Positions 1 through 64,000 of a stretch of DNA of 64,000 nt are shown here, piece by piece. The translations under genes and the position numbers were made by a program. Under the pieces are notes generated by a model. The model saw only the letters and a program-made list of their open reading frames with translations. It was not told where the DNA came from and made no database searches. Origin of the DNA: Methyloversatilis thermotolerans (GTDB lineage: Bacteria; Pseudomonadota; Gammaproteobacteria; Burkholderiales; Rhodocyclaceae); NCBI RefSeq assembly GCF_000372885.1, contig NZ_KB889967.1:3175430-3239429 (forward strand), given 5' to 3'. Position 1 is the stretch's first letter, and the number at the start of each line of letters is the position of its first letter.

Positions 1-1638
1 CGGTCCGTACTGCAGGCGTTCGACGAAGAAACCGAGTGCCGAAAGCTGATGGGCGAGCTGTTCGAACTCGCCTTCGCCCGGCAGGTGATCGGGTTGCGCC
101 ATCTGTGCGATCTGGCGTGCGCAGCGACGCACCAGAGCGACCGCCGCATCCTGGCCGAGGATGTTCAGCGCGCCCTCGACCTGCTTGAGCGGCGCGGCGA
201 GGGACGCCAGCTCCCCCGGCTTCGATGGATCGCGGAAATGCGCATCGAGCTGCTGTTCGACCTCGGTCAGGCTGGCCTGGATCTCGCGTGCCACCTGGCC
301 CATGAACAAGCGTTCCTGCGCACGACGCGACATTTCGTCGAACAGCGGTATCTGCATCGCCGGCAGCGCCTCGCCGCGACGTGCGCGCGCCAGCCGGTCA
401 ATCAGCGTATCAACCTGCGCCGGCAGATCGTCCGCGGCAGCGCGGCCGTACTGTTCGGCCAGTGCGTCCATCACCAGCAGTGCGGTGGCGACCTCCATCG
501 CCAGGTTGTCCTGGTGCTGCAGCGGATCGCGCCGCAGCCACTGTCCCAGGTCGAGCAACGCTGCGGCGAGCCGCGCGAGATCGGCCTGACCGACCCGCGT
601 GGCCGCGGCCACCATCGACTCGCAGTGCTCATGGAACTGTGGCAGCGCGACCGCCGAGCCGGACGAGAAGCGCGTCCAGGCCTCCTTTGCCTGACCGAGC
701 GCTTCGCGCAGCGATGCGATGGCCGGGCGCAGCGCGGCCAGATCGTCGCGTGCATCGGCTTCGCCGCTGATCAGCAGCGCATCGAGGTGATAGACCTCGC
801 GTACTGCGCGCAGCGCCGGTGTCACATGGGAGGCGTTGGCGACGAAGTAAAGCGAATCGCGCATCAGGCGCTCGGCCACGCCGCGCGAGCCCTCGAGCAG
901 GCGACGCATCTGCACGTCGATGCGTGCGCACAGGCGCTTGATGAAAATATCGCCTTCGATCGCGCCCTGTGCCATGCCGTCGAACAGTGCGCCGGCCACC
1001 CACCAGAAGGCGCGCGTCGACGGCGCGGTCTGCGTCTGTTCGATCGCCTTGACCGCCTTGCGCATCTGCGTCAGGCCTTCGCGGTCGTCGCGCAGGAAGC
1101 GCAGCAGCCCGCGTTCGAACAGGCTGCGCGCATTGCGCAGTGCGCGCGAACGGTCGAGCGGTGACAGCGCCATGCCATGTGTGGCCGAAGCGGGGGGGCG
1201 CAGCGACAGGTCGGGGAAGAACAGTTCCGATGGCGCAACCACCGGCTCGCCGCGTGCCGCCATCAGGTCGCGGTACAGCGGCATCAGGCGCATCGGACGG
1301 TCTTCACCGCCCGCCACCAGTTCATCGAGATGGGTGCGCAGCGCCGAAATTGCCCGCTGCACGATGCTGCCCGCAGCGCTGTCGCTCACCCGGCCGGCGT
1401 GCCAGTCGGACAAGGTCTGTTCGATCGCATCGCAGAAATGGGTCAGACCGTCCAGCCCGACGATGGACAAGGCGCCGCGGGCCTGGTGCACATGGGTCTG
1501 CGCGAACTTGAGCGCTTCGGCGCCTGGCGGATGAGCGGCATCGCCGAGCGCCTCGGCCGCCCGCACCAGCGCGAGATCGATCTCGCCGCGGACCCAGATC
1601 AGCGGGCCCAGGTCCTGATCCCCGGCGCGGGCGCTCAT
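1..1638 (-). CDS. chpA: ChpA/PilL-type chemotaxis histidine kinase, N-terminal part
   Basis: Only the first 546 codons are in the window; the gene runs off the left edge. It starts at an ATG whose first bases overlap the pilJ stop codon (ATGA), so translation is probably coupled. The visible part is made of helical Hpt-like modules: the first carries [15 protein letters not shown] with a candidate phospho-acceptor His near residue 51. A later module (around 470-500) reads [12 protein letters not shown], with Lys where the His would be, so it is probably non-phosphorylatable. ChpA is the CheA-like kinase of the type IV pilus chemosensory system; kinase, CheW and receiver domains would lie beyond the edge. 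Family and operon position agree; the exact name (chpA or pilL) is a convention. Confidence 0.9.
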
Positions 1639-3698
1639 ACCTTGAAGCCCGCAACCGAGCCCTTCAGTTCGGCCGCGAGGTCAGCGAGCTGGCCGATCGA
1701 TACCGCTGTCTGCTTGGTGCCCACCGTGGTCTGTTCCGTGATCCTCAGAATGCCCTGCATGCCCTGTGCGACGCGCGTGGCCTGCTCGGCCTGCACCTGC
1801 GCTGCCGAGGAGATCGATTCGATCAGTTGCGCCAGTTCGGACGACACCGTGGAAATCTCGCCCAGCGCCTGTCCTGCGGCGTCGGACAGGCGCGCACCCT
1901 CGACCACACCGCGCGTCGAATTTTCCATTGCGGCTACGGCATCCTGAGTGTCGGTCTGAATGGTGCGCACGATGGCGGCGATCTGCTTGGTCGCTTCAGC
2001 CGAGCGTTCGGCCAGGCGCTGCACTTCTTCCGCCACCACGGTGAAGCCGCGGCCCGCTTCGCCGGCGCTTGCCGCCTGGATGGCGGCGTTGAGCGCAAGC
2101 ACATTGGTCTGTTCGGTAATGTCGGAAATGAGTTCCACGATTTCGCCGATTTCCTGCGACGACTCGCCCAGTCGTTTGATGCGCTTGGATGTTTCCTGGA
2201 TCTGTTCGCGGATGTCGTTCATGCCGCGTATCGAGTTCGACACCGCGTTCGAGCCGTTCTGCGAGGCGGCCAGCGCCTGTCGCGCCACCTGGGCCGAACG
2301 CGTTGCCTCCTGCGACACCGCGTTCATCGACTGCGCCATGGTGAGCACGGACTGGCCGGAGTCGGTCACTTCGCGCGACTGCCTCTCGGCTGCGGACAGC
2401 AGTTGCGCGGAAATGCGCTGGGCGGTTTCCGAGGCCTCGGTCACGCGGCTTGCGGCATCGTTGATCCGCTTCACCAGCACCGAAAGTTCCTCGATCGTGT
2501 AATTGACCGAATCGGCGATCGCACCGGTGATGTCTTCCGACACGGTCGCGCGCACGGTCAGGTCGCCGTCCGCGAGGTCGCCCATTTCATTCATCAGGCG
2601 CAGGATGGCCTGCTGGGTCTGATCCTTTTCCCGTTTGGCTTCCTCGCGCGACATTTCCGCCTGCATGCGCTGTTCGTTCTGTTCCTGGTTGTAGGCGCGC
2701 ACCATCATGAACACGCAGGCCAGTGCCAGCACCACGCACAGTGCGCCGGCCCCGGCCAGCGCGAGCCGCCCCTCGCGTTCGGCGACGAAGGCCGCATTGA
2801 GCTGTTCGGTCAGCCCGGACAGCGTCGCCGATTCGCCCAGCACCGCCAGTCCCGCCTTGTGCGTGGCCGCCAGTTCGTCCGCCTTGTCCAGATGCTCGCC
2901 CAGCGAGCCCAGTTGCGCATCGAGCTTTTCGCGCTCGGCAGCGAACGCGACGCGTGCTTCACCGTCGGCCATCTGTTCGATCAGGGCCGCGGCTTCGCGC
3001 AGTGCCGGTACCGAGCGCGCGAGCAAGGCCACCTGTTCGGCGCTGCCCGACACCGATGCCAGCGCATGCACGCCGGCCTGCACTTCGCTGAGCAAGCCGG
3101 CGAAGGTGCGGAAGCTGGCCGGATCCTTCGCCGTTGCCTGCGACGCGCGCACGGCGAAGGCGCCGGCATTCGCGTTCAGCGCGGTGGACAGGTCACCCGC
3201 CGCCCGCAGTCCCTTTTCGTTCGACAGTACGACCGAAATGTTCCGGTCGATGCCGGTCCAGCTTGCATCAAGCTGCTTCAGAACGCCGTCCGCGGTGCTC
3301 GCCGGCACATTGACGCCGTCGATTTCGCCGCCGCGGGTCAGGCGATCCAGCAACTGGAAGAAGCCATCGCGGTCGCGCCGCAATTCGCCGAAGGCCTTCC
3401 GGTCGCCGGCCATTGCCTGTTGCGTCGAGCGGGCGAGCGACTGGGCCAGTGTGCGCATCTGGCCGGCGGCCGACACATAGCTCGAATTGAAGCGGGTGAT
3501 GCGCAGATCCTGCCACACCATGAAGGCGGCGATGGCGATGAAGAACAGGAACAGGGTAGCCAGCACCTTCACCTGCTGCGCCAGCGGCAGGTGTCCGATC
3601 AACGGCAGCCGGCCGCTCAGCAGGCCGAGCGCGCCGCGACGCAGTGTGCTCCCGTCTGCGGTCCGGCCGGAGGTCAGTCCTTGGAGTTCTTGTGCCAT
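1635..3698 (-). CDS. pilJ: Methyl-accepting chemotaxis protein of the type IV pilus system
   Basis: A 687-residue transducer. It has a short cytoplasmic N-terminus, a first membrane segment near 40-60 ([18 protein letters not shown]), a periplasmic region with two PilJ-type repeats and a second membrane segment near 310-330 ([20 protein letters not shown]). A HAMP-like linker and the long coiled signalling domain follow, with the conserved hairpin tip [19 protein letters not shown]. PilJ feeds signals through PilI to the ChpA kinase and thereby controls PilG and PilH and pilus extension. An AGGAAA ribosome site precedes the ATG. It lies between pilI and chpA and overlaps chpA by four bases. 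Confidence 0.95.
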
Positions 3699-3760
3699 GT
3701 GGGCTTTCCTGGGAATCGGTTCGGTGTCTGGGGTACGGCGGCCATCAGTCCATGGCGTGC

Positions 3761-4270
3761 TCAGGCGGCAACATCGAGAAAGCGTTCATGCGTGTAGAGC
3801 TTGCGCGGATCGATGCGTCGCCACAGCCGACCCTGGGTGTCGGCGTACTGCGCGGCCACCCAGGGTCGGGCATCGTCCGGCGCGTCCGCCGCCTCGAAAT
3901 CCTCGAACGCGCGCAGGCCCAGCACGCGCGACACGAGCAATGCGCTGTTGCAGTGGAACTTGGCGTGCGGCAGCAGCAGCCGTGCCTCGCTGCCGGAGAC
4001 CGTGGGCGTAGCGCCGTGGAAGGCGGCCAGGTCGGTCACCGCGTACAGCACGCCGCGCACATTGGCCACGCCGCGCAGCCAGCCGGTGGCCAGCGGCACC
4101 GGCGTGAGCGGCGGCACCGGCAGGATTTCACCGGATTCGGCCAGATCGATCAGCCACAGCTCGCCGCCGGCCTGCAGGCCGAGCAGTGCCCGCGCGCTGC
4201 TCTGTCCCGACGTGTCGGACAGCTTGCGCGCCAGTTCTTCCTGGAATTCGCGCAGCGAGAGCTTAGCCAT
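3761..4270 (-). CDS. pilI: CheW-like adaptor of the pilus chemosensory system
   Basis: A 169-residue CheW-domain protein starting [17 protein letters not shown]. The start at 4270 is chosen because it matches PilI homologues and overlaps the pilH stop by eight bases; the frame stays open upstream but that stretch is antisense-like and unrelated to CheW. The fold markers are [22 protein letters not shown], a typical CheW core strand-turn here spanning roughly residues 70-90, and an [12 protein letters not shown]-type strand later. It should bridge PilJ to ChpA at the cytoplasmic face. Confidence 0.9.
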
Positions 4271-4646
4271 CGCTGCCTGCTGCATTGAGCTGGTTGATGC
4301 GGCCCAGCAGTTCATCGAGATTGACCGGCTTGACCATGTAGTCGAGCGCGCCCTGGCGCATGCCCCAGATGCGGTCCGTCGGCAGGTCCTTGCTGGTGCA
4401 CATGATGATGGGAATGTCCTGGGTGCTCTCGTTGCGGGTGATGGTCCGCGTGGCCTGGTAGCCATTGATGCCGGGCATCACGACATCCATCAGGATGAGG
4501 TCGGGTTTCTCGGCCTTGGCTTTCTCGATCGCCTGTTCGCCGTTCTCGGCGATGATGACCTCGAAGCCCTTGCGGCTCAGGAATTCATTGAGGACATGGC
4601 GTTCGGTGGGAGAGTCGTCCACCACCATGATGCGCTTGATCGCCAT
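4263..4646 (-). CDS. pilH: Twitching-motility response regulator PilH
   Basis: A 127-residue single-domain receiver, MAIKRIMVVDDSPTERHVLN. The acidic pair and phospho-acceptor are seen as VVDDSP and LILMDVVMPG, followed by the conserved Thr/Ser region IIMCTSK and the Lys of YMVKPVN. The ATG at 4646 is preferred over a GTG four codons upstream because GGAG sits six bases before it. PilH has no output domain; in this system it acts with PilG as a phosphate sink or as the regulator of the retraction side. It lies between pilG and pilI with a short gap and an eight-base overlap. Confidence 0.92.
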   Translation of the reverse strand: MAIKRIMVVDDSPTERHVLNEFLSRKGFEVIIAENGEQAIEKAKAEKPDLILMDVVMPGINGYQATRTITRNESTQDIPIIMCTSKDLPTDRIWGMRQGALDYMVKPVNLDELLGRINQLNAAGSDG

Positions 4647-4663
4647 TGTGGGCTCCACGTGCC

Positions 4664-5077
4664 TTACGGGGTGCTGGTCCGGTCAGTCGCGCTGCGGGCG
4701 TGTCGGGTCACGGCCTGCAGCAGGCTGTCCTTGGTGAAGGGTTTGGTCAGGTATTCGTCCGATCCCACCATGCGACCGCGTGCGCGGTCGAACAGGCCGT
4801 CGCGCGACGACAGCATGACCACCGGCGTCGATGCGAAGCGGGGATTCTTCTTGATCAGCGCGCAGGTCTGATAGCCATCCAGACGCGGCATCATGATGTC
4901 GCAGAAGATGACCTGCGGATGATGGTCGCTGATCTTGGACAGGGCATCGAAGCCGTCTTCGGCCAGCACGACCTGATAGCCGGCCTGTACCAGAAAGATT
5001 TCGGCGCTGCGGCGTATGGTGTTGCTGTCGTCGATCACCATCACCTTGACGCCGGTCTTGCCACCCGAATCAGCCAA
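4664..5077 (-). CDS. pilG: Twitching-motility response regulator PilG
   Basis: A 137-residue receiver. Core motifs are VKVMVIDDSNTIRRSAE, VIFCDIMMPRLDGYQ with the phospho-acceptor Asp, VVMLSSRDG and YLTKPF. The start is set at a TTG at 5077 because GGGAGGG lies a few bases upstream and the resulting N-terminus (MADSGGKTGVKVMVIDD) matches PilG length; an ATG farther upstream would add twelve residues that look non-conserved. PilG is the first gene of the pil-chp operon and is expected to promote pilus extension when phosphorylated by ChpA. Confidence 0.9.
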   Translation of the reverse strand: MADSGGKTGVKVMVIDDSNTIRRSAEIFLVQAGYQVVLAEDGFDALSKISDHHPQVIFCDIMMPRLDGYQTCALIKKNPRFASTPVVMLSSRDGLFDRARGRMVGSDEYLTKPFTKDSLLQAVTRHARSATDRTSTP

Positions 5078-5194
5078 GATGCCCTCCCTGTTGTGACCGG
5101 CTGCCGCGAGCACGGAATGCGCGGGAAGCCGGTGGTCGTCCTGCCTGCCGGGGTGAACGGCCCGGGCGCTCGCGCACCGGGGGCCGACCCCGCG

Positions 5195-5383
5195 TCAGAT
5201 CTGGACCATTTCGAAGTCGTCCTTGCGTGCGCTGCACTCGGGACAGGTCCAGTTCGGCGGCACATCGGCCCAGCGCGTGCCGGGCGGGATGCCTTCGTCG
5301 GGCAAGCCGGCGGCTTCGTCGTAGATGAAGCCGCAGATGAGGCACATATAAGTCTGGAATTCGGCCGTCACTGTGGAACTCAT
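5195..5383 (-). CDS. Rubredoxin
   Basis: A 62-residue one-iron electron carrier. Two Cys pairs, MCLICGF and CPECSARKDDF, give the FeS4 site, with the aromatic and proline core between them (FIYDEAAGLPDEGIPPGTRW). The ATG at 5383 leaves a short N-terminal extension, common for rubredoxins placed before thiD or pil genes in betaproteobacteria. It reads left towards pilG with a gap of about 117 bases and diverges from the ThiD-like gene across 76 bases. Its redox partner cannot be told from here. Confidence 0.93.
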   Translation of the reverse strand: MSSTVTAEFQTYMCLICGFIYDEAAGLPDEGIPPGTRWADVPPNWTCPECSARKDDFEMVQI

Positions 5384-5459
5384 GGCAGGCTGCTTTGTTA
5401 GAATCCGGTCGATATTACCGTAATTAACCATCTGTAACGACACTCCGGGCGCGCGCTTT

Positions 5460-6398
5460 ATGGTCGATAACGAGGTGCGGGCGCTTCCTCCGCTTGTCAT
5501 GTGCTTTTCCGCCACCGACCCTACGGGCGGCGCGGGCATGCAGGCGGATCTGCTCACCATTGCGGCACTGGGCTGCCATGCACTCACGGTCGTGACGGCC
5601 GTCACGGTGCAGGACAGCGCCGGCGTCGAGGAAGTGGTGCCGATGGACGACGACCTGCTGGTGGATCAGGCTCGTGTGCTGCTCGCCGACATGCCGGTTG
5701 CCGCGTTCAAGATCGGCGTCATGGGCAGCGTCGAGAACATCGCTGCCATCGCCGAAATCATTTCCGACTATCCCGATGTGCCGGTGGTGCTCGACCCGGT
5801 GCTGTCGTCCGGCCGCGGTGACGAACTGGCCGACGAGGACATGGTGCTCGCGCTGCAGGAACTGCTGCTGCCGCTCACCACGGTGCTCACGCCCAACAGC
5901 CTGGAAGCGCGGCGGCTTGCACAGTGGTCGGACGACGACGAGATCGATGAGGACGATGACGGCGATATCGAGCGCGATGACGACCTGGCGGACGAGCTGG
6001 CCGATGGTGACGATGCGCACGGCGATGTGCCGGAGGATCCTTCGCTCGACCAGTGCGCGCAGACGCTGATCGCCGCCGGCTGCGGCCATGTGCTGCTGAC
6101 CGGCACGCATGAATCGGGCGTGCGGGTGAGCAATGTGCTGTACGGCCGCAGCGGGGTGATCCGGCGCGACGAATGGGAGCGCCTGCCCGGCAGCTACCAT
6201 GGTTCGGGCTGCACGCTGGCATCGGCGCTCGCCGCCTGCCTGGCGCGCGGCATGGACCTGCCGGAGGCGGCACGCGCCGCGCAGGCCTACACCTGGCACG
6301 CGCTGCGTGACGGTTTCCGGCCCGGCATGGGCCAGTACATTCCGGACCGGCTGTTCGCGCTGCGGCAGTCCGGAAGCGACGACGGACATGACGCCTGA
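5460..6398 (+). CDS. ThiD-like hydroxymethylpyrimidine (phosphate) kinase with acidic insert
   Basis: A 312-residue ribokinase-fold kinase. The substrate loop ATDPTGGAGMQADLLT, the core VVLDPVLSSGRGDEL and TVLTPNSLEARRL, and the anion-hole motif GSYHGSGCTLAS (about 246-255) are those of ThiD, which phosphorylates HMP and HMP-P in thiamin synthesis. Between residues about 158 and 194 it carries a stretch very rich in Asp and Glu that ordinary ThiD proteins lack. It overlaps thiE by eleven bases, which supports a thiamin role. A second, insert-free ThiD is encoded at 10058-10870, so this copy may have a specialised substrate or regulation; that is inference. No clear ribosome site precedes the chosen ATG. 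Confidence 0.85.
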   Translation: MVDNEVRALPPLVMCFSATDPTGGAGMQADLLTIAALGCHALTVVTAVTVQDSAGVEEVVPMDDDLLVDQARVLLADMPVAAFKIGVMGSVENIAAIAEIISDYPDVPVVLDPVLSSGRGDELADEDMVLALQELLLPLTTVLTPNSLEARRLAQWSDDDEIDEDDDGDIERDDDLADELADGDDAHGDVPEDPSLDQCAQTLIAAGCGHVLLTGTHESGVRVSNVLYGRSGVIRRDEWERLPGSYHGSGCTLASALAACLARGMDLPEAARAAQAYTWHALRDGFRPGMGQYIPDRLFALRQSGSDDGHDA

Positions 6399-7017
6399 AC
6401 AACGGCGCAGTGCGCTGCGCGGCCTGTATGCGGTCACCCCGCAGGGGCTGCACGGTCCCGCGCTGCACGCAGCGGTACGCGCCGCCTGCAGCGGCGGTGC
6501 CCGCCTGCTGCAGTATCGCGACAAGTCGTCCGACCCCGTGCGCCGCCGGGTGGATGCGCGGGCACTGCGCGCCATCACCGCCGAACTGGGCGTGCTGTTC
6601 ATCGTGAATGACGATGTCGAGCTGGCGCTCGAATGCGCGGCCGATGGCGTGCATCTTGGCCGCGACGACGGCGATATCGCCGCCGCACGGGCGCGGCTGG
6701 GCGCCGCGGCGGTGATCGGCGCCTCCTGCTATGACGATCCCGCCCGCGCCCGGGCCGCCGCGGCGCAGGGCGCCGACTATGTCGCTTTCGGTGCTCTCTA
6801 TCCGTCCTCCACCAAGCCGCTGGCGCCAGCCGCTTCGCTGCATCGCTTCGCCGAAGTGGCGGATCTTGGCCTGCCGCGCTGCGCCATCGGTGGCATCACG
6901 CTGGAGCGGGCGCCGGAACCGATAGCCGCCGGTGCCGATCTGCTGGCCGTGGTGTCCGACCTGTTCGACGCCCCCGACATCGCCGCGCGGGCCCGCGCCT
7001 ACGCGCGACTTTTCTGA
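6388..7017 (+). CDS. thiE: Thiamine-phosphate synthase
   Basis: A 209-residue TIM-barrel enzyme joining HMP pyrophosphate and thiazole phosphate to thiamin phosphate. Typical motifs are GLYAVTP at the N-terminus, [11 protein letters not shown] (pyrophosphate and magnesium loop), [46 protein letters not shown] and the phosphate-binding CAIGGITLE. The ATG lies inside the end of the ThiD-like gene. hemL follows after 11 bases. Confidence 0.94.
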
Positions 7018-7028
7018 AGGAAACCCTC

Positions 7029-8312
7029 ATGAGCAGCCGCAACGAACAGCTTTTCGAACGTGCCCAGCGCAGCATTCCCGGCGGCGTCAATTCGCCGGTG
7101 CGCGCCTTCCGCTCGGTCGGCGGCACGCCACGCTTCTTCACCCGCGGCGAAGGCAGCCGGCTGTGGGATGCCGACGGAGCCGAATACATCGACTATGTCG
7201 GCTCCTGGGGGCCGGCCATACTCGGTCATGCGCATCCCGAGGTGATTCGCGCGGTGCAGCAGGCGGCGGTCGGCGGACTGTCCTTCGGCGCGCCGACCGA
7301 AGCGGAAATCCTGATGGCGGAAACGATCTGCGCGCGCGTGCCGTCGATCGAACAGGTGCGCCTGGTCAGCTCCGGCACCGAAGCGACCATGAGCGCCATC
7401 CGGCTGGCGCGCGGCTTCACCGGCCGCGACGCCATCGTGAAATTCGAAGGCTGCTACCACGGCCACGCCGACAGCCTGCTGGTGAAAGCCGGCTCCGGCG
7501 CGCTCACCTTCGGCAATCCCAGCTCGGGCGGCGTGCCGGACGATTTCGCCAGGCACACGCTGGTGCTCGACTACAACGACGTGCAGCAGCTCGAAGACTG
7601 CTTCCGCAACCATGGCGACCGCATCGCCTGCGTCATCGTCGAGCCGGTGGTCGGCAACATGAACCTCATCGTGCCCAGCCGCGCATTCATCGACGCCATG
7701 CGCGCGCTGTGCACGAAGTACGGCGCCGTGCTCATTTTCGACGAAGTGATGACCGGCTTCCGCGTCGGCCCGACCGGCGCCCAGGGCCTGTTCGGCATCA
7801 CGCCCGACCTCACCACGCTGGGCAAGGTGATCGGCGGCGGCATGCCGGTCGGCGCCTTCGGCGGCCGGCGCGACATCATGTCGGCCATCGCGCCGCTGGG
7901 CGCGGTCTACCAGGCCGGCACGCTGTCCGGCAACCCGGTAGCGGTGGCCGCCGGCCTGAAAACGCTGGAACTGATCGACGTCCCCGGCTTCCACGACCGC
8001 CTCGCCGCCCGCACCAGGCAGTTCTGCGACGGCCTGGTCGCCGCCGCGAAAGACGCCGGTGTGGCCTTCTCCGCGCAGTCGGTCGGCGGCATGTTCGGCC
8101 TCTACTTCCGCGACGCCTGCCCGGCGAGCTACGCCGAAGTGATGCAGTCCGACCGCGAGCGCTTCAACCGCTTTTTCCACGCCATGCTGGATGCCGGCGT
8201 CTATCTCGCGCCGTCGGCCTTCGAAGCCGGCTTCGTATCGGCCGCACACAGCGAGGACGACGTGGCGCAGACGATCGCGCGGGCGAAGGCGGCGTTTGCC
8301 AAGGTGGCTTGA
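7029..8312 (+). CDS. hemL: Glutamate-1-semialdehyde 2,1-aminomutase
   Basis: A 427-residue class III PLP aminotransferase that makes 5-aminolevulinate in the C5 tetrapyrrole route. Seen are [10 protein letters not shown] at the N-terminus, the cofactor region [31 protein letters not shown], the Asp of [13 protein letters not shown] and the Schiff-base Lys in [18 protein letters not shown]. Length is standard. AAGGAAA precedes the ATG. It follows thiE closely, probably as one transcript with the thiamin genes, an arrangement common in related betaproteobacteria. Confidence 0.97.
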
Positions 8313-8476
8313 GGCTGCGCGAAACGTACGCCCAAAGGTGCAAGGAAAGACGCAAGACCTTTCTTCTCTCCTGAAGGCTTCAGCCTCCAAGGGACTGGGT
8401 GGGGAGCCCTGCGCACGGTTCGGTCGAAGGCAGAGCCGGGGACATGACGTCGCGCTGTTGTTGCATCCATCGCCCG

Positions 8477-8767
8477 TCAGTACCCCGCTTCCTTCTGATG
8501 GCGCACGGCCAGCACGACGACGAGGTCTGCGTCGAGGCGATATCTCTGTACATAGCCGCTGTCGCCGAAGTCGATCAGCCACTCGCGGAATTCGATGGGC
8601 AGATCGTCGACCGGACGGCCGATGGCGGGCTGCCGTGTCAGCACGTTCACCTCATTACGGATGGCCGCGATGGCACGACGGGCGGCGTCGGGGTTCTTGT
8701 CGGCGAGGAAACGGTGGAGGCGCTGCACGTCCGACAGCGCTGCCTGCGACCAGATCAGACGTGGCAT
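8477..8767 (-). CDS. RelE/ParE-type toxin
   Basis: A 96-residue protein of the ParE/RelE fold: LIWSQAALSDVQRLHRFLADKNPDAARRAI at the N-terminus (helical hairpin), then GRPVDDLPIEFREWLI and the final strands YVQRYRLDADLVVVLAVRHQKE. ParE-like members poison gyrase and RelE-like members cut ribosome-bound mRNA; which applies here is not decided by sequence. The gene starts within the end of the antitoxin gene (13-base overlap), the usual antitoxin-first order. Confidence 0.87.
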   Translation of the reverse strand: MPRLIWSQAALSDVQRLHRFLADKNPDAARRAIAAIRNEVNVLTRQPAIGRPVDDLPIEFREWLIDFGDSGYVQRYRLDADLVVVLAVRHQKEAGY

Positions 8768-9045
8768 TCGGGCGGCTCTGCATCGTCGCCCTGTTCAAGC
8801 CGGGCCAGCCAGGCATCCGCTTCCTCACTGCTGAGATGCAGTCCGGTGGCGCGGTAGGCCTCCCATGCCTTCATAGTGTCCTGGCGGAAAGCTTCGCGTT
8901 TCTCTTCGCGCTCGACATACTGCGCGATGGCCTCGCGCATCAGCCAGTGCGGGGTGCGCTGACGCAGATCGGCCAGGCGTTTCACACGCATCCGGAGCTC
9001 GTCGTCGATCTTGACCGCTACCGGGCGTGGGGTCGAAGCAGGCAT
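8755..9045 (-). CDS. Ribbon-helix-helix antitoxin of a ParDE/RelBE-like pair
   Basis: A 96-residue protein whose first half looks like a CopG/RHH DNA-binding domain (PRPVAVKIDDELRMRVKRL, then a helix ending HWLMREAIAQYVEREE). The second half is charged and helical (SSEEADAWLARLEQGDD) and would wrap the toxin. It is followed by the overlapping toxin gene. A short AT-rich region with GGTA/TACC repeats lies directly upstream and is the likely autoregulatory operator. Confidence 0.85.
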   Translation of the reverse strand: MPASTPRPVAVKIDDELRMRVKRLADLRQRTPHWLMREAIAQYVEREEKREAFRQDTMKAWEAYRATGLHLSSEEADAWLARLEQGDDAEPPECHV

Positions 9046-9052
9046 GGTGAAT

Positions 9053-9084
9053 TACCAGGTATCGTTTGGTATTACCTCACTATA
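9053..9084 (-). promoter_or_regulatory. Candidate promoter and operator of the ParDE-like module
   Basis: Just upstream of the antitoxin start lie TACCAGGTA (9053-9061) and GGTATTACC (9068-9076), two short near-palindromes sharing GGTA/TACC half sites. A -10-like TATAGT lies on the minus strand at 9084-9079. No convincing -35 was found. Ribbon-helix-helix antitoxins usually bind such spaced half sites, so autoregulation is inferred. Confidence 0.45.
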
Positions 9085-9243
9085 CCCGATGGTCCGGGCC
9101 CTTTACCCGCTCTGCGCCGGATCGCCCCGTGGCCGTCCGGAAAAGCCGATCCGGAGACTGAAGCCGCGGTCGCAGTGCAGGGATGGATTCCGGTGAACAG
9201 GCCCGAACGCGGCGTCATGGGCATCGAGAGGCCGCCCGGGCCC

Positions 9244-9652
9244 TTACAGCCAGTTTTCGCTCAACAGCCCCGGCACCCGCTCGAATTCGCGCAGATTGTT
9301 GGTCGCCAGCGTCAGGCCTTCGCTGCGCGCATGGGCGGCGATGCGGAGGACCGGGATTGACCATCGGGCCGATCGGGGTGCCGCGCGCTTTGAGGGCTAC
9401 ACGGATGCTGCCGAAATGCATGGCCGCCTTGGCGGTGTAGGGCAGCACTTCCAGGCGGCTGCAGAATTCCTCGATCACCGCCAGATTGCGCGGCGGGTCG
9501 CTGCTCCTTTCGGCGCCGTGCGCCAGCCCGGCCAGCGTGATGGCCGAAATGGCCATGCGGCCGTGCCGCGGGTTGAACACCTCGCGCACTTCCGGCGGCC
9601 GGCGCCTGATCACATCGATGACGATATTCGTGTCGAGCAGATAGCGCAGCAT
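9244..9652 (-). pseudogene. VapC PIN-domain toxin, frameshifted
   Basis: Reading from the ATG at 9652, the protein has the PIN start MLRYLLDTNIVIDVIRRRP, the helix MAISAITLAGLAHGAE with its acidic residue and ALKARGTPIGPM. The frame then changes: the expected VapC ending (IAAHARSEGLTLATNN followed by LREFERVPGLLSENWL and a stop at 9244) is present but in another frame. A net gain of ten bases near 9350-9361 explains it; GGTC flanks the extra bases on both sides. The conserved Asp of the GPxD motif is also lost. The toxin is therefore probably inactive. It follows the vapB antitoxin gene by eight bases. Confidence 0.85.
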
Positions 9653-9660
9653 GGCCTTGC

Positions 9661-9897
9661 TCAGAACGACTCGCGCGCCGGTTCATCCTGGCTGGCGCGC
9701 TCGGTCATGAAGTCGTCGGTGGCGGCGTTGTCGCTGCCCGGGAAAAAGCTGTCCCACACCGCATCCGCTGGCGAAATGATGCGTTCCCGGCCAGCGACCC
9801 GGACGACGACCTTCTTCACCTCTTCAGGAAATCGCACCTCCGCGGGGAGGCGCACGGCCTGGGTGCGGCTGTTGGTAAACACGGTGCTGGTGGTCAT
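9661..9897 (-). CDS. VapB-type antitoxin
   Basis: A 78-residue AbrB/SpoVT-fold antitoxin: MTTSTVFTNSRTQAVRLPAE is the classical VapB swapped-hairpin N-terminus (S-x-x-QAVRLP), followed by VRVAGRERIISPADAVWDSFF. The C-terminal tail ASQDEPARESF would occupy the toxin active site. It appears intact although its partner vapC is broken, so it may now act only as a DNA-binding protein or be decaying. Confidence 0.85.
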   Translation of the reverse strand: MTTSTVFTNSRTQAVRLPAEVRFPEEVKKVVVRVAGRERIISPADAVWDSFFPGSDNAATDDFMTERASQDEPARESF

Positions 9898-10057
9898 GGC
9901 CGGGCCTCGATCCAATGCGATATACGCGGGCCATATAACCGAGTGTCGGCACCTGCAGACGGAAACTCGGAGCGTATCTGCCGTTTCACTGCACACGGAT
10001 TCGACCGCCGCGCGCCGCTTGCGCCATCATGATCGCCCGCTCGCTGAAACCCGTTCC

Positions 10058-10870
10058 ATGATCCACAACGTCCTCACCATCGCCGGCACCGACCCGACCG
10101 GCGGCGCCGGCATACAGGCCGACCTGAAGACCTTTTCCGCGCTCGGCGCCTATGGCATGAGCGCGATCACCGCGGTGGTCGCGCAGAACACGCGCGGTGT
10201 GCGCAGTTTCGTCGCGCTGGAGCCGGATTTCGTCGGTGAACAGATCGACGCCGTGTTCGACGATGTGCGCGTCGATGCAGTGAAGGTGGGCATGATCGCC
10301 AACGCCGCGATCGCCCGTGTGGTGGCTGACCGCTTGCGCCGGCACGCACGCTGCCCGGTGGTGGTCGATCCGGTCATGGTGGCCAAGAGCGGCGATCATC
10401 TGCTGTTGCCGGACGCGGTGGCCGCGCTGCGCGACGAATTGCTGCCGCTGGCCACGCTGATCACGCCCAATCTGCCGGAGGCGGCGGTGCTGCTCGATTG
10501 CCCGCCGCCGCAGACGCTGGACGACATGCGTGCCATGCTGGTCGCGCTCTGTGCGCTCGGGCCGCGGTGGGTGCTGCTCAAGGGCGGCCATCTGCGCGCG
10601 CCACACAGCACAGACCTGCTGGGCGGGCCGGAAGGCGCGCTCGAACTGCCGGCGCAGCGCATCGCCACCACGCGCGATCACGGTACCGGCTGCACGCTGG
10701 CTGCCGCTGCGGCGGCGCTGTTGCCGGGAAATGACCTGGTGCGCGCGGTGTGCCGGGCGAAGGAGTATCTCAATGCGGCACTGGCGGCCGCCGCTGAGCT
10801 GGACGTGGGCTCCGGACGCGGGCCGGTGCACCACTTCCACGCGCTGTGGCCGCGCCCCCACGCAGACTGA
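10058..10870 (+). CDS. thiD: Hydroxymethylpyrimidine/phosphomethylpyrimidine kinase
   Basis: A 270-residue ThiD of normal length and layout: MIHNVLTIAGTDPTGGAGIQ at the N-terminus, DAVKVGMIANAAI, VVVDPVMVAKSGDHLL, TLITPNLPEAAVLL, WVLLKGGH and the catalytic TRDHGTGCTLAAAAAA. It phosphorylates HMP and then HMP-P for thiamin synthesis. It stands alone, separated from thiE and hemL by the toxin-antitoxin modules, and converges with the SDR gene across 78 bases that hold nothing recognisable. Confidence 0.95.
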   Translation: MIHNVLTIAGTDPTGGAGIQADLKTFSALGAYGMSAITAVVAQNTRGVRSFVALEPDFVGEQIDAVFDDVRVDAVKVGMIANAAIARVVADRLRRHARCPVVVDPVMVAKSGDHLLLPDAVAALRDELLPLATLITPNLPEAAVLLDCPPPQTLDDMRAMLVALCALGPRWVLLKGGHLRAPHSTDLLGGPEGALELPAQRIATTRDHGTGCTLAAAAAALLPGNDLVRAVCRAKEYLNAALAAAAELDVGSGRGPVHHFHALWPRPHAD

Positions 10871-10948
10871 CCGCGACGTCGGTGTTGATCTGCGTGGCTG
10901 GAACCGGGCTCACCCAGGCGAACACGTCGCGCGCGAGGTGTGCGGGTG

Positions 10949-11752
10949 CTACAGCGTGCCGCGCGGTTTGCGCCCCGATCTGGCTGCCAGTGCGTCATAC
11001 ACCGGATCCGGCAGCAGCCGCATCAGTTTCGCGACCACCGCCATCTGCCACGGGATGACCGCGTAGCTGCGCCGGCTGTCGAAGAAACGCGCGAAGCGTT
11101 CGGCGGCATCGGCCGCTTCGAGCATGAAGGGCATGGGGTAGGGGTTCTTTTCGGTCATCGGCGTGTCGATATAGCCGGGGCACAGCGTCTTCACCTTCAC
11201 GCCGCTGCCGCGCAGTTCGACGCGCAGGCTTTCCAGATAGCTGATGGCCGCCGCCTTCGACGCGCTGTAGGCGCCGGCGCCGGGCAGGCCGCGTATGCCG
11301 GCGACCGAGGCGACGCCGACCAGCGTGCCGCGGCCGCGCGCCTGCATCGGTTTGACGAAGGGCGCGAAGGTGCGCACCAGGCCCAGCACATTGATGTCGA
11401 TCACCGCTTCGAAGGCCGGCAGGTCTTCCTGTTCGCCGGTCAGCGTGCCGACCGACACGCCGGCGTTACCGATCACCACATCGGGCAGACCGGCCCGCTG
11501 CATGAAGTCGGCTGCGGCCTGCTGCAACGCCTTTGCATCGCGCACGTCGGCGACATAGCTGTGGTGACTGCCGGGCAGGCTGTCGCGCACGCGGTGCAAC
11601 AGGTCCCCGCGACGCGCCACCAGACCCAGGGTCGCGCCGGCTGCGGCGTAATGGCGTGCCAGTGCTTCGCCGATGCCGGTCGACGCACCGGTCAAAAAAA
11701 CAACGGGTGCCGCGCGGGCACCCGTTGCAGCGGAACCGGACGGTTCGCTCAC
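10949..11752 (-). CDS. Short-chain dehydrogenase/reductase
   Basis: A 267-residue Rossmann oxidoreductase. The dinucleotide loop is VVFLTGASTGIGEALARHYA, followed by VADVRDA, the NAGVSVG motif, the catalytic Ser in VGVASVAGIRGLPG, and YSASKAA with the catalytic Tyr and Lys. The start is a GTG at 11752 that overlaps the dsbA stop (GTGA), implying translational coupling. Codons about 8-21 coincide with the dsbA intrinsic terminator (see that entry), so only read-through transcripts would express this gene unless it has its own promoter. Substrate unknown. Confidence 0.88.
   Translation of the reverse strand: MSEPSGSAATGARAAPVVFLTGASTGIGEALARHYAAAGATLGLVARRGDLLHRVRDSLPGSHHSYVADVRDAKALQQAAADFMQRAGLPDVVIGNAGVSVGTLTGEQEDLPAFEAVIDINVLGLVRTFAPFVKPMQARGRGTLVGVASVAGIRGLPGAGAYSASKAAAISYLESLRVELRGSGVKVKTLCPGYIDTPMTEKNPYPMPFMLEAADAAERFARFFDSRRSYAVIPWQMAVVAKLMRLLPDPVYDALAARSGRKPRGTL
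11694..11726 (-). terminator. Intrinsic terminator downstream of dsbA, inside the SDR gene
   Basis: On the minus strand a perfect ten-base-pair stem (AACGGGTGCC and its complement) with a five-base loop is followed by GTTTTTTT. It lies 23-55 bases past the dsbA stop. The same bases encode residues of the SDR N-terminus just before and into its first strand (AATGARAAPVVFL), so the signal is embedded in a coding sequence. Confidence 0.85.
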
Positions 11753-12381
11753 TTCTTGCCGGAAGCGGCACGCTCGCCGCGGGCGCGGTCGATCAGCGCG
11801 TTCAGGTTGTCCAGCATCGCGTCGAAGCTGCCGCCCTGGGCGATGTACTTGCCATCGACCACCAGCGCCGGCACCCCGGTGAGCTGATAGGCCGCGCTCA
11901 TCTGCTGCGCACGCTGCACCTTGCCGGCCACCGCGAAGGACTTGGCGGTTTCTTCGAACTTCTTCGAGTCCACGCCGTTCCTGCCCATCCAGGTCGATAT
12001 GGCGCCCAGATCGTTGAAGGCCTGGCGCTCGATATGGATGGCATCGAACACCTTGCCGTGCAGGCGCTCGAGCTCGCCCATGGTTTCCAGCGTGTAATAG
12101 GTGGCGGCACCCGGCACCCAGGATTGCCGGAAGATGGCCGGCACACGCTTGAAGATCACGTCGTCCGGCTTGGATGCCAGCCACTTCTTCAGCTTGGGTT
12201 CGAGGTCGAAACAGTGCGGGCAGCCGTACCAGAAGAACTCGATCACCTCGACCTTGCTGCCCGGTTCGGTGGCCTGTGCCGGCTTGATTTCACGGTAGTC
12301 CTTGTCGGTCAGCGCGGCGCTGGCCGACAGCGACATGAAGCCGGCAACGGCAAGCGCGGCAAGGGTGCTGAGGAATTTCAT
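11749..12381 (-). CDS. dsbA: Periplasmic thiol:disulfide oxidoreductase DsbA
   Basis: A 210-residue exported thioredoxin-fold protein. Signal peptide MKFLSTLAALAVAGFMSLSA is followed by the mature protein; the active site is FFWYGCPHCFDLEP (CPHC) and the cis-Pro loop is TGVPALVVDGKY. DsbA introduces disulfides into secreted proteins and is reoxidised by DsbB. It follows argS and the SPOR protein on the same strand, an order conserved in many betaproteobacteria. Confidence 0.95.
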   Translation of the reverse strand: MKFLSTLAALAVAGFMSLSASAALTDKDYREIKPAQATEPGSKVEVIEFFWYGCPHCFDLEPKLKKWLASKPDDVIFKRVPAIFRQSWVPGAATYYTLETMGELERLHGKVFDAIHIERQAFNDLGAISTWMGRNGVDSKKFEETAKSFAVAGKVQRAQQMSAAYQLTGVPALVVDGKYIAQGGSFDAMLDNLNALIDRARGERAASGKK

Positions 12382-12415
12382 GCTGTCTCCTGTGTTCCGG
12401 GGTTCCGAATCGAGC

Positions 12416-13000
12416 TCATCGGACAATCGAGGCGTCGATTCCGTTCTGTGCCAGTTCAGCGCGTACGCGCTGCATGTCTTCCACGTTTGCAAACGGACCG
12501 AGCCGGATGCGGTACATCATGCCCTTGCCCGGTACATCGCTCTTCTGCACACGGGATTCAATGCCGATCAACGCAAGTCGCGCGCGCAGGTTGTCAGCAT
12601 CGTCCTCCGACGAGAAGGCTCCGGCCTGCAGCAAGAGGGTCGCCGACGCCTTGTCGTCAGGCCGGGTGGCGGGCGTGTCCGCCGGTGGCGGTGAGACGGG
12701 CGTTTCTGCACCGCCGGACGGGGTGTCGCCCGGCGTCCTGGCGTCGCCAGGCAGCAGATCGTAGAAGTCGAAGCGCTTTTCCGGCGCCTTGTCGCCCGGC
12801 TTGCCGGGCAGGGCCGCCGGTTCCGCAGGCGGCGCGGCGGGCGGCGGGGCGCTCGGCCGCACCTGCAGCGGCAGGGAAGAGCCATTGATGTACCACATGA
12901 CCGCTGCGCTCAGCACCACGCCCAGCACCAGGCCGATGAACACTCCGAGCAAGGTGCCGCCCCGGTTCTTGCGGGCCGGAGACTTTTTCTGTGTCGCCAT
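12416..13000 (-). CDS. SPOR-domain (FtsN-like) membrane protein
   Basis: A 194-residue bitopic protein: basic cytoplasmic tail (MATQKKSPARKNRGG), one membrane segment (about 16-37), a Pro/Ala-rich periplasmic linker with KRFDFYDLLPG, and a C-terminal SPOR domain (LLLQAGAFSSEDDADNLRA to GPFANVEDMQRVRAELAQNG). SPOR domains bind denuded septal peptidoglycan, so a role at the division site is likely. Its ATG directly abuts the argS stop codon. FtsN in this group often sits after argS; I stop short of the name because the essential FtsN segment is not clear. Confidence 0.85.
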   Translation of the reverse strand: MATQKKSPARKNRGGTLLGVFIGLVLGVVLSAAVMWYINGSSLPLQVRPSAPPPAAPPAEPAALPGKPGDKAPEKRFDFYDLLPGDARTPGDTPSGGAETPVSPPPADTPATRPDDKASATLLLQAGAFSSEDDADNLRARLALIGIESRVQKSDVPGKGMMYRIRLGPFANVEDMQRVRAELAQNGIDASIVR

Positions 13001-14743
13001 TTACATGGATTCCGGGGCGGATACGCCAAGCAGGGCGAGGCCGTTGGCAATGACCTGCCGGGTTGCGGCGGCAAGCGCAAGGCGTGCCTCGCGCACCGTC
13101 AGATCGTCCACCAGCATGCGCGAGGCGTTGTAGAAAGCGTGGAAGTCGGACGCCACATCGCGCAGATAGAAGGCCACCGTGTGCGGCGCGCGCTCGGCCA
13201 CCGCCTGCGCGATCACATCCGGGAACTCGGCCAGCCTTTGCGCCAGCAGCAGTTCCTTCTCGCCGGTCAGCACATCGACCGCCGCCTGTGGCAACAAAGA
13301 GGTGTCCAGCGCATGGTTGGCCACCGCCTCGCGGATGACGGAACAGATGCGTGCGTGCGCGTACTGGATGTAGTAGACCGGGTTGTCATTGGATTCCGAT
13401 TTCGCGAGGTCGAGGTCGAAATCCAGATGCTGGTCGCTCTTGCGCAGCACGTAGAAAAAACGCGCCGCGTCGTTGCCCACCTCGGCGCGCAGGTCGCGCA
13501 GCGTGACGAAGTCGCCGGAGCGCTTGCCCATGGCCGCCTTCTCGCCACCGCGATAGAGCACCGCGAACTGCACCAGTGCGATTTCCAGCTTGTCCGGGTC
13601 CTCGCCGAGCGCGGTCAGCGCGCCCCGGACGCGCGGGATGTAGCCGTGGTGGTCGGCGCCCCACACGTCGATCACCCGGTCGAAGCCGCGCGCGAACTTT
13701 TCCGCGTGATAGGCGATATCGGATGCGAAATAGGTGTAGATGCCGTTGTCGCGACGGACCACGCGGTCCTTTTCGTCGCCGAAGTGGGTCGAGCGGAACC
13801 ACAACGCGCCGTCCTGCTCGTAGATGTGGCCGGCGTCCTGCAGCCGCTTCACCGCGCGATCGACCGCGCCATTGGCATGCAGCGACTGTTCCGAGTACCA
13901 CACGTCGTAATGCACGCGGAACTCCGACAGATCGTTGCGCTGATCGGCGAGCATGGCATCCAGCGCGAAGCGGTGCACGGTCCACCAGTCATCGCCAAGC
14001 GCCTTCTTTGCGGTGGCGATCAGCGCGTCGAGCATGGCGTCCGCGGTATCGCCCGGCCGGGACGCATCGGGCAGTTCGGCGACCGGACGATTCAGACGAT
14101 TGCCCTGCTGCACGAACAGTTCCGAGCCGATGTCGCGCACATAGTCGCCGCGGTAGCCATCGGCCGGAAACTTCACGGCCATGCCCTGGGCTTCCAGATA
14201 GCGCAGCCACACCGATACGGCGAGGATGTCCATCTGGCGGCCGGCGTCGTTCACGTAGAACTCGCGCGTCACCGCGTAGCCTGCGGCTTCCAGCAGATTG
14301 GACAGCGCGGAACCATAGGCCGCGCCGCGTCCATGACCGACATGCAGCGGACCGGTCGGATTCGCAGATACGAATTCGATCTGCACCTTTTTGCCACGGC
14401 CGATGTCCGAGCGGCCGTAGTCCTTGCCTTCGCCCAGGATGCGGGTGACGATGCCCTGTTTGACCGCCGCACTGAAGAAGACATTGATGAATCCTGCGCC
14501 GGCCACCTCGGCGCGCTCGATCAGCGGTGACGGCGGCAGTTCGCGCACGATGCGTTCGGCGATCACGCGCGGGTTCTGCTTGAGCGCCTTGGCGAGCTGC
14601 AGCGCGACATTGCACGCGAGATCGCCGTGGGCGGCCTGCTTCGGGCGGTCAAGGATGATTTCGGGCGCGGCCAGTTCCGGTGCCACGCTGGCAAGCGCGG
14701 CGTGGAGCAGGCGGGTCAGTTCCAGGCGCAATTCGGGAGTCAT
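13001..14743 (-). CDS. argS: Arginyl-tRNA synthetase
   Basis: A 580-residue class I synthetase. The N-terminal tRNA-binding domain leads to the HIGH-type motif as SANPTGPLHVGHGRGA and the KMSK-equivalent as KAAMGKRSGDFVTLRDL; the C-terminal domain is all-helical anticodon-binding (YIQYAHARICSVIREA onward). The ATG at 14743 begins MTPELRLELTRLLHAAL; the frame is open farther upstream without supporting conservation. First gene of the argS-SPOR-dsbA-SDR run. Confidence 0.97.
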   Translation of the reverse strand: MTPELRLELTRLLHAALASVAPELAAPEIILDRPKQAAHGDLACNVALQLAKALKQNPRVIAERIVRELPPSPLIERAEVAGAGFINVFFSAAVKQGIVTRILGEGKDYGRSDIGRGKKVQIEFVSANPTGPLHVGHGRGAAYGSALSNLLEAAGYAVTREFYVNDAGRQMDILAVSVWLRYLEAQGMAVKFPADGYRGDYVRDIGSELFVQQGNRLNRPVAELPDASRPGDTADAMLDALIATAKKALGDDWWTVHRFALDAMLADQRNDLSEFRVHYDVWYSEQSLHANGAVDRAVKRLQDAGHIYEQDGALWFRSTHFGDEKDRVVRRDNGIYTYFASDIAYHAEKFARGFDRVIDVWGADHHGYIPRVRGALTALGEDPDKLEIALVQFAVLYRGGEKAAMGKRSGDFVTLRDLRAEVGNDAARFFYVLRKSDQHLDFDLDLAKSESNDNPVYYIQYAHARICSVIREAVANHALDTSLLPQAAVDVLTGEKELLLAQRLAEFPDVIAQAVAERAPHTVAFYLRDVASDFHAFYNASRMLVDDLTVREARLALAAATRQVIANGLALLGVSAPESM

Positions 14744-14952
14744 GGATGAAACAGCAGTGCGGGACGCACCGGCATTCGCAAACCGCGGATTATAGCGCGA
14801 GGCGATGTCGGCCCTTCGCCGCGCCTTCCGGGGCGGCAGGCCTTCTTGTACAGTGCGCGCTCGCCGCGCAGCCGTCACCGATCGCAACATGACGTTTCAA
14901 CAGACCTCTCCCATCGTCATCCATCGCCTGTCCGGTCGCGGGAGCTGAACCC

Positions 14953-16479
14953 ATGCGCTGGTTGCGACTGCTCAAGATCATCACGGTCAGCCTGCGCTTC
15001 GGGCTGGACCAGATGTTGATCGATGCCGGCAGCCGGCTGCGTTTCGCCAGCCTGTTGCGGGTTACCCGCTTCGGGCGGCGTTTCGACGCACCGCGCGCCG
15101 TGCGCCTGCGGCAGGCGCTGGAGGCCCTGGGGCCCATCTTCGTCAAGTTCGGCCAGATGCTGTCCACGCGCCGCGATCTGCTGCCGCCGGATCTGGCCGA
15201 CGAACTGGCGAAGTTGCAGGACCGCGTGCCGCCCTTTCCGTCGGAACTGGCGATCGCGCGGCTGGAAGCCTTCTACGGACGTCCGCTCGACCAGGTGTTC
15301 GCGCGCTTCGAACGCGTGCCGGTCGCGTCGGCCTCGGTTGCGCAAGTGCATTTCGCTCTGCTGCCATCGGGAGAAGACGTGGCGGTAAAGGTGCTGCGCC
15401 CGGGCATCGAACGCGTCATTGCGAACGACATTGCGTTGATGGAAACCGCTGCCGCGCTGCTGGAGCGCGTATGGTCGGAAGGCCGGCGCCTCAAGGCGCG
15501 CGAGGTGGTGGCTGAGTTTTCCAAGCATCTGGGCGACGAGCTCGATCTGATGCGCGAGGCGTCGAACTGTTCTCAACTGCGGCGCAATTTCCGCGATTCG
15601 CCCTTGCTGGCGGTGCCAGAGGTCTACTGGGACTATTGCGGACCCGCAGTGATGGTGATGCAGCGGATGTATGGCCTGCCGGTTTCCCAGGTCGAGGCAT
15701 TGCGTGCCCAGGGCGTGGACATGGCCGCGCTGTCGCGCGCCGGTGTCGAAATCTTCTTCACCCAGGTATTCCGCGACGGCTTCTTCCATGCCGACATGCA
15801 TCCGGGCAATATTTTCGTCGCACCCGACGGCCAGTACATCGCGCTGGACTTCGGCATCATGGGCACGCTCACCGACGTCGACAAGAACTACCTGGCGCAG
15901 AATTTCCTCGCCTTTTTCCAGCGCGATTACAAGCGCGTGGCGCAGGCTCATGTCGATGCGGGATGGGTGCCGCGCGGCACCCGGGTGGACGAGTTCGAAG
16001 CGGCGATACGCGCGGTGTGCGAACCCATCTTCGACAAGCCGCTGAAGGAAATCGAATTCGGCCGTACCCTGCTGCGCCTGTTCCAGGTGTCGCGCCGCTT
16101 CAATGTCGAGATACAGCCGCAACTGGTCATGTTGCAGAAGACGCTGCTGAACATCGAGGGGCTGGGGCGCCAGCTCGATCCCGATCTCGATCTGTGGAAG
16201 ACCGCCAAGCCCTTTCTCGAACGCTGGATGAGCGAACAGGTGGGCTGGCGCGCGCTGCGCCGCAAGCTGGTCGAGGAGGCGCCGGGCTGGGCGCTCACGC
16301 TGCCGGAACTGCCTCGCCTGGCGCATCGCGTGCTCAGCCGCAGCGCCGCGCTCGATGCCTTGCCGGACGATGCGCGTGCGGAACGCCGCCATCGCCGGCA
16401 GTTGCGCTGGCTGCGCATCGTGAGTGTCCTGCTCGCGGTGTTGATCGCCGTCGAGCTCTGGCGCGCATTCCATCACTGA
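14953..16479 (+). CDS. ubiB: Ubiquinone biosynthesis kinase-like protein UbiB
   Basis: A 508-residue atypical kinase of the ABC1/ADCK family needed for coenzyme Q synthesis. Family markers: [14 protein letters not shown] (KxGQ motif), [12 protein letters not shown] with the Ala-rich nucleotide loop, [23 protein letters not shown] and the metal-binding DFGIMG. The C-terminus has a hydrophobic segment ([17 protein letters not shown]) typical of its membrane anchor. The coding start gives the usual length. No ubiE or ubiJ accompanies it here. Confidence 0.95.
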
Positions 16480-16617
16480 AGTTCGGGATGTTTTCCCGGG
16501 AAGGCCTTCTCAAGTCCTCCATCGTGTCGTCGTTAGTGCAGTTTCATGCCGGGAGATCACAACGATGACAACGACCACGGTAGGCAGGCGTTTCTGTATT
16601 TCACGCGAGGTGACCCC

Positions 16618-17226
16618 TTGAGTGCCGCGCGGCTGGCCAGGCTGGGTGCGCTCGCCGGGTCGATGAGCCGCAGCATGCTGGGCGCGGCGCTCACCTTTTC
16701 CCAGATCGTTTCCGAGCGTGTGGGCATGTCGGTGTCCCACGTGGCGCTGGCCGATCGCGAGGGGCTGCTGCGCAGCCTGGAGGCGCTCGATGAATGCAGC
16801 GGTGGCCGGCTCTGCGTCATCGCACAATCGATGCGCACGCCGGAAGATCGTCGTGCCGACGCCATGCTGGTGCTGCCGGAGGAGGGCGCTCTGCTGGTGG
16901 TGCGACGCATGCTCGGGATGTCCGGCCTGAGTGCTTCCCTCAGCGAACTGGAACAGGATGCGCTGGCCGAAGCCGGCAGCATCGTGATCGACGCCTGCAC
17001 CCTGGGGCTGGCCGGTGCGTTCGGCTGGCAGATCGAAGCATTGCGGCCGCGCGTCGCGCTGGTCGAGCGCGACCACCGCTACGGACTGGAAGACAGCCTG
17101 CAGCATGCCCTGGTCACCCATACGCACATCCATCTGAGTGGCCTGTGTGTCGAGGCGCGGGTGGTGCTTGAACTGCGCCCTGATTCGGTGCTGGCCCAGC
17201 CACTGATGCCGGCGATGCCGACCTGA
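16618..17226 (+). CDS. CheC-like protein with altered active-site residues
   Basis: About 202 residues with the pseudo-twofold layout of CheC phosphatases. The second half has SELEQDALAEAGSIVIDA, with a Pro exactly 23 residues after the Ser, matching the CheC signature E-x2-N-x22-P except that Asn is Ser. In the first half both Glu and Asn appear lost (GALAGSMS). CheC normally removes phosphate from CheY, so this protein may only bind a partner. The start is a TTG at 16618 with GAGGTG upstream; an ATG at 16546 in frame is possible but has no ribosome site. A potential 18-codon reading frame (16565-16621) ends on this TTG. It is not next to other chemotaxis genes. Confidence 0.65.
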   Translation: MSAARLARLGALAGSMSRSMLGAALTFSQIVSERVGMSVSHVALADREGLLRSLEALDECSGGRLCVIAQSMRTPEDRRADAMLVLPEEGALLVVRRMLGMSGLSASLSELEQDALAEAGSIVIDACTLGLAGAFGWQIEALRPRVALVERDHRYGLEDSLQHALVTHTHIHLSGLCVEARVVLELRPDSVLAQPLMPAMPT

Positions 17227-17387
17227 CAGCCCGCTGCGTGCCCGGCCGGTCGGCGCATTTTCGCGCAGCCCTGGAATCGCCCCCGGCAATTATCGTGAAA
17301 GCCTGATCCCATGCGCGCCGCGCGCCGCTATCATTGCGTGCGCGCGGCCTTCTGCCGCGCAGGTCCTTCATCCTGTCGGGCGTTGCC

Positions 17388-18887
17388 ATGCTGATCTGGT
17401 TCGTAGTGCTCTATCTGATGGTGTCGGTCGGCATCGGCCTGTATGCCTCCAAGAATGTTCACAACGCCAAGGACTTCGCCGTGGCGGGCCGGTCGCTGCC
17501 GCTTCCGGTCGTGACCGCCACGGTGTTTGCCACCTGGTTCGGTGCCGAGGCGGTGTTCGGCGTATCGGCGCAGTTCGTGACCGAAGGGCTGGGTGGCGTG
17601 GTGGCCGATCCGTTCGGCTCGTCGATGTGTCTCATCATCGCCGGCTTCTTCTTCGCCACCAAGCTGTACAAGCTGAACATCCTGACCGTCGGCGACTACT
17701 ACCGGATGCGCTACAACCGCCCGGTCGAGGTGATCACCTCGCTGTGCATCGTGGTGTCCTACCTGGGCTGGGTGGCAGCGCAGATCAAGGCCATGGGGCT
17801 CATCTTCTTCATGGTGACCGACGGCGCCGTGAGCCAGGAGGCGGGCATGGTGCTGGGCGCGGCCATCGTGCTCACCTACACCACTTTCGGCGGCATGTTC
17901 TCGGTCGCCATCCTCGACTTCGTACAGATGGCCGTGTCCATGGGCGGGCTGCTGTACATCGCCTACATCATCAGCGGCCTGACCGGTGGCGTGGCGCCGG
18001 TGATCGAACACGCGTCGGCCGCCGGCAAGCTCGATTTCTTCCCGCCGGCCGACCCCTGGCTGTGGGTCACCTTCATCGGCGCCTGGCTCACCATGATGCT
18101 GGGGTCCATCCCGCAACAGGACGTGTTCCAGCGCGTCACGTCTGCCAAGAGCGCGAAGATTGCGGTCGGCGGTTCGGTGCTCGGCGCCAGCATCTATTTC
18201 TGCTTCTGCTTCGTGCCGATGTTCATCGCCTACTCCGCGACGCTGATCGACCCGGCCACCTTCGGCGCGCTGATCGAGGAAGATTCGCAGCGCGTGCTGC
18301 CCACGCTGGTGATGCAGCACACACCGCTGATCGCGCAGATCCTGTTCTTCGGTGCCGTGCTGTCGGCCATCATGAGCTGCTCGTCCGCCACGCTGCTGGC
18401 GCCTTCGGTCACCTTCGCCGAGAACATCGTGAAGGGCTTCTACCCGCGCATGGGCGACCGTCAGTTGCTGCGCGTGATGCGCTCGACCATCGTCGGTTTC
18501 GCGTGCACCGTGCTGCTGGTGGCGCTCAATTCCGAAACCAGCATCTTCGGCATGGTCGAGAACGCTTACAAGGTGACGCTCGCGGGTGCCTTCGTGCCCC
18601 TGTTCTTCGGCGCCTTCTGGAAGCGGGCAACCACGCAGGGCGCGCTGGCTGCGATATTCGGCGGTCTCACGTCCTGGCTCATGATCGAGGTGCTGATCGG
18701 CGAAGCGAGCCCGGTGCCGCCCCAGCTCATCGGACTCGCGGTGAGCATGGCGGGCATGGTCGCCGGATCCTTGCTGCCGCAATGGGTGGGCCATCGCCTG
18801 CCGCACGAGCCGGAGCACGCGGCGCTGCACCACCATGCCGCCGCCGGTACGCATCACGCGCCGGGCGGCGGCCACGGCCCGCGCTGA
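17388..18887 (+). CDS. Sodium:solute symporter family permease
   Basis: A 499-residue SSS-family protein with about thirteen membrane segments. It begins MLIWFVVLYLMVSVGIGLYA and has the family pattern NAKDFAVAGRSLPLP, TWFGAEAVFGVSAQF and, later, SAIMSCSSATLLAPSVTFAENI. Substrates of this family include proline, pantothenate, acetate and sugars; nothing here decides which. The last 30 residues are rich in His (HHHAAAGTHHAPGGGHG), unusual for the family and possibly metal-binding. The ATG at 17388 gives the standard N-terminus. Confidence 0.87.
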   Translation: MLIWFVVLYLMVSVGIGLYASKNVHNAKDFAVAGRSLPLPVVTATVFATWFGAEAVFGVSAQFVTEGLGGVVADPFGSSMCLIIAGFFFATKLYKLNILTVGDYYRMRYNRPVEVITSLCIVVSYLGWVAAQIKAMGLIFFMVTDGAVSQEAGMVLGAAIVLTYTTFGGMFSVAILDFVQMAVSMGGLLYIAYIISGLTGGVAPVIEHASAAGKLDFFPPADPWLWVTFIGAWLTMMLGSIPQQDVFQRVTSAKSAKIAVGGSVLGASIYFCFCFVPMFIAYSATLIDPATFGALIEEDSQRVLPTLVMQHTPLIAQILFFGAVLSAIMSCSSATLLAPSVTFAENIVKGFYPRMGDRQLLRVMRSTIVGFACTVLLVALNSETSIFGMVENAYKVTLAGAFVPLFFGAFWKRATTQGALAAIFGGLTSWLMIEVLIGEASPVPPQLIGLAVSMAGMVAGSLLPQWVGHRLPHEPEHAALHHHAAAGTHHAPGGGHGPR

Positions 18888-18900
18888 CCGCCGGTCCCGT

Positions 18901-19620
18901 CTATTCCGCGCCGCGGCGGCTTTCCGCTTCCTTTGCGGCCGCGCGCGCGGCCGCATCGGCGTCGCGTTTCGCACGCGCTTCCTCGCGCTTGCGGATGCGC
19001 TCGTCCACCTTTGCCGCACGTTCCTGCTGGTCGGCGGCCCGTTGTGCGGCCCGCGCGTCTTCGCGCGCGCGCTTCGCCTCTTGCGCCGCCTCCTTTTCCG
19101 CGCGTGCCTCGGCTTCGGCCGCAGCCCGTTCCGACATGGTCGCATCCTTGTCCGCCCGCGCGGCAGCCGCGCGCTCCCGCTCGGCCTCCTGCTCGCGGGT
19201 GCGCACGCTCATTTCGATGCCCTTCTCGCGCCGCGCAGCGGCTGCGTCGCGCTTCTCGGCGCGGCGCGCTTCGGCCGCCCGGGTACGGATTTCGCGCTCG
19301 ATGTCGCCCGCATCCTGGTCCATGCGGCGCGCCTCGGCCGTGCTCTTGCGGTAGCGCTCCTCCGCCTCCTCAAGGCAGGAGGAGACCAGGACACGCTTCC
19401 AGCATTCCGTCTGTTCGGCATCGCGCGTGCGACGCGCCCTGTCCTCGATCAGGGCGGCCTGCTGCTTCAGATCCGCGGCGCGCTCGCTCAGCCGCGTACG
19501 TTCCGCTGCCGGGAACAGTTCGCCGGCCGCCGCAGCAGGCGCCTTCACTTCTGCGCCGAGAGCGGCGCGTACCGTCAATAGCAGCGCGAACGCCGCCCCA
19601 TGAAGTACACACTTGTTCAC
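18901..19620 (-). CDS. Exported coiled-coil protein of unknown function
   Basis: A 239-residue protein with a GTG start and a signal peptide (MNKCVLHGAAFALLLTVRAA, cleaved near ALG-AE). The mature part is almost wholly charged coiled coil rich in Ala, Arg and Glu. Near residues 70-85 it has TECWKRVLVSSCLEEAE, two Cys eight residues apart that could form a disulfide in the periplasm. I recognise no named family. It converges with the symporter gene (13 bases apart) and diverges from the ABC-F gene. Confidence 0.75.
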   Translation of the reverse strand: MNKCVLHGAAFALLLTVRAALGAEVKAPAAAAGELFPAAERTRLSERAADLKQQAALIEDRARRTRDAEQTECWKRVLVSSCLEEAEERYRKSTAEARRMDQDAGDIEREIRTRAAEARRAEKRDAAAARREKGIEMSVRTREQEAERERAAAARADKDATMSERAAAEAEARAEKEAAQEAKRAREDARAAQRAADQQERAAKVDERIRKREEARAKRDADAAARAAAKEAESRRGAE

Positions 19621-19716
19621 TCGCTATCCTTTGCATCCGGGGCAATGGCGCTATGCTTGCGCGCCCCGTCGTCCATCGAATCCAGCACGCCGTGCGTTGC
19701 CACGGCATGAAAGCCC

Positions 19717-21618
19717 ATGATCGTACTCCGTAAGCTCAGTTTTTCGCGCGCTGGCCGTACCCTGGTCAGTAACGCGGAAGCCCGCATCCACGATGGACAG
19801 CGCATCGGGCTGGTTGGCGCGAATGGCTGTGGCAAGTCCACCCTGTTCGCGCTGCTGTGGGGCGACATCGTGCCCGACACCGGCGATTGCGACATCCCGG
19901 CGGCGTGGACCCGGGCACGAGTGGAACAGCACATCGATGATCTGGACCGCCCGGCGCTCGAATTCGCGCTCGACGGCGACCTCGATTTCCGCCGCATCGA
20001 GGCGGCCATCGCGGCGGCCGAAGCGGCGAACGACGGCCACGCACTGGGCAGTCTGCACGAGGACATGCGACACATCGAAGGCTATGGTGCTCGTGCGCGT
20101 GCCAGTGCGATGTTGCATGGCCTGGGATTCAGCGATGAACAGTTCGCGCGACCCGTAGGCGATTTCTCCGGCGGCTGGCGCATGCGACTGGCGCTCGCGC
20201 GAGCGCTCATGTGCCGTTCCGATCTGCTGCTGCTCGATGAGCCGACCAATCACCTGGATCTGGACGCCATCCTCTGGCTTGAGGGCTGGCTGCAGGCCTA
20301 TCGCGGCACCCTCATCGTGATCTCCCACGATCGCGATTTCCTGGATCGCGTGGTGCAGCGCATCGCGCATATCGAGCAGGGCGCACTCACGCTGTACAGC
20401 GGCGGCTATACCGATTTCGAGAACGCGCGCGCCGAGAAACTGGCTCAGCAGCAGTCGGCCTTCGAGAAGCAGGCGCGCGAAGTGGCGCACCTTCAGGGCT
20501 ATATCGACCGCTTCCGCGCCAAGGCGACCAAGGCGCGCCAGGCCCAGAGCCGCATCAAGGCGCTGGAGCGCATGGAAAAGGTGGTAGCGGCGCGCGTCGA
20601 TTCGCCGCTGCGCTTCGCTTTCCGCGAAGCGCCGGCCATGTCGGACCCTCTGTTGCAGCTCGAACGTGCGTGCGCCGCCTATGGCGAACGCGTCGTGCTG
20701 CGCCGTGTGGATCTGACCTTGCGCCCCGGTACGCGGCTGGGTCTGCTCGGGCGCAATGGCGCGGGCAAGTCCACGCTGGTCAAGATGCTGTGCGGCGAGC
20801 TGGCGCCGTCCGCCGGGGAGCGCATCCTTTCCCGCCACGCACGCATAGGCTATTTCGCGCAGCACCAGGTCGAACAGTTGCGTGAACAGGATTCTCCCCT
20901 GGTTCATCTGACGCGCCTGGCGCCCGATGCAAGGGAGCAGGAGCTGCGCGACTACCTGGGTGGCTTCGATTTCGGCGGCGACCACGCCGATGCGCCTTGC
21001 GGGCGGTTTTCCGGGGGCGAGCGCGCGCGACTGGCGCTCGCCCTCATCATCTGGGAACGGCCCAACATACTGCTGCTGGATGAACCCACCAACCATCTTG
21101 ACCTCGATATGCGGGAGGCGCTGCTGCTCGCGCTGCAGGCCTTCGATGGCGCACTGGTACTGGTGTCGCACGACCGTCACCTGATACGCGCCTGCTGTGA
21201 CGACCTGTGGCTGGTGCACGCGGGCGAAGCCGGGCCTTACGCGGGCGATCTCGACGAATATGCGGGCTGGCTGACCGCCCAGACCCAGGCGGCGCTGCGC
21301 GACGGCAACCGGGATGAGGCGCGCGACGCACGTCGCGAAGAACGTGCGTTGTCCCAGGCAGACCGCAATGCCTTGCTCGCGAAGCGGCGACCGCTGGTGA
21401 AGGAGGCCGAGCAGCTCGAAAAGAAGCTCGCATCCCTGAATGGCGAAAAGGCGTTGCTGGATCAGAGGCTCACCGACGCCGCTCTCTACGAAGCTGGAGG
21501 CAGTCCGGAACTGGCCTCCTTGCTGAAGCGCCAGTCCGATCTGGCACAACAGGTCGATGCGGTCGAACTGCGCTGGCTGGAAGTGCAGGACGCGCTCGAG
21601 CAGTTGCCCGTGCCCTAG
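19717..21618 (+). CDS. ABC-F family ATPase, YheS-like
   Basis: A 633-residue soluble protein with two ABC domains and no membrane segment. Domain 1: GLVGANGCGKST, DFSGGWRMRLALARAL, LLLLDEPTNHLDLDA. Domain 2: GLLGRNGAGKST, RFSGGERARLALALI, LLLDEPTNHLDLD. Between them lies the charged linker (IDRFRAKATKARQAQSRIKA) that reaches into the ribosome in ABC-F proteins, and a C-terminal coiled coil follows. Length and the C-terminal extension fit YheS. These ATPases act on translating ribosomes; the specific role is not known from sequence. Confidence 0.9.
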   Translation: MIVLRKLSFSRAGRTLVSNAEARIHDGQRIGLVGANGCGKSTLFALLWGDIVPDTGDCDIPAAWTRARVEQHIDDLDRPALEFALDGDLDFRRIEAAIAAAEAANDGHALGSLHEDMRHIEGYGARARASAMLHGLGFSDEQFARPVGDFSGGWRMRLALARALMCRSDLLLLDEPTNHLDLDAILWLEGWLQAYRGTLIVISHDRDFLDRVVQRIAHIEQGALTLYSGGYTDFENARAEKLAQQQSAFEKQAREVAHLQGYIDRFRAKATKARQAQSRIKALERMEKVVAARVDSPLRFAFREAPAMSDPLLQLERACAAYGERVVLRRVDLTLRPGTRLGLLGRNGAGKSTLVKMLCGELAPSAGERILSRHARIGYFAQHQVEQLREQDSPLVHLTRLAPDAREQELRDYLGGFDFGGDHADAPCGRFSGGERARLALALIIWERPNILLLDEPTNHLDLDMREALLLALQAFDGALVLVSHDRHLIRACCDDLWLVHAGEAGPYAGDLDEYAGWLTAQTQAALRDGNRDEARDARREERALSQADRNALLAKRRPLVKEAEQLEKKLASLNGEKALLDQRLTDAALYEAGGSPELASLLKRQSDLAQQVDAVELRWLEVQDALEQLPVP

Positions 21619-21919
21619 CGCGAGAGCCGGCTGCCATTCGAGCACGGCCCGTGCGCGAATGCGGATGCATCCGGATCAAGCCCGACCGGACACAAGGCCG
21701 CTCTGTTCGTTCCGCTGACCGGCGCAGCGCGTGCCGCCCGCAGGCGGACGTCCGGCTCGCCAGCGTGGCCCCATCCGATGCAGGGCTTGCGCACGGCGCC
21801 GGCCTGCCGCACCCGGCATGGAAGCATCGCTCCTGCCCGGGACGCGCCTCCGCCCAGGACCGGAATCGAAGCCAGTCCGGACCGCAGGTCCGCATCGGTC
21901 GTTCCGTCATCACGCGATC
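21619..21919. other. Intergenic region without recognisable gene
   Basis: About 300 GC-rich bases between the converging ABC-F and amtB genes. Open frames cross it but none has a ribosome site, recognisable motif or link to neighbours. Only the amtB terminator at its right end is identifiable. Confidence 0.5.
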
Positions 21920-21948
21920 AAAAAAAAACGGGCGCCCGAGGGCGCCCG
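21920..21948 (-). terminator. Intrinsic terminator of torF-glnK-amtB
   Basis: On the minus strand an eight-base-pair GC stem (CGGGCGCC with its complement, four-base loop) is followed by nine T residues, 35 bases past the amtB stop codon. Confidence 0.9.
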
Positions 21949-21982
21949 AAACCATTGCTGGAGGAGTGTTCTTTGCGTCGGC

Positions 21983-23416
21983 TTACAGCCGGTAGGCGGT
22001 TTCGCCGTGGGCGGTCACGTCCAGGCCTTCGCGCTCTTCGTCTTCCGGCACACGCAGGCCGATGAAGATGTCGACCACCTTGTAGGCCACGAAGGACACG
22101 ACGCCCGACCACACGATGGTGATCACCACGCCCAGCGCCTGGATGCCGACCTGCGCACCCATCGCGAAGTCTTCGGCACCGGTGCCGCCGAGCGACGGCG
22201 CGGTGAATACGCCGGTCAGGATGGCACCCAGGATGCCGCCGACGCCATGCACGCCGAACACGTCGAGCGAATCGTCGGCGCCCAGCATGTGCTTCAGACC
22301 ATTCACGCCCCACAGGCAGATCACGCCGGCGAGCAGGCCGATCACCAGGGAACCCATCGGACCGACGGTACCGCAGGCCGGGGTGATCGCGACCAGGCCG
22401 GCGATCGAACCCGAGGCGGCGCCCAGCATCGACGGCTTGCCCTTGAAGATGGCTTCCGCGGCGATCCAGGCCACGGTGGCGGCGGCGGCGGCGATCATGG
22501 TGTTCAGTGCGACCAGCGCGGTGGTCGCATTGGCTTCCAGGTTGGAACCGGCGTTGAAGCCGAACCAGCCCATCCACAGCATCGACGCACCCACCATGGT
22601 GAGCACCAGCGAGTGCGGCGCCATCGATTCCTTGCCGTAACCGACACGCTTGCCGATCACGTAGGCGCCGACGAGACCGGCGACACCGGCGTTGATGTGC
22701 ACCACCGTACCACCGGCGAAGTCCAGCGCGCCCTGGCCGAGCAGATAGCCGCCGGCACCCCACACCATGTGGGCGATCGGGATGTACGAGAAGGTGAACC
22801 AGAGCACCGAGAACAGCAGCACGGCGGAGAACTTCGCGCGTTCGGCGAAGGAACCGACGATCAGCGCGGCGGTGATGCCGGCGAAGGTGAGCTGGAAGAT
22901 GATGAACAGATACTCCGGCAGCTTGGCTTCCGGCGAGAAGGTATCGGACACCGATTCGACGGTCACGCCGCTCAGGAACAGCTTGCTCAGCGAACCGATG
23001 AAGGCATTGCCCTCGGTGAAGGCCAGGCTGTAGCCATAGATGACCCACAGCACGCCGATCAGCGAGAACACCACCATGACCTGCATCAGCACCGACAGCA
23101 TGTTCTTCGCGCGGACCATGCCGCCGTAGAACAGCGCCAGACCCGGCAGGGCCATGAACAGCACGATGATGGTGGCGACCAGCATCCAGGCCACATCACC
23201 CTTGTGAACTTCGCCCTTCACTTCTTCGGCCGGCGCCGCATCCGCGGCCGGCGCGGCTTCGGCGGCGACCACGGTTTCGGTCACCACGGTTTCGGTGGCC
23301 GGGGCGGCTGCGGATTCTTCAGCCGCCGCCGGCGCTGCCGGGGGGTCTTCTGCCATGACAGGCGCTGCCAGGCCGATGGCCAGCGTTGCGCACAGGATGC
23401 TCAAAAAGCGCTTCAT
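21983..23416 (-). CDS. amtB: Ammonium transporter
   Basis: A 477-residue Amt channel. After a signal peptide (MKRFLSILCATLAIGLAAPV) there is a roughly 45-residue Ala/Pro/Glu-rich periplasmic extension, then eleven membrane segments. Pore-lining features: FYGGMVRAKN in the first segment, the two conserved His in GGTVVHINAGVAGLVGA and DVFGVHGVGGILGA, and a C-terminal tail with GLDVTAHGETAY that contacts GlnK. The gene follows glnK by 17 bases and ends at a strong terminator. Expression is probably nitrogen-controlled from the sigma-54 promoter upstream of torF. Confidence 0.97.
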   Translation of the reverse strand: MKRFLSILCATLAIGLAAPVMAEDPPAAPAAAEESAAAPATETVVTETVVAAEAAPAADAAPAEEVKGEVHKGDVAWMLVATIIVLFMALPGLALFYGGMVRAKNMLSVLMQVMVVFSLIGVLWVIYGYSLAFTEGNAFIGSLSKLFLSGVTVESVSDTFSPEAKLPEYLFIIFQLTFAGITAALIVGSFAERAKFSAVLLFSVLWFTFSYIPIAHMVWGAGGYLLGQGALDFAGGTVVHINAGVAGLVGAYVIGKRVGYGKESMAPHSLVLTMVGASMLWMGWFGFNAGSNLEANATTALVALNTMIAAAAATVAWIAAEAIFKGKPSMLGAASGSIAGLVAITPACGTVGPMGSLVIGLLAGVICLWGVNGLKHMLGADDSLDVFGVHGVGGILGAILTGVFTAPSLGGTGAEDFAMGAQVGIQALGVVITIVWSGVVSFVAYKVVDIFIGLRVPEDEEREGLDVTAHGETAYRL

Positions 23417-23433
23417 CTCCCATTCTCCCTTTC

Positions 23434-23811
<378 letters not shown>

Positions 23812-24603
23812 TCAGAAGGTCTTCGAAAGGAAGACGACGTATTGTTCGTCGCCGATGAACTTGCCCGTCGAGGTCGGTGTGTAATTGGTCGTCTGCTGAC
23901 GGTTCATGCTGGTGTCGGTGTAGAAAACACCGACGGTAAAGCTCTGCGGCAGCGCGTATGCCAAGCCGATCTTCCAGTCTTCATAGGAGGCGCAGTCGTC
24001 GTTCTTGCCACTTGCGCAAAGGCCACTGCGACCGTCGAATTCCTGGATACCGTAGTGCAGGTTCAGAGTGAGCTTGTCGGTGATCGGGTAGGCGGCGCTC
24101 AGGTCGAGATACCAGGTGCCGTTGCTGTCGTCCACGCCGAATGCGTCGGTAACGGCGTAGGAGTACTTGGCGCTGAGCCACTTCCAGGCGAGTGCACCAT
24201 AGATTTCGGTCGTGTTCGGATTCACCGCAGCCGCGAACTTCGAACCCGGATACAGATACTGCAGGACACCGACGTCGTAGGTGATGTCGTCGGTGATTGC
24301 ACCGCGATAGCCACCGTAGACATCGACTTCGAGGCTGGAGCTTTGATAGGCACCGAAATCTTCGAGCCAAGAAATGTTGGACGCCCAGGTGCCGACGTAG
24401 AAGCCGCTGGCGTGCGAGTAGTCGAAACCACCCTGCAGCGCGACGTCCTCGTTGGTTTGACTCAGACCGCGGAACACATACTGGCTGAACAGACCGACGT
24501 TGCCGGTGAAGGTGTGCGGGCTGGCCGGCTCTTCCGCCATGGCGGAGAACGAAGGAACGGCGAGTGCGCTGGCCAGTGCGGCGGCGATCAGGGTCTTTTG
24601 CAT
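23812..24603 (-). CDS. TorF-family putative outer-membrane porin
   Basis: A 263-residue beta-barrel candidate: signal peptide MQKTLIAAALASALAVPSFS, then FTGNVGLFSQYVFRGLSQT, the hallmark of the TorF/Gcw_chp family, and many alternating strands ending in Phe (VVFLSKTF). A Cys pair occurs around GLCASGKNDDCASYE. In related bacteria it is the first gene before glnK-amtB and is thought to help ammonium or other nitrogen compounds cross the outer membrane; that role is inferred from context. It is preceded by a sigma-54 promoter. Confidence 0.88.
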   Translation of the reverse strand: MQKTLIAAALASALAVPSFSAMAEEPASPHTFTGNVGLFSQYVFRGLSQTNEDVALQGGFDYSHASGFYVGTWASNISWLEDFGAYQSSSLEVDVYGGYRGAITDDITYDVGVLQYLYPGSKFAAAVNPNTTEIYGALAWKWLSAKYSYAVTDAFGVDDSNGTWYLDLSAAYPITDKLTLNLHYGIQEFDGRSGLCASGKNDDCASYEDWKIGLAYALPQSFTVGVFYTDTSMNRQQTTNYTPTSTGKFIGDEQYVVFLSKTF

Positions 24604-24650
24604 GGATTCACTCCTTTTCGATATCTATCGGGAAAACTGCGGAGGGTTTC

Positions 24651-24667
24651 TTGCACGGACTGTGCCA
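24651..24667 (-). promoter_or_regulatory. Sigma-54 promoter of the torF-glnK-amtB operon
   Basis: The minus strand reads TGGCACAGTCCGTGCAA. The invariant GG (24666-24665) and GC (24654-24653) are exactly ten bases apart, as required at -24 and -12. Transcription would start near 24641, about 38 bases before the torF ATG. Confidence 0.85.
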
Positions 24668-24772
24668 GCAAAGTTGTTTCAAGTTTTTCAACGACTTGCG
24701 TTTTATGTGCCGGATCGGAGCGTGAACTGCAACACGCGGTCGCCCCAAGTTCACGCGCGATCATCCAGCCGC

Positions 24773-24801
24773 GCACCATAACAGTGCATTATTGTGGTGC
24801 A
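24773..24801. promoter_or_regulatory. Two overlapping NtrC-type activator sites
   Basis: GCAC-N7-GTGC lies at 24773-24787 and a second 17-base dyad of the form TGCA...GGTGCA at 24785-24801, sharing three bases. They match the NtrC consensus and sit about 110-150 bases upstream of the sigma-54 promoter, the normal enhancer distance. Nitrogen-limitation control of torF-glnK-amtB follows by inference. Confidence 0.75.
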
Positions 24802-24917
24802 TCCTTGGGCGCGATCACTTTTTGTGCGTAATCGGTGCGACAGACCCGCGGGGAAACTTCAGGGCACAATGCGCGGCCAGACCGTGGTGGTCTGGATGAC
24901 AGACGATGGAGATCGCC

Positions 24918-25166
24918 ATGCTGAACCCGAAAATGCTCGAGGAACTGAGCGCACGCTTTTCCGAACTGATTGCCGCCAGCCCGGCGCGTGACCTGGAAAA
25001 GAACGCCAAAGCCATGGCGAGTGCGATGTTTTCCCGGCTCGATCTGGTGACACGCGAGGAATTCGAGGTGCAGCAGGAGGTCCTCGCACGCACCAGGGCG
25101 CAACTGGAGGCGCTGGAAGTCCGCGTGGCCGAACTGGAACGTCGCCTCCTCGAGAAAGAGGGCTGA
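24918..25166 (+). CDS. ubiK: Ubiquinone biosynthesis accessory factor UbiK
   Basis: An 82-residue helical coiled-coil protein: MLNPKMLEELSARFSELI, then FSRLDLVTREEFEVQQEVLA and an Leu/Glu-rich C-terminus (LEVRVAELERRLLEK). This matches UbiK (YqiC), which with UbiJ supports the lipid-binding core of the aerobic ubiquinone pathway. The ATG at 24918 is preferred over one four codons earlier because GGAG lies six bases before it and it matches UbiK N-termini. Confidence 0.9.
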   Translation: MLNPKMLEELSARFSELIAASPARDLEKNAKAMASAMFSRLDLVTREEFEVQQEVLARTRAQLEALEVRVAELERRLLEKEG

Positions 25167-25253
25167 TCATCCCGCAAACGGCCGGAATTTTTCCCCGGCC
25201 CCACAGTCAGTCCGTATCCAGAAGCATTCCAGACAGCAGCCAACGGAGTTTTC

Positions 25254-25832
25254 ATGAAGTGGATTTCAGCAACCTCGGCTTGCCGTGCGGTCGTGCTCGT
25301 GTCGGGCATGGCGTTTGCCGCCGCGGCCTCCGCCGTGACCTATACGCGCATCCTGCCGGACAAGAGCCGTCTGGCATTCGTGTCGCAGCAGATGGGGGTG
25401 TCGGTGGATGGCAGTTTCAAGCGCTTTTCCGCGACGCTGGATTTCGATCCGGCAAAGCCGGAAGCGGGCAAGGCCACACTGGACATCGATGTCGCGTCGA
25501 TAGATGCCGGAGGCCCGGAAGCGAACGACGAGGTGAAGGGCAAGAACTGGTTCGACGTGAAGCAGTTCCCCACCGCTCATTTCGTGTCCTCGGCGGTGAA
25601 GTCTCTGGGCGGCGGCAAGTTCGAGGTGCGCGGCCAGATGAGCATCAAGGGCAAGACGCGTGAAGTCAGCGCCCCGTTCACGCTGAAGCAGGACGGTGCG
25701 ATGGCCGTGCTTGAAGGCAGTTTCCCGATCAAGCGCCTTGACTATGGCATTGGCACCGGTGCCTGGGGCGATACCTCGGTGGTGGCCGATGAAGTGCAGA
25801 TCCGTTTCCGGCTCACCGTGGCGGGAAAGTGA
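25254..25832 (+). CDS. YceI-family periplasmic protein (copy 1)
   Basis: A 192-residue exported protein with signal peptide ending AFAAAASA. The lipocalin-like YceI fold is visible: SRLAFVSQQMGVSVDGSFKR, FDVKQFPTAHFVS, MSIKGKTREVSAPFTL and YGIGTGAWGDTSVVADEV. YceI proteins bind isoprenoid lipids such as polyprenyl chains. Next to ubiK and another yceI copy, a link to quinone or isoprenoid handling is tempting but unproven. Confidence 0.9.
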   Translation: MKWISATSACRAVVLVSGMAFAAAASAVTYTRILPDKSRLAFVSQQMGVSVDGSFKRFSATLDFDPAKPEAGKATLDIDVASIDAGGPEANDEVKGKNWFDVKQFPTAHFVSSAVKSLGGGKFEVRGQMSIKGKTREVSAPFTLKQDGAMAVLEGSFPIKRLDYGIGTGAWGDTSVVADEVQIRFRLTVAGK

Positions 25833-25901
25833 TCCTGCCCGGCGCGGCCCCTTCCGCGCCTCCCGCCGCTTCCTTTCTCACCTTCTGACGGAGCGCTCAC
25901 G

Positions 25902-26477
25902 ATGACCAGGATTTCCAGTCTGCTGCTCGCCTGCTGTGCCGGCTTCACCATGACATCCGCCGCCATGGCGGCGGACAGCTATACGATAGATTCGCGCCAC
26001 ACCTTTCCGGTGTTCGAGATCAACCATCTGGGTTTTTCCACTCAGCGCGGACGCTTCAACAATGTCACCGGAAAGATCATGCTGGTGCCGGAACAGAAAA
26101 GCGGCAGCATCGACATTTCGATCGACAGCGCGTCGATAGACATGGGCATGGACGCCTGGGACAAGCAGATGCGCAGCGAGGATTTCTTCAATGTCGAGAA
26201 ATTCCCGACCATGAATTTCAAGTCGACCAGGTTGCATTTCGATGGCGACAAGCTGGTCGGCGCCGACGGCGATTTCACGCTGCTGGGCGTGACGCGGCCG
26301 ATACGCCTGGAGGTGAAGGGTTTCAATTGCGGCACCCACCCGATCAACAAGAAGCCGCTGTGCGGGGCGGATGTGAGCACCACGATCAAGCGCTCTGAAT
26401 TCGGCATGACCAAGTACGTGCCCAGCATCGCCGACGAGGTGGTGATCAAGATCCCGGTCGAGGCCTTCAGGGACTGA
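25902..26477 (+). CDS. YceI-family periplasmic protein (copy 2)
   Basis: A 191-residue paralogue of the preceding gene, 69 bases downstream. Signal peptide to AAMAADS; then YTIDSRHTFPVFEINHLGFS, EDFFNVEKFPTMNFKS, TLLGVTRPIRLEVKGFNC and EFGMTKYVPSIADEV. It has a Cys pair (GFNCGTHPINKKPLCG) absent from copy 1. This version is the more usual YceI type. Isoprenoid binding is the family property. Confidence 0.92.
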   Translation: MTRISSLLLACCAGFTMTSAAMAADSYTIDSRHTFPVFEINHLGFSTQRGRFNNVTGKIMLVPEQKSGSIDISIDSASIDMGMDAWDKQMRSEDFFNVEKFPTMNFKSTRLHFDGDKLVGADGDFTLLGVTRPIRLEVKGFNCGTHPINKKPLCGADVSTTIKRSEFGMTKYVPSIADEVVIKIPVEAFRD

Positions 26478-26515
26478 GCGACCGCCCTCGAACGGAGCCG
26501 GAGGTTTGGTGGGAG

Positions 26516-27710
26516 ATTCTATGTTCCGCCGCAAGCGTTTTCGTGTTGTTTCGGGACATAGTCGGCCGCGTTCTTCATCACAGAGAAGGCAACGCGAGCG
26601 AGTTTTCTTGCCAGCGCAACCAGCGCCTGGGTGCGGCTGAATCCGCGCTGGAGCATGCGCTGGTAGAACGGCTGCCAGGTCGTGGATCTGCTGGCCGCCA
26701 TGGCGGCGTTGTAGAGCAGGCGGCGCATCTCCGAGTCCCCCTTCTTGCTCAGCGCACGGCGTCCGGTCTTCTTGCCCGAATCGCGCACGCTGACGTCCAT
26801 GCCAAGGAAGGCGATGAAGGCGTCCGCACCGCTGAAGGCAGCGCGATGGAACATCGCGCACAGGCCGGCGGCGGTGAGCGCGCCGACGCCTTCGATCTTC
26901 AGGATGCGCCGGTACGGTTCAGTCCATCCGCTCTCGTTGATCAGCGAGGCGATGCGCTGTTCGAACCGTTTGATCAAGGCGGTGAGCCGCGCGAGAGCCA
27001 CACGCACTTCGCGAGCAAAGCCGGGCAGATCTTCCATGCTCTGACGGATGCGACCCAGGCTGCGTACCACGGTTGCGCGACGACGCAGCAGGCAGCGCAG
27101 TTCTGTGACCGCGGGCGCCGGGAGCGAGAACGGACGCAGATCCGTGCCCTCGTGCGCGAGGTAGCGGGCGATCAGGCGTGCGTCGTGCCGATCGGTCTTG
27201 GCGCGCTGGCCCACGGTGTCGCGGTACCTGGACAGCTTGAAGCCGTCGATCAGAAACACCTGATGCCCGGCCTTGATGAGCAACTTGACGAGCGTGCAGT
27301 GATAGCTGCCGGTCGATTCGCAGGCGATGCGCTGGGCACCTCTGGGCAGCGTGCGCAACCAGCCGCGGATGGCCGCAGCGGTGTTGTCGACGCGCGTTAC
27401 CTGCGCGCTGGGATGCTCGGCGATGTCCAGCCAGTGCTTGGAGACGTCGATGCCAAAGCACACTGCCTCGTTCTGACTTGTCACGATGGGATCCTCCCGA
27501 CTAAGGTTCAAAAGGCTTGTCGGGATTCACCACAGCACTGGCTTGCAGGGTATGGACGGTACCGCGGTCACGGTCCGATGGATTCCTGATCGGTGCTTGG
27601 GGTGAGGGCGGGACATCTCTCCCACTGTCTGTACGTGCTTGCCGTCAGATCCGGACTGGGTCCCTCCGCCCGACAAGCTATTCCTACGCTTGCCACGGCA
27701 GAACATACAA
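26516..27710 (-). mobile_element. IS110-family insertion sequence inserted in a REP palindrome
   Basis: About 1195 bases. The left flank (26491-26515) reads as the first half of the local REP repeat, ending TTTGGTGGGAG; the right flank (from 27711) resumes GCGGGGGCTTGCCCGCG, so the element split one REP palindrome. Imperfect inverted repeats lie at the ends: TATGTTCCGCCGCAAGCG (26520-26537) against TATGTTCTGCC-GTG-GCAAGCG on the other strand (27707-27687). The transposase gene fills one side to the very end; about 226 bases upstream of its start are non-coding, the position of the bridge RNA in IS110-group elements. No target duplication is visible, as expected. Confidence 0.8.
26519..27484 (-). 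CDS. IS110-family DEDD transposase
   Basis: About 321 residues from a GTG at 27484 with GGAGG eight bases upstream; a TTG nine codons earlier is possible. The N-terminal DEDD RuvC-like domain shows CFGIDVSKHWLDIA, IACESTGSYHCTLV and AKTDRHDARLIARYL; the C-terminal Transposase_20 domain has LKIEGVGALTAAGLCAM, FIAFLGMDV with GKKTGRRALSKKGDSEMRR, and a catalytic-Ser region NAAMAASRSTTWQPF. It is intact. The stop codon lies within the terminal repeat of the element. Confidence 0.92.
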   Translation of the reverse strand: MTSQNEAVCFGIDVSKHWLDIAEHPSAQVTRVDNTAAAIRGWLRTLPRGAQRIACESTGSYHCTLVKLLIKAGHQVFLIDGFKLSRYRDTVGQRAKTDRHDARLIARYLAHEGTDLRPFSLPAPAVTELRCLLRRRATVVRSLGRIRQSMEDLPGFAREVRVALARLTALIKRFEQRIASLINESGWTEPYRRILKIEGVGALTAAGLCAMFHRAAFSGADAFIAFLGMDVSVRDSGKKTGRRALSKKGDSEMRRLLYNAAMAASRSTTWQPFYQRMLQRGFSRTQALVALARKLARVAFSVMKNAADYVPKQHENACGGT

Positions 27711-28280
27711 GCGGGGGCTTGCCCGCGATTGCAGCCTGGAACGAAGCCTGCGGCGTGCCAATGCCGCATCGCGGCCAGAGGCCGCTCCCACAAGAACTCG
27801 CCCGCACCACAAACGGAGCCGGTGTTTGGTGGGAGCGGGCTTGCCCGCGATTGCGGCCTGGAACGAAGCCTGCGGCGTGCAAATGCCGCATCGTGGCCAG
27901 AGGCCGCTCCCACAAGAACTCGCCCGAACCACAAACGGAGCCGGTGTTTGGTGGGAGCGGGCTTGCCCGCGATTGCAGCCTGGAACGAAGCCCGCGGCGT
28001 GCCAATGCCGCATCGCGGCCAGAGGCCGCTCCCACAAGAACTCGCCCGCACCACAAACGGAGCCGGTGTTTGGTGGGAGCGGGCTTGCCCGCGATTGCGG
28101 CCCGGAACGAAGCCCGCGGCCTTCAAACGCCGCATCGCGGCCAGAGGCCGCCCACAAGAACTCGCCCGAACCACAAACGGAGCCGGTGTTTGGTGGGAGC
28201 GGGCTTGCCCGCGATTGCGGCCTGGAACGAAGCCCGCGGCCTTCAAGCGCCGCATCGCGGCCAGAGGCCGCTCCCACAAG
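27711..28280. repeat. Tandem REP/BIME array, five units
   Basis: Five direct copies of a unit about 121 bases long. Each has two outward-facing palindromes, GTGGGAGCGGGCTTGCCCGC and (on the other strand) GTGGGAGCGGCCTCTGGCCG, separated by a spacer with GGAACGAAGCC and joined by a linker with ACAAACGGAGCCGG. Copies begin near 27717, 27830, 27951, 28073 and 28193. The fourth has a two-base deletion in one palindrome. The first is interrupted on its left by the IS110 element. Open frames through the array are artefacts of the repeat. Confidence 0.93.
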
Positions 28281-28403
28281 AGCGTGCCCCGAACCGCGAC
28301 CGGGGGCTGGGTTCATGTGTTAACCGGTTACCACCCGGCAATGTCCGCTCCTTGGCACGGTATGCATCCGCGCCCGAGATGCGCATACCCGAGGAGGACG
28401 GAC

Positions 28404-28982
28404 ATGAAAGTGAAGAAGATTCTGTTGCTGGCCGGCGACTTCGTAGAGGACTACGAAATCATGGTGCCTTTCCAGGCGCTGCAGGCAGTGGGACATACCG
28501 TGCATGCGGTGTGCCCGGACAAGAAGGCGGGCGAGTCGGTGGCGACTGCCATCCACGACTTCGAAGGCCAGCAGACCTATTCCGAGAAGCGCGGCCACAA
28601 TTTCGCGCTCAATGCGAGCTTCGATGCGGTCAAGCCGGAGGATTACGACGCCCTGGTGATTCCGGGCGGCCGCGCACCGGAATATCTGCGCATGAACGAC
28701 AAGGTGCTGGCCATCGTGCGCCACTTCGCGCTGGCCGACAAACCGATCGCCGCGATCTGCCACGGCGCGCAGTTGCTGGCGGGTGCGAAAGTGCTCGAAG
28801 GGCGTCTGTGCTCGGCCTATCCGGCCTGCCGCGCCGAGGTGGAGCTGGCTGGCGGCCGCTACGCGGAAGTCGCGATCGACGCCGCGGTCACCGACCGCAA
28901 TCTGGTCACCGCACCTGCCTGGCCGGCGCATCCCGCCTGGATCGGCCAGTTCCTGGCTGTGCTCGGCACGCGCATCGAATAG
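28404..28982 (+). CDS. DJ-1/PfpI-family protein
   Basis: A 192-residue class I glutamine-amidotransferase-like protein. Motifs: [19 protein letters not shown] at the N-terminus with the conserved Glu, [16 protein letters not shown], and the nucleophile elbow [13 protein letters not shown]. Homologues are reported as peptidases, glyoxalases or deglycases; which reaction applies is not decided here. GAGGAGG precedes the ATG. It is the first gene after the REP array. Confidence 0.9.
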
Positions 28983-28989
28983 GTGCGAT

Positions 28990-29009
28990 GCGGGGCGTTC
29001 GCGCCCCGC
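28990..29009. terminator. Stable hairpin after the PfpI-like gene
   Basis: GCGGGGCG-TTCG-CGCCCCGC forms an eight-base-pair stem with a UUCG loop eight bases past the stop codon. There is no T-tract, so it may end transcription weakly or only protect the mRNA end. Confidence 0.4.
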
Positions 29010-29049
29010 ACCTCACACTGTCTACAATAGGGGCAGGAGGTAAGCCCCC

Positions 29050-29424
29050 ATGTGCCAGATCTTCATTCGCGCCGATTCAGAACTGTATGTGATGCGCAGC
29101 CGCTCCATGCGCTTGCGCGGTGTCGCCACCAGCATACGGCTGGAGAACCAGTTCTGGGACATCCTCGAGGAGATCGGCGCACGCGACGGCCTCACCTTGC
29201 CACGGCTCATTTCCAAACTGTATGACGAGCTGGCCGAGGCCGGCGGCGGCCATCTGCTGCCGGCCAATTTCACCTCCTTCCTGCGCGTGTGCTGTGGCCG
29301 TTACATGGCGCTGCAGCTCGCCGGGGCGATTCCGGCCGACACCCGGGTGGCGATCTCGTCGCTGGACGCGGAACGGGTGCTGGCCGCCGAGCGGCCGCGC
29401 AAGGCGGCCAACCGTGTCGCCTGA
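29050..29424 (+). CDS. Ribbon-helix-helix domain protein
   Basis: A 124-residue protein with RSMRLRGVATSIRLENQFWD and ILEEIGARDGLTLPRLISKL, the arrangement of the RHH_4 family found across proteobacteria. It is probably DNA-binding, but no target is evident. AGGAGG lies nine bases upstream. Its TGA overlaps the ATG of the YgjP-like gene, so the two are likely translated together. Confidence 0.75.
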   Translation: MCQIFIRADSELYVMRSRSMRLRGVATSIRLENQFWDILEEIGARDGLTLPRLISKLYDELAEAGGGHLLPANFTSFLRVCCGRYMALQLAGAIPADTRVAISSLDAERVLAAERPRKAANRVA

Positions 29425-29927
29425 TGCCGCCGCTGAAGTACCTTGCGGCCTATCCGGCCCACATCCAGGAACAGGTGCGCGCACTCATCGCGCGCGATGA
29501 TCTGGCCGGTCATCTCCTGCGGCGCTACCCCGAGCGCCACGCGGTGCGCAGCGATGCCGCGCTGTACGACTACGTGCTCGACTTGAAGAACCGTTATCTG
29601 CGCACCGCGCCGCCGCTCGCCCGCGTGACTTACGACAGCGGTCTCGGGCTGGCCGCACGCGCGCTCGGCACGCACACCACGGTGTCACGCGTGCAGGGCG
29701 CCCGGCTCAAGAGCAAGCGGGAAATCCGCGTCGCCTCCCTGTTCCGCGACGGTCCGCCCGAGTTCCTGAAGATGATCGTGGTGCACGAACTGGCCCACCT
29801 GAAGGTGCGCGATCACGACAAGAGCTTCTACGCGCTGTGTACCCACATGGAGCCGCGCTATCACCAGTACGAATTCGATCTGCGCCTGCATCTGACCTGC
29901 CTCGATCTGTCCGGCGGGACCGCCTGA
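29424..29927 (+). CDS. YgjP-like M48-type metallopeptidase
   Basis: A 167-residue protein with the zinc motif VVHELAHLKVRDHDKSFY (HExxH plus a downstream His-Asp), as in the YgjP/WLM clan. The N-terminal half is basic and lacks a signal peptide, so it should be cytoplasmic. The start at 29424 overlaps the RHH gene stop by one base. Substrate unknown. Confidence 0.82.
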   Translation: MPPLKYLAAYPAHIQEQVRALIARDDLAGHLLRRYPERHAVRSDAALYDYVLDLKNRYLRTAPPLARVTYDSGLGLAARALGTHTTVSRVQGARLKSKREIRVASLFRDGPPEFLKMIVVHELAHLKVRDHDKSFYALCTHMEPRYHQYEFDLRLHLTCLDLSGGTA

Positions 29928-29953
29928 GCGCCGGCCGGCGCTACACTGCGCGC

Positions 29954-30883
29954 ATGCAAACACAGCGCAACAGGACGGTATCCCTTGTGCTCGGCTCGGG
30001 CGGTGCGCGTGGCTTCGCACACATCGGCGTCATCCGCGAGCTGCAGTCGCGCGGCTACGACATCCGCGCGGTATCGGGCTCATCCATGGGCGCGGTGGTG
30101 GGCGGCATTTATGCCGCCGGCGGGCTGGATGCGTACGAAACCTGGGTGACCGGGCTGGCGCAGGGCGACCTGTTCCGCTTGCTCGACTGGACCTTGTCCG
30201 GCGGCGGACCGATACGCGGCGCACTGCTCATGGGCCGGCTGCGCGAACTGGTGGGCGAATGCGACATCGAGCATCTGCCGCTGGACTACACCGCGGTGGC
30301 GGTCGATATCGAACGCGGCCGCGAAGTATGGTTCACCGACGGATCGCTGTTCGAGGCCATGCGCGCCTCGATGGCAGTGCCTTCCATCTTCACCCCGCAC
30401 AGCTACCGCGGCCGCATGCTGGTCGATGGCGGCGTGCTGAATCCGGTCCCGGTGGCACCCACTCAGCGCACGTTGACCGATCTGACGGTGGTGGTCGACC
30501 TGAATGGCGAGGTGGTGGCGTCGGCCGCGTTGCAGAAGGCGGCACCCGACGAAGGTCCGGGGCTGTTCGCGCGGCTGCGCGGATACCTGCCCGGAGGCGG
30601 CGGGGGGGACAACCGGCCGGTGGAAACCGGCATCGCCATGTCGGCCGTGCTCATGCGCTCGCTGGAAACCATGCAGGCGGCGATCACCCGCCAGCATCTG
30701 GCGGCTTTCTGGCCGGACGTCGTGATATCGGTGCCGAAGAACACCTGCGCCTTCCATGAATTCCATCTCGCGACACCGCTCATCGCCATCGGCCGCCAAC
30801 TGGCCGCCGACGCACTGGATGCCTGCGAGCGCAGCCGCGCCAGCAACGGGCACAGCCCGCTGCGCAGCGACCGCGGACAGTGA
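29954..30883 (+). CDS. Patatin-like phospholipase family protein
   Basis: A 309-residue lipid acyl hydrolase candidate. The oxyanion loop LVLGSGGARGFAHIGVI, the nucleophile Ser in AVSGSSMGAVVGGIYA (GxSxG) and the catalytic Asp in MLVDGGVLNPVPV are all present. It lacks a signal peptide and resembles the bacterial RssA-like group. It overlaps the longest possible start of the cupin gene. Confidence 0.92.
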   Translation: MQTQRNRTVSLVLGSGGARGFAHIGVIRELQSRGYDIRAVSGSSMGAVVGGIYAAGGLDAYETWVTGLAQGDLFRLLDWTLSGGGPIRGALLMGRLRELVGECDIEHLPLDYTAVAVDIERGREVWFTDGSLFEAMRASMAVPSIFTPHSYRGRMLVDGGVLNPVPVAPTQRTLTDLTVVVDLNGEVVASAALQKAAPDEGPGLFARLRGYLPGGGGGDNRPVETGIAMSAVLMRSLETMQAAITRQHLAAFWPDVVISVPKNTCAFHEFHLATPLIAIGRQLAADALDACERSRASNGHSPLRSDRGQ

Positions 30884-30909
30884 TCGCCAGCGGCATCAGC
30901 AACGCAACC

Positions 30910-31332
30910 ATGCACACTGCGCTCCCTCTGGCCCTTCTGCTTGCCGCCTTCGCCGCGGTCGCGGATCCCTCGCCGCAAGCGCTGGATCCGGCACTTGCGC
31001 GCTGGTTCGCGCCGCCATCGCTGCCCGGCTTGCGCGCGGCCTGGCTGGCAGGTGACGAGACACTGCCCGGCCCCTATGTGCTGCGCGTGAAGCTGGCCGC
31101 CGGTGGCCGCGTGCCGCCGCATACCCATCCGGACCGCCGCTACACCACGGTGCTGTCCGGCACTCTCCACGTCGGCTTTGGCGACACCATGGACGAGGCG
31201 GCAGCCATCGCGGTGCCGGCCGGCATGCTGTACGAGGCGCCGGCTGGCGTACCGCACTGGGTGTGGGCGCGCGAGGGCGATGTCGAGTACCAGGAGTCGG
31301 GCTCCGGGCCAACCGCAACGCGCATGCGATGA
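30910..31332 (+). CDS. Exported cupin-domain protein
   Basis: About 140 residues with signal peptide MHTALPLALLLAAFAAVADP. The cupin shows PPHTHPDRRYTTVLSGTLHV (metal-binding His pair) and, in motif 2, PAGVPHWVWAREGDVEYQ. It is a small beta-barrel protein of unknown activity. The ATG at 30910 is preferred to a GTG at 30880 since it gives a clean signal sequence. Confidence 0.78.
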   Translation: MHTALPLALLLAAFAAVADPSPQALDPALARWFAPPSLPGLRAAWLAGDETLPGPYVLRVKLAAGGRVPPHTHPDRRYTTVLSGTLHVGFGDTMDEAAAIAVPAGMLYEAPAGVPHWVWAREGDVEYQESGSGPTATRMR

Positions 31333-31363
31333 AAAAAAAAGCCCGGTTCAGGTCGAACCGGGC
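31332..31363 (-). terminator. Intrinsic terminator of the entericidin gene
   Basis: Read on the minus strand, GCCCGGTTC and its complement form a nine-base-pair stem with a five-base loop, followed by nine T residues. It lies about 60 bases past the entericidin stop codon and touches the cupin stop on the other strand. Confidence 0.88.
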
Positions 31364-31423
31364 CATCGCAAGGAGGAGGGAGCAACGGTGAAGCGCCGGC
31401 GCGGGAACCCCGCGTGCGGCCCG

Positions 31424-31567
31424 CTACATCTTGCGCTGCACGTCGCGGGCGGTGTCCTGCACCTTTTCGCCGCCGGCTTCGATGTCCTTGCCGGCACCGG
31501 CAATCGTGTTGCAGCCGGCGAGTGCGAAGCCGGCGCACAGCGTGATGAGTGTGATCAGTTTGCGCAT
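31424..31567 (-). CDS. Entericidin A/B family small lipoprotein
   Basis: A 47-residue lipoprotein. The signal ends in the lipobox ALAGC (Cys 19), followed by NTIAGAGKDIEAGGEKVQDT and a basic tail (ARDVQRKM), the standard entericidin pattern. AGGAG lies upstream of the ATG. Entericidins are stress-induced envelope lipoproteins, the E. coli pair forming an antidote/toxin system; only one copy is seen here. It has its own terminator and is likely co-transcribed from upstream with the periplasmic protein at 31601-31978. Confidence 0.9.
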   Translation of the reverse strand: MRKLITLITLCAGFALAGCNTIAGAGKDIEAGGEKVQDTARDVQRKM

Positions 31568-31600
31568 GAACGAACTCTCCTGGAGGTCGGGTGAGGGATA

Positions 31601-31978
31601 TCAGGTGCGGTTGCGGAGCTGGGCCATGGTGGGCTGGAAATCGCCTTCCTCGTCCACATCGACGGACAGCATGAGTCCGTCCTCCACCGGCTGCAGACGG
31701 TATTCAGGGATGGCCAGACGCAGTCCCGCATCCTGGCCGCGGCTCACGCGAACCATCGCGTAGCGCGCACCGCGCTCGCCGTGGCGTGCGGCCACGGTCT
31801 GTTCAACCACGCCCAGCGTGGCGCCGTCCTCGTCGAATACCTCGCGTCCGTCCAGCGGGGACAAGGCCACGTGCGTCGCATCCGCGCCGCTGTCGATGCG
31901 CCCGGTCTGATAGGCGGCAAACAGCGCAACGGCGGCGAGCGCAACAGCGAGAGTGGTGGTCAGGATACGTCCGGTCAT
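31601..31978 (-). CDS. Conserved membrane-anchored or exported protein, PRC-barrel-like
   Basis: A 125-residue protein, MTGRILTTTLAVALAAVALF giving a signal anchor, then a soluble region VALSPLDGREVFDEDGATLG and RYAMVRVSRGQDAGLRLAIP that resembles a small PRC-barrel-like beta fold. I do not recognise a named family with certainty. It sits 34 bases upstream of the entericidin gene on the same strand. Confidence 0.6.
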   Translation of the reverse strand: MTGRILTTTLAVALAAVALFAAYQTGRIDSGADATHVALSPLDGREVFDEDGATLGVVEQTVAARHGERGARYAMVRVSRGQDAGLRLAIPEYRLQPVEDGLMLSVDVDEEGDFQPTMAQLRNRT

Positions 31979-32088
31979 GATCGGAATCCCCTTCGTCTTG
32001 GCATGGTGGCAGTATTGCGGGCCCGCCCTTTTCCGCCTGTCATCCGCCAACAGCGGCCGGTGTAGGACTGATCCGTCATCGCTTCGCC

Positions 32089-32685
32089 ATGGAGGGCCGC
32101 TTCTTGATCATGCTCATTGCAGGGCTGTGCTGCGTCATCGCAGTCCATGCGCTGCGGCCGCTCGCTCCTGGCCTGCGTGCGCGCGTGATCGAACGTGCCG
32201 GGGCGGGCGCCTGGCACCTGTTGCATTCCAGCGTGTCCTCGCTCGGGCTGGTCCTGGTGGTGGCTGGCTACGCTGCCGTGCGGCGGGAAGGGCCGGTCTG
32301 GCTGTGGCTGCCGCCTGCCGGCGCGGCGCACCTGACCGGGGCCTGCATGCTGCTCAGTTTCATACTGCTGGCGGCGGCCGTGGTGCCGGGCTCACGCATC
32401 GCCCGGCGTGTGCGCCAGCCCCTGGCTGCCGCGGTAGTATGGTGGGCGGCCGGACACCTGTGGGCGAATGGCACGCTGGGTGACCTTCTGCTGTTCGGCA
32501 GCCTGTTGCTGTCCGGGTTGCTGTCCTTCGTGCTGCTGTACCGGCGCGAGACGCCGGAGAAGCGGAAAGGACCGCCGGCCACATCGCGCAGCGACGTCGT
32601 GGTGCTGTCTGTAGGCGTGATCGCCTGGGCGGTGTTCGCGTTCTGGCTGCATCAGCCCCTGATCGGCGTACGACCGTTCATGTGA
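32089..32685 (+). CDS. NnrU-family membrane protein
   Basis: A 198-residue protein with five or six membrane segments. HALRPLAPGLRARVIERAG, WHLLHSSVSSLGLVLVVAGY and ARRVRQPLAAAVVWWAAGHL match the NnrU family, linked in some bacteria to nitric-oxide metabolism and related to isomerases of the NnrU/Z-ISO type. No denitrification gene is nearby. An ATG at 32110 is an alternative start. Confidence 0.82.
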   Translation: MEGRFLIMLIAGLCCVIAVHALRPLAPGLRARVIERAGAGAWHLLHSSVSSLGLVLVVAGYAAVRREGPVWLWLPPAGAAHLTGACMLLSFILLAAAVVPGSRIARRVRQPLAAAVVWWAAGHLWANGTLGDLLLFGSLLLSGLLSFVLLYRRETPEKRKGPPATSRSDVVVLSVGVIAWAVFAFWLHQPLIGVRPFM

Positions 32686-32768
32686 CACCTGCCCAAAAAA
32701 CAGGCAGGGCGCTTGACAGCCGCATGCAGTGGTCGTTTGCCGGCGCTATACATTTTCCGCTCACATGG

Positions 32769-32954
32769 TTGTCCACAGAAGCTGTGGATGAAGCGATCGC
32801 GCCGGGGGGGCGATACCCTGACATCGGCGGCCAGGTGGTGCAGATTATCCATACACGTACAGTTGCTCAAAAATGCAGCAACCCTATTGACTCCTTTAGC
32901 CCGCGCGGCGGGGCGATGAAACCGAGGGCGATTGTCCACAGAAGCTGTGGATAA
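32769..32954. promoter_or_regulatory. Cluster of DnaA-box-like palindromes
   Basis: Two palindromes of 23 bases, 32769-32791 and 32932-32954, differ at one base. Each is TTGTCCACA, a short AGC-type centre and TGTGGAT(A/G)A, that is two DnaA boxes back to back; the right half of the second is a perfect TTATCCACA on the minus strand. A third site TTATCCATA lies between them at 32845-32853. The region spans the gap between the NnrU and helicase genes (32686-33009). No dnaA, dnaN or parAB lies nearby, so a DnaA-titrating or regulatory site fits better than the main origin. Confidence 0.6.
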
Positions 32955-33009
32955 ATCGGCGCGTGAGGGTTCGCTGCAGCGTACGTGTAAGCTCGCGGTT
33001 TTTTCCGGG

Positions 33010-34695
33010 ATGGATGGAAGAGTGGCCAAGGTCGTTCCCGATGGCTGGCGCGAGCTGGCAGGAGGCGATGCCGGCAGCGCCGCGGAGCGCGAGCTGGCGA
33101 CCCTCGCGCTGCTCGAACGCGGCCTGCCATCCGGCTACACGGTCTATCACGGCGTGCACTGGACGCGCCTCGACGACAGCGGCTTTTCCATCTATGGCGA
33201 CATCGATTTCGTCGTGGTGAATGCCGCCGGTGACCTGCTGGCCATCGAACAACGCAGCGGCTTCCTGGAGGAGGGTCCGCAGGGCCTGAGTTCGCGCCGC
33301 CGTGGTCGCAGCCGCAGCGTGGCGATGGGCATCGCGCGCTCGCGCCACGCCCTGCAGTCGCGTCTCGGGCAGCGGCTGGGCGAGACAGCGCCGCGCATCG
33401 AGTACCTGCTCTACTGTCCTGATCACTTCGTGCGGCAGCCGCATGCTGCGGGCCTGGACCCGGAGCGCATCATCGACGCCGCGCTGCGCGACCAGCTTGT
33501 CGCGCGCATACGCGCCGTGTTGCCCGAAGCGGACCCGGCGCCGCGAGCAGCCGAGGTACATCGTTTCCTGCGCGACGAAATCCGTCTCGAACCCGATGTG
33601 TCGGCGCGACTTGGCATGGCGCGCGAGCGCATCACGCGCGTGTCGGGCGGACTCACGCAGTGGGCGCGATCGCTGGATTTCCAGCCCTTCCATCTGCGTG
33701 TCGTCGGTACCGCCGGCTCCGGCAAGACCCAGCTCGCGTTGACCGAATACAGCGCCACGCTCGCGGCGGGCGGTCGGCCGCTGTATGTCTGTTTCAACCG
33801 CCCGCTGGCCGATCATCTTGCGCGCATCGCGCCCGAGGGCGGGCTGGCCTGCACCTTCCATCACCTGTGCGAACGCGTGCTCGCCGCGCATGGCGAGCGG
33901 CCCGACTACGCGCGACCGGATGCCTTCGATGCCCTGATCGCGCGCGCCGCCGAACTGCCGGTGCCGGACGATCTGCGCTTCGATGCGCTCATCGTCGATG
34001 AAGGCCAGGATTTCGCCGCCGAATGGGCCGATCCGCTGTGGCGCCACGCCGATGCGCATGCGCGGCGCATCTGGCTGGAAGACCCGATGCAGAATCTTTA
34101 CGGGCGCACGCCGATTGCCTTGCCGGGCTGGGTCACCTTGCATGCGCACAGCAATTTCCGCAGCCCGCGACCGGTGGTGCGCATGCTGCAGACGCTGATG
34201 GAAGGCGTCATGCCGGGTGTTGAGCGCATCGAGGCGGCGTCTCCCTTCGATGCGGACGACGTGGTGCTGCTGTCGGTCGACGCGGCACACTCGCTGACCC
34301 AGCGCGTCAAGGAAGCGATACGGCTGTGTTTCGCCGCCGGCTTTCACGCGCCGGATGTCGCCATCATCAGCTGGCGCGGCCGCGAACAGTCGGAACTGCT
34401 CAAGCACGACAGGCTGGGCGCCAATGCGCTGCGCAGCTTCACCGGCCAGTACGACCTGCTGGGCCAGCCCGAATACAAGGATGGCGAGGTGCTGATCGAA
34501 TCGGTGTATCGCTTCAAGGGGCAGTCGGCGCCCGCGGTCATCCTCGCCGAGATCGACTTCGACACGCTGGACGAGCGCGTACTGCGCAAGCTGTTCGTCG
34601 GTGCCACGCGGGCGATGATGAAGCTGGTGCTGGTGGCCAGCGACCGTGCGGCGGCGCAGTTGCGCGAACGCCTCGGTCCGCTGCTTGCGTCATGA
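33010..34695 (+). CDS. NERD-domain UvrD/Rep-like helicase
   Basis: About 561 residues from [13 protein letters not shown]. Residues about 15-100 resemble a NERD nuclease-related domain ([20 protein letters not shown] then [20 protein letters not shown]), with Gln-Arg where E-x-K is usual. A superfamily 1 helicase follows: [17 protein letters not shown] (Walker A), [17 protein letters not shown] (motif II), [13 protein letters not shown], and [12 protein letters not shown] with [15 protein letters not shown] (motifs V and VI). Such proteins are linked to DNA repair or defence. Its stop overlaps the cobQ ATG (ATGA), so the two are coupled although unrelated in function. A longer TTG start at 32932 would lie in the DnaA-box palindrome. 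Confidence 0.85.
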
Positions 34696-36146
34696 GTCGA
34701 CTGTCCGGGCGCGCGCTCATGGTGCAGGGCACCACCTCCGATGCCGGCAAGAGCACGGTGGCGGCCGGCCTGTGCCGCATCCTGCACCGGCGCGGCGTCG
34801 GCGTTGCGCCGTTCAAGCCGCAGAACATGGCGCTGAACAGCGCGGTCACCGAAGATGGCGGCGAGATCGGCCGCGCCCAGGCGCTGCAGGCGCAGGCCTG
34901 CGGGCTGGCGCCGCACACCGACATGAACCCGGTGCTGCTCAAGCCCAATTCCGATACCGGCTCGCAGGTGATCGTGCAGGGTCGCGCGCTGGCCAATATG
35001 GAAGCGCGTGCCTACCACGACTACAAGCGCATCGCGATGGATGCGGTCATGCAGTCCTGGCAGCGACTCACCGCGCAGTACGACTTCGTCGTGGTCGAGG
35101 GCGCCGGCAGCCCGGCGGAAATCAATCTGCGCGACCGTGACATCGCCAATATGGGTTTCGCGCTGCCGACCGGCTGCCCGGTGGTCATCGTCGCCGACAT
35201 CGACCGTGGCGGCGTGTTCGCGCATCTGGTCGGCACGCTGGATTGCCTGTCGGACGAGGAACGGGCACTGGTGCGCGGCTTCATCATCAACCGTTTTCGT
35301 GGTGACCGCGCGCTGCTGCGCGGCGGCGAGGACTGGCTGGAACGGCGTACCGGCCTGCCGGTATTTGGCGTGCTGCCGATGCTGAAGGACTTGCACCTGG
35401 ATGCCGAGGACGCGCTGCGCACCGAACAGTCCGGCGGCGACGGGCAACGCTTGCGCGTCGCAGTGCCGGTGTTTCCGCGCATCAGCAATCACACCGATTT
35501 CGACGCGCTGCGCGCGCATCCTCAGGTCGACCTCCAGTTCGCGCCGCTGTCGCGAGCGCTGCCGGCCTGCGACCTCGTCATCCTGCCGGGCAGCAAGAGC
35601 GTGCAGGCCGACCTGACCGCGCTGCGCGCCGCTGGCTGGGACGCGCAGATCGCGCGCCACCTGCGTTACGGCGGCCGTGTGCTCGGCATCTGCGGCGGCA
35701 TGCAGATGATGGGCCGCGTGCTGCACGATCCGCTGGGTCTGGAAGGTGCGCCAGGCAGCGTGCCGGGGCTGGGACTGTTGGACTACGCCAGCACGCTGGC
35801 GCCGGACAAGCTGTTGCGGGTCACGCGCGGACGGCTGCTGCCCGGCGGCGAGCCGGTGCGCGGCTATGAAATACACATGGGCGTGAGCGAGGGCCCGGCG
35901 CTGGCGCAAGCGGCGCTCGAACTGGAACACGGCCCGGATGGCGCGCGATCGGACGACGGACAGTTGCTGGCTACCTATCTGCACGGCCTGTTCGACACGC
36001 CGGAGGCCTGTCGCGCGCTGCTCGCCTGGGCCGGCCTGGACAGTCCGCTCACCGTAGACCTGCAGGCCCTGCGCGAAGCCAGTCTGGACCGGCTGGCCGA
36101 CTGCATGGCGGCCGAAATCGACATCGACCGTCTGTGCGGTCTGTAG
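34692..36146 (+). CDS. cobQ: Cobyric acid synthase
   Basis: A 484-residue glutamine-dependent amidotransferase that amidates adenosylcobyrinic acid a,c-diamide at positions b, d, e and g. The N-terminal dethiobiotin-synthetase-like domain has [18 protein letters not shown] (P-loop) and [25 protein letters not shown] and [20 protein letters not shown] follow. The C-terminal glutaminase domain has [13 protein letters not shown] with the Cys and [10 protein letters not shown] with the His. First B12 gene of the locus, but outside the riboswitch operon. Confidence 0.96.
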
Positions 36147-36166
36147 GCCGACCGCAGCCCGGCTTT

Positions 36167-36330
36167 GTGGGAGCGGGCTTGCCCGCGATTGCAGTCTGGA
36201 ACGAAGCCTGCGGCGTGCCAATGCCGCATCGCGGCCAGAGGCCGCTCCCACAAGAACTCGCCCGCACCACAAACGGAGCCGGTGTTTGGTGGGAGCGGGC
36301 TTGCCCGCGATGCACCCTCGAACGAAGCCT
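36167..36330. repeat. REP/BIME unit, one full and one partial copy
   Basis: The same repeat as at 27711-28280: TTGTGGGAGCGGGCTTGCCC starts just before 36167, its partner palindrome ends near 36250, and a second copy of the first palindrome lies at 36290-36311 before the similarity fades. It occupies the gap between cobQ and the riboswitch. Confidence 0.9.
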
Positions 36331-36414
36331 GCGCCCGCCGTGCGTCCGTCGGTCGGATTTGGGCGCGGCCGGGTGTGGTGGTATCGTGCGCGCCTGTTCC
36401 GCCATGGCGGAACG

Positions 36415-36612
36415 CGTGCAGGGTGCTTCCGGCGCAGGCCGGAAGTTAAACGGGAAGCAGGTGAGCGGATCCTTCGCAATGCCTGCGCTGCCCCCGCAAC
36501 GGTAAGTGGTCAGGACGTGCCGGATGCCACTGGGCTCTTTGCCCGGGAAGGCGGTACATCCGTGGTCGACATCGACCGCAGCCACGAGCCCGGATACCGG
36601 CCTTGCGTGCTG
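36415..36612 (+). ncRNA. Cobalamin riboswitch
   Basis: Conserved pieces in order: GGTGCTTCCGG and GGAAGTTAAACGGGAAGC near 36423-36458, the core GCTGCCCCCGCAACGGTAAG (36487-36506), GCCACTG (36536) and the B12 box GAGCCCGGATACCGGCC (36586-36602). It ends about 125 bases before the btuB ATG. AdoCbl binding normally sequesters the ribosome site or favours termination, so the downstream btuB-cob genes should be repressed by B12. Confidence 0.92.
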
Positions 36613-36736
36613 AGCGGTCATGCCCGGGGTGTGGCATCGTCACCGGGCCTTGCTGCCTGTGTGTCTTCCCCGGTCATGGCTTCATGACACGGCTGTCGTT
36701 CGGGGACGGGCGACGGCACAGGGAGCACGACAACAC

Positions 36737-38584
36737 ATGCCAAGCCTCACCCCGCCGGCTGCGCGCGGCACCGCGCCGGCCGCTGCACTCGCATCGGTCC
36801 TTGTTTCAACCCTCTTGCCCGCTTCGATGGCCCGGGCCGACGCACATGCGCTCGACGCGGTCGTGGTGACCGCCACCCGCACCGAACAGCGCGTACAGGA
36901 CACGCTGTCCGACGTGACCGTCATCGATCGCGAACAGATCGAGGCGGCCGGCCAGTCCACGCTGACCGAACTGCTGGCCCGTCAGCCGGGGGTGCAGACC
37001 TTCAGCAATGGCGGCCCGGGTGCCAGCAGCGACTACTACATCCGCGGCGCCGAATCGAAACAGAATGTCGTGCTGATCGACGGGGTGCGCGTGGGATCCG
37101 CGACCACCGGCACTGCTTCGCTGCAATACCTGCCGCTGTCGCAGATCGAGCGCATCGAAATCGTGCGCGGTCCGGCCTCCGCGGTGTATGGCGCCGATGC
37201 GGTGGGCGGCGTGATCCAGATATTCACCCGGCGCGGTAGCGACGACGGGATGACGCTGGATGCCTTCGCCGGCGCCGGTACCCACGATACCAACGAAGCC
37301 AGCGCCTTCCTGCGCGGCGGCGACGAACGCTGGCGGCTGTCGCTTGGCGCATCGGTGCTGCGCACCGACGGCATCAATGCCTCCAACTCGCGGCGCTCGG
37401 CCTCCTCACGCAACCCGGATCTGGACGGCTACATCAACCGCAGCTATTCCGGCAGCGTCAGTTTCACGCCGGTGCGCGGCACCGAACTGGGCAGCCAGTT
37501 CCTGTACTCGAGCGGCCGCAACCGCTATGACAGCCGGCTCACCACCGACGATCGCAACGAATTCGAGAACTACAGCGGCAGCGTTCATATCCGCCAGTCC
37601 TGGAACGAGGACTTCAGCACCACGCTGCGGGTGGCGCGCGCGGTCGATTCCTACGACAGCATCACCAGCGTCGTGTCGCCCTTCCGCACGGTCGAGGACA
37701 GCAGCACGCTGGATGCCCGGCTCAAGCTGGCCGGTGGATCGCTGTTCGCGGCGGTGGAACATCGCAGCCAGGATGTCGATACCGCCGCGATAGACCGCCG
37801 GCGCGACATCGATTCCGCGCAACTGGGCTGGTCCGGTCGCATCGGCGCCCATACGCTGCAGCTCAATGGCCGGCATGACAGGTTTTCCGGCGGTCAGAGC
37901 AAGAGCACCGGCAACGCGGCCTGGGGCTATCACCTCACCGACGAGTGGCGCATCCACGCCGGCTATGGCACGGCTTTCCGCCTGCCCACGTTCAACGAGC
38001 TGTACAGCCCGAGCTCCAACTTCGGCAATCCCGATGTCGGGCCCGAGTCCTCGCGCAACAAGGAGGCGGGGCTGGTGTGGCAGCGCCGTGGCTCACGCGC
38101 TTCGGTCACCCTGTACGACAATCGCGTGGACGGCCTGATTCAGACACCCGGCACCAATCTGCCGGTGCAGAACGTGGCGCATGCGACGCTGCGCGGCGCA
38201 ACCTTCGCCGCATCCACCTATGTCGGCCACACCGAACTGTCGGCAAGCCTTGACCTGCTGCATGCCGAGGACGAGGACACCGGCCTGCGGCTGCGTCGGC
38301 GCGCGGCGCAGAGCGGCAATCTGATGGTGCAGCAGCATCTTGCGTGGGGCCGCGTGGGCATCGAACTGCTGCTGGTCGGGGATACGTATTCGACCGCTGG
38401 CCAGCGCGACTGGGTGGCCGGCTACTCGGTCATCAATCTGTTCGGTGTATGGAAGGTGACGCCGGAACTGGCGCTTGAAGGCAGGATGAACAATGTGACC
38501 GACCGGGAGTACAGCACCGTCTATGGCTATGCGACCCCGGGCGCCACGGTATTCGTCGGCCTGCGCTACACGCCGCGCCTCTGA
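36737..38584 (+). CDS. btuB: TonB-dependent vitamin B12 outer-membrane receptor
   Basis: A 615-residue receptor. Signal peptide through about residue 35 (ASMARADA), a TonB box LDAVVVTATRTEQ, the plug domain (VTVIDREQIEAAGQSTLTEL, DYYIRGAESKQNVVLIDGVR, IERIEIVRGPASAVYGADA) and a 22-strand barrel ending ATVFVGLRYTPRL. It takes up cobalamin or other corrinoids using energy from TonB-ExbBD. Directly downstream of a cobalamin riboswitch, which fixes the substrate class. Confidence 0.95.
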   Translation: MPSLTPPAARGTAPAAALASVLVSTLLPASMARADAHALDAVVVTATRTEQRVQDTLSDVTVIDREQIEAAGQSTLTELLARQPGVQTFSNGGPGASSDYYIRGAESKQNVVLIDGVRVGSATTGTASLQYLPLSQIERIEIVRGPASAVYGADAVGGVIQIFTRRGSDDGMTLDAFAGAGTHDTNEASAFLRGGDERWRLSLGASVLRTDGINASNSRRSASSRNPDLDGYINRSYSGSVSFTPVRGTELGSQFLYSSGRNRYDSRLTTDDRNEFENYSGSVHIRQSWNEDFSTTLRVARAVDSYDSITSVVSPFRTVEDSSTLDARLKLAGGSLFAAVEHRSQDVDTAAIDRRRDIDSAQLGWSGRIGAHTLQLNGRHDRFSGGQSKSTGNAAWGYHLTDEWRIHAGYGTAFRLPTFNELYSPSSNFGNPDVGPESSRNKEAGLVWQRRGSRASVTLYDNRVDGLIQTPGTNLPVQNVAHATLRGATFAASTYVGHTELSASLDLLHAEDEDTGLRLRRRAAQSGNLMVQQHLAWGRVGIELLLVGDTYSTAGQRDWVAGYSVINLFGVWKVTPELALEGRMNNVTDREYSTVYGYATPGATVFVGLRYTPRL

Positions 38585-38613
38585 TCACGCCCAACGACCG
38601 CCATACTTGCCCG

Positions 38614-39633
38614 ATGGACAGCCACGCTTCCGCCGCCACCGTACCCGTGCCGGTCGCCGATCTGCGGCGCCGCCGGGTGTGGGTGTTGCCGCTGCTTGCG
38701 CTGCTGCTCGCGGCGGCATTCGTGCTGGCGCTGGCGGTGGGCAGCGTGCCGGTCACATGGGTTGATCTGTGGACCCTGGTGACCGGTGGCGATGCCGGCA
38801 TGGCGGGTGCCATCGTCGCGACGCTGCGCCTGCCGCGCGCGATCGCGGCGGCGGCCTGCGGCGGGCTGCTCGCGCTGGCCGGCGCGCTGATGCAGATCCT
38901 GCTGCGCAATCCGCTGGCCGACCCCTATGTGCTGGGCATTTCAGGTGGCGCTGCGGTGGGTGCGTTGCTGGCCATGCTGTTCGGCGTGGCGTCCGCCTTG
39001 CTGGAACTGTCCGCCTTCGCCGGCGCGCTTGCCGCCATGGCGCTGGTGTTCGGGCTGGCGCATGGCGCGGGCAGCCGCACGCCCACCCGTCTGCTGCTCA
39101 CCGGCGTCATCGTGTCGGCCGGCTGTGGCGCCGCGGTGTCCTTCATCCTCGCGGTGGCGAATGAACAGTCGCTGCGCGGCATGCTGTTCTGGCTCATGGG
39201 CGACGCCAGCACCGCCAGCCGCCCCGGTGTGGCCGCCATCGTGCTGATCGCCGGTCTGCTCGCCTGCGCGCCGCTGGCGCGCGATCTCAATCTGCTCACG
39301 CGCGGCGATGCGACGGCGCAACTGCTCGGTGTGCCGGTGGCGCGGCTGCGGCTCGTCGTCTATCTGCTGGCGTCGGCATTGACCGCGGTCGCGGTCACCA
39401 CCGTAGGCTCGGTCGGTTTCGTCGGCCTGGTCGTGCCTCACCTGATACGGCTGGCCTTCGGCAATGACCAGCGCCTGCTGCTGCCGGCCAGTGCGCTGGC
39501 CGGCGCCGCGCTGCTGCTGCTGGCCGATACCGCCGCGCGCACCGTCATCGCGCCGGCGCAGTTGCCGGTGGGCGTACTCACCGCGCTGCTTGGCGTGCCG
39601 GTCTTCCTGTTCCTGCTCAACCGCCATCGATGA
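38614..39633 (+). CDS. btuC: Vitamin B12 ABC transporter, permease
   Basis: A 339-residue FecCD-family permease with about ten membrane segments. LRLPRAIAAAACGGLLALAG, QILLRNPLADPYVLGISGGA and VGFVGLVVPHLIRLAFGNDQ are family hallmarks. It pairs with the ATPase gene that follows (ATGA overlap) and with the BtuF-like protein at 50077-50958. Confidence 0.93.
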   Translation: MDSHASAATVPVPVADLRRRRVWVLPLLALLLAAAFVLALAVGSVPVTWVDLWTLVTGGDAGMAGAIVATLRLPRAIAAAACGGLLALAGALMQILLRNPLADPYVLGISGGAAVGALLAMLFGVASALLELSAFAGALAAMALVFGLAHGAGSRTPTRLLLTGVIVSAGCGAAVSFILAVANEQSLRGMLFWLMGDASTASRPGVAAIVLIAGLLACAPLARDLNLLTRGDATAQLLGVPVARLRLVVYLLASALTAVAVTTVGSVGFVGLVVPHLIRLAFGNDQRLLLPASALAGAALLLLADTAARTVIAPAQLPVGVLTALLGVPVFLFLLNRHR

Positions 39634-40433
39634 CGGCCGGCCACGCATCCCTCGTCGCGCGCGGTGTCGATGTATCGGTGGCCGGCCATGTGCTGTGCGC
39701 GGGCGTCGACCTGGAGGTACGCGCCGGCGAACTGCTGGCCATCGTCGGCCGCAACGGCATCGGCAAGTCCACACTGCTGGCGACGCTCGCCGGCCTGCGC
39801 GCACCTGCTGCTGGCAGCGTGCTGCTGGATGGCCGCGCGCCGGGCGCCTGGCCGGCGCGGGAACTGGCGAAGCGGCGTGCGCTGCTGCCGCAGTCGCACG
39901 AAGATCACTTCGCATCGACCGTGCTCGATACGGTGCTGGTCGGTCGCCATCCGCACATCGGCCGCTGGGCCGACGAGAGCGATGCCGATGTCGCGATCGC
40001 GCTCGAGGCGCTGGCGGCGGTGTCGCTGCGCGGGCGTGAATTGCGCGAGGTGCGCTCCTTGTCCGGCGGCGAGCGGCAGCGTGTGGCCATCGCCGCGCTG
40101 CTGGCGCAGCAGGCGCCACTGTGCCTGCTCGATGAGCCGGTCACCCATCTCGATCTCGACTACCAGATCGAAACGCTGGATCTGTTCGCCCGTCTGGCGC
40201 GCGAACAGGGCCGCGCGGTGGTGGCGGTGCTGCACGATCTGAATCAGGTGCTGCGCTTCGCCGATCGCGCACTGCTGCTGACCGGTGCGGGTGCCTGGCT
40301 GTGCGGACCGGTCGACGAAGTGCTGCAGGCGGAGGTGCTGTCGCGCGCCTTCTGCCATCCGCTGAAGGAATTGCGCGACGAGGGCCGGCGCTATTTCGTG
40401 CCGGCGCAGGAAGGGAATGAGCGGAGGACGTGA
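39630..40433 (+). CDS. btuD: Vitamin B12 ABC transporter, ATPase
   Basis: A 267-residue ABC ATPase. Walker A is IVGRNGIGKSTLLATLAG, the signature RSLSGGERQRVAIAALLAQ, Walker B LCLLDEPVTHLDLDYQ and the switch His in VVAVLHDLNQVL. It is of the FecE/BtuD class. The gene overlaps btuC and cobO. Confidence 0.93.
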   Translation: MTAGHASLVARGVDVSVAGHVLCAGVDLEVRAGELLAIVGRNGIGKSTLLATLAGLRAPAAGSVLLDGRAPGAWPARELAKRRALLPQSHEDHFASTVLDTVLVGRHPHIGRWADESDADVAIALEALAAVSLRGRELREVRSLSGGERQRVAIAALLAQQAPLCLLDEPVTHLDLDYQIETLDLFARLAREQGRAVVAVLHDLNQVLRFADRALLLTGAGAWLCGPVDEVLQAEVLSRAFCHPLKELRDEGRRYFVPAQEGNERRT

Positions 40434-41032
40434 TGAGCGATATCGATGAGCGGCACGAGGCGCGCATGAAGCGCAAGAAGGCGGTGGTGGATCAGGCGAT
40501 CGCCGCTGCCCAGGTCGAACGCGGCGTCCTGGTGGTGAACACCGGCAATGGCAAGGGCAAGTCCAGCGCCGCCTTCGGCGTGGTGGCGCGCGCGCTCGGC
40601 CACGGCATGAAGGTGGGCGTGGTGCAGTTCATCAAGGGCCGCTCGGACACCGGCGAAGAAGCCTTCTTCCGCCGCCAGCCGGACGTGAGCTGGCATGTGT
40701 CGGGCGAGGGCTTCACCTGGGAGACGCAGAGCCGCGCGCGCGACGTCGCCACCGCGGAGGCGGCCTGGCAGCAGGCGCGCCGGCTGCTGGGCGATCCGGC
40801 CATCGGTCTGGTGGTGCTGGACGAGCTGAATATCGCGCTGAAATACCGCTATCTCGATGTCGCCACCGTCATCGCCGACCTGCGCGCGCGGCCGGCCATG
40901 CAGCACGTCATCGTGACCGGCCGCGCGGCGCCGCCGGAATTGATCGAAGCCGCCGATACGGTGAGCGACATGACTCTGGTGAAGCACGCGTTCAAGGCCG
41001 GCGTGAAGGCCATGCCCGGACTGGAATGGTGA
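40433..41032 (+). CDS. cobO: Cob(I)yrinic acid a,c-diamide adenosyltransferase
   Basis: A 199-residue CobA/CobO-type P-loop enzyme that adds the adenosyl group to reduced corrinoids. GVLVVNTGNGKGKSSAAFGV is its nucleotide loop; VGVVQFIKGRSDTGEEAFF, LVVLDELNIALKYRYL and HVIVTGRAAPPELIEAADTV follow. The ATG at 40433 is preferred to a GTG one codon earlier; GGAGG lies just upstream. It overlaps btuD by one base. Confidence 0.95.
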   Translation: MSDIDERHEARMKRKKAVVDQAIAAAQVERGVLVVNTGNGKGKSSAAFGVVARALGHGMKVGVVQFIKGRSDTGEEAFFRRQPDVSWHVSGEGFTWETQSRARDVATAEAAWQQARRLLGDPAIGLVVLDELNIALKYRYLDVATVIADLRARPAMQHVIVTGRAAPPELIEAADTVSDMTLVKHAFKAGVKAMPGLEW

Positions 41033-42330
41033 GCGTGTCGCCGGCAATCCGCCGCTGTCCGGCGCTGATGGTGGCGGCACCGGCGTCCGGTCAGGGCAAG
41101 ACCACGGTGGTCGCGGCACTCGCCCGTCTGCATCGCTCGTGCGGCCGGCGCGTGCGCGTGTTCAAGTGCGGACCGGATTTCCTCGACCCGCAGATCCATG
41201 CGCTGGCCAGCGGTGCGCCGGTGGGCAACGTCGATCTGTGGATGACCGGCGAAGACGATATCGCCGCACGGCTGTATGCCGCGGCGGGCGAGGCGGACCT
41301 CATCCTGGTCGAATCGGTCATGGGCCTGCACGATGGCAGCCCGTCCAGCGCCGACATCGCGCGCCGCTTCGGCCTGCCGGTGCTGGCGGTGATCGACGCG
41401 CGCGCCATGGCGCAGACCTTCGGCGCACTGGCGCACGGCCTGAAGCACTATCGCGATGGTGTGAACCTGTGTGCGGTGATCGCCAATCGGATCGGTTCCG
41501 CGCGCCACGCCGACATGCTGCGCGACAGTCTGCCCGCCGACATCGCCTGGTACGGCGGTCTGCCGCGCGACGAGCGCATCGCGCTGCCGGAACGACACCT
41601 CGGCCTGCTGCCCGCCGCGGAGATCGACGGGCTGGATGCGCAGCTCGACATCGCCGCGCAACTGCTGGGCGCGTCGGCCGCAGCCGATCTGCCGCCGGCG
41701 GTGGCGTTCGCGCCGCTCGCGCATGCGCCGCTGCCGCGCCTGCTCGACGGTGTGCGTGTCGCGGTCGCGCGCGACCCCGCCTTCTGCTTCGTCTATCCGG
41801 CCAATATCGAATGCCTGCGCGCACTCGGCGCGGAACTGACGGAGTTCTCGCCGCTGACCGACGCGGCGCTGCCCGACTGCGATGCGGTGTGGCTGCCCGG
41901 CGGCTACCCGGAACTGCATGCCGCGCGCTGGGCCGGCAATACGGCGATGCATGCGTCCCTGCGCCGGCATGTCGATGCCGGTCGCCCGCTGCTCGCCGAA
42001 TGCGGCGGCATGATGAGCCTGTTCGAAACCCTCGCCGACAAGGCCGGCGCCTGCCACTGCGGCGCCGGCCTGCTGCCCGGCACGGTGCGCATGCAGGCGC
42101 GTCTGGCCGCACTCGGCCTGCAGCAGGTCGCGCTGCCGGAAGGCCTGGTGCGCGGCCACACCTTCCACTACTCGGTGGCCGATACGCCGCTGCCGCCCGT
42201 GCTGCAGGCGAGCACACCGGACGGACGTCCGGGCGAGGCGGTGTATCGCGTCGGCCGGCTCACCGCCAGCTACGTCCATCTGTACTTCCCGTCACAGCCG
42301 CAGGCGGTGGCCGCGCTGTTCATGCCCTGA
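41026..42330 (+). CDS. cobB: Cobyrinate a,c-diamide synthase
   Basis: A 434-residue glutamine amidotransferase. N-terminal domain: MVAAPASGQGKTTVVAALAR (P-loop), VFKCGPDFLDPQIHALASG, VESVMGLHDG. C-terminal glutaminase: CDAVWLPGGYPELHA and PLLAECGGMMSLFE with the catalytic Cys, RGHTFHYS and ASYVHLYFPSQP. The start overlaps cobO by seven bases (ATG 41026 or GTG 41029). It amidates cobyrinate, or hydrogenobyrinate in the aerobic route. Confidence 0.94.
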   Translation: MVSVSPAIRRCPALMVAAPASGQGKTTVVAALARLHRSCGRRVRVFKCGPDFLDPQIHALASGAPVGNVDLWMTGEDDIAARLYAAAGEADLILVESVMGLHDGSPSSADIARRFGLPVLAVIDARAMAQTFGALAHGLKHYRDGVNLCAVIANRIGSARHADMLRDSLPADIAWYGGLPRDERIALPERHLGLLPAAEIDGLDAQLDIAAQLLGASAAADLPPAVAFAPLAHAPLPRLLDGVRVAVARDPAFCFVYPANIECLRALGAELTEFSPLTDAALPDCDAVWLPGGYPELHAARWAGNTAMHASLRRHVDAGRPLLAECGGMMSLFETLADKAGACHCGAGLLPGTVRMQARLAALGLQQVALPEGLVRGHTFHYSVADTPLPPVLQASTPDGRPGEAVYRVGRLTASYVHLYFPSQPQAVAALFMP

Positions 42331-45300
42331 TGGCAATGCGCCTGTTCGCACTGTGCCTGTTGTGCTGCGGGCTGTCGCTGCCAGCGATGGCCGCCACCGT
42401 GTTCGCCGTGGTGTCCGAGCGCGCGGCGCCCGATGTGGCCGCTGCCGCTGCGGTACTTGCCGCGGATCCGGCCTTCGCCCGGCGCCACACGCTGCGCGTG
42501 CGCACGCCGGCGCAGATCGAGGCGATGTCGGCGGCGGAACTGGGCCGCGCGCTGGCCGCGGCCGATACGGTGCTGGCGGTGGCCGCCTTCGGCGAGTCCG
42601 GCCCGCGACTGCGGCACGCGCTCGAGGCGCTGCCGCCCCGTCCTGCGGTATTCGCATTCAATGCCGAAGGCCCGGGCGCGCTGGCGCCACTGACCCGGCG
42701 CGGCACGTCGTCCTTGCAGGCGTGGTCGCCGGAGGCGCTGTCGGTGCTGCTGCGCGAGCCGGCGGATGCCGCGTCCGCGGCGCGCGGCGACAGCGATGCG
42801 CTGCTGCGCGAGTGGCGCGCGCTGCGGGCGCTGTGGCAGGCCGGTGGCGCCGACAATCTGGTCGCCCTGCTGCGCCATCTGGCACAGCCCGGTCCGCTGC
42901 CCGCCGTGCGCCCGGTCGCCGACCTGATATGGCGTGTGGATGGACGCGCGCATGGCGATGACGAGATGCTGGCGTTGCCGGCGGACGGCCCGGTGGTGGC
43001 GGTGCTCGATCTGGTGAACCAGGACGCGCACATCGCCGATGCGCAGTGCGCTGCCCTCCGCGCGCGCGGACTGCGTTGTGTCGCGGTCATGGCGCGCTGG
43101 GGCGAGGCCACCCGGCGCGCCGTGCTGTCGCTGCCGGCACGCATCGCGCCCGCGCGGCTGTCCGCATTGGTCGTGCTGCAGGATTTCGTGCTCGGCGCGG
43201 CGGAAGGGCGCGAGGCGGTGACCGCCGCGCTGCAGTCGCTGGATGTGCCGGTGTTCAAGGCGCTGCGGCTGCAGGAACGCAGCCGCGCCGAATGGGCGCT
43301 GTCCGCCGACGGCTTGCCGGCGGCCAGCGTGCAGTACCGGATCGCACTGCCGGAACTGCAGGGCGTGGGCCAGCCGCAGGTGGTGGCGGTGGCCGGTCCG
43401 CTGATGATCGATGCGCTGACCGGTGTGCAGCTCCGTCGCCCGCAACCGCTGCAGGCGGAAATGGCGCGTCTGGCCGCGCGCGTCGCCCGCTGGCAGTCGC
43501 TGCGCGACACGCCCCCGGCGCAGCGACGCATCGCCCTCATCTATTACAACCATCCGCCAGGCCGGCAGAACATCGGTGCCGACAATCTGGATGTGCCGGC
43601 GTCCTTGTTGCAGATGCTGCAGGCGCTGCAGGCCGCCGGCTACCACACCGGTGCGCTGCCCGACACGCCGGAGGCCCTGCTCGATATGCTGATGGATCGC
43701 GGTGTGAATCTGCCGGAGGACGGCCGCGAACTGGCGCGACTGGCGCGCGAGCTGCCTTCGCTCGGAGCGACGGATTACCAGCGCTGGTTCGATACCCTGC
43801 CGCTGGCGCTGCGGCTGGAAGTGGCCGAAGGCGCGCCGGGGCGCATCCACGGTGATGTGCTGGCGGCGCGCGAAGCCGGTCTGCCCGCCACCGGTCGCGC
43901 GCGCATCGAGCATGGCGTGGCCGAGCTGCGCCATCTGCTGGAAGGCATCGAACATCCGCGACGCGAGCGCGCGCTGGCGCTGCTCGACACCATCGAACGG
44001 GCCTGGCTGCGCTGTGTCGCGCGCGATCCGGGCGAGCACTGCGCGCATGCCGCGCAGTTGCGGCGCGACATCGTCGCGCTCGGCATTCCGGGCTTGCGCG
44101 GCTGGGGCCGTGCGCCCGGGCGGGTCATGGTGAGCGGCGGCCGGCTGGTCATACCCGGTCTGCAGTTCGGCAATGTGTGGGTCGGTCCGCAGCCGCCGCG
44201 CGGCTGGGAAGTGGATGAGGAACTGCTGCACGCCAACACCAGCATCCCGCCGCCGCACCAGTATCTGGCGGTGTACCAGTGGCTGCGCGAGCACTTCCGC
44301 GCCGATGCGCTGGTGCATGTGGGCCGCCATTCCACCTATGAATTCCTGCCCGGCAAGGCGGTGGGTCTGGCGGCCACCGACTATCCCTCGCTCATCGCCG
44401 GCGATCTGCCCGGCATCTATCCCTACATCGTCGATGGCGTGGGCGAAGGCACCCAGGCCAAGCGCCGCGGCGGCGCGGTCATGATCGATCATCTGACGCC
44501 GCCGCTGTCTGCCACGCCGCTGTATGACAGCCTGCTCACGCTGCGCCAGCTGGTGGAGAGCTTCGAAAGTTCCAGTTCGGACGAATTGCGCGCGCGCGCT
44601 GCCGGCGAAATGCGCCGCCAGGTCGAAGCGCTGGAACTGCGCGCCGAGCTGGAAGCCAGCATGGCCGATGTACTTACCGTGCGCGGTCTGCGCTTCGAAC
44701 AGGTGGACGATGAACTGCTCGCGCACGAAATCGGCCATTACCTGACCAAGCTGCAGGAAAAGTTCATGCCGCTCGGACTGCATGTGTTCGGCCGGCGCTG
44801 GAGCGAGCAGGCGCTGGACACCATGATGGTGTCCATGGCGCGCGGCGACGACGCCGACATGGTGCGCGCGCGGCTGGCGGCATCGCCCGATGCGGAAATG
44901 GCCGCCCTGCTGGCCGCGCTCGACGGCCGTTTCGTCGCGCCCGGCAAGGGCAACGATCCGCTGCGCGCGCCCGATGCGCTGCCTACCGGCCGCAATTTCC
45001 ATGCGGTGGATGGCGACGTGCTGCCGACCCGGCTCGGCCATGCGCTCGGCCGCGAACAGGCGGCGCGCGTGCTCGCGCGGCCGGCGGCGGGCGGGTCGGA
45101 GGGCGTGGTCATGTGGGCGTCCGATGCGGTGCGCGACGAAGGTGTCATGCTCGGCTTCAGCCTGGCGCTGATGGGCGTGGAGCCGCAGTGGAATGCGCGC
45201 GGCGTGGTGCAGGGACTGACGCTGGCGCCGGCCCCGGAGGGCGGTCGTCGCGATGTCATCGTCACCACGTCCGGCCTGTTCCGCGACCTCTATCCCAATC

Positions 45301-46634
45301 TGGTGAACATGCTGGACCGCGCCGGGCGCCTGGCGCTGGCCGCCAGCGCGCACCACATCGCCGCCGGCGACGACAGGCTGGCGCAGGCGCTGCGGGCGGC
45401 GCTTGCGCCGCTGGGCGATGCCGTGCCGGCGGCGGGCGACGAGCCGCTGGACAGCAATGCGGTGGCCTCGCAATGGCGGCAGCGCGCACAGGCACTGATG
45501 GCCGCTGGCCACAGCCCGGAACAGGCCGGGCGCGCAGCGGCCTGGCGCGTGTTCGGCGACGCGCCCGGTGCCTATGGTGCCGGCGTGAACCGCTTGGCCG
45601 AGCGTTCGGGAAGCTGGCAGTCGCGCGTACAGCTCGGCCGCGTCTATCTGCGCCGCATGGGTCATGCCTACGGGCTGGATGCCGGCGGCGAACCGGCGCA
45701 TGCCGCCTTCGATCTTTCCGTTGCGCAGCTCGCACGCACCTATCACGGACGCGCCAGCAATCTGTATGGCCTGCTCGACAACAACGATGCCTTCGACTAT
45801 CTCGGTGGCCTCAGTCTGGCGGCGGAAACGCTGACCGGTCGCGTGCCGGATGCGCAGGTGCTGTACAACGCCGACCCTGCGCGCACCGATGTGCAGCCGC
45901 TGGCGACCGCGCTGCTGTCGGAACTGCGCGGCCGCTATCTGAACCCGGAGTGGATAGGGCCGCTGATGGGGCATGGCTATGCCGGCGCGCGCACCTTCGG
46001 CCAGGAATTCATGGAGAACCTGTGGGGCTGGCAGGTCACGCGGCCCGATCTGATCCGCGACTGGGCGTGGGAAGAAGTGAAGCAGGTCTATCTTGACGAC
46101 CGTCACGGCCTCGGTCTGCCGGCCTTCCTCGAACGCGGGCACAACGGACATGTGAAGGCGCAGATGCTGGCCATCATGCTGGTCGCGGTACACAAGGGTT
46201 TCTGGCAGGCCGACGACGCGACCGTGCGGCGTCTGGCGCACGATCTGGTGGCCCAGTTGCGGCGCACCGGGTTGCCCGGCAGCGGTCATACCGCGCCCGG
46301 GCATCCGATGTGGGACTGGCTGGTGCCCCGGCTCGACGATGGCGATGCGCGCAGCCTGCGCGCGGTGCTCGATGGCGCGCGCGGCGAGTCTGCCGCACGC
46401 CCGGCGGTCGCTGCCGACGCTGCGACCCGGCCCGGCGCGGCGGCCCCTGCGCAACGGCCTGACGAAGCGACCGCGGCGGCGTCCGTTGCCGCCTCCGCTG
46501 CGCTGAAGTGGACCGAATTGCAGCGCGCACCCGCGCCTGCGCCGTCCTCCCCGCCCTGGCCGCTGGCGGCGCTGGCCGTGCTGCTGGTCGCGGTCGGCGC
46601 CGCACGCGGTGCCGGCCTGTCACGATTTCGATGA
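42330..46634 (+). CDS. CobN-like chelatase subunit with signal peptide and C-terminal membrane anchor
   Basis: A 1434-residue CobN/BchH-type protein, longer than cytoplasmic CobN. It begins with a Sec signal peptide (MAMRLFALCLLCCGLSLPAM) and ends with an Ala/Pro-rich linker and a hydrophobic segment (PLAALAVLLVAVGAARG, about 1411-1428). The chelatase core is clear: IALIYYNHPPGRQNIGADNL, NVWVGPQPPRGWEVDEELLH, HVGRHSTYEFLPGKAVGLAA (about 661-680), VGEGTQAKRRGGAVMIDHLT, and a C-terminal LLDNNDAFDYLGGLSLAAE. The signal peptide predicts a periplasmic protein. No cobS or cobT ATPase gene lies in the operon. It overlaps cobB (TGATG) and is followed by ExbB-like and DUF2149 genes. I infer a periplasmic metal insertion or removal role on tetrapyrroles, with corrinoids likeliest. 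Confidence 0.88.
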   Translation: MAMRLFALCLLCCGLSLPAMAATVFAVVSERAAPDVAAAAAVLAADPAFARRHTLRVRTPAQIEAMSAAELGRALAAADTVLAVAAFGESGPRLRHALEALPPRPAVFAFNAEGPGALAPLTRRGTSSLQAWSPEALSVLLREPADAASAARGDSDALLREWRALRALWQAGGADNLVALLRHLAQPGPLPAVRPVADLIWRVDGRAHGDDEMLALPADGPVVAVLDLVNQDAHIADAQCAALRARGLRCVAVMARWGEATRRAVLSLPARIAPARLSALVVLQDFVLGAAEGREAVTAALQSLDVPVFKALRLQERSRAEWALSADGLPAASVQYRIALPELQGVGQPQVVAVAGPLMIDALTGVQLRRPQPLQAEMARLAARVARWQSLRDTPPAQRRIALIYYNHPPGRQNIGADNLDVPASLLQMLQALQAAGYHTGALPDTPEALLDMLMDRGVNLPEDGRELARLARELPSLGATDYQRWFDTLPLALRLEVAEGAPGRIHGDVLAAREAGLPATGRARIEHGVAELRHLLEGIEHPRRERALALLDTIERAWLRCVARDPGEHCAHAAQLRRDIVALGIPGLRGWGRAPGRVMVSGGRLVIPGLQFGNVWVGPQPPRGWEVDEELLHANTSIPPPHQYLAVYQWLREHFRADALVHVGRHSTYEFLPGKAVGLAATDYPSLIAGDLPGIYPYIVDGVGEGTQAKRRGGAVMIDHLTPPLSATPLYDSLLTLRQLVESFESSSSDELRARAAGEMRRQVEALELRAELEASMADVLTVRGLRFEQVDDELLAHEIGHYLTKLQEKFMPLGLHVFGRRWSEQALDTMMVSMARGDDADMVRARLAASPDAEMAALLAALDGRFVAPGKGNDPLRAPDALPTGRNFHAVDGDVLPTRLGHALGREQAARVLARPAAGGSEGVVMWASDAVRDEGVMLGFSLALMGVEPQWNARGVVQGLTLAPAPEGGRRDVIVTTSGLFRDLYPNLVNMLDRAGRLALAASAHHIAAGDDRLAQALRAALAPLGDAVPAAGDEPLDSNAVASQWRQRAQALMAAGHSPEQAGRAAAWRVFGDAPGAYGAGVNRLAERSGSWQSRVQLGRVYLRRMGHAYGLDAGGEPAHAAFDLSVAQLARTYHGRASNLYGLLDNNDAFDYLGGLSLAAETLTGRVPDAQVLYNADPARTDVQPLATALLSELRGRYLNPEWIGPLMGHGYAGARTFGQEFMENLWGWQVTRPDLIRDWAWEEVKQVYLDDRHGLGLPAFLERGHNGHVKAQMLAIMLVAVHKGFWQADDATVRRLAHDLVAQLRRTGLPGSGHTAPGHPMWDWLVPRLDDGDARSLRAVLDGARGESAARPAVAADAATRPGAAAPAQRPDEATAAASVAASAALKWTELQRAPAPAPSSPPWPLAALAVLLVAVGAARGAGLSRFR

Positions 46635-46646
46635 AAGGATGAAGCG

Positions 46647-47087
46647 ATGACCGATCTGTCCTGGGTCCATGAAGGGGTGAAGCTCTTGCTGCTGCCGGTG
46701 ATGGCGGTGTTGCTCGCCGCGTGTGCGCTGGCGCTGCTGGAAGCCGGGCTGGCGGCTGGCGAGCGGCTGCGCGGACTGGCGCGCCTGCGCGCGCAGGGCG
46801 ACGCACATGCGGTGGAAAGACTGGCGCGGCGCCGGCTCGAACGCGCCGACCTGCTGGCGCGGGTGCCGCCCATGCTCGGTCTGATGGCCACCATCATTCC
46901 GCTCGGGCCGGGGCTGGCCGCGCTCGGTCGCGGCGAATCGCAACTGCTGGCGCAGGCGGTCACGGTGGCCTTCGATGCCACGGTGCTCGGCCTGGCTGCC
47001 GGCATCGTCGGGCTGTGGGTGGGCCGGCTGCGCCGCCGCTGGTATGACGAACTGCTGGATGAACTGGAGATGGAGGGCGTACGATGA
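46647..47087 (+). CDS. ExbB/MotA/TolQ-like proton-channel protein
   Basis: A 146-residue protein with three membrane segments (about 11-33, 72-90, 104-128). The pattern ARVPPMLGLMATIIPLGPGL then TVAFDATVLGLAAGIVGLWV is that of the MotA/TolQ/ExbB core, here in a short form with little cytoplasmic domain. Such proteins form pentameric channels that turn proton flow into movement of a periplasmic partner. It starts 12 bases after the CobN-like gene and overlaps the DUF2149 gene (ATGA), so it most likely serves the CobN-like protein. Confidence 0.85.
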   Translation: MTDLSWVHEGVKLLLLPVMAVLLAACALALLEAGLAAGERLRGLARLRAQGDAHAVERLARRRLERADLLARVPPMLGLMATIIPLGPGLAALGRGESQLLAQAVTVAFDATVLGLAAGIVGLWVGRLRRRWYDELLDELEMEGVR

Positions 47088-47389
47088 GGCGCACGCTGCC
47101 GCGCCGGCTGCATTCGCGTTTCGACACCGGTGACGAGGATCCGCGCGCCAGCCTGGTGAACCTGGTCGACGTGATGCTGGTATTCGCCTGCGGTCTGCTG
47201 GCCGCGCTGACCGCCGGCGGTCAGGCCATCCTGAAGCCGGTCGAGGTCGAGCGCGGCCGCGAAATCAGTGCGCCCGAGCGTGGCGCCCGCCAGCCCGGCG
47301 ATGGCATGCAGGCGCTGGGTCAGGTGTATCTCGATCCGCAGACCGGCAAAATGATACTGATCGAACAGCCCGCGACCCGCGCCCCATGA
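47084..47389 (+). CDS. DUF2149-family small membrane protein, ExbD-resembling
   Basis: A 101-residue protein with one membrane segment near 25-45. [20 protein letters not shown] puts an Asp at the start of the segment, as in ExbD and TolR, whose channel Asp carries protons. A short soluble part follows with [19 protein letters not shown], which would lie in the periplasm. The DUF2149 family accompanies CobN-like and ExbB-like genes in other genomes as I recall. It overlaps both neighbours by four bases. Confidence 0.82.
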
Positions 47390-48051
47390 CTTCACGCCAG
47401 CCTCTGCCCGATTTTGCCGACGACGAACGTGCCGCGGTGTACCGCGCCATCGCCGAGCGGCGCGACATGCGGCATTTCCGTCCGGATCCGGTGGCGCCGG
47501 ATGTGCTGGCGCGACTGCTGTGGGCGGCGCATCACGCGCCCAGCGTCGGCTACATGCAGCCCTGGCGCTTCGTGCGCGTGACCGACCGCGCGCTGCGCCA
47601 GTGCATGCACGCGCTGATCGACGAGGAGCGCGTCGCCACCGCGCAGGCGCTGGGCGAACGCGAACAGGAATTCATGCGGCTCAAGGTCGAAGGCGTGCTG
47701 GACTGTGCCGAGGTGGTGGTGGTGGCGCTGTGCGCCGATCGCGAGCGCCACGTGTTCGGCCGCCGCACCATGCCGGACATGGATGTCGCCTCCTGCGCCT
47801 GCGCCATCCAGAACATGTGGCTGGCGGCGCGCGCCGAAGGCCTGGGCATGGGCTGGGTTTCCATCTTCGATCCCGCCCGTCTGGCCGCGCTGCTCGCCAT
47901 GCCCGAGGGCGCCCGCCCGCTCGCCGTGCTGTGCCTGGGCCATGTCGATGGCTATTACCCGGCGCCCATGCTGGAGATGGAGGGCTGGGCGCAGCGCCTG
48001 CCCGAAGACATGCTGATCGGCGAAAACCGCTGGCCGGAGGATGCGCAGTGA
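47386..48051 (+). CDS. bluB: 5,6-dimethylbenzimidazole synthase
   Basis: A 221-residue nitroreductase-fold flavoenzyme that cleaves FMNH2 to form the lower ligand of B12. BluB markers: [55 protein letters not shown] and [15 protein letters not shown]. It overlaps the DUF2149 gene by four bases and cbiB by four (GTGA). Confidence 0.95.
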
Positions 48052-48998
48052 TCGCCCAGCAGGGCTTCCTGATGACGGTGCTGTGCGCGGCCGCCGCCAT
48101 CATGCTGGACCGCGCGCTGGGCGAGCCGCGCCGCCTGCATCCGCTGGTCGCCTTCGGTACCCTGGCCGGGCGTCTGCAGCGCCTGATGAATGCGCCGCTC
48201 ACGCAGCGCGATCCGGCGACCCGGCTCACCGGCCTCATCGCCTGGTCGCTGGCGGTGCTGCCCTTGGTGGGGCTGGCCGGCTGGCTGCGCGGGCTGGATC
48301 CGTCGCTCGCGGTGCTGGTCGATGTCGGCCTGCTCTATCTCGCGCTGGGCGCGCGCAGTCTGGCCGAACACGCGCATGCAGTGTCGCGGCCGCTGGCCGC
48401 CGGCGACCTCGGCGAGGCCCGTCGCCGCGTCGGCTGGATGGTGAGCCGTGACACTTCGCAGCTCGACGAGGCGGGCGTGGCGCGCGCCGCCACCGAGTCG
48501 GTGCTGGAAAACGGCAACGACGCGGTGTTCGCTGCGCTGTTCTGGTTCCTGCTGCTGGGCGGGCCCGGCGCGCTGCTGTTCCGGCTGGCCAACACGCTGG
48601 ATGCGATGTGGGGTTACCGCACGCCGCCACTGCGCTACTTCGGCTGGGCCGCGGCGCGCATCGACGATCTGCTCAATTTCGTGCCGGCCCGGCTCACCGC
48701 ATTGAGCTATGCGCTGTGCGGCGCCACCGGACGCGCGCTCGCCTGCTGGCGCACCCAGGCGCCGGCATGGGACAGCCCGAATGCCGGCCCGGTGATGGCT
48801 GCCGGCGCCGGTGCCTTGCGCGTGTCGCTGGGCGGCGCGGCCATCTACCACGGCAATGTGGAACAGCGACCGCCGCTGGGCGAGGGGGCCCAGCCGTCGG
48901 CCGCCGACATCGACCGCGCGGTGGCGCTGGTCGGCGCAGCACTCAGAGTGTGGATGACCGTGCTCGCCATCGTGGCGGTGCTGTTGCAGTTCGCATGA
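48048..48998 (+). CDS. cbiB: Adenosylcobinamide-phosphate synthase, membrane protein
   Basis: A 316-residue protein with about five membrane segments (CbiB/CobD). It begins at a GTG; then [79 protein letters not shown] and [20 protein letters not shown] are all typical. It joins the aminopropanol phosphate arm to cobyric acid. The symbol cobD is used in the aerobic-pathway nomenclature. Confidence 0.94.
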
Positions 48999-50008
48999 GG
49001 AGCACCGCGACACCCGAACATGGCGGCCGGCTGCTGCAGGCCGCCGCCCGTTACGACATTCCGGTGGAAGACTGGCTGGACCTGTCCACCGGCATCCATC
49101 CCGAACCCTGGCCGGTGCCGCCGCTGCCGCAGTCGGTGTGGCAGCGTCTGCCCGAGGATGACGACGGGCTGGATGCCATCGCGGCGGCCTGTTACGGGAG
49201 CGCCGCGCTGCTGCCGCTGGCCGGATCCCAGGCCGCGATACAGCGCCTGCCGTCCTTGTTTCCGCGCAGCCGGGTGACCCTGCTCGCGCCCACCTACAAC
49301 GAACATCCGCACGGCTGGCTGCGCGCCGGCCACGCGGTGCGCGGTGTCGCACCGCGCGACATCGAACCGGCGGTCGATGACAGCGACGTGCTGCTGCTGG
49401 TGCAGCCCAACAACCCGTGCGGCACGCTGTTTCCGGTCGGCCAGGTGCTGGACTGGCATGCCCGGCTGGCCGCGCGCGGCGGCACGCTCATCGTGGACGA
49501 AGCCTTCATCGATGCGCAGCCGGATGCCAGCGTGGTTTCGTATTGCGGAGACGAGGTGCCGGGCCTGGTGGTGCTGCGCTCGCTCGGCAAGTTCTTCGGG
49601 CTGGCCGGGGCGCGGGTCGGCTTCCTGTTCGGCCCGCGTGCGCTGCGCGAGCGCCTGGCCGCCGACATCGGACCGTGGCCGGTGGCCGGTCCGTCGCGCT
49701 GGGTGGCGGCGCGTGCGCTGGCCGATCGCGACTGGCAGCACGCGCAGCGCGCGCGGCTGGCCGCCGACGCGGAACGGCTGGCGGCGCTGTTGCGCGCAAG
49801 CGGCTGGGGCGAGGTCAGTGGCTGTGCGCTGTTCCAGCGCGTGCTGACCACGCGTGCCGCGGCGGTGCACGACGCCTTCTGCCGGCGCGGCATCCTGCTG
49901 CGCCTGTTCGACGCGCCGTCCGCGCTGCGCTTCGGCCTGCCGGGTGACGCGGCGCAGTGGCAGCGGCTGGAAGCGGCGATCGATGCGCTGCGCGGCGTGC
50001 CCGCATGA
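48995..50008 (+). CDS. cobC: Threonine-phosphate decarboxylase
   Basis: A 337-residue PLP enzyme of the CobC/CobD type that makes (R)-1-amino-2-propanol phosphate for Cbi[18 protein letters not shown] at the N-terminus, [29 protein letters not shown], and the Schiff-base Lys in [20 protein letters not shown]. It overlaps cbiB by four bases (ATGA). Confidence 0.93.
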
Positions 50009-50076
50009 GGACGAGCGCGGGGTGCGCCAGCGTGGGCATGTCCCCGCATGAAGGGATGGAATCCGGAAAGAGAACG

Positions 50077-50958
50077 ATGAGAACCTTGTGTGTCCTGTTG
50101 TGTGCCGTGCTGGCGCTGCCGGCGGCGGCGGCGGAACTGAAAGTGACCGACGACGCCGGCCATGCCGTCGTGTTGCCGGCGCCGGCCCGGCGCATCGTCA
50201 GTCTGGCGCCACATGTGACCGAACTGCTGTTCGCCGCCGGCGCCGGTGCACAGGTGGTGGGCGCCACGCAGTACAGCGACTGGCCGGAGGCAGCGAAGGC
50301 GGTACCGCGCGTGGGCGGCTATACCTCGGTCGACATGGAAGCGGTGGTGGCGCTCAAGCCCGATCTGGTGATCGCCTGGAAGAGCGGCAACCGCAACCAG
50401 CAGTACGACAGGCTGCAGAAGCTGGGCATCCCGGTGTATGTGAACGAACCGCGCTCGCTGGAGGACGTGGCGCGTTCGCTGGAACAGTTCGGCCGGCTGG
50501 CCGGCACGCCGCGCGAAGCGGAGGCGGCCGCGCGCGCCTTCCGTGCGCGCCGCGATGCGCTGGCGGCGCAGTACGCGCAGCGGCCTGCGCTCACCGTGTT
50601 CTACCAGATCTGGAACAAGCCGCTGATGACCATCAACGGCCAGCACCTCATTTCCGATGTGATGGCGCTGTGTGGCGGGCGCAATGTGTTCGCCGGCCTG
50701 CCCATGCTGGCGCCGACGGTGACCGAGGAGGCGGTGCTGGCGGCCGCACCCGAGGTGATCGTCGCCAGCGGCATGGGCGAGTCACGGCCGGAATGGCTGG
50801 ATGCCTGGCGTCGCTGGAGCGCGCTGCCGGCAGTGAAGAACGACAACCTGTACTTCATTCCGCCGGAAATCCTGCAACGGCACACGCCGCGCATCCTCGA
50901 TGGCGCCACGCGTCTGTGCGAACAGCTCGAACAGGCGCGCGGCAGGGCGCCACGATGA
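50077..50958 (+). CDS. btuF: Vitamin B12 ABC transporter, periplasmic binding protein
   Basis: A 293-residue exported protein: signal peptide MRTLCVLLCAVLALPAAAAE, then the class III binding fold with RRIVSLAPHVTELLFAAGAG, VVGATQYSDWPEAAKAVPRV, VVALKPDLVIAWKSGN and LTVFYQIWNKPLMTINGQHL. It would deliver corrinoids to BtuCD. GGAAAGAGA precedes the ATG at 50077; in-frame ATGs upstream give no better signal. Confidence 0.93.
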   Translation: MRTLCVLLCAVLALPAAAAELKVTDDAGHAVVLPAPARRIVSLAPHVTELLFAAGAGAQVVGATQYSDWPEAAKAVPRVGGYTSVDMEAVVALKPDLVIAWKSGNRNQQYDRLQKLGIPVYVNEPRSLEDVARSLEQFGRLAGTPREAEAAARAFRARRDALAAQYAQRPALTVFYQIWNKPLMTINGQHLISDVMALCGGRNVFAGLPMLAPTVTEEAVLAAAPEVIVASGMGESRPEWLDAWRRWSALPAVKNDNLYFIPPEILQRHTPRILDGATRLCEQLEQARGRAPR

Positions 50959-51761
50959 CTTCGCCCGCGGACCGGCTGCCACGCCGCATCGCCTGCCTGT
51001 GCACCGAAGCGGTCGAGGTGCTGTACGCGCTCGGCGAAGCCGACCGTATCGCCGGCATTTCCGGCTTCACCGTGCGGCCGCCCGAAGCGCGCCGCGAAAA
51101 ACCGAAGATCAGCGGCTTCTCGACCGGCAAGGTGGAGCGCATCCTGGCGGTGCAACCCGATCTGGTGCTGGCCTTCTCCGATCTGCAGGCCGACCTGTGT
51201 CGCGATCTGGTGCGTGCCGGGCTGGAGGTGCATGTATTCAACCAGCGCTCGCTCGACGGCATCCTGCGCATGGTGACGACGCTGGGCGCGCTGGTCGGCC
51301 GGAGTGTCGAGGCGCAGGCGCTGGTCGAGCGGCTGCGGCAGGGGCTGGAAGCGGCGCGCATGCGCGGCGAGGCGCGCATCGCCCGCCATGGCCGGCGCCT
51401 GCGCGTCTATTTCGAGGAATGGGACGAGCCGCTGATATCCGGCATACGCTGGGTGTCCGAGCTGATCGAACTGGCGGGTGGCGAGGACGTGTTCGCCGAT
51501 CTGTCCCGCTTCCACAGCGCGCGCGAGCGCCGCATAGACGACCCGGCAAGCGTGCTGGCGCGCGCGCCCGACGTCATGATCGCTTCGTGGTGCGGCAAGA
51601 AATTCCAGCCGGCGCAGGTGCGCGCCAGACCCGGCTGGGCAGCGCTGCCGGCCGTGGCGGCGAATCGCGTATACGAAATCAAGTCGCCATTGATACTGGC
51701 GCCCGGCATCGCCGCGCTGACCGACGGACTGGTCGCGCTGGAGGCCTGTCTGGACGGCTGA
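50955..51761 (+). CDS. BtuF-like corrinoid-binding protein without a signal peptide
   Basis: A 268-residue protein with the same binding-protein fold (CLCTEAVEVLYALGEADRIA, VERILAVQPDLVLAFSDLQA, RSLDGILRMVTTLGALVGRS, RVYEIKSPLILAPGIAALTD). It starts MTSPADRLPRRIA with no hydrophobic leader, and the four-base overlap with btuF leaves no room for an alternative exported start. It should be cytoplasmic. It may bind or store corrinoid after import; this is inference. Last gene of the riboswitch operon; no terminator was recognised behind it (51762-52002 holds nothing identifiable). Confidence 0.8.
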   Translation: MTSPADRLPRRIACLCTEAVEVLYALGEADRIAGISGFTVRPPEARREKPKISGFSTGKVERILAVQPDLVLAFSDLQADLCRDLVRAGLEVHVFNQRSLDGILRMVTTLGALVGRSVEAQALVERLRQGLEAARMRGEARIARHGRRLRVYFEEWDEPLISGIRWVSELIELAGGEDVFADLSRFHSARERRIDDPASVLARAPDVMIASWCGKKFQPAQVRARPGWAALPAVAANRVYEIKSPLILAPGIAALTDGLVALEACLDG

Positions 51762-52002
51762 GCGCGCGCATCGCGCCGGTCTCGCGAGAGCGGAAGAAAA
51801 GGCGGCGGGAGAAGCCTGAACCCGGGAAGGACCGCGCTGGCTGAGGCGAAGTTCTTGCGTGGTTTTTCCGATGTTTTTCTTATGCCCCGGGGATCAGGGT
51901 GCTGCGGGGGGACGGAAGTCGCGACCGCTCCGTTCACGGTCCGGCCGGGCCGGAAAAGAGAACCGCGATACGGGCGGGATACCGGTGCGACCGGCTGTCC
52001 GC

Positions 52003-52308
52003 TCAGTGAGCGAGCTGCACGCCGTTATGGACCCGGGCCATCACCTTGCCGTCGGACCACGCGAATGCGGCGGCGGGATCGCTTGCGCGCAGGCCCTGTT
52101 CCACGTGCATGCGGTCGACCAGGGTGGCGATCGCGGCTTCCAGGCTTGCTTCCGGATCGTTCGATGCATCCTCGAAACGGTCGATCGAAATTTCCGGGCC
52201 TTCCTCATCGTCATCCAGCATCTGCACGATGAAAATCTCTTCCTTGCCGGGCCGGCCATGCACCGTTGCGCGGTAACGGTCGCCCCGATAGAAGAACTCA
52301 CGAACCAT
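52003..52308 (-). CDS. Small conserved protein of unknown function
   Basis: A 101-residue acidic protein: MVREFFYRGDRYRATVHGRP, EEIFIVQMLDDDEEGPEISI, then a helical stretch EASLEAAIATLVDRMHVEQG. AGGAG precedes the ATG at 52308. No membrane segment or known motif. It faces the Rieske gene across about 230 bases in which I see no feature. Confidence 0.6.
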   Translation of the reverse strand: MVREFFYRGDRYRATVHGRPGKEEIFIVQMLDDDEEGPEISIDRFEDASNDPEASLEAAIATLVDRMHVEQGLRASDPAAAFAWSDGKVMARVHNGVQLAH

Positions 52309-52538
52309 GTCGATTTCTCCTTGAGTGTGGTGGGGTGACCCGTCGCTGGCGTCACGGGTCGCTGCGCAGACTACGCATCGCGACCGCGGCGTTCCTTGAG
52401 CCAGGTCAACGCATCGTCCGGCGGTAATGGGTGCGCATCTTGCTCGGCAAGGCGCGGGGGCTCGTCCGGCGCCGCGTTCTGTCGCGAAGCGCACGTGGCG
52501 CTGCCAGGTCTGTCGCATCCGTCGCGGAGAATCGGAAC

Positions 52539-52850
52539 ATGGCCTACAAGCCGGTATGCAAAGAGAAGATCCTGTACGAGGGGGAACTGGTGCCGTGCCG
52601 GGCGGACGGCCACGAACTGCTCATCATGTGGCCGGACGGCGGCCGGCCGCGCGCCTGGGACGCCGCCTGTCCGCACGAGGACGTGTCGCTCGCGCGCGGC
52701 GTGTTCAATGGCCGCACCCTCATCTGCATCGCGCATGGCTGGGTGTTCGACGGTCGCAACGGCGAAGGACTGTCACCCACCGGCTGTGAAATGACCGAAT
52801 ACCCGATGCGCGTGGTCGACGGCATGGTCGAGGTGGACCTGCCGGATTGA
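52539..52850 (+). CDS. Rieske [2Fe-2S] ferredoxin
   Basis: A 103-residue stand-alone Rieske protein. The cluster ligands are in AACPHEDVSLARGVF and LICIAHGWVFDGRNGE (Cys-x-His and Cys-x2-His). MAYKPVCKEKILYEGELVPC starts the protein; longer upstream frames lack conservation. It resembles the small ferredoxin components of oxygenases, but no oxygenase gene is nearby. Confidence 0.87.
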   Translation: MAYKPVCKEKILYEGELVPCRADGHELLIMWPDGGRPRAWDAACPHEDVSLARGVFNGRTLICIAHGWVFDGRNGEGLSPTGCEMTEYPMRVVDGMVEVDLPD

Positions 52851-52861
52851 ACACGTCACGT

Positions 52862-53130
52862 GCTTCGTTCGGGGTTGCATCGCGGGCAAGCCCGCTCCCA
52901 CGAAATTCTGGCTCCGTTCGTGTTTGCCGCGAGCTCTTGTGGGAGCGGCCTCTGGCCGCGATGCGGCCTTGGCGAGCCGCCGGCTTCGTTCCAGGCTTCA
53001 ATCGCGGGCAAGCCCGCTCCCGCCCAGCCCGCGCTCCATTCGTGTTTGCCGCGAGCTCTTGTGGGAGCGGCCTCTGGCCGCGATGCGGCCTTGGCATGTC
53101 GCGGGCTTTGTTCGAAGCAGCATCGCCGAA
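52862..53130. repeat. REP/BIME repeats, two copies in opposite orientation
   Basis: The repeat of 27.7-28.3 kb in the other orientation: ATCGCGGGCAAGCCCGCTCC at 52875 and 53000, each followed by TTGTGGGAGCGGCCTCTGGC at about 52939 and 53059. Linkers share TCCGTTCGTGTTTGCCGC or close variants, so this pair is a subfamily with a different linker from the other two loci. It fills the gap between the Rieske and YaiI-like genes. Confidence 0.9.
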
Positions 53131-53148
53131 CACCCGCACCGTTCGCGG

Positions 53149-53604
53149 TCAGCGTCGCCGGGCGAGGAAGCGGTCGAGCGCGGCGGCGAAGGCGCGTGTG
53201 TCGGCGGGCGAGAACGCCGACGGTCCGCCGCTCATGACGCCGCTGTCGCGCAATTCGCTCATCAGCGCGCGCATCTGCAGGCGTTCGTGGATGGTGTCCG
53301 CGGAAAACCACTCGCCGCGCGGCTCCAGCGCATGGGCGCCACGCGCGAGTACGGCGGCCGCCAGCGGAATGTCGGCGGTGATCACCAGATCGCCGCTTGC
53401 CACTTTCTGTTCGATATAGCGGTCGGCTGCATCGAAACCATGCGCCACCTGCACGGCGCGGATATGCGGTGACGGCGGCACGCGCAGCAGGCGGTTGGCC
53501 ACCAGCGTGAGCGTAAGTCCGGCGCGGTTGGCGGCGCGAAACAGGGTGTCCTTGACCGGCGCCGGACAGGCGTCGGCATCCACCCAGACCGACAGCGGAT
53601 TCAT
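53149..53604 (-). CDS. YaiI/YqxD family (UPF0178) protein
   Basis: A 151-residue PIN-like protein: MNPLSVWVDADACPAPVKDT, FDAADRYIEQKVASGDLVIT, and the C-terminus RDSGVMSGGPSAFSPADTRA, all hallmarks of UPF0178. The acidic cluster of the first and third motifs suggests a nuclease-like fold; activity is unknown. Its ATG overlaps the stop of the small membrane protein gene upstream. Confidence 0.9.
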   Translation of the reverse strand: MNPLSVWVDADACPAPVKDTLFRAANRAGLTLTLVANRLLRVPPSPHIRAVQVAHGFDAADRYIEQKVASGDLVITADIPLAAAVLARGAHALEPRGEWFSADTIHERLQMRALMSELRDSGVMSGGPSAFSPADTRAFAAALDRFLARRR

Positions 53605-53783
53605 GTCAGCACCACCAGCAGCGTCACCACCAGGGCCAGGCCGGTCAGTGCGACGAAGGCGACGCTGTGCGGTTCGCCGCGCGGCGGATAGCGGCCCAGG
53701 CTCAACACCTTGAGCAGCAGCCAGCCGGGGCCGTAGAACAGTCCGACGGTGGCGACATTGAGCAGGAAGACCAGGCGCAGCAT
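53601..53783 (-). CDS. Small two-helix membrane protein
   Basis: A 60-residue protein with two hydrophobic helices (MLRLVFLLNVATVGLFYGPG and SVAFVALTGLALVVTLLVVL) joined by a basic loop with GRYPPRGEPH. The overlap ATGA with the YaiI-like gene makes it likely real. Function unknown. Confidence 0.6.
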   Translation of the reverse strand: MLRLVFLLNVATVGLFYGPGWLLLKVLSLGRYPPRGEPHSVAFVALTGLALVVTLLVVLT

Positions 53784-53956
53784 CTAGCGCGGCGCTCCGG
53801 TGCGGGTACCCGTCCCGTCGCCGACAGAGGGCTTCGTCGCAAACAGGTCCAACGTATGGGCCTCGCCCTTCGCGTGATGGCTCCGCGCGGTCGCCTGCCG
53901 CCACGTCGTGCCGTGCCATTCGGCGCGGCGTCGCCGATCGATGTGCATGGCCGGAT

Positions 53957-54220
53957 TCAGTCGAGCGACCGGGTCAGCAACTCGGTCACCAGGTCGTTCA
54001 GCGACAGTTGGCGTTCGTTCGCCAGATCGCGCAAGCGGCTCGCCAGGTCGGAGGGGATCTTGACCGCGAAGGGCACGAGGCCGCGTTCCGCATCCAGCCT
54101 GCGCTGTTCCTTGCGGTCCAGCAGCGGCGCCGCGCCCAGCGGTGCCTTCGCGCCAGCGGCGTGCTTCATCTGCGCCACGACTTTCAGTCTTTCGTTCTTG
54201 TACAGATCTGTTTTCTTCAC
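53957..54220 (-). CDS. Small basic protein with a C-terminal RHH-like region
   Basis: About 87 residues from a GTG at 54220 (VKKTDLYKNERLKVVAQMKH). The C-terminal part VPFAVKIPSDLASRLRDLAN followed by ERQLSLNDLVTELLTRSLD resembles a ribbon-helix-helix antitoxin-type domain. It could be a DNA-binding regulator; no toxin partner is adjacent. It diverges from yaeQ by 44 bases. The 173 bases between its stop and the next gene hold nothing recognised. Confidence 0.6.
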   Translation of the reverse strand: MKKTDLYKNERLKVVAQMKHAAGAKAPLGAAPLLDRKEQRRLDAERGLVPFAVKIPSDLASRLRDLANERQLSLNDLVTELLTRSLD

Positions 54221-54264
54221 GTCGGTATCCTGTGCGGTCTTTCGAATTGCGCACATTGTCGGCC

Positions 54265-54807
54265 ATGGCCCTGAAATCCACCATCTACAAGTTCAAGCTG
54301 AACGTGTCCGACATGGACCGCCCCCACTACGGCGAGTATGCGCTGACCGTCGCCCGCCATCCGTCGGAGAACGACGAACGCATGATGGTGCGCGTGCTGG
54401 CGTTCGCGCTGCACGCCGATGATGACCTGCGCTTCGGCCGCGGCCTGAGCAGCGAGGACGAAGCCGACCTGCATGCCGCGGACCTGACCGGCGCGATCCG
54501 GCTGTGGCTGGATGTCGGCTTGCCGGACGAACGTCTGGTGCGCAAGGCGGCGGCACGCGCGGCACGCGTGGTGGTGCTGAGCTACGGCCGTACCGCCGCG
54601 CAGTGGTGGGAACAGTCGAAGGCGACGCTGGCGAAGCTGGCCAATCTGACCGTCTACCGGCTGTCGCCCGCCGACAGCCAGGCCCTGGCCGGCCTCGCCC
54701 AGCGCGGCGCCGACCTGCAGTGCATCGTGCAGGAGGGGCAGATCTGGCTGGGCGACGAGGGCGGCATGCTGCAGCCGGCGCTGGAGACGGTGTTCGGCGG
54801 GGGCTGA
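54265..54807 (+). CDS. YaeQ family protein
   Basis: A 180-residue PD-(D/E)XK-fold protein: MALKSTIYKFKLNVSDMDRP, YALTVARHPSENDERMMVRV, GLPDERLVRKAAARAARVVV and YGRTAAQWWEQSKATLAKLA match YaeQ along its length. YaeQ suppresses RfaH loss in E. coli; its molecular job is unclear. Confidence 0.92.
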   Translation: MALKSTIYKFKLNVSDMDRPHYGEYALTVARHPSENDERMMVRVLAFALHADDDLRFGRGLSSEDEADLHAADLTGAIRLWLDVGLPDERLVRKAAARAARVVVLSYGRTAAQWWEQSKATLAKLANLTVYRLSPADSQALAGLAQRGADLQCIVQEGQIWLGDEGGMLQPALETVFGGG

Positions 54808-54982
54808 ATGGAGGAGGGCGCCGGGCCGATGTCCTCCTCATCGTCATGTGAACATCCCGTTCTGCGCATTGACCGTGCAGTCCTGGCGATCGGGGGTGAG
54901 GCGGTGCCGGAACGATTGTGGTCACAATTAATGGCTGGATGCTATATTGGGATCACATCTATTGCTCTGTAAAGCTTATTCT

Positions 54983-55249
54983 ATGGACGTGGCGGTACGA
55001 GAACTGAAGGCGCAGTTGTCGAAATATCTGGCGCGAGCCCGTGCCGGCGAGGTGGTTGAAGTGCGCTCGCACAACAAGCCCATCGCGCGGATCACAGGCA
55101 TCCCGCCGGAGGCCGACACGCCGCTGCAGCGGCTGGTGGCAAGCCAGGCCCTGACCTGGTCAGGTCGCAAGCCGGTGTTCGCTGCGCCACTGAAACCCGG
55201 CGCGGGCGGGACAAACATCGCCCGGATGGTGATCGAGGACCGCGGGTGA
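54983..55249 (+). CDS. Phd/YefM-type antitoxin
   Basis: An 88-residue antitoxin: MDVAVRELKAQLSKYLARAR then VVEVRSHNKPIARITGIPPE is the Phd/YefM N-terminal DNA-binding fold. The tail KPGAGGTNIARMVIEDRG would thread into the PIN toxin. A distinctly AT-rich stretch (54910-54982) precedes it with a -10-like TATATT at 54943-54948 and GGTCACA/GATCACA repeats, a probable autoregulated promoter. Confidence 0.85.
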   Translation: MDVAVRELKAQLSKYLARARAGEVVEVRSHNKPIARITGIPPEADTPLQRLVASQALTWSGRKPVFAAPLKPGAGGTNIARMVIEDRG

Positions 55250-55671
55250 TCGTCTTCTGCGACACGTCGGCGCTGGTCAAGCTCTATATCGAAGAAGAGG
55301 GCAGCGCGGATTTGCTGGATGCAGTGGCCGGCTCGTCGGTGGTCGCGGTGTGTCGCGTCGCGTGGGCCGAAGCGATGGCCGCTTTTGCGCGCCGTGCTCG
55401 CGAAAATCCGGCGGACGACGCGATCGTGGACGAGGCCCGCGGCCGTCTGCGGACGCATTGGCCGGACTTCGCGATCGTCGAGATCACGCAGACGCTGGTC
55501 GAACTGGCCGGCGACTATGCCGATACCTTCGCCTTGCGCGGCTACGACAGCATCCAGCTCGCCGCAGCCCAGACGCTGAATCTGGCGGGTGTCGGCGCGG
55601 TCGCCTTTGCCTGTTTCGATAGCCGGCTCAACAAGGCGGCCAGAGTGCTGGGAATGCGGAGCACGGGGTAG
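55246..55671 (+). CDS. PIN-domain (VapC-like) toxin
   Basis: A 141-residue PIN ribonuclease candidate from a GTG overlapping the antitoxin stop (GTGA). Acidic active-site residues are visible: VFCDTSALVKLYIEEEGS (Asp), RVAWAEAMAAF (Glu), and LRGYDSIQLAAAQTLN (Asp). Unlike the vapC at 9.2 kb it appears intact. Downstream, 55672-55911 has no recognised feature. Confidence 0.87.
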   Translation: MIVFCDTSALVKLYIEEEGSADLLDAVAGSSVVAVCRVAWAEAMAAFARRARENPADDAIVDEARGRLRTHWPDFAIVEITQTLVELAGDYADTFALRGYDSIQLAAAQTLNLAGVGAVAFACFDSRLNKAARVLGMRSTG

Positions 55672-55911
55672 CGGCAACGGGCGACTGCCGCCGCAAGGAC
55701 TTGGGCGCCGGCGGCGCTCATCACGCTCCCGTGATCTGATCCACGCCACCGCGTTCGGCGTGTCCTGTGGCAGTCCTTGTCCTGATCGGGATTCCTTACC
55801 CCGGACCCTTCCTTCCGCTCCGGCGCGAAGGTCATGCTGCCTGCGCGATCAGGTGTGACTCCATGCAGACCGGCTGCATGCGGCAAAGCCGTACCGCCGA
55901 CCGGCCGGCCA

Positions 55912-56922
55912 TCATTGCGGATAGTAGGCGCCCACCTGGAAGAACTCCTTGATCAGGAAGTCCTCGAGCTGCTTCTGGTGTTCCGGGCGCGCCGACAGCA
56001 CGACGGTGCGGCCCAGGCGCAGCGATTCCCAGTTGAAGTCGCCGCTGTAGTAGCGCCGTATCAGTTCGATCATGCGCTGCACGATGGCGCGTTCGATGTC
56101 CCCGTGCAGGCCGGCGTCGACTTCGATGAATTCCTTGCGCGCATTGCCGGCGTCCGTGGTCCAGCCGCGGAATTCGAAAGCGGCTGTGCGCACGCCTTTG
56201 CGCGTGATGCGGAAGATGCCGTTGGTGCCGGGCTGCTGCAGGTTGCGCTTGATGTTGGCGGCGGCGATGTCGTCGGCGGACGGGCCGCGCTCGCGCGCGC
56301 GGGCTTCGGCGTTCTCTGACGCCGCAGCCTCCTCTGCCAGACGGCGTTTCTCGCGCTGCGCGGCCACGTAGGAGGCCATGTCGGTCGGTGCATCCGGTGC
56401 CGGTGCCGGCCTGGGCGGCGGCGGTGGGGCGGGCTCGGGTACCGGGACGCGCGCCACCGGCGGCGGCTCCGGCGGACGCGGCGGCGTCTTGCGGCTGTCG
56501 CGCTTTTTCTGGGCGGTCTGCTTCTTCGGCCTGGGCGCGGGCGGTTCAGGCGCGGCGGCCGGAGGGGGTGCGGCGGCGGCCCGACGCGGCGTGTCGGGCT
56601 CGATCATGCGCACGCTGATGGGTTGATTGCTGCCCAGCGGCTGTTCCGGGAGGGTGCGTGGCGACAGCACCCACCACAGCGCCAGACCGTGCAGCAGCAG
56701 CGCGGCGATCAACGCGACGAGGCCGCTCGGGCGCAGGTGCAGATGCACGCTGGTGTCGCCCAGCGGCGAACGTTCGACGTCGACCGAGAACGGAGCGAGG
56801 CTGTCGGCGCGGCGGCGGTTGCGCGGGTGTTCGGGGTGGCGGGTGTGCATGGGCTGTTCAGGCGTCTGCGGAGCGGCCTGCTGTCCGGTGGCGGGCATGG
56901 CCCTCCGCAGCGAATCCTTCAT
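55912..56922 (-). CDS. Proline-rich TonB/TolA-like membrane protein
   Basis: A 336-residue protein: hydrophilic N-terminus, one membrane segment near 68-90 (LVALIAALLLHGLALWWVLS), a long Pro/Ala/Lys-rich region (about 105-185), a charged coil (QREKRRLAEEAAASENAEAR) and a globular C-terminus (FEFRGWTTDAGNARKEFIEV to FFQVGAYYPQ). The layout is that of TonB or TolA, but I cannot match the C-terminal domain to the standard TonB domain. Starts at 56922 or 56898 are both possible. It might energise the receptors or act in envelope stability; uncertain. Confidence 0.65.
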   Translation of the reverse strand: MKDSLRRAMPATGQQAAPQTPEQPMHTRHPEHPRNRRRADSLAPFSVDVERSPLGDTSVHLHLRPSGLVALIAALLLHGLALWWVLSPRTLPEQPLGSNQPISVRMIEPDTPRRAAAAPPPAAAPEPPAPRPKKQTAQKKRDSRKTPPRPPEPPPVARVPVPEPAPPPPPRPAPAPDAPTDMASYVAAQREKRRLAEEAAASENAEARARERGPSADDIAAANIKRNLQQPGTNGIFRITRKGVRTAAFEFRGWTTDAGNARKEFIEVDAGLHGDIERAIVQRMIELIRRYYSGDFNWESLRLGRTVVLSARPEHQKQLEDFLIKEFFQVGAYYPQ

Positions 56923-56982
56923 TCCTGTTCAGCGTTTCCTGCAATGAGAGAGCGACGGACCTGGCCGCCGCCGCAAGGGCCG

Positions 56983-57501
56983 TCAACGGGCCGTGGGTTT
57001 GAGCGCACCGCAGTCCGCCCCGATCCAGCGGGCGTCGGTTTCCGACTGCATGGCACCGTGTTCGGACGCCATGTTAACAGTCGAAGTGAAATGCGTCGGG
57101 CTGTCTATGCGAGCTTCGAACTGTCCGCTGGCCTTCGGGTTCCTGCACTGCAGGGTGCCTTTGACCAGATTGGGTGTGTTGGCGACCTGACTGTAGCTGC
57201 AGTCGCCTTCCTTGCGCCCGGAGAATACGTCGCTGCGCTTCACGTCTTCCGCAGTGATGCACACCTTGATCGCCCCGCCATTGCCCAGTGCCACGCCCTG
57301 CGACGCCATGCGCTCTTCCATCATGCGGCGCGTTTCCGGCGGCATGCGCTTCAGTTCTTCCTGCATGCGCGCCATCGCGTCGCCCATGCCGGGCAGGTTG
57401 ACCCGCGATCGGAATTCCCACAGCCCTGGCTGGATGTCCGCAGCGAAAGCCGGCGCACACAGGCCCGACGCGATCAGAAAGCCGGTCAGCACTCGTTTCA
57501 T
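56983..57501 (-). CDS. DUF3617-family exported protein
   Basis: A 172-residue periplasmic protein: signal MKRVLTGFLIASGLCAPAFA, then IQPGLWEFRSRVNLPGMGDA, KVCITAEDVKR, DCSYSQVANTPNLVKGTLQC and the C-terminal ARWIGADCGALKP, with four Cys spaced as in DUF3617. Function unknown. Its start overlaps the DUF2339 gene (ATGA). Confidence 0.87.
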   Translation of the reverse strand: MKRVLTGFLIASGLCAPAFAADIQPGLWEFRSRVNLPGMGDAMARMQEELKRMPPETRRMMEERMASQGVALGNGGAIKVCITAEDVKRSDVFSGRKEGDCSYSQVANTPNLVKGTLQCRNPKASGQFEARIDSPTHFTSTVNMASEHGAMQSETDARWIGADCGALKPTAR

Positions 57502-60203
57502 CGTAGATCCTCGGATACGGGTGGCGCTGCGGGCGGCACTGGCGCGACATAACTGGCGATCAGGATGAGCACGCCTATGCCCAGCAGCGAGCCGGTCCAT
57601 TCCAGCGTACCGGCGCCGGCCAGATCCACCATGAGCATCTTGCCGCCCACTGCCCCGAGCAGGCCGAAACCGGCGAACCAGAGGCTGCGCGCGCCATGTC
57701 GTGTCGCGTGCATCATCAGCGCGAGCGCAGTGAGCGCCCAGGTCAGCGACAGCACCGCCTGCAAAAGCGTGGATTGGAACATGGCGGAGGCCGACCACGC
57801 CACCCCGGCCAGGTGATGCACGCTGCGCGCCGCCAGTGCGGACACCCATGTGAGGGCGCCGATGCCGACGACGACCGGCGGCAGCAGCGCGCTGCGTGCC
57901 AGCCAGGCCAGCGCGATCAGGCTGCCCAGGTCCAGCACCGACAGCAGCGGCAGGTAGGGCAGGGCCGATGCGCCGTCATGCGCGAACTGCAGCGTCAGCA
58001 CGGTCAGCAGCGTCAGCGCGGCGGCCGGTCGCAGCACGGCGCGGCGCCAGCCGTCCGGCGTGACGCCCCAGGGCCATTCCGCAGTGGATTGCAGGCCCCG
58101 CTGCACGATCCGCGCGGCGAGCAGCCAGATTGCGGTCCAGGCGAGCCACTGCCAGAGCGCCGGGTCGGGCAGCACATCGTCCAGCCACCGTCCAGCCTCC
58201 ACCCCGATCGACAGCATGAGCGTCCACGCGCCGGCGATGTGACGGAAGGGATTGAACAGAGCGTCGCCGTCCTCGTCCTGCTGGCGCAGCATCCGGAAAT
58301 GGGTGGCCCAGGCGAGCGGCAGCACGAGCACCATGGCGCCGTACAGCAGATGGTGGTGCGCATCCCACGCAAACGCGCTGCCCAGCCACAGCACCGGCAG
58401 CGACAGCGCGGCCAGCGCGCGCGCAAACGCGAATGCATGGCGCCGGCCCAGCCATTGCGCCACGGTGCAGCTTGCCATCACGAACAGCAGCGCGCACGCG
58501 GGCTGCAGGTGGAGCGGCACGAAATCGTCGATGTCGGCCAGTCCGCCGAACAGCCACCAGCCCGCCAGCCAGAGCGTCAGCAGCGGCAGCAGCCAGTCCG
58601 GCCGCGCGACATCGCTTCGCCGCAGCACGCGCACCGACCACAGGGCGGCGCCCGCCAGCAGCAGGCCGCCCAGGCTGCGGCCATTGAGCAGCGGCCACTG
58701 GCCGGCGGGGAGCGGCAGCGCATCGATCAGGTACAGGCCAGCCGCGCCTTGCAGCAGCAGGCCCGACCACAGGCTGAGCCTTGCCTTGCGCGCGCAGCCG
58801 TACCACACCGCCGCGGCGCCCTCGACCGCATACAGCGCGGCGGTCATCTGCAGGTCCAGCGCGAGCGGAACGGCCAGCGTCAGCAGCGCGGCGCCGATGC
58901 CGGCATGCGCGCGCCGCAGCAGATCCGCCTCAGGCGCCCGGCGTGCCAGCACCCTGGCCAGCAGCAGATAGTAGATGCCGGCGGCAGCCGCGCTGAGCGC
59001 GCCGCCATGGGCGAAGGGCTGCACCAGCGCCATCTGCAGCACGCCGGCGGCCAGCGGCGGGCCGAACAGCAGCGCGCCCGATTCCCAGCTTGCCCCGCCG
59101 GGTGCGTGCACTGTCGTCTGCGCGACATGGCTGGCCGTGAACAGCAGGAAGAAGGCGATCAGGAAGGCCTGTACCACCGGATAATCGTCCGGCGTGTAGC
59201 CGTGCAGGCCCCAGCCGGTGCCGATGGCGAAGGTGAACAGGAAGCCGGCCAGCACCAGCGCGCGCCAGGCGCGCCGCCAGCTCAGCGCGATGATGAAGGC
59301 ATCGAGCAGCAGGAAGTAGCTGAACAGCAGCATGTAGTCGTTGCCGCCGGTGGAGGCGAGCATGGGTGCGACGAAGGCGCCGGACAGACCGAGCAATGCC
59401 AGCGCCTGCGAGGACTGGCGCGCCGCCGTCACCGCGCATGCGACGCCCAGTGCGGCGAACAACAGGAAGGCTGGCGTGGCTTCCAGGAAGTGGTAACGCG
59501 CCAGCGCGAAATACACCGCCAGGTAGAGCAGCGCGAAGCCGCCGCCCTGTATGGTGAGCGCGAACATCAGGCGCTGGCCTTCGGCGCCGCGGGTCGCCAT
59601 GCGCAGGCCACCGGCGATCAGCGCGAGACCCGCGAAAACCGTGCCGGCCAGCCGCAGCGCGGGCGGCAGCCAGCCCGCCTGCACCGCGAGGCGCATCGCC
59701 GACGCGACGCCGAAGAACAGCACGACGATGCCGATGCGCGCGAGCGGGTTGCTGCCCATCAGGCGTGACCACAGGCTGGCCAGCCAGGGTGGGGCCGTGT
59801 CCGCAAGCGCCACCGCGTCGCGTTCTGGCGTCGCGGGTGGACGCGCGGGCGATGGCACGGCCCCGGCTGCGCGCGACTCGGCCGCGTGCGGCATTTCCGG
59901 CATTTCCAGCAAGTCCGGAGTCGTGGCGGCGGCCGAGCCTTCGGTGTCCGCAGCACTCACCTGCTCGCCGGCCGGATGCGGCCGTTCCGTGGACGCGTTG
60001 CCCTCCTTCTGCGCTTCGTACAACCAGCGCGTCTTGCGATCGAGGTCGCGCAGCTTGTCGTCGATCAGGCGTTCGCGCGCGGACGTGCGCGATGCGATCC
60101 AGAGGCCCGCACCCAGACCGCCGAGCGTGCCGGCGAAGGCCTCGAACACGCCGTGTGCCGATCCGGCGAGCAGTCCGAGCAGTGCCAGTACGAGAGCCTG
60201 CAT
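57498..60203 (-). CDS. DUF2339-family large membrane protein
   Basis: A 901-residue protein with more than twenty hydrophobic segments after an N-terminal cytoplasmic stretch (about 35-140, coiled and Pro/Ala-rich). SNPLARIGIVVLFFGVASAM and VFAGLALIAGGLRMATRGAE mark DUF2339 of the YfhO/transmembrane type. Proposed roles include envelope polymer handling, none proven. It overlaps DUF3617 and lies eleven bases after the MFS-acyltransferase gene. Confidence 0.87.
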   Translation of the reverse strand: MQALVLALLGLLAGSAHGVFEAFAGTLGGLGAGLWIASRTSARERLIDDKLRDLDRKTRWLYEAQKEGNASTERPHPAGEQVSAADTEGSAAATTPDLLEMPEMPHAAESRAAGAVPSPARPPATPERDAVALADTAPPWLASLWSRLMGSNPLARIGIVVLFFGVASAMRLAVQAGWLPPALRLAGTVFAGLALIAGGLRMATRGAEGQRLMFALTIQGGGFALLYLAVYFALARYHFLEATPAFLLFAALGVACAVTAARQSSQALALLGLSGAFVAPMLASTGGNDYMLLFSYFLLLDAFIIALSWRRAWRALVLAGFLFTFAIGTGWGLHGYTPDDYPVVQAFLIAFFLLFTASHVAQTTVHAPGGASWESGALLFGPPLAAGVLQMALVQPFAHGGALSAAAAGIYYLLLARVLARRAPEADLLRRAHAGIGAALLTLAVPLALDLQMTAALYAVEGAAAVWYGCARKARLSLWSGLLLQGAAGLYLIDALPLPAGQWPLLNGRSLGGLLLAGAALWSVRVLRRSDVARPDWLLPLLTLWLAGWWLFGGLADIDDFVPLHLQPACALLFVMASCTVAQWLGRRHAFAFARALAALSLPVLWLGSAFAWDAHHHLLYGAMVLVLPLAWATHFRMLRQQDEDGDALFNPFRHIAGAWTLMLSIGVEAGRWLDDVLPDPALWQWLAWTAIWLLAARIVQRGLQSTAEWPWGVTPDGWRRAVLRPAAALTLLTVLTLQFAHDGASALPYLPLLSVLDLGSLIALAWLARSALLPPVVVGIGALTWVSALAARSVHHLAGVAWSASAMFQSTLLQAVLSLTWALTALALMMHATRHGARSLWFAGFGLLGAVGGKMLMVDLAGAGTLEWTGSLLGIGVLILIASYVAPVPPAAPPVSEDLR

Positions 60204-60213
60204 GTCTCCTCCG

Positions 60214-62088
60214 TCAGCGCCGGTCGCCACGCAGCGCGGCGACGCGCGCATGCAGCGCCTCCGGCGTGGCGTTCTGCGGATCCAGCCGTTCGCCGCCCAC
60301 CAGCTCGATGCGGCTGAACAGACCGCGGCGCAGCGGTTTGCTCATCGCACGGCCATCCTTGCGCGAGAAGAAGCTGCCCCACAGACCGCGCAGCGCCAGC
60401 GGTATCACCGGAACCGGCGTGCGTTCGACGATGCGGAGGATGCCGTTGCGGAAAGGTTGCAGCTCGCCGTCCCCGGTGATGCGCCCCTCCGGGAACAGGC
60501 CCACCAGTTCGCCGGCCTCGAGCGCGGCCGCGATGTCGTCATAGGCGCGTGCGAGCAAGGCAGGATCCTCTTTCGCCGACGCGATCGGGATGCAGCGGTT
60601 GCTGCGGAACAGCCAGCCGAGCAGCGGCGTGTGGAAAATGCGGTGATCCATCACGAAGCGTATCGGCCGGCGGCAGGCGGCGCTGATCACCAGCGCATCG
60701 ACGAAGCTCACGTGATTGCACACGATGACCGCGGGCCCCTGCTCGGGGATCGCGTCGATATGCCTGACCTGCAGGCGATACACGGTATGGATGAGCAGCC
60801 AGACGACGAAGCGCAGCAGGAATTCCGGTACCAGCATGTAGATGAATGCCGCTACTGCGGCATTGAACAGTGCGGCGACCAGGAAGAGCTGTGGAATGTC
60901 CAGGCCTGCGTGCAGCAGCAACAGGCTGATGCCGGCCGACGCGACCATGAAGCCGGCATTCAGGATGTTGTTGGCGGCGATGATGCGTGCGGCGTGGCTG
61001 CGCTCGCAACGGGTCTGGATGAGCGCGTACAGCGGCACGATGTACAGGCCGCCGGCGGCGCCCAGCAGCGCGATGTCCGTCAGCATGCGCCAGTGCGACG
61101 CGTGCTGCAGGAAGGTGCTCACGCTGCCATCCCCGGGCAGGGCGGCGGCCGGTGTCGCGAGGAACAGATCGATGCCGAACAGCGTGAGGCCGATGGCGCC
61201 GAAAGGCACCAGCCCGATCTCGATGCGTCCGCCGGACAGCTTTTCGCACATGAGCGAACCGGCGCCGACGCCCACCGAGAACACCGCCAGCAGCAGGATG
61301 AACACGCCTTCGCCACCGCCCAGCACGTCCGACGCATAGACCGGAAACTGTGCGAGCAGGGTTGCGCCATAGAACCAGAACCAGGAAATGCCGAGCAGCG
61401 ACAGCCAGACGGTGCGGTTGCCGGTGGCGAACCGTATCGTGTCGCGGGTCGAGCTCAGCGGATTCCAGTCGATGCGCATGCCGGGCTCGGGAGCCGGCGA
61501 GCGCGGGATGCCGCGGCTGGTCCACCAACCGGCGACGGCCAGCAGCAGCACCGCGGCGGACAGCCCCCAGGCATCGGTCACGCCGACCAGCCACGCACCG
61601 ACGATCTGCCCGAGCAGGATGGCGACGAAGGTGGCCGACTCGACCAGGCCGTTGCCACCGACCAGTTCTCTGTCGTCCAGATGCTGCGGCAGATAGGCGT
61701 ACTTGACCGGTCCGAACAGCGTGGACTGGCTGCCCATCAGGAACAGCGCGAGTACCAGCGCCGGCAGGCTGGCGGCGACGAAACCGATGGCACCCAGCGC
61801 CATCACCGCGATTTCGATCACCTTGCTGAGGCGCGCCAGCAGGGCGCGGTCGTACTTGTCGGCAATCTGCCCGCTGGTAGCCGAGAACAGGAAGAAGGGC
61901 AGGATGAACACGCCCGGCAGCACGGTGGCGAGCAGAGCGGGCGACACATCGGTGATGCTGCCGGCGCGGAAGGTGAGCAGGGTGATGAGCGCCGTCTTGA
62001 ACACGTTGTCGTTGAGCGCACCCAGAAGCTGGGTCAGGAAGAAGGGGCGGAAGCGACCTTCCTTCAGCAGATGGAACTGTGAACTCAT
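60214..62088 (-). CDS. MFS transporter fused to a PlsC-type acyltransferase
   Basis: A 624-residue fusion. Residues 1-410 form a major-facilitator permease of the LplT type (LKEGRFRPFFLTQLLGALND, SATSGQIADKYDRALLARLS, GPVKYAYLPQHLDDRELVGG). From about 430 a lysophospholipid acyltransferase domain follows: VIVCNHVSFVDALVISAACR with the HX4D motif and ELVGLFPEGRITGDG. The design suggests lysophospholipid flipping coupled to re-acylation, as in LplT-Aas but lacking the AMP-ligase domain. Clear on both domains; coupling is inferred. Confidence 0.9.
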   Translation of the reverse strand: MSSQFHLLKEGRFRPFFLTQLLGALNDNVFKTALITLLTFRAGSITDVSPALLATVLPGVFILPFFLFSATSGQIADKYDRALLARLSKVIEIAVMALGAIGFVAASLPALVLALFLMGSQSTLFGPVKYAYLPQHLDDRELVGGNGLVESATFVAILLGQIVGAWLVGVTDAWGLSAAVLLLAVAGWWTSRGIPRSPAPEPGMRIDWNPLSSTRDTIRFATGNRTVWLSLLGISWFWFYGATLLAQFPVYASDVLGGGEGVFILLLAVFSVGVGAGSLMCEKLSGGRIEIGLVPFGAIGLTLFGIDLFLATPAAALPGDGSVSTFLQHASHWRMLTDIALLGAAGGLYIVPLYALIQTRCERSHAARIIAANNILNAGFMVASAGISLLLLHAGLDIPQLFLVAALFNAAVAAFIYMLVPEFLLRFVVWLLIHTVYRLQVRHIDAIPEQGPAVIVCNHVSFVDALVISAACRRPIRFVMDHRIFHTPLLGWLFRSNRCIPIASAKEDPALLARAYDDIAAALEAGELVGLFPEGRITGDGELQPFRNGILRIVERTPVPVIPLALRGLWGSFFSRKDGRAMSKPLRRGLFSRIELVGGERLDPQNATPEALHARVAALRGDRR

Positions 62089-62099
62089 GCGATCTCCGT

Positions 62100-63707
62100 T
62101 CAGCGTCGCAGCAGCCGGTGCGCGATGAAGCCGAGCACGGCGACGGCGCCCATCAGCCACACGATGAGCGCCCGGCGCGAGGCGGGCAGCGGCTCCTTCG
62201 GCGCGCCCGGATCGCGCAGTTCATCGGGGAAGGGCCGGGGCGGCGCCGGGCGCACGATCCATCTGCTGCGGTCGGCGGGCACCCGCGCCATGTATTCGTC
62301 GTAGGACGCCACCGGCTCGCGGCCGAAGGCGCGCGAGGACGGAATCTGTGGCACGCGGACGAAGATCACCGCCTCGACGTCGTCGGCCAGCGTGCGCTCC
62401 AGTCCGCTGTCATTCACCTTGCCTGCGGTCAGGCGACCGAGCAGGTCGCTGCCGGCGAGATTGAAGGCAACGAAGGGGAACAGGCCGCTGCGCTCGGCCA
62501 TCATGTATTCATAGGCCTGCAGGCCGCTGTCCACGCTCAGTTCGCGCATCGCCATCCAGGGCAGGCCCAGCCAGGCCTTCGCCTTCGAGGTCGGCCCCAG
62601 CACCGGCAACGCCCAGCCCAGCGAACGCAAGGTGTCCAGGCTGATGCCGGCGCAGTTCGCGGTGGCATGACGGTAGCTGAAATCGTGCCGGTAGAAATGG
62701 TTGAATACGCGCGCCAGGCCCTGGTCGACCAGTCGTGCGCCGCGCTCGTCGCGCAGTACCGCCACCACCATCCATGAGGGGCGGTACCAGCCCTGTCCGG
62801 CGTTCAGGTCGGTCAGATAGGCGTCCATCGGCAGCATGGACGCCACGATGCCCTTCTCGCTGTGGATGTCGAGGTTGTAGAAATTGGCTACCAGCCAGTC
62901 GTTCCACTCGCCGCGCGCGCCCAATATGCCGGTGGCGAGCGCGAAGTGACCGCCGTGCGCCTCGTCGTCGTCGCCCTGCGCGCCATTGAGCATGATGGCC
63001 AGCACCGGCTTGCCGGCCGCCGCCCGTGCGGCGCCCGGCGTGCGTTCCCATAGCAGGCGCGCCGAGGCCGGCAGGCGGGCGCCGCCGTCGTCGGCGCGCA
63101 CCAGGGTCGCCAGCGTTTCGCCGTCCTTGAGAGGCTGCGGCGCGAGGGCCGCCAGATCGATGTCGAAGGTCGACGGCCAGATGGTGCGCGCGGTGAAGGT
63201 GCCGTCCGACTGCACGCCGCGCAGTGCGAGCCGCTGCCCCTGCAGCCAGGCCGTGCTGTCGGCGTTGAACCAGGACACATTGGACGGCAGCCGCGACACC
63301 AGCGCGAAGCCGCTGCGCGCGCCGTCTGCGAAGCTGAGCGCGCGGCCGTCGGCATCGAGTCGGGCGTCGTGTGCGATCAACGGCGAGCCGAGCCAGATCA
63401 GCGCGGGCTTCTGCGCGTCCGGCTGCCACTCATTGGCGTACGCCCACTGTCGCACGTCGTCCTGTGCCGGCAGCGTGGCGACGAAGCCCGCTGCGCCGGT
63501 CAGCGGTACGGCGACGGTGTCGTCCGCGAAGTACCACAGCGCCTGCGCGGGCGCCGGACAGTCGGAACAGCGACCGGTCGTGAGGCGGAAGTCGCTGCCG
63601 GCGTACAGGCCGATGCGCTTGTCGGCCAGCGCGTTGCGCGGTACAGCGTGCGTGGGAAGAGCACTCGTCATGAGTGCCAGTGTAAGGAGGGCGACGGGAA
63701 TGCGCAT
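62100..63707 (-). CDS. Exported DUF4105-like protein with possible papain-type fold
   Basis: A 535-residue protein: signal MRIPVALLTLALMTSALPTH, a beta-rich N-terminal region, then DEAHGGHFALATGILGARGE and HDFSYRHATANCAGISLDTL, i.e. a His motif followed by an Asn-Cys motif as in circularly permuted papain-like (DUF4105/NlpC-related) hydrolases. A C-terminal hydrophobic segment (ALIVWLMGAVAVLGFIAHRL) anchors it in the inner membrane. Activity is unproven. It precedes the MFS-acyltransferase gene by eleven bases. Confidence 0.7.
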   Translation of the reverse strand: MRIPVALLTLALMTSALPTHAVPRNALADKRIGLYAGSDFRLTTGRCSDCPAPAQALWYFADDTVAVPLTGAAGFVATLPAQDDVRQWAYANEWQPDAQKPALIWLGSPLIAHDARLDADGRALSFADGARSGFALVSRLPSNVSWFNADSTAWLQGQRLALRGVQSDGTFTARTIWPSTFDIDLAALAPQPLKDGETLATLVRADDGGARLPASARLLWERTPGAARAAAGKPVLAIMLNGAQGDDDEAHGGHFALATGILGARGEWNDWLVANFYNLDIHSEKGIVASMLPMDAYLTDLNAGQGWYRPSWMVVAVLRDERGARLVDQGLARVFNHFYRHDFSYRHATANCAGISLDTLRSLGWALPVLGPTSKAKAWLGLPWMAMRELSVDSGLQAYEYMMAERSGLFPFVAFNLAGSDLLGRLTAGKVNDSGLERTLADDVEAVIFVRVPQIPSSRAFGREPVASYDEYMARVPADRSRWIVRPAPPRPFPDELRDPGAPKEPLPASRRALIVWLMGAVAVLGFIAHRLLRR

Positions 63708-63735
63708 GCGGAGTGGAGTCGGTCGAGTGAGCGGG

Positions 63736-64000
63736 TCAGGTGGGGAAGGCGGGCGCGGCTTCGAACACGCTGTGGGCGAAGCGATGGTGCCCGTCGCGCA
63801 GCAGGCGCTTGAGCATGAAATCGAACAGCAGCGGATGGTGCTCGCGTACCTGTTCGAGCACCGGCGCAGCGGCCGCGTCGAGCAGGCCGGCGCGCGCCAG
63901 CGAGGCGGGCGACATGAGCGGCAGGATGCCCGGCAGCGGATAGTCGGAACCGTACAGCAGGCGGTCGTGCCAGTCTTCATTGCGCAGCAGTGCGCGGATG
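63736..64000 (-). CDS. Amidohydrolase-family protein, C-terminal end only
   Basis: The last 87 codons of a gene running off the right edge: LLYGSDYPLPGILPLMSPAS then LLFDFMLKRLLRDGHHRFAH and a stop at 63736. The GSDYP motif with its metal-site Asp is typical of amidohydrolase-2 (TIM-barrel) proteins. Substrate unknown. Confidence 0.72.
   Translation of the reverse strand, partial: IRALLRNEDWHDRLLYGSDYPLPGILPLMSPASLARAGLLDAAAAPVLEQVREHHPLLFDFMLKRLLRDGHHRFAHSVFEAAPAFPT

Follow-up and report, generated by a model that had tools for sequence, protein, structure and literature searches.

The window (the whole stretch of DNA that was analysed, 64,000 nucleotides of Methyloversatilis thermotolerans) contains an operon headed by a cobalamin riboswitch (Table 1). 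One of its reading frames starts with the ATG at 42330, ends with a stop at 46634, overlaps cobB by 1 nt and encodes a 1434-residue CobN-like protein, here called eCobN. The frame of the btuB-like receptor is open from 36620, and its start at 36737 was chosen by us. The first-pass annotation had described a riboswitch operon lacking cobS and cobT, and indeed neither gene is seen in it.

Table 1. Features of the eCobN locus, in window positions
Feature	Position	Strand	Evidence
cobQ, cobyric acid synthase	34692..36146	+	upstream of riboswitch; NF001989 650.8 bits, cut-off 273
cobalamin riboswitch	36404..36619	+	operon head; Rfam RF00174, 112.7 bits, gathering threshold 31.5
btuB-like TonB-dependent receptor	36737..38584	+	plug and barrel Pfam domains; TIGR01779 (TonB-B12) 395 bits, under cut-off 599.7
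btuC-like permease	38614..39633	+	FecCD 292.8 bits; NCBIfam BtuC 229.8, under cut-off 334
btuD-like ATPase	39630..40433	+	ABC_tran 107.2 bits
cobO, corrinoid adenosyltransferase	40433..41032	+	TIGR00708 217.4 bits, cut-off 167.75
cobB, cobyrinate/hydrogenobyrinate a,c-diamide synthase	41026..42330	+	NF002204 433.6 bits, cut-off 254
eCobN, putative exported CobN-like chelatase	42330..46634	+	predicted leader in residues 1-21 and anchor at the C-terminus; His667 and Asp1153 in the chelatase body
ExbB/TolQ-like inner-membrane protein, three helices	46647..47087	+	PF01618 34.9 bits, cut-off 22.9
DUF2149 protein, one membrane helix with Asp29 (ExbD-like)	47084..47389	+	PF09919 33.1 bits, cut-off 27.1
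bluB, dimethylbenzimidazole synthase	47386..48051	+	TIGR02476 268.3 bits, cut-off 150
cbiB, adenosylcobinamide-phosphate synthase	48048..48998	+	TIGR00380 202.8 bits, cut-off 165.9
threonine-phosphate decarboxylase (cobC/cobD)	48995..50008	+	TIGR01140 342.4 bits, cut-off 290.55
btuF-like periplasmic binding protein	50077..50958	+	PF01497 116.7 bits
second btuF-like binding protein	50955..51761	+	PF01497 140.1 bits; no evident leader (N-terminus judged by reading)

eCobN matches PF02514 with 815.9 bits in three stretches that cover profile positions 3-352, 353-606 and 679-1089 and leave 607-678 uncovered. With most of the profile matched, it belongs to the class I chelatase large subunits. None of the nine matching NCBIfam CobN/BchH models reaches its cut-off (top score 577.8 versus 1248), and the whole body is about equally close to CobN (365 bits), ChlH (336 bits) and HmuS (323 bits). 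The N-terminus reads MAMRLFALCLLCCGLSLPAMA and continues with an alanine, before which the putative leader would be cleaved. The C-terminal helix, LAALAVLLVAVGAARGAGLSRFR, has a mean hydropathy of 2.03. A CobN-family protein with a leader and a C-terminal anchor, as noticed earlier, is thus borne out. A crude leader rule of our own (a basic residue, an uncharged hydrophobic stretch and small-x-small) is satisfied by 88 of the 98 sequences of the eCobN clade, 10/15 other exported types, 0/12 cytosolic CobN and 0/3 BchH sequences. Plain N-terminal hydropathy does not discriminate, being found in 96/98 of the clade, yet also in 3/12 cytosolic CobN and 3/3 BchH. A C-terminal anchor (hydropathy of at least 1.2) is present in 82/98, 15/15, 0/12 and 0/3, respectively. 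Judged from sequence, export of eCobN is well supported.

Three PF02514 genes occur in the genome, encoding BchH, a second exported CobN-like protein and eCobN; none is a cytosolic CobN. The view that there is no cobS-cobT partner elsewhere is supported by the absence of any genomic match to PF06213 (CobT), the CobST component on which this search relies. BchI/BchD-like matches are present (457.9 and 219.5 bits), and eCobN falls within neither CobNST nor CobN-ChlID. The corrin-ring marker CbiC/CobH was not found in this genome and CbiK has no match.

At least 584 relatives were found and 80 named loci were kept, so that the idea of a lone betaproteobacterial oddity was rejected. A named relative, from Methyloversatilis universalis, shows 80% identity. 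The sample contains 98 members of the eCobN clade, which has a support of 100, comes mostly from beta- and gammaproteobacteria and is separate from cytosolic CobN and from the other exported types in a tree calculated without any HmuS sequence. In 72/80 named loci eCobN is preceded on its own strand by a cobalamin riboswitch, at a distance of about 700 nt or less in 41 of the 72 and up to 8 kb away in 31, where the two may not share a transcript. The riboswitch is also found in 12/13 further eCobN loci and in 0/13 loci of other exported CobN types. A search pattern built on the B12-box consensus missed Pseudomonas riboswitches that Rfam detects, and the count therefore rests on a covariance model trained on 11 sequences, ten of them among the 80 loci; outside these ten it stands at 62/70. 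Matches in two loci (L094 and L095) are weak and Rfam gives none there. Of the eight loci lacking a covariance-model match, five start less than 3 kb before eCobN; Rfam detects a riboswitch that the model missed in L075, and in L069 and L104 none was found. The proposed periplasmic placement and dedication to B12 are supported by the leader and anchor counts and by the riboswitch contrast (72/80 versus 0/13), and we regard the dedication as well supported.

The pairing of eCobN with ExbB-like and DUF2149 genes, which the first-pass annotation did not mention, is conserved across loci; the survey of downstream neighbours excluded 4/93 loci with less than 1.5 kb downstream. PF01618 is matched by 13/13 aligned ExbB-like members, and the AlphaFold model of the protein at this locus (pLDDT 95) has TolQ/ExbB as top Foldseek matches, with a lowest E value of only 0.015. 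Profile and three-helix fold together place it in the ExbB/TolQ/MotA family. DUF2149 (HmuV) is said in PMC13227078 (2026) to have no homology to any known family. Its Asp29, in a membrane helix, is invariant (63/63), and an aspartate so placed, in a [PN]LVDVMLV motif, would be the mark of an ExbD-like mode of action; the helix spans residues 20-49 of a model that is weak outside it (mean pLDDT 67). ExbD (PF02472) matches 0/13 DUF2149 members even at E values up to 10. A profile alignment to one ExbD with hhalign gives an E value of 5e-4, with a probability of only 32%, and pairs Asp29 with the ExbD aspartate. Together the two proteins look like a proton-driven motor. In the fetched stretches of Marinobacter loci the anchor, the ExbB-like gene and the DUF2149 gene are missing together, while btuB is retained.

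The active-site residue His667 is conserved in 98/98 sequences of the clade. Asp1153 is likewise invariant (98/98) and is found in 12/12 cytosolic CobN, whereas HmuS has His1209 at this position. The HmuS motif LSLDHxxEFMGG containing His1209 is not matched by eCobN, which reads LDNNDAFDYLGG with an aspartate replacing the histidine. Asp1153 is no proof of corrin chemistry because 12/15 other exported types share it.

Exported CobN-like proteins are already known. The BtuS family is reportedly that of Rodionov et al. 2003. BtuS is described as CobN-like, exported and anchored on the periplasmic side (PMC6460266), a description that eCobN matches by hydropathy and leader rule. Unlike the role proposed here, BtuS1 and BtuS2 of B. 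fragilis serve haem-iron use in Bacteroides, and the passages about them in that source do not discuss the ExbB/DUF2149 pairing, aerobic clusters or cobalt insertion. The haem dechelatase operon HmuS/HmuU/HmuV of Bacteroidota likewise encodes a CobN-family body with predicted membrane helices at both ends (PMC12583661), with ExbB-like and DUF2149 partners and a TonB receptor (PMC12583661, PMC13227078, PMC10434189); where that operon has hmuY, the eCobN locus has corrinoid genes and a cobalamin riboswitch. PA1922-PA1925 of Pseudomonas aeruginosa is also an operon that encodes a TonB receptor, a CobN-like protein, a protein of the proton-channel type and a DUF2149 protein, and is controlled by zinc (Zur regulon) rather than by a B12 riboswitch (PMC4542158, PMC9431628). 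For a chelatase beside a TonB receptor in Chlorobaculum tepidum, insertion of cobalt into an acquired corrinoid has already been speculated upon (cited in PMC8620254). Against this background and the number of relatives, the suggestion that a corrinoid-dedicated relative in a betaproteobacterium would be new was too strong.

The CobN of CobNST and CobN-ChlID shares with eCobN the class I body, the cavity His and Asp and the position between cobB and cobO. eCobN differs in being predicted to be exported and anchored, in having no AAA+ motor and no CobW in the clusters seen, and in scoring under every CobN cut-off. CbiK-P is a class II enzyme with a fold different from that of the CobN family. 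Found in Desulfovibrio vulgaris, it resembles the proposed eCobN in being a periplasmic cobalt chelatase (PMC4063343).

CbiC/CobH is absent from 11/17 eCobN genomes, including this one, and present in six, five of which have an oxygen-type (CobG) ring cluster. A search of these five genomes, which occupy only two places in the tree, covered CbiX, CbiK, PF02514 and ChlI/ChlD; no CbiX, CbiK or second PF02514 gene was found, and no ChlI/ChlD-type motor (matches of at most 37.8 bits, compared with at least 311 bits in 13/13 genomes with cytosolic CobN). In some related bacteria no candidate other than eCobN was found for inserting cobalt during B12 synthesis. All five clusters run in the order eCobN, ExbB-like, DUF2149, cobO, cobB, cobA, cbiD, an ABC-2 pair, cobG, cobH, cobI, cobJ, cobL and cobM, with bluB inserted in two. 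The ABC-2 exporter pair occurs in 0/6 cob loci fetched from cytosolic-CobN genomes, where cobW, cobN and chlI lie together in 3/6 stretches; it may be a bystander. G755 has CbiX inside the same cluster as eCobN, and in Zoogloea dura genes resembling CbiX, CbiD and CbiG lie close to eCobN; neither seems to depend on eCobN for its own synthesis. The mutual exclusion of eCobN and cytosolic CobN holds for the genomes sampled here and should not be read as a law; G527 and G818, with broken PF02514 pieces, were left out of the classing, and in Azotobacter chroococcum one strain has eCobN (L061) and another a plasmid cobN cluster. Retention of CobB could be taken as a sign that early intermediates are taken up, an argument weakened by the figure of 46% of precursor salvagers generally that have cbiA/cobB (PMC6461909).

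We propose, with a probability of roughly 0.5, that eCobN is a periplasmic class I cobaltochelatase that is coupled to the proton gradient via the ExbB-like/DUF2149 pair and inserts Co(II) into metal-free corrins. The substrate, the direction, the coupling and the exporter role are what we infer. The body would sit in the periplasm, held by the C-terminal helix, which would couple it to the proton channel in the inner membrane. This channel would take the place of the CobST or ChlID motor, unusable in the periplasm because there is no ATP. The Marinobacter versions, which keep the B12 operon without anchor and motor, count against the proposal. Since the HmuS body still dechelates haem in vitro when its membrane helices are missing and ATP is absent (PMC12583661), a motor is not always needed. 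The corrins would be home-made in producers and imported in salvagers. In oxygen-dependent producers the ring would be built in the cytoplasm, exported by ABC-2, metallated outside and re-imported by a transporter of the BtuFCD type. Salvagers, this Methyloversatilis among them, would admit metal-free corrins from other cells via BtuB, metallate them in the periplasm and pass them via BtuFCD to CobO, CobB, CobQ and the loop enzymes. Cobalt-starved purple sulfur bacteria do produce cobalt-free corrinoids (PMC6771967).

The same fold family and similar partner genes (HmuU being ExbB-like and HmuV DUF2149; PMC13227078, PMC10434189) would also suit a periplasmic dechelatase like HmuS, for which removal is proven (PMC12583661), stripping metal from imported tetrapyrroles or wrong-metal corrins to yield cobalt or a usable ligand. 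The nearest solved structure to the C-terminal third of eCobN is indeed HmuS (131 bits, compared with 106 for CobN). We nevertheless consider this unlikely, since the five CobG genomes require an inserting enzyme, of which no other was found in the search described above, and the second HmuS histidine is an aspartate throughout the clade (98/98). Moreover, removal of cobalt is disfavoured because cobalt corrins are reported not to give up the metal unless the ligand is destroyed (PMC6771967). The first-pass annotation had proposed that metal is removed, exchanged or loaded, and the related genomes favour loading.

Less likely still is a corrinoid handler that carries out no metal chemistry, binding corrinoids delivered by BtuB and, with the ExbB-like/DUF2149 pair, passing them to BtuF or aiding the receptor. 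The order btuB, eCobN, btuF in several loci (e.g. L060, L064 and L065) is in agreement with it, and in the view of the authors of the HmuS work HmuU/HmuV energise the receptor (PMC12583661). The invariant active-site residues speak against it, as do the many loci that have their own riboswitch and no recognised receptor nearby, and Marinobacter, which keeps btuB and not the pair. An ordinary cytosolic cobaltochelatase that borrows the photosynthesis BchI/BchD is very improbable: such genes exist here, but 16/17 eCobN genomes are without this motor (at most 47.1 bits), on which ground eCobN as a BchI/BchD partner was rejected. The leader, the anchor, the separation of the clade from CobN and the missing ring-gene marker in this genome also argue against it.

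If eCobN is a proton-coupled periplasmic cobaltochelatase, many 'cobaltochelatase' annotations would gain a location and an energy source other than those of the textbook enzyme, and it would be explained how cobalt is inserted by those CobG-type producers that have no detected CobN, CbiX or CbiK. Metal-free corrins would be a shared nutrient and DUF2149 (HmuV) would be offered a role. More tentatively, and on balance doubtfully, B12 synthesis may be partly periplasmic in some bacteria, with ABC-2 export of a metal-free corrin, proton-driven ExbB/ExbD-like metallation and re-uptake, and loss of the ring genes may leave importers like this organism. The eCobN proposal is testable in culturable methylotrophs.

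Export of eCobN, the CobN-like chelatase encoded in the window, is near certain. Its reading frame is intact and overlaps cobB by 1 nt, and the operon is headed by a cobalamin riboswitch. From btuC through the second btuF-like gene, adjacent reading frames mostly overlap, by 1-7 nt; gaps of 12 nt and 68 nt precede the ExbB-like gene and btuF, respectively. No leader peptide is evident in the second btuF-like protein, which has relatives in several related operons and may be a cytoplasmic corrinoid binder.

Coordinates of eCobN and of related genes and modules
Feature	Locus	Position
eCobN reading frame	window	42330-46634
Second btuF-like protein	window	50955-51761
Second module: TonB receptor, ExbB-like, DUF2149 and exported CobN-like genes	L007, own genome	6438-13551 (contig 1 about 514438-521551)
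Exported CobN-like gene of the second module, preceded by the other three	own genome	contig 1, 517994
bchH, with bchL and bchB nearby; Methyloversatilis-like genome	L008, own genome	contig 1 2479001-2499000
Cytosolic-type CobN directly downstream of exported-type CobN	L021	4143-12211

That eCobN serves corrinoids is indicated most strongly by its control through a cobalamin sensor. Using a model trained on 11 riboswitches, a cobalamin riboswitch was found upstream of eCobN and on the same strand at 72 of the 80 named loci (the best 80 of 584 confirmed relatives), and in 41 of these 72 its distance from the gene is about 700 nt or less. Rfam alone detects the riboswitch in 6/6, 6/6 and 3/7 of the eCobN loci tried. 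It is also present at 12 of 13 further eCobN loci, one of them weak, and was found at none of 13 loci of other exported CobN-like types. At many loci with a riboswitch close to eCobN no further B12 gene was recognised nearby. Dedication of eCobN to B12 is very likely.

The closest named relative among the matches listed is from Methyloversatilis universalis (best segment 80% identical). A scan of species genomes confirmed 584 relatives, of which the best 80 include proteins from Massilia, Duganella, Zoogloea, Dechloromonas, Methylobacillus, Stutzerimonas, Azotobacter, Marinobacter, Halomonas, Colwellia, Methylophaga, Nitrospina, one myxobacterial MAG and others. The type is uncommon, occurring in 13 of 377 whole genomes of the class and three of 200 of the order, the own genome not counted. 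In a FastTree phylogeny of 128 rows, the 98 eCobN-type proteins form a single branch (support 100) that groups with 15 other exported proteins (support 99), apart from 12 cytosolic CobN (support 100) and three BchH; the deep joins are less sure because FastTree warned of long branches.

The family His is kept in all 98 eCobN-type proteins. At the position of His1209 of HmuS, described as a proven haem dechelatase in excerpts of PMC12583661, all 98 have Asp, as do all 12 cytosolic CobN and 12 of the 15 other exported proteins, the remaining three having His. This Asp separates eCobN from HmuS, but alone is no proof of corrin chemistry.

A partnership of eCobN with the ExbB-like/DUF2149 pair encoded directly downstream is likely. 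Among 89 loci with enough downstream sequence, both partner genes and a clear eCobN anchor are present at 76, and five have both genes with an anchor that is weak (L043, L086, L089), missing (L049) or, the reading frame being broken, unseen (L099). All three are absent from eight loci, every one from Marinobacter and of one clade, and so counted as one event; a plasmid-borne Marinobacter copy (L144) is consistent with these. The Marinobacter loci retain the btuB-like receptor, which speaks for action of the pair on the chelatase and not on the receptor, contrary to the assignment of HmuU/HmuV to powering the receptor in the HmuS system (PMC12583661, in part). The sole membrane helix of DUF2149 has an invariant Asp (63/63), commonly within the motif NLVDVML, for which one ExbD has TPLVDVML. 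The two families are not joined in Pfam, and hhalign gives weak support for their relationship.

CbiC/CobH (a marker of corrin-ring synthesis), CobT and CbiK were not found in the own genome, which has one CbiX-type gene; from this the organism is predicted to salvage corrinoids. Its bacteriochlorophyll genes, in a genome like those of the methylotrophic genus Methyloversatilis, comprise BchH, BchL and part of BchB. CbiC/CobH is absent from 11 of 17 genomes with eCobN and present in 23 of 25 comparison genomes with other genes of the CobN/BchH family PF02514.

Among the CbiC/CobH-positive eCobN genomes, G755 carries CbiX within the same cluster; the other five (G649, G537, G559, G771 and G822, each estimated 99% complete) have CobG, whose substrate is a metal-free precorrin. 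CobG exceeds the NCBIfam cut-off in the two genomes tested (323.0 and 270.2 versus 234.8) and is recognised in the remaining three by Pfam domains and 50-64% identity to the first CobG. These five genomes, which sit at two separate places of the tree, yielded no CbiX, CbiK, PF02514 gene besides eCobN or ChlI/ChlD match above 37.8 bits, and eCobN is the only chelatase candidate found. CobB catalyses the step preceding cobalt insertion and CobO the one following it; their genes are next to eCobN, or close to it, in the window as in each of the five genomes. In the aerobic pathway, as outlined in part of PMC7689651, CobN together with CobST inserts cobalt at a late step, into hydrogenobyrinic acid a,c-diamide. 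The odds that eCobN inserts cobalt in the periplasm are about even.

In all five CobG clusters (L129-L131, L133, L134), genes for an ABC-2 pair of the YadH-type subfamily, an ATPase and a permease (L129 permease: NF011648, 299.5 bits versus a cut-off of 225), lie between cbiD and cobG. No such pair was found in six 20 kb cob stretches of cytosolic-CobN genomes, where CobG is visible in four and CobN in three. The ABC-2 pair is possibly a corrinoid exporter; that it exports the corrin is speculative. A btuF-like and a partial btuC-like gene adjoin the L129 cluster, and we infer that corrin would be re-imported in the other CobG genomes as well.

No cobalamin riboswitch was found at the second module of the own genome, whose TonB receptor best matches haem receptors, with scores below their cut-offs. 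At L021, ExbB-like/DUF2149 partners of the exported-type CobN were not recognised within the stretch. Searches of an open-access library turned up no description of a riboswitch-controlled proteobacterial clade with ExbB/DUF2149 or of a periplasmic class I cobaltochelatase; prior mention is possible in subscription papers, e.g. Rodionov 2003. A periplasmic location is predicted for B. fragilis BtuS1/BtuS2 (PMC6460266, in part).

On Runella slithyformis plasmid pRUNSL01 (L141), TonB receptor, ExbB-like, DUF2149 and exported-type CobN genes sit among the hydrogenase-maturation genes hypF, hypC, hypD and hypE, which suggests a nickel-related version. A similar module in P. aeruginosa belongs to the Zur regulon (excerpts of PMC4542158), and the Bacteroidota counterpart serves haem. 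From these cases, the combination of exported CobN with ExbB/DUF2149 seems to be a general module for the metals of tetrapyrroles, and the eCobN clade would be its B12 branch.
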